Positions 1 to 39,953 of a stretch of DNA of 39,953 nt are shown here, piece by piece. Source of the DNA: a virus. Made by a program: the position numbers and the translations under genes. Location: positions 1 through 39,953 of IMG/VR virus record IMGVR_UViG_3300017990_000030, one strand, 5' to 3'. Numbering within the stretch: the stretch's first letter is position 1; every line of letters begins with the position of its first letter. Below the pieces are notes generated by a model, which was not told the DNA's origin, did not search any database, and saw only the letters and a list, made by a program, of their open reading frames with translations.

Positions 1-1659
1 ATGACAAAAGCAAATTATTCAGCACCATATATTGAAGTAACTTTTACGTCAGTCAAAGGAGATAAGTTTTCTGTTAATAGCGGAGAATTTGGAGGAGATA
101 TAATCTCATTAAGAACTCAAAAAAATTTAGGAGTTTCAGCTGGAGGATTTTCAATACAATTAGTTGGAAGGCAAAGATATAAAGATTTTTTTAAACTAAA
201 TGTTAAAGAAGATGTTCATGCTTTCGATATATTTAGGCCTATGGGATTAGTAGATATTTATATAAATGGTAAAGAACAAATGCTTGGAATAATTGATAGT
301 GTTTCAAAATCAGAATCTTTTAGAGGAGATAAGCCTTCAAGAATCGTTACTATAATGGGAAGAGATATGACAGCATTATTATTAGAACATAAAGTATGGT
401 ACGATAATAAATTGTCTAAAGGAAGATTATATAATTATGCTATGATGGGTGGAGCTCTTGCATTCGGTTTGATTGGAGGTGAAAGTCCAGCAAGATTAAT
501 AATGCAAATATATAATACTTGGATGGTTAAAGTAATGAATCAAATCCAACCTGATGTTGTAAATAGTAAGTTTGGATTTGTAGACGGAGATGAGATTCAG
601 GATAAATTGATTGGAATAACAGAAAGTGATGGATTTTTTAATGTATTAGCAGATTCAGATGTTATGTATTATAATGAAAAAGGAAAGAGGCAGATAGTAA
701 AAAAAGGAGATATATTAAGCACTGTAAAAGGATCTGGAGCTCTTTCTGAAATAACTTATGGAAACTATTATCCTATGCAATTTTCTGTATGGAATTATCA
801 AGGTGATCTAATGAATTTCATTAAGCAATTCGCTTCGTATCCTTTTAATGAATTATATGTAGAAACAGGAGATACAGAAGTTGTAATAGGAAATTTAAGA
901 GAATTCTCTGGAACAATATGGACAGAGGCTAATAGCTTTTATGATGCGAATGCAAATGATGGAAAAGGAGAGAATATACAACTTTCAAGTACATCTACTT
1001 TAAAAAAAGGAAAGAGAACAAAAAAGCTTTTAAAAGGAAAAGCTTATATTGTTTTAAGGCCTACTCCTTATGATGATGATTCTGTTGAAAGTAATATATT
1101 TACAGGAATGGAAAGTTTATTGATGATGAAAGATCTTAATAAATATGTAGTTTATGATTCTTTAATTGTTGAAAAGAACTTAATGATTGGACGGAATAAC
1201 AAGCCTACATTTTATTCAGTTACTCCTAGCAATGGATTAATAACTGGAGATTGTGCAAAAATAGTTGCGAATGCAGAATATGATGAAAATGCTTTAAGAA
1301 GATATGGCTATAACTCATTAGAGGCTAAATTAGATGCAATGGATATTGGCAGTAAAAGTTATAAACACGGAGGAATTATCAGCACTTGTAATGTTTTTCA
1401 AAAGAAATTAAGAAGCTGGTATCAAAATTCAGATAGATATCTTTCTGGAACAATGACGATTCAAGGGAATGAAAAAATAAGAGTTGGGAATGTATTATCT
1501 TATGAAAGAGAATCTGGGCAGATTGATGATGATTATGAAGAAGGAAAATATTATATAACTGGGATCATACAAAATTATGTTTATGGCGGAATATTTGAGT
1601 CAACATTAACTTTAGAGAGAGGAGTCTCAAGTAAAATTTTAAAGAAGGGTGAGAATTAA
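1..1659 (+). CDS. Baseplate hub / late-control-D-like tail protein
   Basis: The 552-residue protein looks like a contractile-tail hub (T4 gp27 / P2 gpD type), the ring that joins tail tube to spike. Around residues 80-100 it has the pattern 'VDIYINGKEQMLGIIDSV', typical of the first hub beta-barrel domain, followed by 'VTIMGRDMTALL'. The C-terminal third returns to beta-rich sequence ('IRVGNVLSYERESG', 'YYITGIIQNYVYGG'), as hub proteins do. The next gene is a spike-type protein whose ATG overlaps this stop by one base (TAATG), the usual hub-spike order. The ATG is the first base of the window, so its ribosome site and any upstream start cannot be seen. No transmembrane or signal segment is visible. 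The call rests on pattern and position; exact family is uncertain. Confidence 0.6.
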   Translation: MTKANYSAPYIEVTFTSVKGDKFSVNSGEFGGDIISLRTQKNLGVSAGGFSIQLVGRQRYKDFFKLNVKEDVHAFDIFRPMGLVDIYINGKEQMLGIIDSVSKSESFRGDKPSRIVTIMGRDMTALLLEHKVWYDNKLSKGRLYNYAMMGGALAFGLIGGESPARLIMQIYNTWMVKVMNQIQPDVVNSKFGFVDGDEIQDKLIGITESDGFFNVLADSDVMYYNEKGKRQIVKKGDILSTVKGSGALSEITYGNYYPMQFSVWNYQGDLMNFIKQFASYPFNELYVETGDTEVVIGNLREFSGTIWTEANSFYDANANDGKGENIQLSSTSTLKKGKRTKKLLKGKAYIVLRPTPYDDDSVESNIFTGMESLLMMKDLNKYVVYDSLIVEKNLMIGRNNKPTFYSVTPSNGLITGDCAKIVANAEYDENALRRYGYNSLEAKLDAMDIGSKSYKHGGIISTCNVFQKKLRSWYQNSDRYLSGTMTIQGNEKIRVGNVLSYERESGQIDDDYEEGKYYITGIIQNYVYGGIFESTLTLERGVSSKILKKGEN

Positions 1660-2288
1660 TGCCAAATGATTTTATAGAAATAGATAATGAATTTCCAGAT
1701 AAAGAAGCTTATGAGTTATTTTTAGGTAGAGTTGTGAGAAGCAAACAGCAAATAGGAGAAGATACTGATAAAAAAAGACTTGTGGTTGATATAGAACTTG
1801 GAGTTGGAGGGTATCTAAACAATGTACCTTATTATGGAGGCGGAATAGACTTAGAAACTGAATATCCTCATGGATTATTTATACCTCCTAGGGAAAATCA
1901 ATTGATAGGAATTTTATTTCTAAGAGGGAATTCTGAAAATCCCGTAGGATGTTTTCCATTGCCACATCCTTCATGGGAAGTTGAAGAGAAGGACGATTAT
2001 AAATATAATGAAATTTTAGAAGATCTTGAAGACATTGCATTATTCCATTTTTCTGGAACAAGAGTATTATTGAAGAAAGATGGTAAGGTTGAAATAGGGA
2101 AAAAAGATGGATCGACGTATCGTAGATTAGAAATAGATTTTCAAACAGGAAAGATTGTTATAGATACTCCTAATAACGAAAGTATAGAATTTGGAGAGAA
2201 CATAGCAAAACAATTAGTAAATAATTTGCCTAATTGTATTTATTCAGGCGCACAACATACAATAGGAAATACTAAAGTAAAAGTATAG
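1659..2288 (+). CDS. Baseplate spike / gp5-like OB-fold protein
   Basis: This 209-residue protein is probably the central spike (gpV/gp5 type) that caps the tail tube and pierces the host envelope. Residues ~20-105 fit the OB-fold seen in these proteins, including 'YPHGLFIPPRENQLIGILF' and 'NPVGCFPLP'. After an acidic linker the C-terminal half has the short repeating beta-strand pattern of a trimeric needle: 'VLLKKDGKVEIGKKDGS', 'QTGKIVIDTPNNESIEFG', ending 'IGNTKVKV'. No lysozyme domain is inserted, unlike T4 gp5, so cell-wall cutting would have to come from other proteins. Its start overlaps the stop of the hub-like gene by one base, implying coupled translation. Confidence 0.65.
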   Translation: MPNDFIEIDNEFPDKEAYELFLGRVVRSKQQIGEDTDKKRLVVDIELGVGGYLNNVPYYGGGIDLETEYPHGLFIPPRENQLIGILFLRGNSENPVGCFPLPHPSWEVEEKDDYKYNEILEDLEDIALFHFSGTRVLLKKDGKVEIGKKDGSTYRRLEIDFQTGKIVIDTPNNESIEFGENIAKQLVNNLPNCIYSGAQHTIGNTKVKV

Positions 2289-2297
2289 GAGAATATT

Positions 2298-2798
2298 ATG
2301 AAACAACCTTTTTTAAATGATGATGGATTTTTCAAATCAAACGCAGTCACTGAAGGTGGTGATTTAATGAAAGCTAAGTACGTCAAACGTACTGGTGTTA
2401 AAGGTAACTATAAATACTGGTACAAAGATACAAAGACAGGAAAACTAGTATCTGATAAACAATCAAAAGATAAGAAAGAAAAAGGAGAAAGATTGAATAA
2501 ATTAAAATCAAAAGGATGGGATTTTAATACAACTAGTAAAGTAGTCGGAATGGCAGATCCTACATCTGTTACTACTACTACATTAAAAAAAGATAATATT
2601 AAAATAATTGTAGAAGAATTTCAAGGAATAGAAAAAATTAAAATAAATGGAAAAGATTTTGGAACTTTTTCTACAATAGGTTTTAGCTCTGAAAAATCAA
2701 AAGATGAAATAAAAAAAATAAATACTATATTGAATAAATATGGTATAAATTATAACGATTTAAAAGAAATATATGATTTTGAAGAAGATCAATATTAA
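2298..2798 (+). CDS. Unknown tail-region protein
   Basis: I do not recognise a family for this 166-residue protein. Two starts are possible: ATG 2298 after AGGAGAAT, and an in-frame ATG at 2367 after GGTGGTGAT. The second would begin 'MKAKYVKRTGVKG'. The segment 'KYVKRTGVKGNYKYWYKD' followed by a lysine-rich stretch resembles a short basic 'Y-K-R...Y-W-Y' element found near the start of assorted phage structural or processing proteins. That likeness is weak and gives no function. The C-terminal half is a mixed alpha/beta domain ('IKIIVEEFQGIEKIKINGKDFG') ending in acidic residues. It sits between spike and LysM-baseplate genes, so a baseplate or assembly role is an inference from position. 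Confidence 0.5.
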   Translation: MKQPFLNDDGFFKSNAVTEGGDLMKAKYVKRTGVKGNYKYWYKDTKTGKLVSDKQSKDKKEKGERLNKLKSKGWDFNTTSKVVGMADPTSVTTTTLKKDNIKIIVEEFQGIEKIKINGKDFGTFSTIGFSSEKSKDEIKKINTILNKYGINYNDLKEIYDFEEDQY

Positions 2799-2817
2799 TA
2801 AATATTAGGAGAAAAAA

Positions 2818-3030
2818 ATGCCATTAGTTGGAGATGATTTAGCAACAGCAGTTCAAAATGCAATTGATGCTTTAAGTGAAGCGGACAAACGAGATATGAC
2901 AAAAGTAAGAAAAGCTGAAATGAATGCTATTGTAAATTATATAGTAGCTAATGCAGAAGTTTCTACAACTGTTACAGGGACGCTTCCAAACGGGCCGGTG
3001 GCAGCATCGGGTACTGGAGGAATATCATAG
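2818..3030 (+). CDS. Small tail-module protein, unknown
   Basis: This 70-residue protein has a helical first two-thirds ('LATAVQNAIDALSEADKRDM', 'AEMNAIVNYIVANAEV') and a flexible Gly/Pro/Ala/Ser tail ending GTGGIS. AGGAG lies just upstream of its ATG. Small acidic proteins of this build occur within phage tail operons, but I cannot assign a function. The last codons use GGG, CGG and CCG, which are rarer elsewhere in the window. It is followed directly, with no gap, by a small membrane protein gene. Confidence 0.55.
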   Translation: MPLVGDDLATAVQNAIDALSEADKRDMTKVRKAEMNAIVNYIVANAEVSTTVTGTLPNGPVAASGTGGIS

Positions 3031-3189
3031 ATGGATAAAGAATTTATTACTATAATGGTTTTATCTATTATTGGATTTGCAATATTTATATTTATAACTT
3101 CATATTTATTTAAAGACGCTATTATAGGAAAAGATAAAGATAAAAAAGAAGAGGAGGGCGACAATGAGTCTTTTAAAGCTCCTTGGTAA
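3031..3189 (+). CDS. Small single-pass membrane protein
   Basis: This 52-residue reading frame begins with the ATG right after the TAG of the preceding gene. GGAGGAAT, inside the end of that gene, serves as its ribosome site. Residues ~5-27 are a strong hydrophobic helix ('ITIMVLSIIGFAIFIFITSY'), followed by a Lys/Glu-rich tail ending SFKAPW. Its last 26 bases overlap the start of the LysM-baseplate gene in another frame. The clean ribosome site, exact abutment and transmembrane-plus-charged-tail design argue that it is real. It may be a tail-associated or holin-like protein; function unknown. Confidence 0.6.
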   Translation: MDKEFITIMVLSIIGFAIFIFITSYLFKDAIIGKDKDKKEEEGDNESFKAPW

Positions 3190-5056
3190 CGAATACACTC
3201 CAACTGCAGCTTTTTCATTTGAATTCTTTGAGAGAACATCTTCTGGAGCTATAGGTTCAAAGTTAGGTGAAGAGATTTTCTTTTTACTTCCTCCTGAAGA
3301 ATACAGTATGTCAGAAGGATATAAAGTGACTGTAACGAAAACATCAGGTGGTGGTTGGGTAGATGATTTCGGAAACGATTTTAAAACATTAAGATTATCT
3401 GGAAGTCTGCATAGTTATTATTCTGGATACCCGGTAAGTAAACCGAATATAGAATCAGGAGCTTTATCGAGTGCTAAAGATTTTGTAAAGAAAACAGGCG
3501 AGGGAATTATACAACAAGGAAAAAGACTAGGAAATAGTCTTCTAAATACTGTTGGGATAAATATTCCGGGTCTTGCAGGTTTAAGCGGATTAGATGAGTT
3601 TTTTAAATTGAGATGGATAGTTTCAAGATTAAGAGATGTTTACATTGGAGATCAAGGTCAACAAATTTTTTCAAAAGCACCAAATGATATATCAGATCTA
3701 AATACAATTCTTAGTTTAGAAGGTGGGAATGCATTATACGATAAATTAGTAATTGTATATCATGATTATGATGATAATAATCATTATGAAGTTATTTTTA
3801 CTAACTTCACTATGAATAGGACGAAAGATGATCCTTTTACAATCAATTATACTATCGAAATGACTTGTATGAGGGAATTTAAAAATATCTATTTAGGTTT
3901 GGGAAAAGTTACTAAAAAAGAAAGTCCTTTTGAAATAATAGATGATTTTAGAAATACGTATAATACATTGTTAAATACATTTGAAGAGATAACTAATATT
4001 CCGAACCAAATTGTAAGCTATTTTACTGCATTGAAAACAGCAGCAAATAATTTATATAATGATCTTGTTTTATTTGGAGATAATGTATCTGCAAACTGGA
4101 ATAATTTTGTTTCTAAAATAAATGGTGTAGAAGAAAAGAATGATGATTTTGAAGAAAGACTTTTTACTTCAACTTCAGGATTACCTATTACAGACTTAGA
4201 AAATGAAACAGCACAGCTTGATGAAGATCTTTTAAATATACAAGATGCATTAGAGCAGAATAAAATAAAATTGAATGAAATGAAGGGAACTGAAAAATAT
4301 TATGGAATATCAGAACAAGAAAAAATATATAATGTAGATGATAAAACTTTAGAAGATACAGATTTTCTGTCTGATCAAATTCAAAAGCAAGAAAATGCTT
4401 TTATAAGTAGAAACAGAGTTTATTATGAAGTCCAACAAGGAGATACATTACCAAAATTAGGAAATAAATTCTATGGAGATTATACTAAAGGGAATATAAT
4501 AGGTGAAGCTAATGATCTAAAAAATTCTGATTTTGAAAATGAAGTTTTATTAGGAAGAAATATAATTATTCCATTAGATTATAAGTCTCCATCTAAATTA
4601 CTTGATAATAATTTAGTATATTATAAAAAATTAAAACAAGCTACTCCTAAAGAGAGGCAATTACAAATATTAGGAAACGATTTTGATTTAAACAACAATA
4701 GAGAAATTGTTGTAGATGGAACTGGAGATTTGGGATTAGTATATGGAGAAAATTGTTATTTAGAAAATATAGAGGATAGATGCAAATATTCTAGAGGAAC
4801 ACTTAATCCGATTCATCCAAATTGGGGAATAATGTTAGAAATAGGGAATGCTCCTTCGAGTGTTGCAATACAAAGAATATTTGAAAATATAGAAACACAA
4901 GCATTAAGCGACCCCAGAACAAAACAAGCTTTTGTAAGTAAAGAAGAAGCCGATTTGACTGGAGATACATTAAGGATCCCATTACATTTAAAACCATATT
5001 CTGGTAAAGAAGAAGTAATTGATGTGGGAGATGTAATTGCGGGTCTTTTAATATAA
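3164..5056 (+). CDS. Multidomain baseplate protein: LysM plus gp25-like C-terminus
   Basis: This 630-residue protein joins three parts. Residues 1-~260 form a tail domain of the type seen next to LysM baseplate proteins ('EIFFLLPPEEYSMSEGYKV', later 'FTINYTIEMTCMREFKNIY'). A long helical linker follows (~270-410). A LysM domain lies at about 419-472 ('YYEVQQGDTLPKLGNKFYGD', ending 'GRNIIIPL'). Residues ~520-630 look like the gp25/GPW baseplate-wedge fold ('GENCYLENIEDRCKYSRGTL', 'NPNWG'-like 'HPNWGIML', 'LSDPRTKQAF'). In many phages the LysM (gp53-like) and gp25 parts are separate genes, so this looks like a fusion. GAGGAGGGCG precedes the ATG, which lies inside the small membrane-protein gene. 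The next gene is baseplate J, the usual partner of gp25. Confidence 0.65.
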   Translation: MSLLKLLGNEYTPTAAFSFEFFERTSSGAIGSKLGEEIFFLLPPEEYSMSEGYKVTVTKTSGGGWVDDFGNDFKTLRLSGSLHSYYSGYPVSKPNIESGALSSAKDFVKKTGEGIIQQGKRLGNSLLNTVGINIPGLAGLSGLDEFFKLRWIVSRLRDVYIGDQGQQIFSKAPNDISDLNTILSLEGGNALYDKLVIVYHDYDDNNHYEVIFTNFTMNRTKDDPFTINYTIEMTCMREFKNIYLGLGKVTKKESPFEIIDDFRNTYNTLLNTFEEITNIPNQIVSYFTALKTAANNLYNDLVLFGDNVSANWNNFVSKINGVEEKNDDFEERLFTSTSGLPITDLENETAQLDEDLLNIQDALEQNKIKLNEMKGTEKYYGISEQEKIYNVDDKTLEDTDFLSDQIQKQENAFISRNRVYYEVQQGDTLPKLGNKFYGDYTKGNIIGEANDLKNSDFENEVLLGRNIIIPLDYKSPSKLLDNNLVYYKKLKQATPKERQLQILGNDFDLNNNREIVVDGTGDLGLVYGENCYLENIEDRCKYSRGTLNPIHPNWGIMLEIGNAPSSVAIQRIFENIETQALSDPRTKQAFVSKEEADLTGDTLRIPLHLKPYSGKEEVIDVGDVIAGLLI

Positions 5057-5068
5057 AGGAGAAATAAT

Positions 5069-6187
5069 ATGGCTGAAATATATAAACCAAAAACTTTTCT
5101 TCAGATACTAGATGCTATGAAGAGATATTTAGTTGGAGCTAGTTCTACATTGAATAATTTTAATGAAGGATCAAGATTATTAGTTCTACTAGAAGCTATT
5201 TCTCTAATAACATCTCAAACACATAATGATTTCTATCAAGGTTTAAAATTAGCAATTCCAACATCAGTTTATAATGCTTTTGATTTTGAACGAAAACCAG
5301 GGAATCAATCCTCGGGTTCTTTAGAATTCACCAGAGTCACTCCGGCGAGTCAAACATATACTATACCAATAGGGACTGCAGTGATATTAAATGGTATACG
5401 ATTTGAAACAATTGCAGCAGGAAGTATTCTAATAGGCAATACATCAAGTGGAAATATAAATGCGCAATGTACTCAAACAGGAGTTGATGGAAATATTTCA
5501 ATTGGAGCAATAAATACTTTAATAGGGCAAGGTAGTTTTGCAAATCAACCAGATGGAGTCGAAGCGTGTAATAACGCAACAGTCTTTGCAGGAGGAACTG
5601 CTGAAGAATCAGATGAAGATAGAATAGAAAGATTCCGATTATATGTAAGTTCATTAGCGAGAGCCACTGTTAATGGATTAATTGCTGGAGCTCTTTCAGT
5701 ATCAGGTATTGTGTCTGCATCAGCAGTAGAGCATTCACCTACTCCGGGGTGGGTAACGATATATGCAGATGATGGGACTGGAACAATATCAACAGTATTA
5801 AAAGAAGAAATTGAGAAAGTAATTAATGGAGATCCAAATGATGAAGCAAATTATCCGGGATACAGAGCTGCAGGAATAAAAGTAAGAGTAGTAGCTCCAA
5901 TTGTTGAGACTATTAATGCGACTGTAGAAATAAAAATATTAATTGATAGTCTTGCTGATGATTCAGCTTTAGAAATCGCAGCACAAAATGCTTTAGAAAC
6001 TTATATTAATACATTAAGATTAGGACAAGATGTTGTTGTGACTGAAATAATTAAAGTAATAAAATTAGCAGATGAAGAAATTTATGATGTTGATGTAACT
6101 TTACCTGCAGCTAATGTAATTATAACAGATGAAAAAGTTGCAAAGACGGGAACTGTAATCGTAACAAGTTCAAGAGTAACGGAGTAA
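5069..6187 (+). CDS. Baseplate J-like protein (gp6/gp47 family)
   Basis: This 372-residue protein matches the baseplate J family, which forms the outer ring of contractile-tail baseplates. Recognisable stretches are the N-terminal helical part ('GSRLLVLLEAIS'), the beta domain that starts 'GTAVILNGIRFETIA', the 'GGTAEESDEDRIERFRLYVS' hallmark near residue 172, then 'GWVTIYADDG' and 'AAGIKVRVVAPIVETINATV'. Its length is normal for the family. It lies between the gp25-like fusion and a wedge-type protein, the classic myovirus order. AAAGGAG lies before the ATG. This is one of the surest calls in the window. Confidence 0.85.
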   Translation: MAEIYKPKTFLQILDAMKRYLVGASSTLNNFNEGSRLLVLLEAISLITSQTHNDFYQGLKLAIPTSVYNAFDFERKPGNQSSGSLEFTRVTPASQTYTIPIGTAVILNGIRFETIAAGSILIGNTSSGNINAQCTQTGVDGNISIGAINTLIGQGSFANQPDGVEACNNATVFAGGTAEESDEDRIERFRLYVSSLARATVNGLIAGALSVSGIVSASAVEHSPTPGWVTIYADDGTGTISTVLKEEIEKVINGDPNDEANYPGYRAAGIKVRVVAPIVETINATVEIKILIDSLADDSALEIAAQNALETYINTLRLGQDVVVTEIIKVIKLADEEIYDVDVTLPAANVIITDEKVAKTGTVIVTSSRVTE

Positions 6188-6190
6188 AAA

Positions 6191-6820
6191 GTGTCAGATA
6201 GAGCGATTGAATTATTAAATGATCTATTAAAAATATATAATAGAGAATCTGGAGAATATTTAAATCTTGTAGGAGACAGTAGTCTTGTAACTCCTTCGTT
6301 TTCTACTGAAGTTAAAATAAATAATATCAATACTGGAGCAATAAGTAATCCATTAGAATATTCAAGAAGGCTTTTTAGTTTCTTGATTAATCAATTAGAT
6401 TTAAGAAATACAGTAGATAGTTGGTTGGATTATATGGGTGGAGTAATATATAATGTTATAAGATTTTCTGGAGAAAGTGATACAGATTATAGAAACAGGA
6501 TCTTTACTAATACGACAACAGTAAAATGTTCTCCTATAGGGATAAAAATTCCTTTAGATGATTATGCTGATAATGTACAAATAATAGAAGGAGGAATGGA
6601 TGGTGCTTTTGCTGATGTTTCATTTGCAGATAGTGATAGAGAATTCAATATACCTGGAGTTTGGGTAGTAAAATCAGCAATAACTATGGAAGAGAATGGA
6701 AGTCCGTTTTTTATAATTATAATTATGGAGAATGTAGACCCGGGAGATTATGTGACAATATTAAATTTAATAAATGCTTATAGGGCATGCGGTATTTTAT
6801 TTACAGTTATAATCGTTTAA
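6191..6820 (+). CDS. Baseplate wedge / tail protein I-like
   Basis: This 209-residue protein is the usual gene after baseplate J (P2 gpI or DUF2612-type position). The start is GTG at 6191; GGAG, embedded in the last codons of the J gene, is six bases upstream. The N-terminal half is helical ('LEYSRRLFSFLINQLDLR', 'VDSWLDYMGGVIYNVIRF') with 'GESDTDYRNRIF', a pattern common in these wedge proteins. The C-terminal half is beta-rich and hydrophobic, ending 'GILFTVIIV'. The final strand is not a membrane helix in this context. Family assignment leans on gene order. Confidence 0.6.
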   Translation: MSDRAIELLNDLLKIYNRESGEYLNLVGDSSLVTPSFSTEVKINNINTGAISNPLEYSRRLFSFLINQLDLRNTVDSWLDYMGGVIYNVIRFSGESDTDYRNRIFTNTTTVKCSPIGIKIPLDDYADNVQIIEGGMDGAFADVSFADSDREFNIPGVWVVKSAITMEENGSPFFIIIIMENVDPGDYVTILNLINAYRACGILFTVIIV

Positions 6821-6837
6821 AGGAGGGAGAAAGATAG

Positions 6838-8160
6838 ATGAAAGATTTTATATTTTTAAAACATAACGAATTTCAAAGAATTGCTGCTAATAGAACTCTA
6901 ACTCGAATTGGAGATCTTGCTAGAGATAATTTAAGCTCATTAGTTTCTGGTTTAATATCTGAAGAAAATGCAGTATTTAGAGGTGGAAATTTTGAAAACC
7001 CTTCTGGATGGACGTTTGAGTTAGAAGCAAGCGGATTTTTTATTCAGAAAAAAGATACTGAGCAAGTTTATTGTATAGCACAACAAGATAAAAAAGTGAT
7101 TACAGTAGATGCTGCACATGCAACGCTTGATAGATATGATCTTATTGAAGCAAGATATAGCGTCACAGATGAAAATGCGTCAACAGTAGATATAATAGAT
7201 CCTTCTACTGGAACGTTGACTCAACAATCTAAAAATATAGATAGAAGGATAGAACTAGAAGTTCAAGTTACAAAAGGAACTGCGGGTGCAGGAGTCGCAC
7301 CGTCATTAACAGGAGGAGATGCTGCAACGATAACAGGAATTCCAGTAATAACAACAGTTGATTTATCAACAAATTATAATTTAAAATTTGATATAGATGA
7401 AAGTGGAAGTCCTGTAACGATAGATTGTAGAGGAGGAACGCCATCGGCAACAACAATAGCAGAAGTTATAGCTCTTATTAATGCAGCAGGATTTGGAGTA
7501 ATAGCAACAAATGATGGATCAGATCACTTAGTTATAACGTCAACAACGGTTGGCGGCGATTCACATGTAACGTTCTACCCCTCAACAGCTGACGATGCAT
7601 TGAATGATCTATTGGGATTAACGATAATACCCAACTACGAATACGATTACGTAGGAGGCGTCGCTTTCTTTAAATTAGGAGAAATAAGAACACAAGGAGG
7701 TTCTGCAAATTTAGTTTCAGCTGATTTAAGAGATGTAGACGATAGAGGAAGTTGGACCGCTGATGTAAACAACATAATAAGACTTGAAGATCTAAGAACA
7801 TTTCAATTAAATGCTGGAAATTTAAGATTAACAGCGCAAGCGGTTGATGTAGGTGCTTCAGTTAAAGATCCTGTATATTATAATAATAGTACTGGTAAAT
7901 GGGAAAACGCGTCATTTGCAAATCCTCCAAGTGCAATGTATACAGATTCAAGCTCAAATGAAGTGACATTAAGAGGATGGAAGTCGGGACTTTCTGGTTT
8001 TATTGCTAATACATGGTATTATATGGATAGTTCTGGAAATTTAACAACAAGTAGAACAAAAATTCAAATTGGATATGCTGCATCTACAACAGATTTTATT
8101 GTTGATATACAAATAGATAATGAAGATGATGCAATATATTTCGGATATTTTTACAGTTAA
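6838..8160 (+). CDS. Tail-fibre / baseplate-attachment-like protein with inserted domain
   Basis: In this 440-residue protein, residues 1-~150 resemble the baseplate-proximal part of phage fibre proteins ('TLDRYDLIEARYSVTDENAS', 'RRIELEVQVTKGTAGAGVAP'). The same scaffold resumes at ~275 with 'GGVAFFKLGEIRTQGGS' and runs to a compact C-terminal region ('MYTDSSSNEVTLRGWKSG') that could be a short fibre tip. Between them, residues ~155-275 look like an inserted beta-rich domain ('TTIAEVIALINAAGFGVIA', 'DHLVITSTTVGGDSHV'), a pattern seen in flagellin-like and fibre inserts. The DNA of the insert carries more GC-rich codons than its surroundings. AAGGAGGG precedes the ATG. Exact role unproven. Confidence 0.55.
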   Translation: MKDFIFLKHNEFQRIAANRTLTRIGDLARDNLSSLVSGLISEENAVFRGGNFENPSGWTFELEASGFFIQKKDTEQVYCIAQQDKKVITVDAAHATLDRYDLIEARYSVTDENASTVDIIDPSTGTLTQQSKNIDRRIELEVQVTKGTAGAGVAPSLTGGDAATITGIPVITTVDLSTNYNLKFDIDESGSPVTIDCRGGTPSATTIAEVIALINAAGFGVIATNDGSDHLVITSTTVGGDSHVTFYPSTADDALNDLLGLTIIPNYEYDYVGGVAFFKLGEIRTQGGSANLVSADLRDVDDRGSWTADVNNIIRLEDLRTFQLNAGNLRLTAQAVDVGASVKDPVYYNNSTGKWENASFANPPSAMYTDSSSNEVTLRGWKSGLSGFIANTWYYMDSSGNLTTSRTKIQIGYAASTTDFIVDIQIDNEDDAIYFGYFYS

Positions 8161-8173
8161 AAGGAGGTAAGAA

Positions 8174-8512
8174 ATGTCAGTTGAAGCAAAAGTTTATCAA
8201 TTAGATTCAACGACTCCTGGTGCTGGAGTTGATGAAGATGTATTTCAAGTTGGAGCAAATAAGGAATTTCAGTTTAAGTTAATAATTTCTAATAGGTCGA
8301 CTACTCCAGCAATGGTACGGATTTATTTGAGTACGGCTGGAAAAGCAGGATTATTAGCTAAAGAGAATATTGCGTATGATGTTCAAATAGATCAGGATAA
8401 TCCGAAAACTTATGAAGATCTTATTTTAAATTCAACAATAAGCTATTTGACAGTAAGAGCTTCAACAGTAAATGTTTCGTTTAATGCTGTTGGATTAGAA
8501 AGAGATGTATAG
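8174..8512 (+). CDS. Small beta-rich structural protein, fibre region
   Basis: This 112-residue protein is preceded by AAAGGAGGT. It is rich in short beta strands ('FQFKLIISNRSTTPAMVRIY', 'SYLTVRASTVNVSFNAVG') with no cysteine, signal or membrane segment. It resembles small immunoglobulin-like or fibre-accessory proteins of phage tails. Its place between a fibre-like gene and a glycine-rich tip candidate suggests a virion component, perhaps a head- or fibre-decorating domain. No firm family. Confidence 0.45.
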   Translation: MSVEAKVYQLDSTTPGAGVDEDVFQVGANKEFQFKLIISNRSTTPAMVRIYLSTAGKAGLLAKENIAYDVQIDQDNPKTYEDLILNSTISYLTVRASTVNVSFNAVGLERDV

Positions 8513-8523
8513 GAGGAAATAAA

Positions 8524-9153
8524 ATGAAAGAATGGTTAAGTCCAGGAAAATCAAAATCAATATATTTTACAACTAGTGGCAATTTTATTGTACCAGCAGG
8601 TGTATCGCTAGTATGGGTTACTATATGGGGGGGTGGCGGCGGTGGTGCAGATAATGATGTGTCCGCAGAAGGAGGAGGCTCAGGGATGGCGATTGTCAGA
8701 GAATCAGTAACAGTAACTCCAGGAGAAACTATAGCTGTTGTAGTTGGTGCAGGCGGTGCTGGTAGCTCTTCTGGTGGGCCGAGTGCAGGTAATGATAGTA
8801 CTTTTGGTTCCTATATAACTGCTGATGGAGCGCAGGCTGGTGGTATTGGTGGCGGAAGATTAGGTGGTGCGCTTGACACTGAAGGAGACAATATTAATAA
8901 TATAGTATTTGGTTCTGGTGGTGGTTCTGAAGGAAATGATGGTGCTGGGATGCATTTATATAATGGTGGCGCCCTTACTGTCAATTCTGGTGGTGGTGCT
9001 GCTGGATTTAATGGTGACGGGGCTGATGGCAGTGAAACTTCACCCGCAAATGATGCTGATGCTAATAGTGGAGCTGGCGGTGGTGGTGTGAACCAAAATG
9101 CTGCTGGTGGCGATGGTGGTTCTGGTGGATGTATTATAGAATTTATAAGATAA
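8524..9153 (+). CDS. Glycine-rich tail-tip / adhesin candidate
   Basis: This 209-residue protein has a short N-terminal cap ('SKSIYFTTSGNFIVPAGVS', 'LVWVTIWGGGGGG') and then many glycine runs (GGGG, GGAGG, GGGSG) separated by hydrophobic or acidic spacers, ending 'GGSGGCIIEFIR'. Glycine-rich domains with this opening ('F..PAGV..V.V..WGGGGGG') are known in phage and bacterial surface proteins. Similar polyglycine sandwiches form the receptor-binding tip of T4-like gp38 adhesins. The gene has more GGT/GGC codons, hence higher GC, than its neighbours. A receptor-binding role is an inference from glycine architecture and from its place at the distal end of the tail operon. Confidence 0.55.
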   Translation: MKEWLSPGKSKSIYFTTSGNFIVPAGVSLVWVTIWGGGGGGADNDVSAEGGGSGMAIVRESVTVTPGETIAVVVGAGGAGSSSGGPSAGNDSTFGSYITADGAQAGGIGGGRLGGALDTEGDNINNIVFGSGGGSEGNDGAGMHLYNGGALTVNSGGGAAGFNGDGADGSETSPANDADANSGAGGGGVNQNAAGGDGGSGGCIIEFIR

Positions 9154-9163
9154 GGAGAAAATT

Positions 9164-9820
9164 ATGATAATAGCTTTAATAAATAATGGAATTGTTGAAA
9201 ATGTAATTATATCAGATTCTTTAGAATTTGCTGAAAGTCTTGGTTATGATAATATTGTGGATATAACTAATGAAGATCCACAACCAAGTAAAAGATGGAC
9301 GTATGACGGTCAGAATTTTACTTCACCCGAAAATGAAGTTTTAATTAACAAACCATTGACAAAATGGGCGTTTAGAAAATTATTCACTATTATTGAAAGA
9401 GCCTCAATTATAACAAAATCAAAAACGGATGATATCGCAGAAACTATAATTCAAGATTTCAATTCAGTTCTTGAAGTAGATTTAAGTGATGCAGACGTTG
9501 AAGGTTCTTTAGATTATCTTATTTCTGTTGGCGTTTTGATTGCTAAAAGGAAATTACAGATTTTAGCAAAAGAAAATCCAAACACATTTATAACAAATTA
9601 TTCAACTAATAAATTAACATTAGATAATATTATAGCAGAAAATACAAAAGTAGAAGTATTTAGCGATGATACTCTTCCTGCTGGGTTGAGTGAAGATACT
9701 GACTATTATATTATAAATGTTTCTGAAAATGAATGTAAGTTAAGCACTTCACAAGGTGGCAGTGCTGTTTCTATTAGTGATAATGGAGCTGGGAACCATT
9801 ATATAAGAATAAATGAATAA
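9164..9820 (+). CDS. Tail-fibre-associated protein, unknown
   Basis: This 218-residue protein opens with 'MIIALINNGIVENVIISDSL', a beta hairpin common at the start of fibre-assembly or fibre-accessory proteins. The middle helical segment ('LTKWAFRKLFTIIERASI', then 'DLSDADVEGSLDYLISVGVL') matches a small helical element found in many phage tail genes. The C-terminus ('LPAGLSEDTDYYIINVSENE', 'GNHYIRINE') resembles a beta motif frequent in virion proteins. Together these suggest either a fibre chaperone or a minor virion protein. AAGGAGAAA precedes the ATG. It is the last tail gene before the lysis group. Confidence 0.45.
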   Translation: MIIALINNGIVENVIISDSLEFAESLGYDNIVDITNEDPQPSKRWTYDGQNFTSPENEVLINKPLTKWAFRKLFTIIERASIITKSKTDDIAETIIQDFNSVLEVDLSDADVEGSLDYLISVGVLIAKRKLQILAKENPNTFITNYSTNKLTLDNIIAENTKVEVFSDDTLPAGLSEDTDYYIINVSENECKLSTSQGGSAVSISDNGAGNHYIRINE

Positions 9821-9846
9821 TACAATTTATATCTTGGAGTAAAACA

Positions 9847-10128
9847 ATGAGTAATGGTAATAAAATTGATGGAAAAGATGTTGGTAATGCTATTGATTAT
9901 GTTTTAAAAGCTAACTTTGAAGATGTCCGGAAAAAACAGAAAGAGCATGAAGATAAAATTGATGCAATCAACAGCACACTTAATCGACATGATACTGCCA
10001 TTAAACTAAATAGACAGTCAATTGATAATATGAAAGAAACAATTAAAGGCTATTTTACTGTTGCTGTTATTATATTGTCTGCAATAACTTTAATTGTTAA
10101 TATTGTTATAGCAATGGTAAACAAATAG
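9847..10128 (+). CDS. XhlA-like holin-associated membrane protein
   Basis: The 93-residue protein has a long coiled-coil-like N-terminal region ('VRKKQKEHEDKIDAINSTLN', 'NRQSIDNMKETIKG') and one C-terminal transmembrane helix at about residues 70-90 ('VAVIILSAITLIVNIVIAM'). This is the layout of haemolysin XhlA-family proteins, which work with a holin and endolysin in phages of Bacillus and relatives. TTGGAGTAA lies upstream of the ATG. Position at the head of a lysis gene group supports the call. Confidence 0.6.
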   Translation: MSNGNKIDGKDVGNAIDYVLKANFEDVRKKQKEHEDKIDAINSTLNRHDTAIKLNRQSIDNMKETIKGYFTVAVIILSAITLIVNIVIAMVNK

Positions 10129-10143
10129 TAGGGAGGGTTTATT

Positions 10144-10368
10144 ATGAAAATATCATTTAGTAATTTATGGGACGATTACAAATTAAAAGTATTATACAAT
10201 TTTATCAATATTAGATTAAAGTGGCTGTATCGTATTGAGCTTATAATATGTTTATTTGGTGTCAACTTTATTTCTTTTAGTTATTTTGTTGAAAAGAAAA
10301 AAGACAAAAAATCAACTAAGAAGATAAATTTTTCTATTTTAAATTTTATGTTAACATTAGTTTTTTAA
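10144..10368 (+). CDS. Small membrane protein in lysis module
   Basis: This 74-residue protein is preceded by AGGGAGGG. It has a hydrophobic helix near residues 31-49 ('IELIICLFGVNFISFSYFV'), a basic lysine-rich loop, and a second short hydrophobic end ('FSILNFMLTLVF'). Size, charge pattern and position between an XhlA-like gene and another two-helix protein make it a holin or antiholin candidate. No family is recognised. Confidence 0.45.
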   Translation: MKISFSNLWDDYKLKVLYNFINIRLKWLYRIELIICLFGVNFISFSYFVEKKKDKKSTKKINFSILNFMLTLVF

Positions 10369-10380
10369 TGAGGCATACAT

Positions 10381-10632
10381 ATGAAAAAAATAGAAGCACC
10401 ACAAGATAAAATATTTGGTAAAAGAAAATGGATATATGGGTTTGTTTTTGCTTTTCTTGAATTGTTACTTTTATTTTATATTATTTTACGATTTAAAACT
10501 GAGTCAGTGAAAATTGTTGGAAAATGGTATGTTTATTTAAATGCAATAGTTCTTATTGCATATCCATTTCATAATGTTTTAAATAAATTTTTTGTAGATA
10601 AAATTTCAAAATGGTTACATAAAGATGATTAA
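10381..10632 (+). CDS. Two-helix membrane protein, holin candidate
   Basis: This 83-residue protein has a charged N-terminus, two transmembrane helices (about residues 18-37, 'IYGFVFAFLELLLLFYIILR', and 49-62, 'WYVYLNAIVLIAYPF') and a basic C-terminus ending WLHKDD. This is the general plan of a class II holin. It overlaps the start of the next gene by eight bases and has only a weak ribosome site (AGGCAT). Which of the three small membrane proteins here is the actual holin cannot be told from sequence. Confidence 0.5.
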   Translation: MKKIEAPQDKIFGKRKWIYGFVFAFLELLLLFYIILRFKTESVKIVGKWYVYLNAIVLIAYPFHNVLNKFFVDKISKWLHKDD

Positions 10633-11062
10633 AATTTCTAAGAAAGATAAGAAAAATATTGAACGAGAAATTACACGACAAATTAAAGAAGATGGTAAAG
10701 TTGTTGAACTTTTAAAAAACAATAAAAAAGCTTTTAAAAAAGCAGGGATGAAAATAAAAGCAACGACATGGATTGATCCAATAACTAATGAAAAAAAATT
10801 TGGTGGATGTGTAGAAATTTTTGAAACAGATACTGACATTAAAATTCTTGATGGTATAAATATTGATGTAGGTGTTAATAATGACTTTGATGTTATGTTA
10901 GGAATATCAAAAGATTTTAAAGTTTCAGGAGATAAAGAGTTTTCGTTAGGTGGTTATATAGATGTAATTGATACTGGAAAACAATTATATAAAAAGATAT
11001 TTAAAGATTCAAATGAAAAAGTAAATATAAAAGTTAAGGTAGGATTAAGCAAAGTTTTTTAG
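10625..11062 (+). CDS. Unknown protein in lysis module
   Basis: This 145-residue protein has a strongly basic helical N-terminus ('ISKKDKKNIEREITRQIKED') followed by a beta-rich domain with alternating strands ('IKILDGINIDVGVNNDFDVM', 'FSLGGYIDVIDTG'). No membrane segment or catalytic motif is visible. The strand pattern resembles a small barrel-like or porin-like sheet, but I would not assign it. Its start lies inside the end of the preceding holin-candidate gene, implying coupled translation. Confidence 0.45.
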   Translation: MIKISKKDKKNIEREITRQIKEDGKVVELLKNNKKAFKKAGMKIKATTWIDPITNEKKFGGCVEIFETDTDIKILDGINIDVGVNNDFDVMLGISKDFKVSGDKEFSLGGYIDVIDTGKQLYKKIFKDSNEKVNIKVKVGLSKVF

Positions 11063-11071
11063 GAGGATTTT

Positions 11072-11908
11072 ATGAACAAATTTGAAGCAGCAAAAATTAT
11101 TGAAAAACATTCAAAAGAAGGAGATGTTATTAATATTTCAAATCATCCTGCTTTCTGGAAGCTACATATAGTAATCGCAGGATGGGGAATAAGACGTGCT
11201 CAAAAAAAATTATTTAAAGATGCAAAAATAACATTATCAAATGGTTTTAAATTTACACCTAATGATGATACTCATTCTATGGTTAAATTTAAAAAAGAGA
11301 CTATAGTGAAATGCATATTGAATAATGTTAAAGTTTCTGATAAAGATAAAGATAAAGTAATACAAATATTTTCAAAAGAAAAATACGCGAAGACTTTTTC
11401 TGTAGAGCCTCCAAAAGCATTATATATCCCTACAGAAGAATACGCTTTAGATGATATAACTATTTACAGATATAAAAATAAAGAACTCGACGAAAATGAT
11501 ATTGAAAGAATACTTTTAGCAACACTTCCTATTTTATTAACTGATTATGATTATGGCCAGCTTATGAATATTCTTGTAAATCAGACGCTTGGATATCCTT
11601 ATGATGAAAAAGTAAAATGGTTCGATTTAGGATCTAAAAGAAAAGTATGTTCAGTAGGAGTTGCAGTTGTTTATCAAAAATGGAGAAAAGATATAGAACA
11701 AATTCAAGAATTTCCAAGATTATTTTCTAAATTAAATAAAAAAAGATGGGACAAAGAATTCATTAAGAAATTCGAAAAAGATGGGAGTAGATGGAATGTT
11801 GAAAACACATATCCGTGTATGTTTGGACTTACGAAAACTCATTTTAATAATGAATTCGAATTAATTCTTAAAATGAATAAAGGTAAAATTCAATATTTGA
11901 AAAGTTAG
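11072..11908 (+). CDS. Permuted NlpC/P60 (YiiX-like) cysteine peptidase candidate
   Basis: The 278-residue protein carries the elements of circularly permuted papain-like enzymes (YiiX / DUF830 group). A 'GDVINIS' strand sits near residue 17, a histidine in 'DDTHSMVKF' (H68), 'EEYALDDITIYRYK' in the middle, then 'YDYGQLMNILVNQ' and a cysteine in 'KVCSVGVAV' (C193). The His-before-Cys order is the mark of the permuted group. Such enzymes cut amide bonds in peptidoglycan peptides or lipids. The next gene is a transglycosylase endolysin, so a second wall-cutting activity is plausible. No signal peptide is seen. AGGAGGAT precedes the ATG. The assignment is by motif only. Confidence 0.5.
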   Translation: MNKFEAAKIIEKHSKEGDVINISNHPAFWKLHIVIAGWGIRRAQKKLFKDAKITLSNGFKFTPNDDTHSMVKFKKETIVKCILNNVKVSDKDKDKVIQIFSKEKYAKTFSVEPPKALYIPTEEYALDDITIYRYKNKELDENDIERILLATLPILLTDYDYGQLMNILVNQTLGYPYDEKVKWFDLGSKRKVCSVGVAVVYQKWRKDIEQIQEFPRLFSKLNKKRWDKEFIKKFEKDGSRWNVENTYPCMFGLTKTHFNNEFELILKMNKGKIQYLKS

Positions 11909-11921
11909 AAAGGAGGATCTT

Positions 11922-12590
11922 ATGGATAAGAAAGAAGGATATAAAAAGTATAAGAATCAAATTGAACTTATGTCAGAAAGATGGAATATGTCACAAGAAT
12001 TAATATGTGCATTTTGTTATCAAGAGAGTAGATTTGAAGAAAAAGCAAAAAGATATGAGCCTGCATTCTATAAAAAATATGTTGAAAAATTTAATATTCC
12101 TCAAGAAGAGAAAACATGGAGAGCAACAAGTTGGGGATTAATGCAACTGATGGGACAAACAGCTCGTGAAATTGGATATAGAGGATATAGAGACGATTTA
12201 GTAGATCCAATAATAAATCTTTATTATTGCTGTAAATTTTTTATTAAACTATTAAACAGATATAAAGGAAGCGAAACAGATGCAATTGCAGCTTATAATC
12301 AAGGAAACAATAGATTTAAAGATCTGGATAAAGATGGTATTAAAGACGAAAATGAAGTTTATAATAATCAAAAATATGTTGATAATGTTTTAAAATATGA
12401 AAAAGAATTCAATAAAATAATAAATGAAAACAATATAATAAAAGAAGATTCAGTGTATGTTGTGAAATCTGGAGACACGTTAACTAAAATTGCTAATTCA
12501 TTAGGAACGACAACGATGGAATTATCTAAATTGAATGGTATAAAAAATCCCGATTTTATATATATAGGACAAAAAATAAGAATAAAATAA
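11922..12590 (+). CDS. Endolysin: lytic transglycosylase (SLT) with C-terminal LysM
   Basis: This 222-residue protein is a two-domain endolysin. Residues ~15-165 form an SLT / goose-lysozyme-type transglycosylase that cleaves the MurNAc-GlcNAc bond. The catalytic Glu is in 'CYQESRF' (E35), followed by 'SWGLMQLMGQTAREIGY' and 'DAIAAYNQGNNRF'. An EF-hand-like acidic loop 'DLDKDGIKDENEVY' lies within it. Residues ~177-222 are a LysM wall-binding domain ('YVVKSGDTLTKIANSLG' to 'YIGQKIRIK'). There is no signal peptide, so release through a holin is expected, and the candidates are just upstream. AAAGGAGGAT precedes the ATG. The gene is followed by a strong terminator, so it ends the tail/lysis transcript. 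Confidence 0.85.
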   Translation: MDKKEGYKKYKNQIELMSERWNMSQELICAFCYQESRFEEKAKRYEPAFYKKYVEKFNIPQEEKTWRATSWGLMQLMGQTAREIGYRGYRDDLVDPIINLYYCCKFFIKLLNRYKGSETDAIAAYNQGNNRFKDLDKDGIKDENEVYNNQKYVDNVLKYEKEFNKIINENNIIKEDSVYVVKSGDTLTKIANSLGTTTMELSKLNGIKNPDFIYIGQKIRIK

Positions 12591-12619
12591 CACTCTACTC
12601 TTTCATAGTTTCATCCTTT

Positions 12620-12664
12620 AAGAAGGCGTCTTTTGCTTAATTGCAAGGACGTCTTCTTTTTTAA
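12620..12664 (+). terminator. Rho-independent terminator after the lysis module
   Basis: An 11-base stem (12620-12630, AAGAAGGCGTC) pairs with 12648-12658 (GACGTCTTCTT) with one G:T pair. A smaller inner stem TTGC/GCAA (12633-12636 with 12643-12646) closes the loop. A run of T follows at 12657-12662. It sits 29 bases after the endolysin stop and just before the promoter of the replication operon, so it separates late (structural/lysis) from early genes. Confidence 0.85.
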
Positions 12665-12669
12665 AAAAA

Positions 12670-12704
12670 TTTTTTGTTTATAAACTAAAATATGTGTATA
12701 TAAT
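12670..12704 (+). promoter_or_regulatory. Promoter motif copy 1 (replication operon)
   Basis: TTTTTTGTTTATAA (12670-12683), 11 bases, then TGTATATAAT (12695-12704). The -10 hexamer is TATAAT; TTTATA, 16 bases upstream, is the best -35 candidate. The same two blocks at the same spacing recur at 19095, 26712, 27742 and 30607. It lies between the lysis terminator and the ribbon-helix-helix-like gene, giving a 5' leader of about 23 bases with an AAGGAGGG ribosome site. Confidence 0.75.
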
Positions 12705-12733
12705 TTATATAAATGAACTAAAAAGGAGGGAGT

Positions 12734-12922
12734 ATGGAAACTCATTATATTGAAAAGCCCGAAAGCGATATAAAGAAACTCTATCCGTTTATGTTTCCAA
12801 AAAAATTGAAAATGCAAGCAAGAGTAATATGTGCTAAAAGAGATATTACATTAGCTAAGTTTGTAAGAGAATCTATTGAAAAAAATATTAAAAATTACAA
12901 TAAAATATTTATAGAAAAGTAA
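12734..12922 (+). CDS. Small ribbon-helix-helix-like DNA-binding protein
   Basis: This 62-residue protein is the first gene of the replication operon. The core 'FPKKLKMQARVICAKRDITL' followed by 'AKFVRESIEKNIKNY' fits the strand-helix-helix pattern of Arc/CopG repressors, with a conserved-type 'A(K)FVRESIEK' second helix. Such proteins bind operator DNA as dimers. Placed right behind a promoter, it may autoregulate this operon; that is inference. Ribosome site AAGGAGGG. Confidence 0.5.
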   Translation: METHYIEKPESDIKKLYPFMFPKKLKMQARVICAKRDITLAKFVRESIEKNIKNYNKIFIEK

Positions 12923-12929
12923 GGGAAAT

Positions 12930-13751
12930 ATGGTTCAAATTAATGATTTTTTGATAGAAAAAAGTATAAAAGTGATAGGAACTACTGCATTTTCTATCTT
13001 CTGTTATATTAAATCTAAATCAAAAGGAAAATTCAAAATGTTTCGGTTAAGAAACTTTACCGAAACCTTAAACGTATCTAAGCCTGTTGTTATAGAATAT
13101 CTAAAAAAGCTTAAAAAAAGTCAATTTATTGATATAAAAATAGTTATAGAAAATGGAAAAAAATCTCTTTACGTAAAAAATAACAAGATAGGTAAAGAAA
13201 CTTTACCATCGTATAATAATATATATATTAAACTATATATAAATAATAAAGATACTAATAACTTATATAAATATTCTAAGTATAAAGATATATATTATAA
13301 TATTATTAAGAGAGCTCTTGATTATCAGAGATATAATAATAAATATTATAGAAGTAGAAAATTTAAGTTTGGAAAAAGAGAAATTATGCATGTAAAAACA
13401 CTTTTGAAGAATGTAGATTCTATTGAAGATTATTTAGACTGGTGGTTGAAGAATAAATCAAATAAAATTTCAGGATTGAATATTGGAATAATAGCTTGCA
13501 TTCCTATTATAGAAGAGTACAAGATAAAAAATAAAAGAAATATATCAAAAAGTAAAGATAGTTCTAAATCAAAAGAAAGACTTTTGAAAATGAAAAAAGA
13601 AATGCTTATTGAATTGTTTAGAAATATTGAAGATGCTAAAAAAAATAAAAGAGAATATAAATTTTCAGATTCAGATAAAGAGTTTATAGATAAATCTATT
13701 GATGAAGGTTTAATAATTTCGCAAAATAAAGATATGAGGTTGAATTTCTAA
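12930..13751 (+). CDS. Replication initiator-like protein with N-terminal winged helix
   Basis: In this 273-residue basic protein, residues ~1-85 look like a winged helix: 'TAFSIFCYIKSKSKGKFKMF', 'NFTETLNVSKPVVIEYLKKL', then a two-strand wing ('FIDIKIVIENGKKSLYVKN'). The middle is very rich in Tyr, Asn and Lys. The C-terminal third is helical with 'VDSIEDYLDWWLKNKS', reminiscent of DnaD-type primosome proteins. The stop overlaps the ATG of a DnaC-like loader, and a DnaB-like helicase follows. Initiator-loader-helicase is a standard phage order, so an origin-binding or primosome role is likely but not shown. Preceded by AAGGGAA. Confidence 0.5.
   Translation: MVQINDFLIEKSIKVIGTTAFSIFCYIKSKSKGKFKMFRLRNFTETLNVSKPVVIEYLKKLKKSQFIDIKIVIENGKKSLYVKNNKIGKETLPSYNNIYIKLYINNKDTNNLYKYSKYKDIYYNIIKRALDYQRYNNKYYRSRKFKFGKREIMHVKTLLKNVDSIEDYLDWWLKNKSNKISGLNIGIIACIPIIEEYKIKNKRNISKSKDSSKSKERLLKMKKEMLIELFRNIEDAKKNKREYKFSDSDKEFIDKSIDEGLIISQNKDMRLNF
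13041..13065 (+). repeat. Inverted repeat inside the initiator-like gene
   Basis: TTTCGGT (13041-13047) and ACCGAAA (13059-13065) form a perfect 7-base inverted repeat around 11 bases. It is more GC-rich than its surroundings and lies within the winged-helix part of the putative initiator gene. Initiator genes often contain their own origin, so it could be an initiator-binding site or RNA hairpin, or chance. Confidence 0.3.
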
Positions 13752-14572
13752 TGGAATACGAATATAACAATAAAGATTTGAGATTTCTATTATGGCTTAA
13801 GAAAAATATTGTAGAGTCTCATAAAAAGTGTAAAGGAGTAGGATACGATTTTATAAATGGAAAAGTAGAATGTTGCGATTGTATGAAAATATTTAATTAT
13901 CTTAAAGAACTTTACAAATCAAATATTCCAGCTGATTATTGGGATCTTGATTTGAAATCTCTTAAGGTAGATATCACATATAAAAAAATAATTGAAGAGT
14001 TCGTATTAAATATAGATAATGCAGTTTTAAATGGTCTAGGATTAATTTTAATGGGAGAACAAAGAGGTATAGGGAAAACTTCGTTAGCATGTGAAGTTGC
14101 AAAATCAGCAGTAATAAAAAGATATTCTGTCTACTATCAAATAGCGCAAAGTATAGTAGACGATAAATTTAGTGAAGATAAAAATATTATTCAAAGAATA
14201 AAAAATTCTGATATGATAATAATTGACGAATTAGATAAAGTCGTTATGAGAGAAAATAGCAATATACCCAAGCAAATAGAAAATCTTTTAAGAGAACTTC
14301 TTCCAAACAAAAAGTCTATTGTTATGGCGACAAATATGTCTGGAGAAGAAGAGCTTGAAGAAAAATTTAAAATTCTATCATTGATAAAAAGATATATAAA
14401 AATAGTTCCAATGACAGGTACAGATTACAGTGATAATTTACAAGAAAAGTGGATGGATAGACTTAAAAGAGACAAATCGAATTATTTTTCAGAAAACATA
14501 TTAAGAAATGCTTCAATTTTTCATGAAAAAACAATTATTGCTAATGAAAAAGAATTCGATCAATTATTTTAG
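13751..14572 (+). CDS. DnaC-like AAA+ helicase loader
   Basis: This 273-residue protein has the ATPase core of DnaC/IstB-type loaders: Walker A 'GEQRGIGKT' at residues 102-110, Walker B 'DMIIIDELDKV' near 155-166, and sensor-1-like 'SIVMATNMS'. The N-terminus holds a cysteine/histidine cluster ('HKKCKGVGYDF', 'VECCDCMKIF') that could bind zinc, which is common in loaders that contact helicase or ssDNA. It would load the DnaB-like helicase encoded just downstream. The first base of its ATG is the last base of the upstream stop (TAATG). Confidence 0.75.
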   Translation: MEYEYNNKDLRFLLWLKKNIVESHKKCKGVGYDFINGKVECCDCMKIFNYLKELYKSNIPADYWDLDLKSLKVDITYKKIIEEFVLNIDNAVLNGLGLILMGEQRGIGKTSLACEVAKSAVIKRYSVYYQIAQSIVDDKFSEDKNIIQRIKNSDMIIIDELDKVVMRENSNIPKQIENLLRELLPNKKSIVMATNMSGEEELEEKFKILSLIKRYIKIVPMTGTDYSDNLQEKWMDRLKRDKSNYFSENILRNASIFHEKTIIANEKEFDQLF

Positions 14573-14583
14573 GAGGCTTGACG

Positions 14584-15963
14584 ATGGACGATGCTTTTGA
14601 AGCTGAAATTGACAATACAATTGAAAAAAAATTTAGGGATTTAAAGTTAGAAATACAAGTAATATCGTATGCATTAAGAAAAGACTATAATATCGTTTTT
14701 TCTTTTACAAAAGAATATTTTACAATAGAGCCTTTCAAAGTAATTTTTGAAATAATAAAAAAAAATAGAATGACTTTTTCTAAAGATATAATTTATAAGT
14801 TTATTAAAAATGTTGTCGATGAGAATAGAAGAGATATTTACAAGACATATATAATAAAAATATATGATGAAGATATATCTCAAGTAAATAGACATTCAGT
14901 CGAAGTTTTAATAAGTAAATTAAAAGAGCTTCAAGAAGCAAGAAATATTATAAATGGAGTGAGAAAAGTAATTACAGATATAGATAAATTTTCAGTAGAA
15001 AAAGCAAAAAGGATATTACATCGAAGTATATATAGTGATTATTCTAAAAATACTAGATATTCAGGAGATTTTTTAGAAGATTTTGAAGAAAGAAAGCAAT
15101 TGATAGTTGATAGAAAAGAAAATCCTAAAATGCTGGTCGGAGTTCCAACAGGAATAAAAGAATTTGATGAGCTATCTGGTGGCATTATGAGAGGAGAATT
15201 CGGAGTTGTTATTGCAGCTACGGGTATGGGAAAGTCTGTTGCGTTAGGTAATTTTGCGACGAATGCTTGGCTTAGAGGATATAATGTTTTAATAGTATCT
15301 TTAGAAATGACAAAGCATCAGATACAATTTAGAATAGATAGTAGAATTTCTAAAATAATGCATACGAAATTTAGAAAAGCTACTTTAGATGAAAAAGATT
15401 TGAAAATATGGGATATAAAAGTAAAGAGACTAAGAGAGAAAAGAAAGAATTTTTTAGAAGTTTTATGTTTATCTAGAGGATGTTGCGCTTTAGAAATAGA
15501 AGAAGAGTCTATGAAATTACAATCTAGAAAAAATGCACAGATAGATCTTATAATTGTCGATTATCTTAATCTTATGAGCTCGAACGAAAGTGGAAGAGAT
15601 AAGAGAGACTGGAAGCAACAAGGAGAAATAGCATGGGATTTGAAAAATTTATCTATGGAATTTAACGGAATTGGGATACCTATATGGACTGCGAATCAAA
15701 TAACAGATGAAGGATCTTCTGCAAAAAAATTAGAAACAAAACATCTTAAATACTCTAGAGTTATTTCAGAAGTTTCACCCGTTATCGTAGCATTACATCA
15801 ATCAATAGATGATTCTCTTCAAGATATAATGAAATTATGGATATTGAAATGTAGAGATTTTGAAAAAATAAAAAGACCTATAATATTGCATCCTAAATTT
15901 AATATAATGATGCTAAATCAAGAGACAATCAATATAGCTAAAAATGAATTTATGAATAAATAA
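14584..15963 (+). CDS. dnaB: DnaB-like replicative DNA helicase
   Basis: This 459-residue protein is a RecA-fold hexameric helicase that unwinds DNA at the fork. The N-terminal ~170 residues are the helical primase/loader-interaction domain. The motor begins near 'GVPTGIKEFDELSGGIMRGE'; Walker A is 'AATGMGKS' (residues 211-218). Then come 'VLIVSLEMTKHQIQFRI', Walker B 'DLIIVDYLNLMS' and 'IPIWTANQITDEG'. I chose ATG 14584 because AGGAGG (14571-14576) lies seven bases before it; a TTG at 14578 in the same frame is too close to that site. Total length is close to the DnaB family. Neighbouring loader and primase genes complete a primosome. Confidence 0.85.
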   Translation: MDDAFEAEIDNTIEKKFRDLKLEIQVISYALRKDYNIVFSFTKEYFTIEPFKVIFEIIKKNRMTFSKDIIYKFIKNVVDENRRDIYKTYIIKIYDEDISQVNRHSVEVLISKLKELQEARNIINGVRKVITDIDKFSVEKAKRILHRSIYSDYSKNTRYSGDFLEDFEERKQLIVDRKENPKMLVGVPTGIKEFDELSGGIMRGEFGVVIAATGMGKSVALGNFATNAWLRGYNVLIVSLEMTKHQIQFRIDSRISKIMHTKFRKATLDEKDLKIWDIKVKRLREKRKNFLEVLCLSRGCCALEIEEESMKLQSRKNAQIDLIIVDYLNLMSSNESGRDKRDWKQQGEIAWDLKNLSMEFNGIGIPIWTANQITDEGSSAKKLETKHLKYSRVISEVSPVIVALHQSIDDSLQDIMKLWILKCRDFEKIKRPIILHPKFNIMMLNQETINIAKNEFMNK

Positions 15964-16019
15964 GCAGTTAACTTTTTGCTTCTTTTCGAGTATTATAACA
16001 ATAAAGGAGAAAAAAAAGT

Positions 16020-16175
16020 ATGGAAAAAATTGAAAATGTTATGAAAACAAAGAATGGAGAGACTGTTGCAATTTATCGCAATGGCAAGATCTATGTAAAA
16101 GCTAGAAAGTTTTTTAAAGTAAGAGAAACTTTAATTAATACTTTTAATTGTAGAAATTTCATACTTTGTAAATAA
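16020..16175 (+). CDS. Small unknown protein upstream of the DUF932-like gene
   Basis: A 51-residue reading frame starts at ATG 16020, with AAAGGAGA ten or so bases upstream. The product is basic: 'MEKIENVMKTKNG', a short beta-like centre 'TVAIYRNGKIYVKARKFF', and a cysteine-containing end 'NCRNFILCK'. The ribosome site and the otherwise empty 240-base interval support it as a gene. No family recognised. Confidence 0.5.
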   Translation: MEKIENVMKTKNGETVAIYRNGKIYVKARKFFKVRETLINTFNCRNFILCK

Positions 16176-16206
16176 TCCTTTTAAATTTTTTATGGAGGTT
16201 AAAATT

Positions 16207-17025
16207 ATGAAAGAGTTAACTGCAAATGAAGTACTAAAGAAAATCAACTTTCCAGTAGAGCTTCAAGATGTGTTTCTTGCTGATGGGAGAAAGATCGACA
16301 ATCATAAAACTGTTATTCGGAAAGATATCAATAAACCTTTAAGCATAGTGACTGACAGATACAATCTTTTAGACAATAAAAGATGTTTTTCAGTTCCGCT
16401 TGAAGTTATTACTTCTTCGAAGAATAACTATCTTATCAATCGTTACAGTCTCAATAAAGAAGGAGAGACAACTGTTGTTGATTGTCTTTCTAAAGATGAT
16501 TACAAAATACCCGGAAATAAGAAAGATGAAGTTTACAAGAAAAGAGTTGTCTTTGTTAATTCTTACAATCGTAGATCATCTTTAAAAATGCTTTTTGGAG
16601 CTTGGAGACTTATATGCGAGAATGGAGCAGGTGTTTTTATGGAAAGCGTCGAGATGTTTAGAATCGTACATGCAGGAAACAGAGAGCCTAAGATCGTTAA
16701 AGATATGATAATGAAAAGCTTACTTAAATATGACGTTGTATTCAAGCAACATCTTGATGTTCTTTCAAATTTATCTAATGAAAGAGTTAACGAAAAAGAA
16801 TTAGTAAGTATTTTTGAGAGAATGAAATTTGGAAAAAGAGTATCTAAAAATATTAGCGATATTCTTTCTACAGACTATTCGCTTACTCTCTTGGGAATTT
16901 ATGGAGCTGTAACTCAGTATTTAAGAAATAGAGAGATATCGGCAGGTATAATATATCCCTCTATATTAGCTGATTCTTTGAAAATTCTAAATGTTCTTGT
17001 AAAATCAAAAAAGATCAGAAGATAA
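16207..17025 (+). CDS. DUF932-like phage/plasmid protein
   Basis: This 272-residue protein resembles the DUF932 family carried by phages and plasmids; its biochemical function is unknown. Matching features are 'SIVTDRYNLLDN' early on and the central 'VFVNSYNRRSSLKMLFGAWR' followed by 'LICENGAGVF', the family's N-S-...-C-x-N-G core. The ATG at 16207 is preceded by GGAGG (16194-16198); an ATG at 16192 would put the ribosome site inside the gene. The gene uses more C/G-ending codons (ATC, GAC, CTT, CGT) than its neighbours, and a perfect terminator follows. It therefore looks like a separately acquired and separately expressed unit inside the replication block. A weak -10-like TGTAAATAAT lies upstream at 16167. 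Confidence 0.6.
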   Translation: MKELTANEVLKKINFPVELQDVFLADGRKIDNHKTVIRKDINKPLSIVTDRYNLLDNKRCFSVPLEVITSSKNNYLINRYSLNKEGETTVVDCLSKDDYKIPGNKKDEVYKKRVVFVNSYNRRSSLKMLFGAWRLICENGAGVFMESVEMFRIVHAGNREPKIVKDMIMKSLLKYDVVFKQHLDVLSNLSNERVNEKELVSIFERMKFGKRVSKNISDILSTDYSLTLLGIYGAVTQYLRNREISAGIIYPSILADSLKILNVLVKSKKIRR

Positions 17026-17034
17026 GTTAAAGGG

Positions 17035-17061
17035 AAGGCGCTTCTCAAAGCGCCTTTTTTT
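17035..17061 (+). terminator. Rho-independent terminator after the DUF932-like gene
   Basis: AAGGCGCTT (17035-17043), loop CTCA, AAGCGCCTT (17048-17056): a perfect 9-base GC-rich stem running straight into seven T (17055-17061). It is the strongest hairpin in the window along with that at 12620. It isolates the upstream gene from the primase group. Confidence 0.9.
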
Positions 17062-17065
17062 GTTT

Positions 17066-17242
17066 ATGAAATTAAAAATAGGAGTAAAATTAGAAATTTT
17101 TTATAGGAAGCAAAAAGAGTTGGGTATATTAATGGGAGTAGGAGTATATAAAGATTTTAAAGTATTAATTAATAAATCGTTTTTGATTGAAATAAATAAA
17201 AAAGATATAATTAAAATGATTGATAAAAATGAATCTATTTAA
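17066..17242 (+). CDS. Short unknown protein
   Basis: This 58-residue basic reading frame starts at ATG 17066, directly after the terminator T-run, with no ribosome site. A later in-frame ATG (17132) is an alternative. The product is beta-rich then basic ('KIGVKLEIFYRKQKELG', 'VYKDFKVLINKSFLIEI'). Its 3' end overlaps the next gene. Coding status is uncertain because the terminator lies immediately upstream and no promoter is evident. Confidence 0.3.
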   Translation: MKLKIGVKLEIFYRKQKELGILMGVGVYKDFKVLINKSFLIEINKKDIIKMIDKNESI

Positions 17243-17498
17243 AAATGTTAAATATGATATAAATATTTATGGTACCATGAATGCAAAGTTTCCAACAAAA
17301 TGGATTGAAAATTTATATAAAAAAGTAAATGGAGATTTAAGAATTCATTTAAAAGATGTTTTAGACGATTCAAGAAGAATATCTATTTTTAAAAAAGATT
17401 TTGTTTATTTAAATAAATTTCAAGTTGATTGGATTATAGAATGTATAAAAGAATACAATAAGACAGGAATTTGGAGAGATTGTTCGAAAAGTTTATAA
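17229..17498 (+). CDS. Unknown small protein upstream of primase
   Basis: This 89-residue protein starts at ATG 17229, inside the end of the preceding frame; an in-frame TTG lies at 17220. The sequence looks like a folded protein: 'FPTKWIENLYKKVNGDLRIH', 'DSRRISIFKKDFVYLNKFQV', then 'DWIIECIKEYNKTGIW'. No motif assigns a function. No clear ribosome site is present, so translation may be coupled to the frame before it. Confidence 0.45.
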   Translation: MNLFKNVKYDINIYGTMNAKFPTKWIENLYKKVNGDLRIHLKDVLDDSRRISIFKKDFVYLNKFQVDWIIECIKEYNKTGIWRDCSKSL

Positions 17499-17547
17499 AA
17501 AAAAAAAAAATTTTTGTTTACTTTAAAATTTAAAAGGTTAGTATATT
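17497..17547 (+). promoter_or_regulatory. A-tract and weak promoter upstream of primase
   Basis: Fourteen consecutive A (17497-17510) run into TTTTTGTTTA (17511-17520) and, further on, TATATT (17542-17547). TTTTTGTTTA matches the upstream block of the recurrent promoter motif, but the distance to the -10-like box is about three bases longer than in the other copies. The A-tract could act as a bent-DNA or UP-type element. The primase gene has only AAAAGG as a distant ribosome site. Confidence 0.35.
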
Positions 17548-17550
17548 ATT

Positions 17551-18543
17551 ATGTATAATGGGAAAGAAAAATATAATGAAATAATTAGCGAAATTGATAT
17601 CGAGAAAGAGCTTGCCGATAGAAATATAAGAGGTAAAATAACTTCTAATAATTTAATGATATTGTGTCCGTTTCATAATGAAAAAAATGCTTCATTTGGA
17701 ATTTCTGTAGATGGTGATAAGAAGGGAGTATATCAGTGTTTTTCGTGTGGTGAATCTGGTAATTTTTTTCATTTAATAAGTTATTTGGATGATATAACTT
17801 TTGAGGAAGCAATAAGTTCTTACGAAAAAGACAGCATTAATGTTGCAGAGATTAAAAAATTGAAAGATTTGTTTGTAAATAAATTAAATAAAACTATGTT
17901 AAAGCAAAAAATGAAAATTATAAATTTAAGATTTTTAGAAAGATTCAAAAAACCTTATGGAAAGTTTTTAGATTATATTATAGAAGAGAGAAAATTAAAT
18001 AAAAAAACAATAGAAAAATTTAATATATTATGTTGCGATACAAATTACGATGATTTAAAATGGAAAAACAGAGTAATAATCCCCTGGTACGACTTGAAAG
18101 GAAGATTAATAACAATAGATGCTAGAAAAATATACGAAAAAGATAAGATATATAAAATAAGAAAAATAAAAAATAGTGATTCAAATAAAGTTCTATTTGG
18201 CTTAAATTTTATAGAAAGAAATTCTACAATCATTATTGTAGAAGGTAGCTTTGATGCAATGTATCTTCAACAGAATAATATTTCAGCAGTTGCTTTGGGG
18301 ACTTCAAGTATAAGTGATTATCAAATAAAATTGCTTTTAAAACATACAAATAATATTGTGTTATCTTTCGACGGAGATATTCCATATTATAGAGAAAGAA
18401 ATATGACAAGTATAAAAAAATATAAAGACATTTTATCAAATTTATTTAATGTTGAGATAGTAAAACTTAAGAATAATAGAGATCCAAACGATTTGTCTTC
18501 AGAAGAAATAGATAAGATTTATTGTAATTTTAAAAGAAATTAA
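17551..18543 (+). CDS. dnaG: DnaG-like DNA primase
   Basis: This 330-residue primase makes RNA primers for lagging-strand synthesis. An N-terminal CHC2 zinc finger has ligands C39, H42, C63 and C66 ('CPFHNE', 'CFSCGESGN'). A Toprim catalytic domain follows, with 'IIIVEGSFDAMYLQ' (E231) and 'LSFDGDIP' (D274, D276). It is shorter than bacterial DnaG (~600 residues) because the helicase-binding C-terminal domain is absent, as in many phage primases. Near its end 'NNRDPNDLSSEEI' matches the conserved D-P-D/N region after Toprim. Together with DnaB-like and DnaC-like genes upstream it completes the priming apparatus. Confidence 0.85.
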   Translation: MYNGKEKYNEIISEIDIEKELADRNIRGKITSNNLMILCPFHNEKNASFGISVDGDKKGVYQCFSCGESGNFFHLISYLDDITFEEAISSYEKDSINVAEIKKLKDLFVNKLNKTMLKQKMKIINLRFLERFKKPYGKFLDYIIEERKLNKKTIEKFNILCCDTNYDDLKWKNRVIIPWYDLKGRLITIDARKIYEKDKIYKIRKIKNSDSNKVLFGLNFIERNSTIIIVEGSFDAMYLQQNNISAVALGTSSISDYQIKLLLKHTNNIVLSFDGDIPYYRERNMTSIKKYKDILSNLFNVEIVKLKNNRDPNDLSSEEIDKIYCNFKRN

Positions 18544-18564
18544 AATATATCAGGAGAAAATGGG

Positions 18565-19113
18565 ATGATTGATTTCGATGATATAATAAATTCAATTAAA
18601 AAAAACGTAGAATATTATAGTTATTATGTTTCGAGGAATTCTAAAATAGAATATCACGACGCAAAACAAGAAATACTTTTAAGGTTATTTATTTCTAAAG
18701 ATAAATATAATGAAAAATTAAGTTGCAAGAAAACATATTTTATAACTGTAGCGAAAAAAGAAGCTATGCATATTTTAAAAAATTCTAGAAATAATAAGAA
18801 TAGTTTTTACAATGATACTATTTCATATAACGAATATACTTTTGATGAAAATAATAATAAAAGAGAAAAATTATATTTTATAAAAGAGACTAGAGAAATT
18901 TACGATTACGTTAATCGTGTAGAATTATCAGATATTTTCGATAGAATAGAGAATTTATTGGATAAAAATGCAAAAAAGATATTCGAATTAATGAGACAAA
19001 ATAATTTTGATTTAGACGATATTGCAAAGTTTTTGAATACAACAAAACAAAATATATGTAATATCGTAAGAAGAAAAATAAGACCCATATTAAAAAAAAT
19101 GTTAATAAAATAA
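18565..19113 (+). CDS. Small sigma-factor-like protein (regions 2 and 4)
   Basis: This 182-residue protein has the build of an ECF-type sigma factor. Residues ~28-72 resemble region 2 ('IEYHDAKQEILLRLFISKDK', 'KTYFITVAKKEAMHILKNS'), which contacts core polymerase and the -10 box. Residues ~128-182 resemble region 4 ('LDKNAKKIFELMRQNNFDLD', then the helix-turn-helix 'IAKFLNTTKQNICNIVRRK'). GGAGA precedes the ATG. It could redirect host RNA polymerase to phage genes; that is inference, and a DNA-binding regulator with similar helices is the alternative. A copy of the recurrent promoter motif follows immediately. Confidence 0.6.
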   Translation: MIDFDDIINSIKKNVEYYSYYVSRNSKIEYHDAKQEILLRLFISKDKYNEKLSCKKTYFITVAKKEAMHILKNSRNNKNSFYNDTISYNEYTFDENNNKREKLYFIKETREIYDYVNRVELSDIFDRIENLLDKNAKKIFELMRQNNFDLDDIAKFLNTTKQNICNIVRRKIRPILKKMLIK

Positions 19114-19129
19114 ATATATTGTATATAAT
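19095..19129 (+). promoter_or_regulatory. Promoter motif copy 2 (nucleotide cassette)
   Basis: TGTTAATAA (19100-19108), 11 bases, TGTATATAAT (19120-19129): the same blocks and spacing as the copy at 12670, with one mismatch in the nine-base upstream core. The motif overlaps the end of the sigma-like gene. The -10 hexamer ends six bases before the dCMP deaminase ATG at 19136, so transcription should begin at or next to the start codon. Confidence 0.7.
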
Positions 19130-19135
19130 TAATAT

Positions 19136-19594
19136 ATGAAAAGAATAAGTTTTGACGAGTTATGGATGACGATAGTGAAAGTTCTTGAAAATAGAAGTAC
19201 TTGTTTGAGAAGAAAAGTGGGAGCTGTGTTAGTTAAAGATAATATTTTATTATCAACGGGGTGGAATGGGGCCCCAAGAGATATGAATCACTGTGAAATT
19301 TGTATACGAAATAGAGATAAAATACAATCGGGAACTAGATTTGAATATTGTCGAGGTGTACATTCAGAACAAAACGCGTTATTGCAGTGTATTTTGAAGC
19401 AAACAAATTGCGAAGGAGCAACATTATATTGCTCAACATCTCCTTGCGTGACGTGCGCAAAACTATTAATTCAAATGAAGATAAATAGCGTAATATTTTT
19501 AGAGATATACGATGACGATCTTGCTTTTGAGATGTTAGATGAAGCGGGGATAAAATATAGAATGTATTTGAGAGAAATTAATCTTTTGAGGTGA
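19136..19594 (+). CDS. dCMP deaminase
   Basis: This 152-residue zinc enzyme converts dCMP to dUMP, the substrate for thymidylate synthesis. Catalytic zinc motifs are 'VHSEQNALLQC' (H76, E78 as proton shuttle) and 'SPCVTCAKLL' (C104, C107). The N-terminus has the family's 'STCLRRKVGAVLVKDN' and 'GWNGAPRDMNHCEIC', whose extra cysteines suggest the second structural zinc found in T4-type enzymes. Length is normal. No ribosome site lies before the ATG, and a promoter -10 box ends six bases upstream, so the mRNA is probably leaderless. It heads the deoxynucleotide cassette. Confidence 0.9.
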   Translation: MKRISFDELWMTIVKVLENRSTCLRRKVGAVLVKDNILLSTGWNGAPRDMNHCEICIRNRDKIQSGTRFEYCRGVHSEQNALLQCILKQTNCEGATLYCSTSPCVTCAKLLIQMKINSVIFLEIYDDDLAFEMLDEAGIKYRMYLREINLLR

Positions 19595-19599
19595 TAGAG

Positions 19600-20193
19600 A
19601 TGATTGAAACATTAATATTAATTTCGGGAGGACTTTTATTGATATGCGTTTTTCTTATATCAATAATAATACTCTTGAAAAAGAAAGAAAATGTATTAGC
19701 TTATGATTATGTAGATCTATTATTAAAACAAGGTAGAAAGAAACAAGATAACAACAATGAAATTAATCCCAACAATGAATGCTCTCATCTATATGAAGAT
19801 ATAGAAATACCAAAAGATTTGTCGAATCCTTTAAAAGAGATATGGGACAAGCAAACTCTTTTTCAAAGTAAATATGCGAACTTTAATGAGGAGATGAGTT
19901 TAAAAAATAGAATAAATTTTATAGATAAGAACTGGAGAAATCTTTGTATAGAGTATGGAGAGCTTATGCAAAGACTTCCTTATAAAGAATGGAAGAGATA
20001 CAAAAATATAGATTTCAATTTGTCAAAAAAATATATGCTTGAAATTTTTTACGAATATGCAGACATGGCTCATTTTTTTGTTACAATAGGAATTTATTTG
20101 GGAATAGATTGGAAGACATTTTATAATTTATATATTACGAAAAATAAAGAAAATTTTAATAGACAAAAAAGAAAAGAATACAAAGGAGAATAG
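19600..20193 (+). CDS. Membrane-anchored dUTPase-like all-alpha NTP pyrophosphatase
   Basis: The 197-residue protein begins with a transmembrane helix (residues ~3-27, 'TLILISGGLLLICVFLISII' followed by I-I-L-L-K-K-K). After a polar linker comes an all-alpha dimeric dUTPase/MazG-like domain. It has the ExxE motif in 'LCIEYGELMQRLPYKEWKRY', the ExxD motif in 'YEYADMAHFFVTIGIYLGI', and the family's closing helix 'LYITKNKENFNRQ'. The reaction would be dUTP to dUMP. ATG 19600 is preceded by GAGGTGAT; an in-frame GTG at 19591 overlaps that site. A membrane anchor on this enzyme is unusual. Confidence 0.6.
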   Translation: MIETLILISGGLLLICVFLISIIILLKKKENVLAYDYVDLLLKQGRKKQDNNNEINPNNECSHLYEDIEIPKDLSNPLKEIWDKQTLFQSKYANFNEEMSLKNRINFIDKNWRNLCIEYGELMQRLPYKEWKRYKNIDFNLSKKYMLEIFYEYADMAHFFVTIGIYLGIDWKTFYNLYITKNKENFNRQKRKEYKGE

Positions 20194-20197
20194 AAAT

Positions 20198-21082
20198 TTG
20201 AACTATATTTTAGGATCTGGAATAACGAGTTTAATTTTAAAAGTATATTTAAAAAATTATAAAATAATCGGTAATAAATTAGGTGGGCAACTTTCAAGTT
20301 GCTTTCAGTTAGGGCCTAGAATATTAAAAAAAACTCAATATACAGAAGATTTTTTTAAAAGAATCAATTATTATCCAGAATTGAAGACATATAAAATAGG
20401 ATATTATTATGCAGATAAAATACATTCTATGTGTGATATTGAAAATCGATGTAGATATTTCACTAAGACTAGAGGTACGTGTTTGCTTTTAAGCGAATCG
20501 TCTATGAATGATGGTTTGAATGTTATGAATGGATATGATTTAGATGACTTGATGTTGATAAAAATAATAGAATCTATAGATAAAAAAGATTTGATTGAAG
20601 AAAATATTATATCGATAGATATTAAGAAATCTAGAATATTTACTTATAATAACATATATAAATATAACAAAATTATAAATACTATTCCTGTTGAAGATTT
20701 AGTATCTTTGTTGAATATATTCTATAGATTAGAAGTGAATTACATATCTGTTATTTTTTTACTTTTAGATAAAAAATATTTTAATATAGATTTAAAAGAT
20801 TTCGATTTTGTTTATTTTACTGATTATAAGTATGCGTTTCATAGAGTAACTAATTTGAATAGATTCTTATGTATAGAAGTAAGGAAAGATAGAATTTCTG
20901 AAATAGATGAAAAAATATTAAAAAAATCTAAAAAGTTTCTTTTTAAAAGAGGGATATTAGTTGACGATAAGAATTATGATAATATAGAAGATATAGAATG
21001 TATTGGAAGATACGCTCAAGTTAGTCACAAAATAAGATCTCATAATGTTATACAAAAAGCGTTGGAGATGTCTAATGAATAA
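20198..21082 (+). CDS. FAD-binding oxidoreductase (UGM / protoporphyrinogen-oxidase-like)
   Basis: This 294-residue protein starts at TTG 20198, with AAAGGAG upstream. The dinucleotide-binding motif 'YILGSGITSLILKVYLK' begins two residues later, so the start must be this early. 'IIGNKLGGQLSS' follows as the second flavin-binding loop. Later stretches fit the amine-oxidase/UDP-galactopyranose-mutase fold: 'KIINTIPVEDLVSLL', 'FVYFTDYKYAFHRVTNLNRF', and the C-terminal FAD contact 'IGRYAQVSHKIRSHNVIQKA'. Substrate unknown. Its place between dUTPase-like and thymidylate-type genes suggests a role in nucleotide metabolism or base modification, or in supplying reduced flavin; this is inference. Confidence 0.6.
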   Translation: MNYILGSGITSLILKVYLKNYKIIGNKLGGQLSSCFQLGPRILKKTQYTEDFFKRINYYPELKTYKIGYYYADKIHSMCDIENRCRYFTKTRGTCLLLSESSMNDGLNVMNGYDLDDLMLIKIIESIDKKDLIEENIISIDIKKSRIFTYNNIYKYNKIINTIPVEDLVSLLNIFYRLEVNYISVIFLLLDKKYFNIDLKDFDFVYFTDYKYAFHRVTNLNRFLCIEVRKDRISEIDEKILKKSKKFLFKRGILVDDKNYDNIEDIECIGRYAQVSHKIRSHNVIQKALEMSNE

Positions 21083-21989
21083 ACTTTGGAAAATTCAAAA
21101 AGAATTCAACGATAAGTTCTTTAAAGATATAAATAAAGATATAAGTTCGTTAACAACAGAAGAAAAAATAAAAGAAACAAAAGAATTTATATTGCATTTA
21201 TCAAGAGAGATATATGAAATATTAGATCTTATTCCTTTTAAGATGCATAGAAGATATAATAAATTTGAAATTTTAAAATCAGAAATAACTGAAAGTTTAA
21301 TTGATGCTCAGAAATTTTTATTGGGTTTGTTTCAAATATGGAATGTAAATTATAAAGAATTTGAAGAAGTTTTTATAAGAAAATCTTTTGTAGTTTCACA
21401 AAGATACGAACAAGAGAAAAAAATTAAAGAAATATTTAATTACGAAAAAATATGTATTTTAGATATAGATGGAGTATTATCTGATTATCCGAAGTGTTTT
21501 ATCAAATATATTAATAATAAAATTCATTCGTATTTTGATTCATTGAGTGAAGTAGAAGAAAAATTAAAATTAGAGACATTGTATTCTTTGAAAGATGATT
21601 ACAGAAAATCAGGATATAAAAGAAATATAAAAGTAAAAGATGGCGCTGTAAGTTTTGTTAATAAGTTAAAAAAAAATGTGTATAATATAATATTATTGAC
21701 AGCAAGACCTTACCATAAATATAGTAGAATATATCACGACACGATTTATTGGTTGAAGAAAAATAAAATAAAATATGATTTTATATTGTGGGATAGAAAA
21801 AAAGATTTAAGCATTTTAAATAATTTCGATTTGAAAAATATAAAGTTTGTTATAGAAGACAATTTGAATAAAGCTAATAAGATATCTAAATTGGGCGTTA
21901 AAGTGTATTTATTTAATAGTTCTCAAGATTTAGGAAAAATATACAAAAATGTAATTTTGATAGATAATTTTGATGAGGTAAAAATATGA
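21075..21989 (+). CDS. Fusion: all-alpha NTP pyrophosphatase-like + HAD phosphatase
   Basis: In this 304-residue protein, residues 1-~118 resemble the dUTPase-like domain of the gene at 19600: 'LHLSREIYEILDLIPFKMHR' (ExxE), then 'ITESLIDAQKFLLGLFQIW' and 'FVVSQRYEQE'. The second acidic motif is imperfect, so activity is uncertain. Residues ~125-304 are a HAD-superfamily hydrolase: 'ILDIDGVLSDYP' (D130, D132), 'ILLTARPYHKY' (motif II) and 'KFVIEDNLNKA' (motif IV). HAD proteins of this sort are often 5'-nucleotidases or polynucleotide phosphatases. ATG 21075 has GGAG nine bases upstream and overlaps the previous gene; an ATG at 21045 lacks a site. Confidence 0.6.
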   Translation: MNKLWKIQKEFNDKFFKDINKDISSLTTEEKIKETKEFILHLSREIYEILDLIPFKMHRRYNKFEILKSEITESLIDAQKFLLGLFQIWNVNYKEFEEVFIRKSFVVSQRYEQEKKIKEIFNYEKICILDIDGVLSDYPKCFIKYINNKIHSYFDSLSEVEEKLKLETLYSLKDDYRKSGYKRNIKVKDGAVSFVNKLKKNVYNIILLTARPYHKYSRIYHDTIYWLKKNKIKYDFILWDRKKDLSILNNFDLKNIKFVIEDNLNKANKISKLGVKVYLFNSSQDLGKIYKNVILIDNFDEVKI

Positions 21990-22465
21990 TAGAGAAAATG
22001 GGGATTGAAAAATATTGTAGATGTTTTTTTAAACATAACGGAGTCGTTATTGTAGACAATAAGAAAACGATTGAAATAGAAGGACATTTAATTAATAATT
22101 TAGATAATAAGGAGTTAAAAAGAAAGTTAAACAGCGTCGAAGCAGAGCCATATTTACATACGTACAGAGAATATAAACAACAAATAGTAGAAGAGCTTAA
22201 ACGAGATATTAATTCAAGAAGAGTTGTATTAAGTTTTTATAATAAAGAGGGGATTTCAGAAAATCTTAATTGTATGATATGCGCTCAATTATTATTTAGA
22301 AATGAAAAATTAAATATTCATGTTTTTTCAAGAAGCTCTGATGTCTATAAATTAAAAGATGATTTAATAACGATGAAATTTATATTGGATGATATCTCAA
22401 AACAAATAAAAGTAGATTCTGGAATAATTTGTTTCTACGCAGGGAGTTTTCATGAGTACGTTTGA
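21986..22465 (+). CDS. Short ThyA-like (thymidylate synthase / hydroxymethylase fold) protein
   Basis: This 159-residue protein aligns by eye with the C-terminal half of ThyA-type thymidylate synthases. 'NCMICAQLLFR' stands for the catalytic P-C-H-x3-Q segment, with the Cys kept. 'KLNIHVFSRSSDVY' stands for the 'KLsc.lyQRSxDv' dUMP-phosphate loop, and 'YAGSFHEYV' for the 'GDxHxY' end. An Arg pair in 'DINSRRVVLSFYNKEG' fits the first phosphate loop. The usual N-terminal domain is missing (ThyA is ~260-300 residues). The Asn that selects dUMP cannot be placed with confidence, so a hydroxymethylase or a non-catalytic role is possible. It overlaps both neighbours. Confidence 0.5.
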   Translation: MIEKMGIEKYCRCFFKHNGVVIVDNKKTIEIEGHLINNLDNKELKRKLNSVEAEPYLHTYREYKQQIVEELKRDINSRRVVLSFYNKEGISENLNCMICAQLLFRNEKLNIHVFSRSSDVYKLKDDLITMKFILDDISKQIKVDSGIICFYAGSFHEYV

Positions 22466-22913
22466 TATAATAATAGTAGAGGGAGCAGACAAAGTTGGGA
22501 AGACTACTTTTAAAAAAGAACTAGAAAGAATAACGAATTATAAGTATATTTTCATAGATAGAATGTATTCTTCTGCAGTCGTGTATGAGAAGCTTAAAAA
22601 AAGAGGGAATGATATAGAAGCGTATCGAGAAGATTTTAAGAGATTATGTGAACACTTTGATGTTCTATTGATATTTCTTTTTCCAAGAGATATTGGAGAT
22701 ATAGAGAGAAAAATAAAAGAATTAGGAGACGATATTGTAGATGTTAATGAAGTTCTTAATCTGTATATATTATATAGGAATGAATTTAGAAGTATAAAAA
22801 TGGATAAAGTAAAAAAAGATCTTCCTATAGCGGGTTTAGTAAGTTATATAGTTGATGTTGATGGTAATACTATTGAATTAGCAAGAAAAGCTAAAGAGGA
22901 TTTCAATTTATGA
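22452..22913 (+). CDS. Thymidylate-kinase-like P-loop nucleotide kinase
   Basis: This 153-residue kinase has the P-loop 'VEGADKVGKTTF' (residues 9-20), which matches the 'EGxDxxGKTT' form of thymidylate kinases, and a 'FIDRMYSSAVVYE' segment like the TMK DR(Y/H)xxS region. 'LLIFLFPRDIGDIERKIKE' fits the strand and lid helix. It is shorter than bacterial Tmk (~200 residues). Expected reaction: dTMP (or a modified dNMP) to the diphosphate. The ATG lies inside the ThyA-like gene and the stop overlaps the polymerase start (ATGA), so three successive genes are translationally linked. Confidence 0.65.
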   Translation: MSTFDIIIVEGADKVGKTTFKKELERITNYKYIFIDRMYSSAVVYEKLKKRGNDIEAYREDFKRLCEHFDVLLIFLFPRDIGDIERKIKELGDDIVDVNEVLNLYILYRNEFRSIKMDKVKKDLPIAGLVSYIVDVDGNTIELARKAKEDFNL

Positions 22914-25900
22914 GTATGTTGAAAAGCGATGTAGTTTCTAAATTTCAAGAGGAAAAGGAAAAAGAATTATCTATAGATGACATTTACGATCTTGTAGAAA
23001 AATGCGAAAAGTGTGAGTTAAAAAAATTAAGTGTTAATCGCGAAGTTGTAAGAAGTAATGGAAGATTAAATGCTCCTATTATGATAATAGCTCAAAATCC
23101 ATCAGAAAGTAGAAAGGGAAATAGATGCTTTGGAGAAGACGATAGTGTTAATAGTAAATATATTCAAGCGATGCTTGAAAAACATAAATTTAATTTAAAT
23201 GATGTATATATAACTAATTTAGTTAAATGCTCTACTAAAAATAATTTGAGGCCGAATGAAAATATAACAAAAATATGTTCTGAGTATATTAAGGAAGAAA
23301 TAAATGTTGTTAATCCAAAATTAATTATATGTGCGGGTAGATTTTCTTCTGACTATTTTGGATTATCTTTTTACGAAATAAAGAGAAGTAAAAATAGAAT
23401 ATTCTTTTCGATATATCATCCCTCGTATATCTCTTATGGAAAGTGCAGTAAAGAAGAATATATAAATCAATTAAATCCAATAAAAGATACGCTTAAGAAA
23501 ATAAGAAATAGAATGTTTGTTCATTTGCATTGCCATGATGAATATTCGATAAGAGATGCTATAGGCAAAATAGAGGATTATGTAGAATTAGCAAAAGAAA
23601 GAAATCTTCCTGCTATTTGTATCACAAATCATGGGAATATTGGCGGGTTTATAAGACAATATTTAGCGTGTAAACAGATGAAAATAAAGCCGATTTTCGG
23701 ATGTGAACTTTATGTTAATAATTATAGAAAAGTTGAAAATAAAAAAGATCTTCCCGTAGAAAAAAGAAAAAATAATCATTTGATCGTATTAGCTAAGAAT
23801 ATAGAAGGGTTTAAGAATATAGTAAAAATTACTTCTGATGCTTGGATAAATGGATTTTACTACAGGCCAAGAACAGATTTCAAATTTTTAGAATCTTGTT
23901 CTAAAGGAATAATTGCGACAAGCGGATGTCTTGCGGGTAAGTTAAATAAATTTTTATTAGAAGATAAATGGGATAAAGCAAGAAATTTTGTAGAAAAATA
24001 TAAACAAATATTTGAAGAATTCTATATAGAATTAATAATGATAGATTTTGATTTAAATATTGAAATAAACGAGAAATTAGTAAAGCTTGCTAAAGAAACT
24101 GATACAAAGCTTATTATAACAGGTGATGTTCATTATTTGAAAAAAGAATATTCTAAAATTCATAATATTATGTTATTGATAAGAGATAATTACACATTAA
24201 AAGATTTAGAAGATGAGAAGAAAAAAGATAAGATATTTCAGTTTGAAGCTAAAGATTTATACTATAAGACTATAGAAGATGTTTACGATCTTTTTAATAA
24301 AAAATATAAATCGAATTTATTTACAAAAGAAGTTTTTATAGAAGCTTTTGATAATGTTTTTGAATTAATAAATAGTATTGAAAATATTGAATTAGATACT
24401 TCTTTGAAACTTCCAAAAATAAGTGAAAATAGCGATCAAATATTAAAAAATAAGTTATTAAATGGATTCAAAAAAAGAGGATTTTCAAAAAATAAAAATA
24501 AAGATTATTTTGAAAGAATGAAACACGAATACGACGTTATAACGAAATCTGGATTTACAGATTATTTTCTTATAATGGAAGATATTGTCAATTGGGCTAA
24601 AAATAATAATATTATTGTCGGGCCAGGAAGAGGATCAGCTGCAGGGTGTTTAATAAGCTATTTATTGAGAATAACAGAAATAGATCCTATTAAATACGGG
24701 TTATTGTTTGAACGATTCTATTCAGAGGGACGGAAAGATATTCCAGATATTGATACTGATTTCGAGCCAAGATACAGAGATGATGTAAAAGAGTACATTA
24801 TAGAAAGATTTGGAGAAAAAAACGTATGTACGATAGGAACGTATGGAATTTTTAAAGCAAGAAGTACTTTATTAGATATTGCAAGGGTATACAGTATTCC
24901 GTTGCATGAGACTTTACATTTAACTAAGAATATAATGACAAGTGAATGTGATACTATGACGTTTAAAGAAATTAAAGAAGAATTTCCTGCTGTTGAAAAG
25001 TATTTTGAAAATTATCCTGAAGTTATTGATATTTGCGAAGTGATTAGAGGTCAAATACGAAATATGTCTAAACACGCAGCGGGTATGATTATTTCAGATA
25101 GAGATTTATCTAACAATATCGCATTGATGAGTAGAGATAAAAAAGTATTTTCAGCTTGGCAAGAAGGTTCTGATTATCATGAACTTTCAGCTTTAGGTTT
25201 TATAAAGTTTGATATCTTGGGATTGAATAATTTGTCAGTAATAAAAGATTGTATAGATATAATAAAAGAGAGACACGATATAGAAATAGATATGTATAAT
25301 ATTCCTATGGATGACAAAAAATCATTAAAGCTTGCTGAAGAAGCTGATACTTATGGGATATTTCAATTTGAAAGTAGAATATCTAGAGATTTATTGAAAA
25401 GAGTAAAGCCAAATTGTTTTATGGATTTATCTCATACATCTTCGTTGTTAAGACCAGGGCCTTTGAGAGCAGGAGTTTCAGATGAATTTGCAAATAGAAA
25501 GAACGATAAAGTGCATTATTCGATACCAAAACAATTAAAAGAAATTCTTGAAGAGACTTATGGTATAATAATCTATCAAGAACAAATAATGTTGATAGCT
25601 CAAAAAATAGGTGGATTTGATTTAAAAGAATCTAATTCTTTTAGAAAAGCATTAGTTAAATATGGTAAAGGAGAGAAAGTTGAATCTGAAAGATATGCAA
25701 AAGTAAGATCATATAAAAATAAATTCATAAAAAATGCTGTGAAGATTTTATCTAAGAATGAAGCATTAGATTTATGGGAGAAAATGGCTAGCTTCGCTGC
25801 TTATGGATTTAACAGATCTCACTCTATAAGTTATGCGATGATAAGTTATATAGAATTTTATTTAAAAGCAAATTATTTTATCGAGTTTGTTACAGCGCTA

Positions 25901-26710
25901 TTGAATAATACTAGTAGAGGAAAAGAGACAAATCAAAAAGATAGAACATTAAAAGTTTATATTAATTATGCAAGAGAAAGAGGAATAAAAGTTATAAATC
26001 CAGACGTGAATAAATCTATGGGAGACTTTTCTATAATAGATAATGATATTATAATTTTTGGATTCAATCACATTAAAAATACTGGTAATATATGCAAAGA
26101 TATAATTGAAGCAAGGCCATATTCTTCTTTAAAAGATTTTTGTAATAAGCTTAAAGGTAGAAAAGTAAATAAAACAAAAGTTGAATCTTTAATATATTCA
26201 GGAGCTTTTGATAATTTTGGAAATAGAAACGAATTGATAAAAGAATATAATACAGAAATAAATGTAAATAAAAAATATGAACATATTGATTTGAATAAAT
26301 TAGATCTTATTCAAAAAGAGACTGATATGATGAATATTTGTTTATCAGATAGTATATTCCCAGATAATATTAAGAAAATTATAGATAATTCTAAGAACTT
26401 TTTTATTCCAAGCTATTTTAATAAAAAAGGATTAGAAGAAGGAAGTGTTGCGGGTATGTTAAACAAAATAGTTACATCAAGAATAAAATCTGGAAAGAGA
26501 ATTGGTGAAAAATATTATAGGCTTGTAATATCAGACGATACAGATTCTATAAGAATAAATGTATTTAATAATAGTGATGTTTTATATGTTAGTAAATATT
26601 TAAAAGAAAGTATGTTTGTAGCAATTTCTAGCATTTCTTTACACGTTCAGTCGGGAAGCTATAATATAAGTGATAGTTTGAATAGTTGCTTGAAAGTTTT
26701 GGAAATTTAA
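22910..26710 (+). CDS. dnaE: Uracil-DNA-glycosylase-like domain fused to DNA polymerase III alpha
   Basis: This 1266-residue replicative polymerase has an N-terminal family-4 UDG domain (residues ~25-195): Fe-S cysteines in 'CEKCELK', 'NLVKCSTKN' and 'ITKICSEYI', and 'YHPSYIS' as the HPS motif. The catalytic GEAPG motif reads 'AQNPSE', so glycosylase activity is doubtful. The DnaE part starts near 202 with an apparently intact PHP domain ('FVHLHCHDEYS', 'TNHGNIGG', 'GDVHYL'). Polymerase motifs are 'PGRGSAAG' (~572), 'PDIDTDF' with D613 and D615, and 'KFDILGL' with D768. The thumb/fingers region 'IIYQEQIML' and 'NRSHSISYAMISYIEF' are present. An OB fold ends the protein. Confidence 0.9.
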   Translation: MSMLKSDVVSKFQEEKEKELSIDDIYDLVEKCEKCELKKLSVNREVVRSNGRLNAPIMIIAQNPSESRKGNRCFGEDDSVNSKYIQAMLEKHKFNLNDVYITNLVKCSTKNNLRPNENITKICSEYIKEEINVVNPKLIICAGRFSSDYFGLSFYEIKRSKNRIFFSIYHPSYISYGKCSKEEYINQLNPIKDTLKKIRNRMFVHLHCHDEYSIRDAIGKIEDYVELAKERNLPAICITNHGNIGGFIRQYLACKQMKIKPIFGCELYVNNYRKVENKKDLPVEKRKNNHLIVLAKNIEGFKNIVKITSDAWINGFYYRPRTDFKFLESCSKGIIATSGCLAGKLNKFLLEDKWDKARNFVEKYKQIFEEFYIELIMIDFDLNIEINEKLVKLAKETDTKLIITGDVHYLKKEYSKIHNIMLLIRDNYTLKDLEDEKKKDKIFQFEAKDLYYKTIEDVYDLFNKKYKSNLFTKEVFIEAFDNVFELINSIENIELDTSLKLPKISENSDQILKNKLLNGFKKRGFSKNKNKDYFERMKHEYDVITKSGFTDYFLIMEDIVNWAKNNNIIVGPGRGSAAGCLISYLLRITEIDPIKYGLLFERFYSEGRKDIPDIDTDFEPRYRDDVKEYIIERFGEKNVCTIGTYGIFKARSTLLDIARVYSIPLHETLHLTKNIMTSECDTMTFKEIKEEFPAVEKYFENYPEVIDICEVIRGQIRNMSKHAAGMIISDRDLSNNIALMSRDKKVFSAWQEGSDYHELSALGFIKFDILGLNNLSVIKDCIDIIKERHDIEIDMYNIPMDDKKSLKLAEEADTYGIFQFESRISRDLLKRVKPNCFMDLSHTSSLLRPGPLRAGVSDEFANRKNDKVHYSIPKQLKEILEETYGIIIYQEQIMLIAQKIGGFDLKESNSFRKALVKYGKGEKVESERYAKVRSYKNKFIKNAVKILSKNEALDLWEKMASFAAYGFNRSHSISYAMISYIEFYLKANYFIEFVTALLNNTSRGKETNQKDRTLKVYINYARERGIKVINPDVNKSMGDFSIIDNDIIIFGFNHIKNTGNICKDIIEARPYSSLKDFCNKLKGRKVNKTKVESLIYSGAFDNFGNRNELIKEYNTEINVNKKYEHIDLNKLDLIQKETDMMNICLSDSIFPDNIKKIIDNSKNFFIPSYFNKKGLEEGSVAGMLNKIVTSRIKSGKRIGEKYYRLVISDDTDSIRINVFNNSDVLYVSKYLKESMFVAISSISLHVQSGSYNISDSLNSCLKVLEI

Positions 26711-26711
26711 A

Positions 26712-26746
26712 TATTTAGTTTATAAATTGAATTTTTGGTATATATT
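26712..26746 (+). promoter_or_regulatory. Promoter motif copy 3 (thyX-like gene)
   Basis: TATTTAGTTTATAA (26712-26725; 12 of 14 bases match the copy at 12670), 11 bases, then GGTATATATT (26737-26746; 8 of 10). It lies in the short gap after the polymerase gene and 23 bases before the ATG of the ThyX-like gene, whose ribosome site is GAGGAA. Confidence 0.6.
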
Positions 26747-26769
26747 TATTTAAAAATAAAGAGGAATTT

Positions 26770-27738
26770 ATGGAAAATGAAAAAATCAATAATTTAAGAA
26801 GAATAATGGGTACTCTACCCGAAGAAGAATCTAAATTTGAAACCCCTTTTTATATGGGAGTAAAAGACATAGAAGTAAAAATGATAGATTGGCCTTCTAA
26901 TATATATAAGCCTCTTGTGACTCTTGCAACTAGTTGTTGGGGAAATAAGATAGATAAATGGGAAGATTTAGGGATAAAAGGAAGATTTTTTGTTGTAAAA
27001 GCTGTTCTTGAGAGAGTAGCATTACCTTTAGCTTATGAAAGCGTTTCTTTTACTTTTGCTGTAGAGAATGTAAGTAGATGGTGTTTTGATCAAATAGCAA
27101 GAGCAAGAATAGGAGCTGTTTTCAGTTCTATGGGAACTCGAGATAATTATCATGCGAATATGGGATTTAGGATTGCAGATGAAATATATCAAGATAAAAA
27201 TCTTTTAAATGATTACATGAAGCTCGCTATTAAATGTAAGAAAATGTATAAAAGGATAGTTGAGAAAGGAAAAGGAAGTTGGCAAACTGCAAGAGATATA
27301 ATACCGATAAGTAATATTCACAGATTTAGTATGTCTATGAATCTTGCAGCTCTTATGAATTTTTGTTCTAATAGAATGAAATTTTGCGAAGCTAGTCAAA
27401 CTGTTGCTGTTGCTTGGTTGATAAGAGAAGAAATGAAAAAGAAATTTCCATTAATCGCTCATTATTTGAGACCGGGATGTGATTTTTCAAAAAAATGTCA
27501 GTATCATAAGAAATATAGTCTTTCTGAAGCGTTTGGATGTTTATTTAAAGAATGCGGAAGAAATGAGTGCGAAGCATCTGATAAATATTCTACATTTAAT
27601 AATTCGTGTTCAGATAAAAAAACAATAGAGAAGCAGTTAAATGTAAAGATTCCAGATAGCAATTATTGGGATACTATAAACGTAAACGATTTTGTGAAAA
27701 AGGGAACTATTGATAGAAAATATTTTGAAGAAGATTGA
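26770..27738 (+). CDS. ThyX-like flavin-dependent thymidylate synthase, divergent
   Basis: This 322-residue protein follows the ThyX plan: 'VLERVALPLAYESVSFTFAV', 'ENVSRWCFDQIARARIG', 'WQTARDIIPISNIHRFSMSM' and 'ALMNFCSNRMKFCEASQ'. ThyX methylates dUMP using folate and FAD. The hallmark R-H-R-x7-S is altered here: the segment reads 'RARIGAVFSSMGTRD', with His replaced by Ala and the Ser position by Met, though neighbouring serines exist. The C-terminal quarter is cysteine-rich ('PGCDFSKKCQYHKKY', 'CLFKECGRNEC'), suggesting a metal site absent from ordinary ThyX. The gene has its own promoter. It could be an active phage-type ThyX or a related flavoenzyme acting on another nucleotide. Confidence 0.6.
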   Translation: MENEKINNLRRIMGTLPEEESKFETPFYMGVKDIEVKMIDWPSNIYKPLVTLATSCWGNKIDKWEDLGIKGRFFVVKAVLERVALPLAYESVSFTFAVENVSRWCFDQIARARIGAVFSSMGTRDNYHANMGFRIADEIYQDKNLLNDYMKLAIKCKKMYKRIVEKGKGSWQTARDIIPISNIHRFSMSMNLAALMNFCSNRMKFCEASQTVAVAWLIREEMKKKFPLIAHYLRPGCDFSKKCQYHKKYSLSEAFGCLFKECGRNECEASDKYSTFNNSCSDKKTIEKQLNVKIPDSNYWDTINVNDFVKKGTIDRKYFEED

Positions 27739-27741
27739 AAG

Positions 27742-27776
27742 TTTTTTGTTTATAATTATGAAATCATGTATATAAT
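27742..27776 (+). promoter_or_regulatory. Promoter motif copy 4 (recombination operon)
   Basis: TTTTTTGTTTATAA (27742-27755), 11 bases, TGTATATAAT (27767-27776). Both blocks are identical to the copy at 12670 and the spacing is the same. It drives the group beginning at 27819 (SSB and RecA-like genes). The leader is about 36 bases and holds a strong GGAGGAAG ribosome site. Confidence 0.75.
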
Positions 27777-27783
27777 TAATATA

Positions 27784-27822
27784 ATGATTGAATTTAATAT
27801 TATTATTGGAGGAAGAATATGA
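27784..27822 (+). CDS. Possible 12-residue leader peptide
   Basis: ATG 27784 lies seven bases after the promoter -10 box and opens a 12-codon frame (MIEFNIIIGGRI). Its TGA overlaps the ATG of the next gene (ATATGAG). It has no ribosome site, so it could be translated only from a leaderless 5' end. It may be chance in AT-rich sequence. Confidence 0.2.
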   Translation: MIEFNIIIGGRI

Positions 27823-28160
27823 GTAACGAAAAATTTAATCGATCTAAAGTTGCAAGAGAGCTTTTGTCAAAAGGAATGACAGTAGAAGGAGTAATTAAAA
27901 AAATGAAAGAGATGGGAGATACAAAGAATGACGGTCAACCCGATTTCACTGTTAATCGAATTTTCAAGAATGAATTTAGCGATGGGAAAAGTAAAGTAAA
28001 GAAAACAAAAGAAGACAAAAAAGTAAAAGAAAAGAAGAACGTAGAGAAAAAGAAAGAGAGCAATGATGCTTCAAAAAAAGAAGATAATAAAGTAGAAGAA
28101 AAAAAGGACGTCAAAAAAGACAAAGAAGAAGACTTCGATGTCGATTTAGACGAGTTTTAA
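27819..28160 (+). CDS. Unknown protein with helical N-terminus and charged tail
   Basis: In this 113-residue protein, residues 1-~50 form a small helical domain ('RSKVARELLSKGMTVEGVIK', then 'DFTVNRIFKNEF') that could be a helix-turn-helix. The rest is a low-complexity Lys/Glu region ending in an acidic tail 'DFDVDLDEF'. The terminal Asp-Glu-Phe resembles the tails of the SSB and of the next protein. First gene of the SSB/RecA operon; GGAGGAAG before the ATG. It may bind DNA or a replication protein; no family is recognised. Confidence 0.5.
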   Translation: MSNEKFNRSKVARELLSKGMTVEGVIKKMKEMGDTKNDGQPDFTVNRIFKNEFSDGKSKVKKTKEDKKVKEKKNVEKKKESNDASKKEDNKVEEKKDVKKDKEEDFDVDLDEF

Positions 28161-28162
28161 TT

Positions 28163-28702
28163 ATGAAATCAGAATTAGGACAAAATAAGAAAACTGAAAA
28201 ATACGATAAGATGCTTAAATCTGTGTTACCTAAAGAATTTAATGTTCTTGAATTAGTTATTCATGGTAAGAAAGTAATAGCAGACATGAAAGAGCTTATG
28301 GAAATTATTAATACTGAAAATAAGCAAGAAATAATATCTGCTATGAATAAAGCTTCTACTCATTATTTCTATTTTTCTAGAATATGTGTAGATTTAGAGG
28401 ACAGATTAAATGCGTTGCAAGAATCTTTTGATATCTGGATGGCTGATAAGAAAACTCTTATTGATGATAAATATGCTAGTAGTGAAAAAGCAAAAGAAAG
28501 ATTAGTGATCGCAGAGAATAAAAGATTGTATACAGAGAGGATAAAAGAAATAAGAGAAGTTTCTAGAAATTTCAAATATGCTGAAGTTGCAAAAAAAGCT
28601 CTTGAAAAAAATATAGGGCTTATACAATCAATAGGAGCGATGGTAAGAGAAAGTCAAAATAAAAATCCAGATTCGGATTTGGGATTAAAGGATGAGTTTT
28701 AA
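28163..28702 (+). CDS. Helical protein next to SSB, unknown
   Basis: This 179-residue protein is almost wholly helical ('VIADMKELMEIINTENKQEI', 'AKERLVIAENKRLYTERIKE') and likely forms coiled coils. It ends 'DSDLGLKDEF', again an acidic C-terminus with final Phe. It begins two bases after the previous stop and is followed by the SSB gene, so it is probably made with SSB and RecA. A mediator or accessory role in recombination is possible from position, but not shown. Confidence 0.5.
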   Translation: MKSELGQNKKTEKYDKMLKSVLPKEFNVLELVIHGKKVIADMKELMEIINTENKQEIISAMNKASTHYFYFSRICVDLEDRLNALQESFDIWMADKKTLIDDKYASSEKAKERLVIAENKRLYTERIKEIREVSRNFKYAEVAKKALEKNIGLIQSIGAMVRESQNKNPDSDLGLKDEF

Positions 28703-28716
28703 AAAGGAGAAAAATT

Positions 28717-29592
28717 ATGAAAGGTAATTTAGAAAGTAAAGATGATGTTAAAAAAGTTAGTAGTGCTATCAACGGTAGTGGATCTAGTTATATCAAGATC
28801 GATAAAGGAAAAAACTTTATTAGATTGTTATCTAAAGAATATGTGTGTGAGTTCGTTCATACTCTTGATACGGGTAATAATCAATATAGCTTCATTCCAT
28901 GTTTAGGTAAAATTCAAGGGAAGGGGTATTCTCCAGATGTTTGTCCGATATGCGGGAAAGCTAAAGAGCATTGGAATAGAATTAAAGAAATCAAAGCAAA
29001 TCCGGGTTACGATAAAAGCGATAAACTTAAAGTTCAATCTGAATTAGAATTGAAAAAAGGGAAAGGGCTACAAACAAATTTGAGAACAGTTATGATAGCA
29101 GTAAAAGGAAAAGCAATTAGAGAAAGAACAAAAGATGGTATAAAAACTATACCTGATTTTGATGGAGAGGCAAAATATCTTTCTATTACGACTTCACAGT
29201 GGACAAAGATTACAGAAACAATTTTTGAAGAATATGATTTTATGAAAACTCCAGAAGATCTTTTAAATAGAAATCTATTATTTGAAAAAGAAGAAAAGAA
29301 GGGAAGAAAAAGTGGAAAATATACTGAAGTAGAGATAAAACCTTCTAAGACTAAATCTAAGGTTCCTAAAATAACTAATGACATTCCAATTCTTGATGAT
29401 GTATTTACTTATAAGACTGAAGAAGAGGCTAAAGAGATATTAAACAATTATCTTAAAGCTCATGGAGAGGAAGTAGATGACGATAATGAAAAAATTAAAG
29501 ATGGAATAGATGAAATAGATATAGAAGATAAAGAGCTTGATGATTTAGAAGACGGTTTAGATGATTCAAATCTTGGAGATGAAGATTTCTAA
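28717..29592 (+). CDS. Single-stranded DNA-binding protein, T4 gp32-like
   Basis: This 291-residue protein fits T4 gp32-type SSB. Its zinc ligands follow the gp32 order His-Cys-Cys-Cys: H48, C62, C76 and C79 ('FVHTLD', 'FIPCLGK', 'VCPICGKAKEHW'). A basic N-terminal segment precedes them, and basic/aromatic stretches follow ('LSITTSQWTKITETIFEEY'). The last ~35 residues are strongly acidic and end 'LGDEDF', the kind of tail that binds partner replication proteins. AAAGGAGAAAA precedes the ATG. The stop overlaps the RecA-like start (TAATG). It coats unwound DNA and works with the RecA-like recombinase and the polymerase. Confidence 0.8.
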   Translation: MKGNLESKDDVKKVSSAINGSGSSYIKIDKGKNFIRLLSKEYVCEFVHTLDTGNNQYSFIPCLGKIQGKGYSPDVCPICGKAKEHWNRIKEIKANPGYDKSDKLKVQSELELKKGKGLQTNLRTVMIAVKGKAIRERTKDGIKTIPDFDGEAKYLSITTSQWTKITETIFEEYDFMKTPEDLLNRNLLFEKEEKKGRKSGKYTEVEIKPSKTKSKVPKITNDIPILDDVFTYKTEEEAKEILNNYLKAHGEEVDDDNEKIKDGIDEIDIEDKELDDLEDGLDDSNLGDEDF

Positions 29593-30617
29593 TGGCTAAG
29601 AATAAAGAAGAATCAAATAAATCATTTGAAGATATAATCAAAGAGAAATATGGAGCGGGAACTGTATTCAAACTTTCAGATACTGAAGTTGATAAATACA
29701 ATGTAGAAAATTTCTTCAATACTGGAAGCATGAATTTGAATGAGATAATCTCTGGAGATCATAAATGCGGGATTCCAAAAGGAAGAGTGATAGAGATATA
29801 CGGACCTGAAGGCGTTGGTAAATCCACGTTGGCACTACATATATCGGCAGAAGCGAACAAAAAAGGATACGAGGTAGCATATCAAGACACTGAACATGGA
29901 TTGGATATAAATTATGCATTAGAGATAGGCGTAAAACCAGATTTATTTTATTTAGCTCAGCCTGATGTTGGAGAGGATGCATTCGAATTAGCACATGATT
30001 TCATTAGAAAAGGGATCAAATTGATAATATTTGATAGTGTTGTTTCAATAGTACCAAGAGCTGAAATAGAAGGGTCTATGGACGACAAACATATGGGAGC
30101 TCATGCAAGATTAATGGGACAAGGATTGAGAAAATTAATTCCAGCTTTAGGAAAAAATAAAACAACGGCGATTTTTATAAATCAAGTGAGAATGAATATA
30201 GGGAACTATGGGAATCCAGAAGTTACACCCGGAGGAAAAGCTTTAAAATTCTATTCATTCATAAGACTTGAAATAAGAGCTCCCAGATCTGGAAAAATAG
30301 TTGGAAAAGGAACTTTAGATTTTATTGATAAAAATATGGAGACGGGAACTGAAGTAAAAATAACAACTAAAAAAAATAAACAATTTATTCCTCAAAGAAA
30401 TTGTGTGTTGAATATAATATATGGAAAGGGAATTGATAAAGAAGATGATCTAGTAAGATTTTTAGAATCAAGAAAAATACTAAAAATAGAATCAAAAGAA
30501 TATTTAAGATATCCTATTAACAATAAAGTGAAAATAACAAGAAAATCATTTTTTGATAAACTTAAAGATAAAGAATTCAAAGATGAAGTAAAAGAAAGTA
30601 TAATAAAAGGCTGTTAA
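29592..30617 (+). CDS. RecA/UvsX-like recombinase
   Basis: This 341-residue strand-exchange protein has Walker A 'GPEGVGKST' (residues 71-79), 'EVAYQDTEHGLDINYA' with the catalytic Glu region, Walker B 'LIIFDSVVSIVP', and 'AIFINQVRMNIGNYGNPEVT' followed by 'PGGKALKFYS', the RecA 'NQ' motif and loop 2. These are closer to bacterial RecA than to T4 UvsX. Length matches RecA. It pairs with the gp32-like SSB upstream and the SbcCD-like nuclease downstream to give phage-encoded homologous recombination, used for repair and replication restart. Confidence 0.9.
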   Translation: MAKNKEESNKSFEDIIKEKYGAGTVFKLSDTEVDKYNVENFFNTGSMNLNEIISGDHKCGIPKGRVIEIYGPEGVGKSTLALHISAEANKKGYEVAYQDTEHGLDINYALEIGVKPDLFYLAQPDVGEDAFELAHDFIRKGIKLIIFDSVVSIVPRAEIEGSMDDKHMGAHARLMGQGLRKLIPALGKNKTTAIFINQVRMNIGNYGNPEVTPGGKALKFYSFIRLEIRAPRSGKIVGKGTLDFIDKNMETGTEVKITTKKNKQFIPQRNCVLNIIYGKGIDKEDDLVRFLESRKILKIESKEYLRYPINNKVKITRKSFFDKLKDKEFKDEVKESIIKGC

Positions 30618-30641
30618 AATTTTTGTGGAGCGATATATAAT
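30607..30641 (+). promoter_or_regulatory. Promoter motif copy 5 (SbcD/SbcC operon), degenerate
   Basis: TGTTAAAAT (30612-30620), 11 bases, GATATATAAT (30632-30641). The upstream block is degenerate (TGTT kept) but the -10 TATAAT and the spacing match the other copies. The motif overlaps the RecA-like stop codon. The -10 box ends six bases before ATG 30648, the same arrangement as at 19129/19136. Confidence 0.5.
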
Positions 30642-30647
30642 TATAAA

Positions 30648-31811
30648 ATGAAAGCAATAATCACAGCAGACTGGCATGTTGGAAATATAAGTGATTCTTG
30701 GGTAGAAAGCAATGGACTTGAGTTTAAGATCAATGAGACTTTTAAGCAGATAGATACTATTATACGATATACAATAGATAATAATATCGATCGATTATTT
30801 ATATTGGGAGATATCTTTCATTTTAAAAGGCCAACTCCATTATATTTAAAAATGGTTATTGAAAGGCTTAATAAATTAGAAAAAAACAATATTAAAACGT
30901 TTATAGTATTAGGAAATCATTCAGCTAGTAATAGTAGTGAAAGCGCGATTGCTCCTTTAGGAAAAATAGATTATAAAAATATAATTATTATTGAGGATAT
31001 ACGAAGCTGTGAAGATGGCGATTTTATTTATATTTTTATACCTCATTTAACAAAATCTAAAATTAAAGGATCTGAAAATTTATATTTTGAAGAATATGAA
31101 AAATATTTTAGTGAATATATAAAGAAAAATATTCAAAAATTATTAATAGAAGAAAAGAAAAATTTTATATTTGGCCATCTTCAATATAAAGGAGCTACAA
31201 TTGGTAGCGAGAATACAATGTTGCATGGAGGTATAAATTTCTTTCCAGAAATAAAATATAAATATCTAAATAAGATATTTTTTGGACACATTCATAAGCA
31301 TCAATTTATAGAAGCTAATGGAATAGAAGTAGTGTATCCGGGTAGTATTGTAAGATGCAATTTTAGTGAAAGAGATGAAAAAAAAGGATTTATAGAATTC
31401 AATTTAGATAATAATACATGGAAATTTATAGAACTAGATACAATAGAATATAAACAAATAAACATCAATCTTATAGATAAAAACTATGTAGATTTAAATG
31501 AAAGTAAGATAAAAAAAGTTGCAAAAAATAAGATTCTTAAAATTGTAATTAATACATCAGAAGAAAATAGAAAGATAGTAAATATTCAAGAAATAGAAAA
31601 ATCATTTTCTAAATACGGTTTTGTATCTAAAAGTGAAATAAATATCGCTAAAAATGATGTAATTGAAAAAGCTAATGTATTTTTAAATCCATTAGAACAT
31701 TTTGAAGGATTTGTAAAAAGCAATGTAAAAGATGAGAATAAACAAAAGAAAATATTAAAGTTAGGGTTAGATATTATAAAAGAAGCTAAAGAGACATATG
31801 AAGATAAATAA
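30648..31811 (+). CDS. sbcD: SbcD/Mre11-like exonuclease subunit (T4 gp47-like)
   Basis: This 387-residue metallophosphoesterase is the nuclease half of an SbcCD (Mre11-Rad50) complex. Metal-binding motifs run in order: 'ITADWHVG' (D8, H10), 'FILGDIFHF', 'VLGNHSASN', 'IFGHLQYKG' and 'FFGHIHKHQF'. A 'VVYPGSIVRCNFSE' strand follows, then a capping region. No ribosome site precedes the ATG; a promoter -10 box ends six bases upstream, so the message may be leaderless. The end overlaps the SbcC start by 14 bases. The complex processes DNA ends and hairpins for recombination. Confidence 0.85.
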   Translation: MKAIITADWHVGNISDSWVESNGLEFKINETFKQIDTIIRYTIDNNIDRLFILGDIFHFKRPTPLYLKMVIERLNKLEKNNIKTFIVLGNHSASNSSESAIAPLGKIDYKNIIIIEDIRSCEDGDFIYIFIPHLTKSKIKGSENLYFEEYEKYFSEYIKKNIQKLLIEEKKNFIFGHLQYKGATIGSENTMLHGGINFFPEIKYKYLNKIFFGHIHKHQFIEANGIEVVYPGSIVRCNFSERDEKKGFIEFNLDNNTWKFIELDTIEYKQININLIDKNYVDLNESKIKKVAKNKILKIVINTSEENRKIVNIQEIEKSFSKYGFVSKSEINIAKNDVIEKANVFLNPLEHFEGFVKSNVKDENKQKKILKLGLDIIKEAKETYEDK

Positions 31812-33843
31812 ATTAAAATTATATAATTTTCAATCTTATGAGAAAGAAGAGCTAAATGATCTAAATAAAGTTTCAATTACAGGTATTATTGGAAGATATA
31901 AAAATAATATTAATAAAAGTAATGGATCTGGAAAGTCTACTCTAATTGATGCGATACTATATGCTCTATATGGTAGAGGAAGATGTTCTACTGAAAATGA
32001 ATTGATTAGAGACAATGAAAATGAAATGAGCGTATTTTTCGAGTTCAATATAAATAATCAAAACGTATCTATATTAAGAGGAAGAAAGAACGATAAACCA
32101 TTATTAGAATTAATTATAGATAATAATCAGTTTTCCGAAGGAATAAGAGAGACTCAAGGTAAGATAACAAAATTAGTAGGAATGGATTTTAATTTATTTG
32201 TTGCTACTGTTTTCTTTCAACAATTTGAAAATGATAGTTTTACGTCTTCAACTCCAGCAATAAGAAAGGAATATTTAAAGAATATTTTAAGGTTAGATTT
32301 CTGGGACGAATGCTACAAGATAACAAAAAATAAGACAAGCGAATTAGACACGGATCTAATGAATGAAAATTCGATGCTTGAAGCTTTAGAGTCAAATTTA
32401 GAAAATAAAAATATGGAAAATCTTAAAAGCGATTATGATTCTAAACACGAAGAATATGACGGGTTGAAAAAGAAATACGATAATGATAATAATATGTTAT
32501 TAAAAAATAAAAGCAATAGAGATAAATTGAATTCAATTTCAGAAGAGATCAAATACTTTGAATCAGAATATATGGATTTAGAAGATAGCTTAAAAGATTA
32601 TAATTCAAAATTAGAAGATATAAAAAAGAGTATAGAAGTATTACAAAATGAAAATTCATTCCCAATTATAACAGATAAAGATAATTTGAAATTAAAGAAA
32701 GAGATAAAATCTTATGAAAATAAGATATCAGATATAGTGTCTCTATCTTCTAATATAGAAGCTAATATGTCTAATATAAAAGAGAATATTAGATTGATCC
32801 AGGATGAGCAGGAGTGCCCTACATGTAAACAGAGTATTAACGATGAATATAAAGAATCTTTAATAGATAAAAGTAAAGAAGAATATAATAACTACAAATT
32901 AAAATTAGAGAAATCTAAGAATGAAAAAAATAGAATAGAAGACAAGATAAAGAATTTAAAAAATAAATATGATGAGAATGATAATATTTTAAGACAGATA
33001 GAATCAGTAAAATCTAAAAAAGAATATTATGAAAAAGATGTTAAAGTATATAAAAAATTAAAAAGTGAAGTTAATGTTAAGTTTGAAAAAATAAAAGCGT
33101 CTTTAAATGAAAAAAAAGAAAAATTAAACGATATAAAAAAGGAACTTACAATACAAAATATAAATGAGTTCGAAGAAAATTTAGATTCTAGAAAAAATAA
33201 ACTAGAAGAATTAAGAGAAGGGATCTCTGAGTTAAAGATAAATATAGAAAATTATGAAAAGTCAATTAAAAAAATTGATGTTGTAAAAAAGAAAATAAAA
33301 GAATTAAAAGAAGAATCTAGCTATTATGATGTATTGAAATCAATTTTTAGTAAAAATGGTATTATATCAGACGTAATAAAGACTTCAATATTTGAAATAG
33401 AAGAAGAATCGAATAGAATATTAAACGATATCGATAATAGTGGAAAAAGAATAATATTTGAAACAGTAAAAGAAACAAAATCATCAAAGCAAATTTCTGA
33501 TACTTTAGATATTTATATAGAATCTCAAAACAATACAAGAAAATATGAAAGCTTTAGTGGAGGAGAAAAGACAATAATAAATTTTGCAATAAGAATGGCA
33601 TTGTCTCATATATTATCTAAAAGAGAAGGTATATTTTTTGATTTAATTGTTTTAGATGAAGTTTTTGCTTCATTAGATAATTATTATAGAAATAAAATAA
33701 TGAATGTCATTAATTATCTAAAAAATGAATTTAAACAAATATTTGTCATAAGTCACACTGAAATTCAAGATGTGTTTCCAAATCTTATAGAAATAGAGAA
33801 GGATGAGATTACACATATAAGTAGAGTGAAAAATATAATATAA
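31798..33843 (+). CDS. sbcC: SbcC/Rad50-like ATPase subunit (T4 gp46-like)
   Basis: This 681-residue SMC-type ATPase partners the SbcD-like nuclease. It has Walker A 'NGSGKSTLIDAILYALYG' near residues 42-59, two long coiled-coil arms (~170-330 and ~350-520), a zinc hook 'CPTC' at C340/C343, the ABC signature 'SFSGGEK' at 585-591, and Walker B/D-loop 'LIVLDEVFASLD'. It is shorter than bacterial SbcC (~1000) and similar in size to T4 gp46. Its start lies in the end of the sbcD-like gene, so the two subunits are made together. Confidence 0.9.
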   Translation: MKINKLKLYNFQSYEKEELNDLNKVSITGIIGRYKNNINKSNGSGKSTLIDAILYALYGRGRCSTENELIRDNENEMSVFFEFNINNQNVSILRGRKNDKPLLELIIDNNQFSEGIRETQGKITKLVGMDFNLFVATVFFQQFENDSFTSSTPAIRKEYLKNILRLDFWDECYKITKNKTSELDTDLMNENSMLEALESNLENKNMENLKSDYDSKHEEYDGLKKKYDNDNNMLLKNKSNRDKLNSISEEIKYFESEYMDLEDSLKDYNSKLEDIKKSIEVLQNENSFPIITDKDNLKLKKEIKSYENKISDIVSLSSNIEANMSNIKENIRLIQDEQECPTCKQSINDEYKESLIDKSKEEYNNYKLKLEKSKNEKNRIEDKIKNLKNKYDENDNILRQIESVKSKKEYYEKDVKVYKKLKSEVNVKFEKIKASLNEKKEKLNDIKKELTIQNINEFEENLDSRKNKLEELREGISELKINIENYEKSIKKIDVVKKKIKELKEESSYYDVLKSIFSKNGIISDVIKTSIFEIEEESNRILNDIDNSGKRIIFETVKETKSSKQISDTLDIYIESQNNTRKYESFSGGEKTIINFAIRMALSHILSKREGIFFDLIVLDEVFASLDNYYRNKIMNVINYLKNEFKQIFVISHTEIQDVFPNLIEIEKDEITHISRVKNII

Positions 33844-33853
33844 GGAGATTAAT

Positions 33854-34039
33854 ATGGAGAATATGAAAGTCCAAGTTTTTACAGATTATTCAGTAATGAT
33901 TTTTGAATTTGATAAGAAAGAAGGAAGCGTGAAAATAGATACTAAAAAGAATATTGTTGAAATAAAAGGAAAAATTATAAAACAAAAAGTATTTGATAGA
34001 TTTAAAGATAAAATATCAGAGATTGCTGATGGTAGATGA
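33854..34039 (+). CDS. Small unknown protein after SbcC
   Basis: This 61-residue protein has an alternating-strand pattern ('VQVFTDYSVMIFEF', 'GSVKIDTKKNIVEIKGKII') followed by a short helix. AAGGAGAT precedes the ATG. It could be a small beta-sheet accessory subunit. No family recognised. Its 3' end overlaps the HNH-like gene. Confidence 0.5.
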   Translation: MENMKVQVFTDYSVMIFEFDKKEGSVKIDTKKNIVEIKGKIIKQKVFDRFKDKISEIADGR

Positions 34040-34343
34040 GGCGAGAGATACAAAATGGAGGAATGCTGTTAGCGAATTATATAATTATAAATGTCCGCAT
34101 TGTGGTAACACAGGTAGTGCACATCATATAATCTCAAGAGGATGCTTGAAAACTAAGTATATTTTAGAAAATGGATTCTATTGTTGTGATAAGTTACATA
34201 GAACATTTGAAACAGAAAATGGCCTTGAAAAAAGAAATGAAGCATTACGAATTTATATAGGTATTGAAAAATTTGATAATTTAAATAAAATAAAATCAAG
34301 CTTAGCACAAGCTGAAGATTTTGGGTATACAATTATAGAATGA
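34029..34343 (+). CDS. HNH-type nuclease-like protein
   Basis: This 104-residue protein has a zinc-ribbon and HNH layout: 'CPHCGNTGSAHHIISRG' (C22, C25, H32, H33), then 'LENGFYCCDKLHRTFE' (N48, C52/C53, H57). The His-Asn-His spacing fits small phage HNH or NinG-like nucleases, which nick or cut DNA during recombination or packaging. I place the start at ATG 34029, inside the previous gene's end; a TTG at 33993 is possible but has no site. The stop overlaps the next start as ATGA. Confidence 0.55.
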   Translation: MVDEARDTKWRNAVSELYNYKCPHCGNTGSAHHIISRGCLKTKYILENGFYCCDKLHRTFETENGLEKRNEALRIYIGIEKFDNLNKIKSSLAQAEDFGYTIIE

Positions 34344-35209
34344 AAGGAACATTAAATAAAAAAATAAAAACTGGATTTGATATTGTAATTATAGATGCTA
34401 TGAATATGATATATAAATATAATTGGGCATTAAGGAATTTAACTGATAATAAAGGCAATAAAACAGGAATATGTTATGGGATAATTAATTTTATTTATAC
34501 TTTAAAGAAGAAATATAAAAAACCTAAAATTATGTTTGTTTGGGATACTAAACCTAAAAGAAAAATAGAAGTTGATATAAAATATAAAGCAAATAGAGAA
34601 CATACATATACTTATGATTTTTTGAATCAAATAAAAGAATTAAGAGAGCTTCTTTCATTGTATAACGTAGATCAATGTTATGCTGATGGATATGAAGCTG
34701 ATGATGTTGCAGCTCATATTGTAAAAAATAACATAGGTAAAGAAACTTTACTTGTAAGTAACGACAATGATTGGTTTCAATTATTAGAGTATCCCAATGT
34801 AAAGATATTAATAGGAAATGAAATGTTTAATCGAAATATGATCGAGGCTAAATATAATATAAATGTAGAAAAACAGTGTATGTTTAAATCTTTTATAGGA
34901 GAGAAAAAAGAGAACGTAGATGGTATATCAAGAATACCAAGAAAATTAGTTGAGAATATTGTAGAAATATCTTATAATTTAGACGATGCTTTTGAATTTT
35001 GTAAGAAAAATATAAATATTAATAAATGGTATAGTATTATATGTAATAATGAAGATAAGATAAGAATGAATTATGAATTGAAAAAATTAATTAAAGAAGG
35101 TTATAAAATACAAGAAATACAGAAAAATGAAGATAAAAAAGAATTATTAAAAAAATTAAAGAATAAAAATATGATATCTTTATATGAGAAAATAAAAAAT
35201 GAAAAATAA
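34340..35209 (+). CDS. 5'-3' exonuclease / flap endonuclease-like
   Basis: This 289-residue protein matches the Pol I-type 5'-nuclease (T4 RNase H / T5 exonuclease group), which removes RNA primers and flaps. Motifs: 'IVIIDAMNMIY' (D19), 'FVWDTKPKRKIEVDIKYKAN', 'GYEADDVAAHIV' and 'LLVSNDNDWFQLL'. The helix-hairpin-helix area 'GEKKENVDGISRIP' replaces the usual 'GDxSDNIxGI' acidic residues (D to E/K), so the second metal site may differ. It has no fused polymerase domain, in line with the separate PolIII-type polymerase. Confidence 0.8.
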   Translation: MKGTLNKKIKTGFDIVIIDAMNMIYKYNWALRNLTDNKGNKTGICYGIINFIYTLKKKYKKPKIMFVWDTKPKRKIEVDIKYKANREHTYTYDFLNQIKELRELLSLYNVDQCYADGYEADDVAAHIVKNNIGKETLLVSNDNDWFQLLEYPNVKILIGNEMFNRNMIEAKYNINVEKQCMFKSFIGEKKENVDGISRIPRKLVENIVEISYNLDDAFEFCKKNININKWYSIICNNEDKIRMNYELKKLIKEGYKIQEIQKNEDKKELLKKLKNKNMISLYEKIKNEK

Positions 35210-35879
35210 ATATAAAAAATATGATAGATATTATATGGGCTTAGATCTTTCTTTACGAAATTCAGGATTGTGTTTGACTAATAATTTAGGATACGCTAAT
35301 GTTTTAGATAACATAAAAACAGAATCTACGCCTACTATGGCAGGATTTAGATTTACGAGATATAATGATATCGCTATGAAAATAAAGAATATAATAGATG
35401 AATACGCTGAAGAAAAAATAGATAATAAAAATAAAAATCTAATAAAAGTAGCAGCAATAGAAAATTATTCTTTAGGTTCTAAAGGAAATACGTTAATGCA
35501 ATTAATAGAATCCGGGAGTATAGTAAGATGGATGTTATTAAAAAAAGGCATTAAAGTTATTGAAGTTGCTCCAATACAATTAAAAAAATTTATTTTAGGA
35601 TCTTCTTTTAAAGAGGCGAAAGGAGAAAACTCTAAAATAATAATGTGTAGAGAAGTTTATAAAAAATATAATAGAGAAGTTAATGATCATAATCAAATTG
35701 ATGCATTAATTTTATCTCAAATAGCTAGATTATATTATATTACAAAAATATCAAAACATGTTAAAGTAAATACTTGGTATAAATATCAAATAGAGGTTGT
35801 AGAAAGTATTATAAATAAAGAAAGAGAGCAATTAAATAAATATAATATTCAGGAGGAAGATAATGGTACAAATAATTGA
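35199..35879 (+). CDS. RuvC-like Holliday junction resolvase
   Basis: This 226-residue protein has an RNase-H fold with RuvC catalytic acids: 'YYMGLDLSLRNSG' (D16), 'KVAAIENYSLG' (Glu), and 'NDHNQIDALILSQIARLY' (the D-x-x-D-A helix). A 'VIEVAPIQLKKFILG' segment corresponds to the 'P..vK..vtG' DNA-contact region of RuvC. It would resolve four-way junctions or branched replication DNA, and its place among recombination genes supports this. The start overlaps the exonuclease gene by 11 bases. Length is somewhat above bacterial RuvC (~170). Confidence 0.75.
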   Translation: MKNKYKKYDRYYMGLDLSLRNSGLCLTNNLGYANVLDNIKTESTPTMAGFRFTRYNDIAMKIKNIIDEYAEEKIDNKNKNLIKVAAIENYSLGSKGNTLMQLIESGSIVRWMLLKKGIKVIEVAPIQLKKFILGSSFKEAKGENSKIIMCREVYKKYNREVNDHNQIDALILSQIARLYYITKISKHVKVNTWYKYQIEVVESIINKEREQLNKYNIQEEDNGTNN

Positions 35880-36378
35880 CAAAAGAGAAAAGGATATGAG
35901 TAAAAAAGAAAAATTAAGGCTTGAAATTATGAGAACAATTGCAGTAGGAAGAGGGTTTAATTTGAGAGACAATTCTAGAGATTATAATTTTTCTATTGAA
36001 TCTAATTTTTCTAAAGTTGCAGATTTTTTATTAAAACGTTTTAATATTTCTTTTAAAGATGACAATGATGAAACAACATATTGGCCTGAAAAAGAACTTA
36101 AATGGCCTGATAAAAAAGAGATAATAAGAACTCCAAACGAAAAACAAACTATGAAAAGTCCATTAAATAAAGAGCTTAACCCTATGGATGGATCTATAGA
36201 AGCACAAGAGATAGAAAAATCATTGAGTGTTGATGCTATTGATAACGATAAAGAAGTTAAAACAGAAAAAGATATTAAAAAAGAAGATCAAAAAAAATAT
36301 ATTAATAAAAAAAATAAGAAAGAAGATAATAATTCGGGAGGGGAAAAAATAAATGAAGGAGGAGAAGAAGAGTTCTAG
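35863..36378 (+). CDS. Unknown protein with long acidic, disordered tail
   Basis: In this 171-residue protein, residues ~15-65 form a small helical domain ('KLRLEIMRTIAVGRGF', 'SKVADFLLKRFNISF'). The remainder is low-complexity Lys/Glu/Asp/Asn, ending 'EGGEEEF', an acidic end with final Phe like those of three proteins at 27819-29592. AGGAGGAA precedes the ATG. It may tether to the same partner as the SSB tail. No family recognised. Confidence 0.5.
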   Translation: MVQIIDKREKDMSKKEKLRLEIMRTIAVGRGFNLRDNSRDYNFSIESNFSKVADFLLKRFNISFKDDNDETTYWPEKELKWPDKKEIIRTPNEKQTMKSPLNKELNPMDGSIEAQEIEKSLSVDAIDNDKEVKTEKDIKKEDQKKYINKKNKKEDNNSGGEKINEGGEEEF

Positions 36379-36628
36379 ATGTGTCAGGTGTGGTAGGAAG
36401 ACATATAAGAATAGTTTATATTGCAGTGAATGTTTAAAAAAACATTATTTAAAGAAATATTTAGAAGAATATCGTGATAGAAAAAAGAGACATATAGTTT
36501 GTATATCGTGTGGTTCAGTGAGAGAAGTAATGCCATTCGTTGGATTATGTAAAATGTGCTATTTTAATTTGAGGCCATTAAGAGAAGAAGCAAAAAAGGA
36601 GGTCATTGATGAATGGACAACAAGATGA
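36353..36628 (+). CDS. Small protein with two zinc-ribbon-like modules
   Basis: This 91-residue protein carries four CxxC pairs: 'CVRCGR', 'YCSECLKKH', 'CISCGSVR' and 'LCKMCYFN'. Each half would form one zinc ribbon, joined by a basic helix ('YLKKYLEEYRDRKKRH'). GGGAGGGG precedes the ATG, which lies inside the previous gene. Possible nucleic-acid-binding or polymerase-binding role; not assigned. Confidence 0.6.
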   Translation: MKEEKKSSRCVRCGRKTYKNSLYCSECLKKHYLKKYLEEYRDRKKRHIVCISCGSVREVMPFVGLCKMCYFNLRPLREEAKKEVIDEWTTR

Positions 36629-37907
36629 AAGTAAATCTTCAAATCGTGATCCCATTCAGTTGTTGAACATGATAAACGCTAAAGAGAAGAGAATATTAAG
36701 ATTACAAAGTAAAAATACTATGTATTGGATTGCAACAATCGTATTATTTTTTATTTTAGTAATAATGTTCGCTTTCAGAGAAATTTCACATCAAAGAACT
36801 TTGGCTAAGACAATTACAGATTTTACTTACGTTAAAGAAGGGTTATCTATAGGAGATACGGGTATAGAAGAAAGAAGAAGAAGATTTGAAAAAATGATGA
36901 TGCAAGTATTTTATGTTTATAGTCACACTTATAGATATGAAAGAAAACCTAAAGCGATGAATAACACTGAAAAAGTAAGATATTTGAGATTATGTTTCGA
37001 TGCAGCAACTGCTATCGATATAGGTTTGTATGATGTCCCAACGATCCAACTATTTGAAAGTAATTTTAATCCTAATTGTATAGGATTTTTATTAAATGAA
37101 ATGGGAATGGGACAATTAACAAAACAAACATTTTATTTAGCTGAATCTATTGCAAGAAAATTACCGGATAATTTAAAAAGAATAATAGGATTTCAACTTT
37201 CAAGTGAAGCTGACATGTTAGATCCTATTATAAATACGAAAGCGACTTTTGTTATGTTATGGTGGTATAAAAAACTTTATAGAAATCAAGAAGAATTTTA
37301 TATTTCATTGTATCATTGGGGAGGATGGTTAGCAAAATACGCTGTGAAAGGATACATACCCGAATATTTCACTTTTGATGGAGAAAGAAGATATGTATTA
37401 GAATATTATTTAAAATGGAAAATGTATAAAACTGCTTTTGAAAAAGGTAGTGTTGAAGTTGGGAAACAATATGAAGATCGATATAAAAAGCAAAAAAGAG
37501 AAAGAGAAGAAGAGATCATTCAATATAGTGAAATGAGAAGAATGATTAAAAACTTGAAAAGGGAAAATGCAAGAAATAAAATACTTATTTCTGAATTGAA
37601 AAGTCAAGCTACGAAATATGATAAACTTATAAAAGAGACTGATACTCAATTAAGAAGTATTTTTATAACAGCAAGAAAACAAAATACGAAAACAAAGATA
37701 ATAAAAGAATTTAAAAAAGTAAAAGGTGTTGCTAAAGAATTTGTAGATAAAATAGAAAAATCTGAAAAAGAAAGAGGACATTTAAAGTTAATTATTATTA
37801 TAGTTTTGTTTTGTTTATTTATTTTGTTTTCGATATATATTTATATTAAAGGATTCATAGATCTTTTAAAAAGAATAAAAAAGAGATTTATAAAGAGAAT
37901 GCAGTGA
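36609..37907 (+). CDS. Two-TM membrane protein with lysozyme/SLT-like central domain
   Basis: This 432-residue protein has transmembrane helices near residues 38-56 ('YWIATIVLFFILVIMFAF') and 393-414 ('LIIIIVLFCLFILFSIYIYI'). Basic flanks on both sides predict that the middle faces outside the membrane. The middle contains a transglycosylase-like pattern: 'LFESNFNPNCIGFLLNEMGM' (E150 in place of the SLT 'QESxFNP'), 'GQLTKQTFYLAESIA', 'DPIINTKATFVMLWWYKKLY' and 'YHWGGWLAKYA' for the 'YNxG' motif. A long basic coiled coil (~280-385) leads to the second helix. AGGAGG lies six bases before ATG 36609. It may remodel the wall locally or act in lysis; activity unproven. Confidence 0.55.
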   Translation: MNGQQDESKSSNRDPIQLLNMINAKEKRILRLQSKNTMYWIATIVLFFILVIMFAFREISHQRTLAKTITDFTYVKEGLSIGDTGIEERRRRFEKMMMQVFYVYSHTYRYERKPKAMNNTEKVRYLRLCFDAATAIDIGLYDVPTIQLFESNFNPNCIGFLLNEMGMGQLTKQTFYLAESIARKLPDNLKRIIGFQLSSEADMLDPIINTKATFVMLWWYKKLYRNQEEFYISLYHWGGWLAKYAVKGYIPEYFTFDGERRYVLEYYLKWKMYKTAFEKGSVEVGKQYEDRYKKQKREREEEIIQYSEMRRMIKNLKRENARNKILISELKSQATKYDKLIKETDTQLRSIFITARKQNTKTKIIKEFKKVKGVAKEFVDKIEKSEKERGHLKLIIIIVLFCLFILFSIYIYIKGFIDLLKRIKKRFIKRMQ

Positions 37908-38113
37908 AAGAGAAAGAGATAATTGATAATTTTATTTTTGAAGCTAATAATAATGCTTTTAAAATAAGAGAAATAACTTTAACTCAAGATGCTTTTATTA
38001 GATTTATTTCTATGATAGCTTTTAAATTTGATAAGAATAACAAATTAAATAATATAAAAAAAGTAGAATATTTTTCTCCTTATGGAAAAGTGGTGGTGAA
38101 ATGGAAGGTATAG
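37904..38113 (+). CDS. Small unknown protein, GTG start
   Basis: This 69-residue frame starts at GTG 37904, whose last two bases are shared with the TGA of the upstream gene. AAAGAGA nearby is a modest ribosome site. The product has one helix ('IIDNFIFEANNNAFKIRE') and a beta pair ('KKVEYFSPYGKVVVKWKV'). Function unknown. It overlaps the next gene. Confidence 0.45.
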   Translation: MKEKEIIDNFIFEANNNAFKIREITLTQDAFIRFISMIAFKFDKNNKLNNIKKVEYFSPYGKVVVKWKV

Positions 38114-38292
38114 GGAAAGAATGTAACAAATGTTGTAGAATAATAACATACAAAGACGTAGAGAAAGGAAATGGGCCCATAAGAATTTTAAATATGCCCG
38201 GATTTTTTCATAAAAAATGTAAAGCAGAGTTTGATATAGATATTGTTTCTACAAGCGAATATAAAGGAGATTTAAATCCAAATAATTTATAA
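38101..38292 (+). CDS. Small cysteine-rich protein
   Basis: This 63-residue protein has 'CNKCCRIITYKD' near the N-terminus and 'GFFHKKCKAEF' later, giving a Cys-x2-Cys...His-x2-Cys arrangement that could bind one zinc. GTGGTGAA is upstream of the ATG, within the previous gene. No family recognised. Confidence 0.5.
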   Translation: MEGIGKECNKCCRIITYKDVEKGNGPIRILNMPGFFHKKCKAEFDIDIVSTSEYKGDLNPNNL

Positions 38293-38302
38293 GGAGAAAA
38301 AT

Positions 38303-38524
38303 ATGAAAGTATTAAAGAATATTATATGTATTTTAAAGAAAACATGTATAATAAAAGAGACGAAAAAAATATTTTTGATTCCTACTATTGTCCTTATTTT
38401 TAGTAAAAGAAAACCTAAAAAAGGAGATCTTGTTGTAATGGGTCAGAAAAAAATACATTTTCTGAACATTGTAATATTATTTCTTAAAAGAGCTATAATT
38501 TTCAAAAAGATTAGAATAAAATAA
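38303..38524 (+). CDS. Small hydrophobic basic protein
   Basis: This 73-residue protein is preceded by AAGGAGAAA. It alternates hydrophobic and lysine-rich stretches ('KIFLIPTIVLIFSKRKPK', 'IHFLNIVILFLKRAIIFKK'), which suggests membrane association without a clean transmembrane helix of full length. Function unknown. Its stop shares one base with the next ATG (TAATG). Confidence 0.4.
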   Translation: MKVLKNIICILKKTCIIKETKKIFLIPTIVLIFSKRKPKKGDLVVMGQKKIHFLNIVILFLKRAIIFKKIRIK

Positions 38525-38697
38525 TGACTAAAATAGGTAATATAAACAATATTGATGATGATGAGTTGATTACGTGTGTAAACTGTAAATATAGAGATAT
38601 TGCAAAAGTATGGAAAAATAACAAAGGAAGATGTATTTCTTGTAAAAGTAGAGCATTTGTTTTAACAAATACTATTAGAAAAAGTAAAAAAAGATAA
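38524..38697 (+). CDS. Small zinc-ribbon protein
   Basis: This 57-residue reading frame, starting in the TAATG overlap, has 'TCVNCKYRDIAKVW' and 'GRCISCKSRAFVL': two CxxC pairs 16 residues apart, a classic one-zinc ribbon. The C-terminus is basic ('IRKSKKR'). Similar ribbons occur in proteins that bind RNA polymerase or nucleic acid, but no function is assigned. Confidence 0.55.
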   Translation: MTKIGNINNIDDDELITCVNCKYRDIAKVWKNNKGRCISCKSRAFVLTNTIRKSKKR

Positions 38698-38735
38698 ATA
38701 TAAAATTGAAGCTACACAAAAAAAAAGGAGGAGAA

Positions 38736-39233
38736 ATGAGAAAAATTTTAGTTTTATTTATAATCATGATTTTATTCATTATTGGATGTTCTAAAGAAAA
38801 ACAAAGTCTGTCAAAAATAAATAATGAAATAAAAGATATGATTGAAATAGATCCAGTTAGAGGTATATGCAATTTGAAAAGCAAACCTTCGTTTTCTGAA
38901 GAATCTAAGAATTTGATTTATGTCTTTTCAGGTACGAAATATGATGTTATTTCTACAAAACCATCATATATTCAAGTTATTGTTGTAGATAAACAATCGA
39001 AAAAAGAAATGGCTGGGTGGCTGTATATAGGAACTGTTAATGATAAAATGACTGAAGTTATTGGAAAAGGCGCGACATTAAGAAAATCAGCTAAAAAATC
39101 TTCGGATAATGTGATAGGATTTGTATGGCCAGGAAGTAAGATAAAAACTATAACAGATAAAAATGTAGCTTGGTATAAGATAAAAGCAAAAGGATATGAA
39201 GGCTGGGTAAGTAAACGTTACATAAAAAAATAA
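38736..39233 (+). CDS. Lipoprotein with SH3-like domain
   Basis: The 165-residue protein starts with a lipoprotein signal: 'MRKILVLFIIMILFIIGC', a basic start, hydrophobic core and lipobox ending at C18, so it should be lipid-anchored outside the cytoplasmic membrane. A beta-rich middle follows. The C-terminal ~60 residues resemble a bacterial SH3 domain ('GKGATLRKSAKKSSDNVIGF', 'AWYKIKAKGYEGWVSKRYIK'), which in other proteins binds cell-wall peptides. AAGGAGGAG precedes the ATG. Phage lipoproteins of this sort can block superinfection or change the host surface; that role is inference. Confidence 0.7.
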   Translation: MRKILVLFIIMILFIIGCSKEKQSLSKINNEIKDMIEIDPVRGICNLKSKPSFSEESKNLIYVFSGTKYDVISTKPSYIQVIVVDKQSKKEMAGWLYIGTVNDKMTEVIGKGATLRKSAKKSSDNVIGFVWPGSKIKTITDKNVAWYKIKAKGYEGWVSKRYIKK

Positions 39234-39260
39234 AATAAATTGTGTAGCTTCAATTTATTT
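39233..39260 (+). repeat. AT-rich hairpin between genes
   Basis: AAATAAATTG (39233-39242) and CAATTTATTT (39251-39260) form a perfect 10-base stem with an 8-base loop, starting at the last base of the lipoprotein stop. It lacks a clear T-run and is AT-rich, so it would be a weak terminator or an mRNA-stabilising 3' hairpin. Confidence 0.45.
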
Positions 39261-39284
39261 AATAAAAATTAAAGGAGAGAAACT

Positions 39285-39671
39285 ATGAGTTTAAAAGGAA
39301 GATATGAAGAAATGAAAAAACAGAGCGAACAGAACACTATATCAAAAGAGAAAGAGAAAGAATTAAATGAATTGTTTGGGAGCAAAATAATAACAGCTTT
39401 CTTTTTAAAGTTATTTATGATTATTTTTCTTAGTTCAATCATGATAAAAAGAGAAGAAGGAATAGAAAGTATAAAAGATGCTATAAGCTCTATATTTGAA
39501 AAAGATAGTGTAAAATTAAAAAATAAAAATAAAAAAATGGATATCATTATAGATGAGATAGCTTTGTCTTTTTTAATATCTCTTAGTATTTCTAAAGATC
39601 CAGTAAAATGTTTAGATGATTTTGCTATATTTATGAAAATGAAATTTGACAATGATTTAAAAATAGGTTGA
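39285..39671 (+). CDS. Unknown helical protein with hydrophobic segment
   Basis: This 128-residue protein is preceded by AAAGGAGAG. It is helical and charged at the start ('YEEMKKQSEQNTISKEKEKE'), with a hydrophobic stretch at about 35-53 ('IITAFFLKLFMIIFLSSIM') that may be a membrane helix or a buried core, then further helices ('IIIDEIALSFLISLSIS'). No family recognised. It overlaps the region just before the next gene. Confidence 0.5.
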   Translation: MSLKGRYEEMKKQSEQNTISKEKEKELNELFGSKIITAFFLKLFMIIFLSSIMIKREEGIESIKDAISSIFEKDSVKLKNKNKKMDIIIDEIALSFLISLSISKDPVKCLDDFAIFMKMKFDNDLKIG

Positions 39672-39673
39672 AA

Positions 39674-39913
39674 ATGAAAAAGAAATTAACAAAATTAGAA
39701 TCGATTGATAAGTTAATAAAAGAAGCTAAATTATTCTTTGAGAATTATACAGAGAAAGATGATAGAGAGTTATTAATTGTAAAAAAACAAAGGGTCGAAT
39801 TATTTTTATGCACTTTGAGATATTTAATAGATGGTAAGTTAGATAACGGTATTTATAAAAAATCTTCAGAAATTTGGGATGAAGAGATAAATAATATAAG
39901 AAGGAGAAAGTGA
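39674..39913 (+). CDS. Small unknown helical protein
   Basis: This 79-residue protein starts at ATG 39674, with AGGTTG shortly upstream (inside the previous gene's end); a TTG at 39668 in the same frame is less likely. It is helical and charged ('LESIDKLIKEAKLFFENYTE', 'VELFLCTLRYLIDGKLDNGI') with a basic C-terminus ending IRRRK. Function unknown. Confidence 0.45.
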   Translation: MKKKLTKLESIDKLIKEAKLFFENYTEKDDRELLIVKKQRVELFLCTLRYLIDGKLDNGIYKKSSEIWDEEINNIRRRK

Positions 39914-39914
39914 T

Positions 39915-39953
39915 ATGTCGGCTGATAATTTCATTGCTATAATAAAAGAAGAC
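39915..39953 (+). CDS. Partial gene running off the window end
   Basis: ATG 39915 follows AAGGAGAAAG (39901-39910) and opens a frame 'MSADNFIAIIKED' that continues beyond the window. Only 13 codons are visible, so no family can be named. The strong ribosome site and position right after a stop make it a likely real gene. Confidence 0.55.
   Translation, partial: MSADNFIAIIKED

Follow-up and report, generated by a model that had tools for sequence, protein, structure and literature searches.

The locus considered here raised the question of whether a compact set of pyrimidine-nucleotide genes in a phage only supplies dTTP or makes a non-standard base for the phage DNA. The window (the whole stretch of DNA that was analysed) was a fragment of ~40 kb (39,953 nt, IMGVR_UViG_3300017990_000030). 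Judged from sequence, the cassette probably serves the pre-replicative production of a non-standard pyrimidine deoxynucleotide and helps to exclude its ordinary counterpart from the phage DNA. The evidence came from the gene content of the cassette, the anomalous ThyX homologue downstream of it, and the recurrence of the same genes in other phages.

Gene content and soundness of the cassette

The cassette was composed of six + strand ORFs, whose neighbours shared a few bases or sat 4 bases apart, and it was followed by the genes of a replicative polymerase and of ThyX*, an altered ThyX homologue:

19136..19594, + strand: dCMP deaminase (zinc motifs HxE and PCxxC; PF00383, E=6e-21; phrog_174, E=1e-44)
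19591..20193, + strand: dUTPase_2 / all-alpha NTP pyrophosphatase (PF08761, E=1e-6; phrog_173, E=6e-13)
20198..21082, + strand: small FAD protein, UDP-galactopyranose-mutase-like (16-sequence profile, E=9e-8)
21075..21989, + strand: fusion of a dUTPase_2-like NTP pyrophosphatase and a HAD protein (phrog_415, E=9e-14; NT5C, E=6e-4)
21986..22465, + strand: ThyA*, a short ThyA-like protein (PF00303, E=1e-7)
22452..22913, + strand: thymidylate-kinase-like (TMK-like) P-loop dNMP kinase (weak PF02223, 0.02 alone; recurring family)
22910..26710, + strand: DnaE-type replicative polymerase with an N-terminal family-4-like UDG domain (PF07733, E=5e-74; PF03167, E=5e-17)
26770..27738, + strand: ThyX* (PF02511, E=3e-19)

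The six overlapping or adjacent genes described in the initial annotation were all recovered, most of them with family matches and the FAD protein only via a profile, and the ThyX-like gene that it had placed downstream at 26770 was likewise confirmed. A second IMG/VR contig spanned positions 13464-24239 of the window with 1 mismatch in 10,776 bases, and thus the cassette reading frames were not an assembly accident; nor was the grouping of these genes a matter of chance, because a variety of phages had the same genes around ThyX* (19 loci). The GTG start of the dUTPase_2 gene (19591) overlapped the stop of the dCMP deaminase gene, and its product had a hydrophobic stretch at the N-terminus. 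The ORF of the HAD fusion was open from 21045, with ATG at 21075 as the likelier start; its product had the dUTPase_2-like part at the N-terminus plus a HAD phosphatase part with DIDGVL, and it shared 38% identity with the same fusion in L027. No match was obtained in an Rfam search of the window, and a defence-system reading was discarded after a PADLOC search of six proteins gave zero matches. No post-replicative modifier of known type, including glycosyltransferase, was found near the cassette.

ThyX* and the recurrence of its module

The window ThyX* displayed Thy1 domain homology (PF02511, 69.8 bits; cut-off 24.8), but the canonical RHRxxSx[NQ]ExSxR and the upstream GHxxxxEH were absent, with RARIGAVFSSMGTRDN and ALPLAYES found instead, respectively; its signature was FDQIARARIGAVFSSMGTRDN (residues 106-126). 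This motif replacement was common to 18/18 members of the ThyX* clade with minor variation, and the clade-wide signature FDQIARAR[ILV]GxVFxxxGx[RK]DN stood where RHRxxSx[NQ]ExSxR sits in ThyX. The substitutions were His53 to Leu, His79 to Ala, Ser88 to Gly, and Tyr91 to Asp (Thermotoga numbering); some ThyX active-site changes may be tolerated by ordinary synthases. The 18 full sequences formed one deep clade, whose stem to canonical ThyX measured 1.4 substitutions/site; 44 columns were invariant in an alignment of seven sequences, and dN/dS was ~0.08 (one pair).

A fully canonical ThyX (RHR...ES[QT]R) was present elsewhere in the same phage in 6 of the 11 other ThyX* contigs checked, and in ThyX* contigs PF02511 scores were 97-163 bits for canonical ThyX versus 44-74 bits for ThyX*. 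Because of this co-occurrence, ThyX* is probably not the thymidylate synthase of those phages that also carry canonical ThyX. The gene had been annotated as a second, redundant thymidylate synthase; it is instead the central anomalous enzyme. We know of no ThyX-family product other than dTMP, and no described ThyX-based base modification was found in the open-access literature.

The ThyX* family was recovered only via DNA-pattern scans of the ThyX signature plus alignment-based scans: close-relative scans with the window ThyX-like, ThyA-like, FAD, and polymerase proteins returned only the near-identical contig L002 and no other phage. One pattern match, L025, was a chance match and was rejected as a member. 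Gene neighbourhoods were counted in 19 ThyX* loci from different phages, some with short flanks: TMK-like kinase in 18, FAD-like gene in 17, NTP pyrophosphatase(-HAD) in 17 (including one TMK fusion and one short copy), ThyA* in 10, UDG-like domain in 10, SDR in 7, and dCMP deaminase in 4. The polymerase adjoining the module varied among DnaE, PolA, and PolB. The FAD and SDR profiles gave no match in 26 canonical-ThyX control loci (322 kb of phage DNA), and canonical ThyX loci were thus ruled out as carriers of the module. A looser version (FAD-like, HAD, and altered ThyX) was found in ~100 cultured actinophages. Relatives in culture included Streptomyces phage Wentworth, Gordonia phages DumpTruck and Gibbin, Microbacterium phage PhunaPhoke, and Aeromonas phage Gekk3-15. 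The module is apparently undescribed and broader than the SPO1-like system.

ThyA* and the other companion proteins

The ThyA* proteins were ~139-218 aa long. The window ThyA* had R78, Cys96, R116-S117, Asp126, and S154-x-H156, of which the Cys, Arg-Ser, Asp, and Ser-x-His were invariant across the family; Cys96 and Asp126 were the equivalents of T4 Cys148 and Asp179. The position of Asp126 was occupied by Asp in 11/11 ThyA* sequences and by Asn in SPO1 gp29 and E. coli ThyA (TS 177); Asp at this site denotes dCMP-type and Asn dUMP-type specificity in these enzymes (PMC8670742). The family profile matched T4 dCMP hydroxymethylase (E=2e-15), and the best matches were this enzyme and T4-like genes adjoining glucosyltransferases. 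The alignments showed no Glu60, no YGxxW Tyr, and no folate-binding segment in the window ThyA* and its short relatives. Its sequence thus resembles hydroxymethylases more closely than thymidylate synthases, but the earlier analogy with the SPO1-type dUMP hydroxymethylase was not supported: the specificity residue was Asp instead of Asn, and Glu60 and the folate segment present in the aligned known hydroxymethylases were lacking. The gene was not a decayed fragment, because short relatives with the same residues recurred and dN/dS was low (~0.12, one pair). An AlphaFold model of the window ThyA-like protein, made without an alignment, had a mean pLDDT of 40.

The window FAD protein, used as a single sequence, gave zero matches in Pfam, NCBIfam, PDB, and phage tblastn and no significant PHROG match, while a profile of this protein plus 15 relatives matched UDP-galactopyranose mutase (E=9e-8). 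Its motifs were GSGITSL, NTIP, and GRYAQV, and those of the family were a GxGxxxL start, N-T-I-P, and a C-terminal GR[YFL][AG]xW; the FAD motif GxGxxGL, the NTIP segment, and the GRxGxW motif were found in both the profile alignment to 3uka and the family alignment. The family and UDP-galactopyranose mutase shared the FAD Rossmann start, the NTIP segment, and the GR[FY]GxW motif, but differed in length: mostly ~250-330 aa in the family versus ~480-520 in the matched mutase chains. This profile evidence marks the FAD protein as a miniature UDP-galactopyranose mutase relative. Its AlphaFold model, also made without an alignment, had a mean pLDDT of 32, and the confidence of both models was too low to be of use.

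The TMK-like and HAD families also adjoined hydroxymethylases in other phages, the former in Planchet, Agathobaculum, and Manatee phages. The UDG domain of the window DnaE covered residues ~23-200 (UDG_fam4, 79 bits) and displayed UDG superfamily homology with the CxxC (CEKC) and HPS (HPSY) motifs; the family-4 motif A GEAPG was not found, with AQNPS instead, and motif A was [AG]xNP[SA] in 10 ThyX* loci. The initial annotation had made no mention of this UDG domain.

Candidate pathway, alternatives, and known systems

In the candidate pathway, dCMP deaminase and the NTP pyrophosphatases would turn dCTP/dUTP into dUMP; ThyX* with the mutase-like flavoprotein would build on pyrimidine C5 a group that is not methyl, assisted by SDR reductases in other members of the module; ThyA*, having a Cys nucleophile and a dCMP-type Asp without a folate site, would play an accessory role with a cytosine nucleotide as substrate; the TMK-like kinase would phosphorylate the modified dNMP; the HAD/NTP-pyrophosphatase fusion would destroy competing nucleotides; and the glycosylase domain on the polymerase would remove the unmodified base. 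The target base was ambiguous, since the Asp of ThyA* points to cytosine and the ThyX homologue to uracil. One specific chemistry is conceivable but unlikely: a sugar carbon would be bound to flavin N5, in the manner of UDP-galactopyranose mutase, moved to C5 of the pyrimidine nucleotide by the ThyX-fold enzyme in place of the folate methylene, and trimmed by SDR. The result in the phage DNA would be an analogue of thymine or cytosine derived from a sugar, and the entry of ribose label into the dihydroxypentyl side chain of SP-15 would be accounted for as well.

Base modification, as proposed in the initial annotation, was better supported than plain dTTP supply by the ThyX* clade, the co-occurrence of canonical ThyX, and the hydroxymethylase-like ThyA*, but its analogy to the hydroxymethyluracil of SPO1 was only partly supported. 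An elaborate dTTP supply, with ThyX* as an unusual working synthase, the ThyA-like protein as a relic or regulator, and UDG clearing only misincorporated uracil, seems improbable. Every part does belong to a nucleotide-metabolism family, AT-rich phages have a dTTP demand, and ThyX* was the sole PF02511 match, with full-length ThyA likewise not found, in 5/11 ThyX* contigs and in G005-G007, these virus records being mostly fragments; however, six ThyX* contigs also had canonical ThyX, the ThyX* residues differed consistently and in no pattern of decay, the catalytic residues of ThyA* were kept under purifying selection, and neither the mutase-like flavoprotein nor SDR is known to act in dTTP synthesis.

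The T4 set includes dCMP deaminase, dUTPase, and dNMP kinase, to which the window genes correspond; a T4-type 5-hydroxymethylcytosine pathway, in which the ThyA-like protein would be a compact dCMP hydroxymethylase and the remaining proteins would feed and clean the dNTP pool, would also suit Asp126 at T4 D179, Cys96, GSxHxY, and the best matches of ThyA*. We consider it very improbable, given the missing T4 Glu60, YGxxW Tyr, and folate pocket segment in ThyA* and its short relatives and given that ThyA* was not found in 9/19 loci (some flanks short), while ThyX*, FAD, and TMK were near-universal. Least probable is a SPO1-type hydroxymethyluracil replacement with ThyX*, not ThyA*, as dUMP hydroxymethylase: in SPO1 the DNA polymerase also bears a UDG-like domain and there is a putative dCMP deaminase, water instead of hydride could end the reaction after the ThyX residue loss, and such a role was proposed for SP-15 gp130 (PMC5977210), but the mutase-like FAD protein, SDR, and ThyA* would be left unexplained, and the ThyA* residue was Asp versus Asn in SPO1 gp29.

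If the preferred reading, a non-standard nucleotide made before replication, is true, a widespread phage group makes a non-standard DNA base via a flavin-dependent thymidylate synthase that has taken on a new function, and cultured actinophages whose genes are annotated as 'ThyX-like' and 'oxidoreductase' become candidates for altered bases. Enzymes that might make the dihydroxypentyluracil of SP-15, a question open for decades, would then also be at hand. DNA with altered bases can resist restriction enzymes and mislead sequencing, and therefore this gene set could mark phages with altered DNA.

The comparison was also applied to known systems. Streptomyces phage Wentworth and Gordonia phage DumpTruck likewise had a FAD-like oxidoreductase adjoining HAD phosphatase, as well as DnaE polymerase and a ThyX in which RSR or RQR replaced RHR, but this ThyX stayed closer to the canonical motif (QQSQR, QESTR) and lacked the ThyX* signature; the TMK-like, ThyA*, and UDG profiles gave no match in 23-26 kb of these phages. 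The operon of Enterococcus phage Planchet (OX422066) likewise combined dUTPase and HAD ('polynucleotide kinase') with a related TMK-like kinase and an Asp-bearing enzyme of the ThyA family, but this hydroxymethylase was full-length and accompanied by glycosyltransferases, and neither ThyX* nor the FAD-like gene was found in 12 kb of Planchet. T4 gp42 was the nearest solved relative of ThyA*, sharing the Cys148, Asp179, Arg-Ser, and GSxH positions as well as dCMP deaminase and dNMP kinase companions; unlike the T4 system, ThyA* lacked Glu60 and the folate segment, and no glucosyltransferase was near the window cassette. SPO1 and the window shared dCMP deaminase (putative in SPO1), a nucleotide hydrolase, and an N-terminal UDG-like domain on the replicative polymerase, but the SPO1 dUMP hydroxymethylase was a full-length ThyA-type enzyme with Asn, while the window had a short ThyA* with Asp, ThyX* as central enzyme, and DnaE as polymerase.

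In SP-15 (KT624200), the divergent Thy1/ThyX gp130 had other residue changes and no RARIG signature and was thus ruled out as a ThyX* member, the UDG motif was canonical GEAPG versus AQNPS in the window, and no FAD-like or ThyA* gene was found in 45 kb. However, gp130 adjoined SDR gp129, with nucleoside deoxyribosyltransferase, UDG, and HAD nearby, resembling the SDR reductase and divergent ThyX homologue of other ThyX* loci. SP-15 DNA has 5-(4',5'-dihydroxypentyl)uracil partly replacing thymine and made as a nucleotide before replication (PMC5977210), and this phage is the nearest chemical precedent for the proposed pathway.

The cassette and the ThyX-like gene of the window

The window, an IMG/VR virus record of 39,953 bases, carried baseplate, tail, lysis, and replication genes, and contig L002 (L numbers denote further contigs or loci) matched its positions 13464-24239 with a single mismatch; no PHROG match was obtained for the sizeable ORFs 6838-8160, 11072-11908, 12930-13751, and 28717-29592. 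The initial annotation had described six pyrimidine-nucleotide genes followed by a ThyX-like gene: all six were found on a single strand with neighbors overlapping or almost abutting, their family assignments were upheld by family searches (TMK-like and FAD proteins being weak from single sequences), and the ThyX-like gene was confirmed downstream of a polymerase gene.

19136-22913, + strand, cassette encoding dCMP deaminase, dUTPase_2-like protein, FAD protein, NTP-pyrophosphatase/HAD fusion, short ThyA-like protein (ThyA*, 21986-22465), and TMK-like protein
22910-26710, DnaE polymerase with N-terminal uracil-DNA-glycosylase (UDG) domain (PF03167, E=5e-17; family-4 model, 79 bits)
26770-27738, ThyX-like protein, member of a divergent clade (ThyX*)

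The dUTPase_2-like protein had a strongly hydrophobic N-terminal stretch (19591-19720), which suggests a membrane anchor. Aligned with ordinary phage ThyX, the window ThyX-like protein lacked RHRxxSx[NQ]ExSxR, with RARIGAVFSSMGTRDN in its place, and the upstream His of GHxxxxEH was changed to Leu; judged by these residues, it is not a canonical ThyX.

The ThyX* clade and its module

The ThyX* family was gathered by DNA-pattern and alignment scans of viral and genome collections, and its carriers included contigs as large as 195 kb. In a FastTree phylogeny, the 18 ThyX* sequences, which made 15 groups at 70% identity, clustered together and were set apart by a stem 1.4 substitutions per site long (rooted node, local support 0.67). 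Across seven representatives, 44 columns were invariant, including E90, R103, FDQIARAR, G115, V117-F118, G122, D125-N126, R175, R202, and E207, while the signature varied at few positions among the 18 (e.g., QIVRAR and QLARTR). The Thermotoga ThyX residue numbers (His53, His79, Ser88, and Tyr91) serve as a lead only. The L061 gene (10001-11446) had a 157-residue intein-like insert (Cys start, His-Asn end) exactly at conserved C206/E207.

A second PF02511 gene was present in six of the 11 large ThyX* contigs, scoring 97-163 bits versus 44-74 for ThyX*, and all six copies displayed RHR[IVLM]A[AS][YF][TA]QES[QT]R. Because a proper ThyX is present in the same phage, ThyX* is not needed there for dTMP, and this coexistence is the strongest evidence that the ThyX* product differs.

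The ThyX* neighborhood is a module. Profiles were built and run over 10 kb each side of ThyX*, where available, in 19 loci that were partly dependent (one cluster of relatives comprised L053, L054, L056, L057, L059, and L064; a second comprised L051, L052, and L058): TMK-like (18/19), FAD-like (17/19), dUTPase_2-like NTP pyrophosphatase, mostly as HAD fusion (17/19), short ThyA-like (10/19), UDG-like (10/19), SDR reductase (7/19), and dCMP deaminase (4/19), with PolB, PolA, or DnaE as the adjoining polymerase. The FAD and SDR profiles had no match across 322 kb of control phage sequence (26 loci, among them phages with canonical ThyX and parts of T4, SPO1, and SP-15); the relatives matched there by the kinase and HAD profiles lay mainly next to ThyA-type hydroxymethylases.

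The UDG-like domain formed a fusion with DnaE both in the window and in L061, was placed at the PolA C-terminus in L027 (2897-5296), and was free-standing in L035 and others; the window domain (22910-23500) had motif A AQNPS, whose Asn resembles that of TDG/SMUG glycosylases. L046 encoded a second TMK-like protein (12242-13141), its C-terminal half resembling the UDG fold by eye without a Pfam match. Together with a ParB-like gene, the L048 module contained a DUF3440 PAPS-reductase-like gene (3059-4291) flanked by SDR and PolB, and sulfur chemistry is possible in this phage. Nucleoside 2-deoxyribosyltransferase-like or similar genes were found in L034 (~2173-2648; adjacent to ThyX*), L035 (3276-3737; one gene off), and L024 (170-553), and might serve destruction of unwanted nucleotides.

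ThyA* and the FAD protein

The best solved relative of window ThyA* was T4 dCMP hydroxymethylase, which the family profile also matched (E=2e-15). Cys96 aligned with T4 Cys148, and Asp126 with T4 Asp179, a position occupied by Asn in E. coli ThyA and SPO1 gp29. The change Asn177 to Asp turns preference from dUMP to dCMP, and Asp at this position is associated with modified contigs (PMC8670742). All 11 short ThyA-like proteins kept Cys, Arg-Ser, Asp, and Ser-x-His, and the segment that carries the folate site, Glu60, and the Tyr of YGxxW was seen in none of them; therefore, ThyA* probably binds a cytosine nucleotide covalently, without the usual folate use. Its dN/dS was ~0.12 (one pair; synonymous sites near saturation).

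The window FAD protein had no match as a single sequence, but the 16-member profile matched UDP-galactopyranose mutase (E=9e-8) with the FAD motif, NTIP segment, and GRxGxW motif in register. Relatives of the L046 FAD protein occurred in 120 cultured-phage records, mostly Gordonia, Microbacterium, Mycobacterium, and Streptomyces. In Streptomyces phage Wentworth and Gordonia phage DumpTruck, the FAD-like gene adjoined HAD near DnaE and a ThyX with RHR changed to RSR or RQR; DumpTruck-type ThyX reached at least 80% query coverage in 107 records, whose host genera are distributed much like those of the FAD matches. Aeromonas phage Gekk3-15 and Luteibacter phage Pluto had FAD-like, ThyX, polynucleotide kinase, and SDR genes in a row. 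The 'oxidoreductase' and 'ThyX-like thymidylate synthase' genes of L073, L074, and ~100 GenBank actinophage records are probably parts of related modules, and their ThyX annotation may be functionally wrong.

Proposed pathway and precedents in SP-15 and SPO1

The gene set described in the initial annotation, which had weighed base modification against an elaborate dTTP supply, was confirmed. Base modification is favored over plain dTTP supply; an SPO1-like dUMP hydroxymethylase role for the ThyA-like gene is not favored. In the proposed pathway, (i) dCMP deaminase and NTP pyrophosphatase would supply dUMP; in the later steps, inferred from family, residues, and context, (ii) ThyX* together with the mutase-like flavoprotein would install a C5 group, (iii) ThyA* would, where present, have a cytosine nucleotide as its substrate, (iv) the kinase would raise the product to the diphosphate, (v) HAD and NTP pyrophosphatase would clear competitors, and (vi) the polymerase-linked glycosylase would excise unmodified base. 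The altered base would be a thymine or a cytosine analogue. To judge from the open-access papers searched, the module is apparently undescribed; a description may exist elsewhere.

According to PMC5977210, 5-(4',5'-dihydroxypentyl)uracil replaces more than half of thymine in SP-15 DNA, its synthesis precedes replication, and its side chain takes up labeled ribose. SP-15 has two Thy1 proteins. One of them, gp130, no longer has the RHR motif, through changes of its own; gp130 adjoins SDR gp129, with deoxyribosyltransferase gp127 nearby. The polymerase of SPO1, a hydroxymethyluracil phage, bears a UDG-like domain, with motif QENPF.
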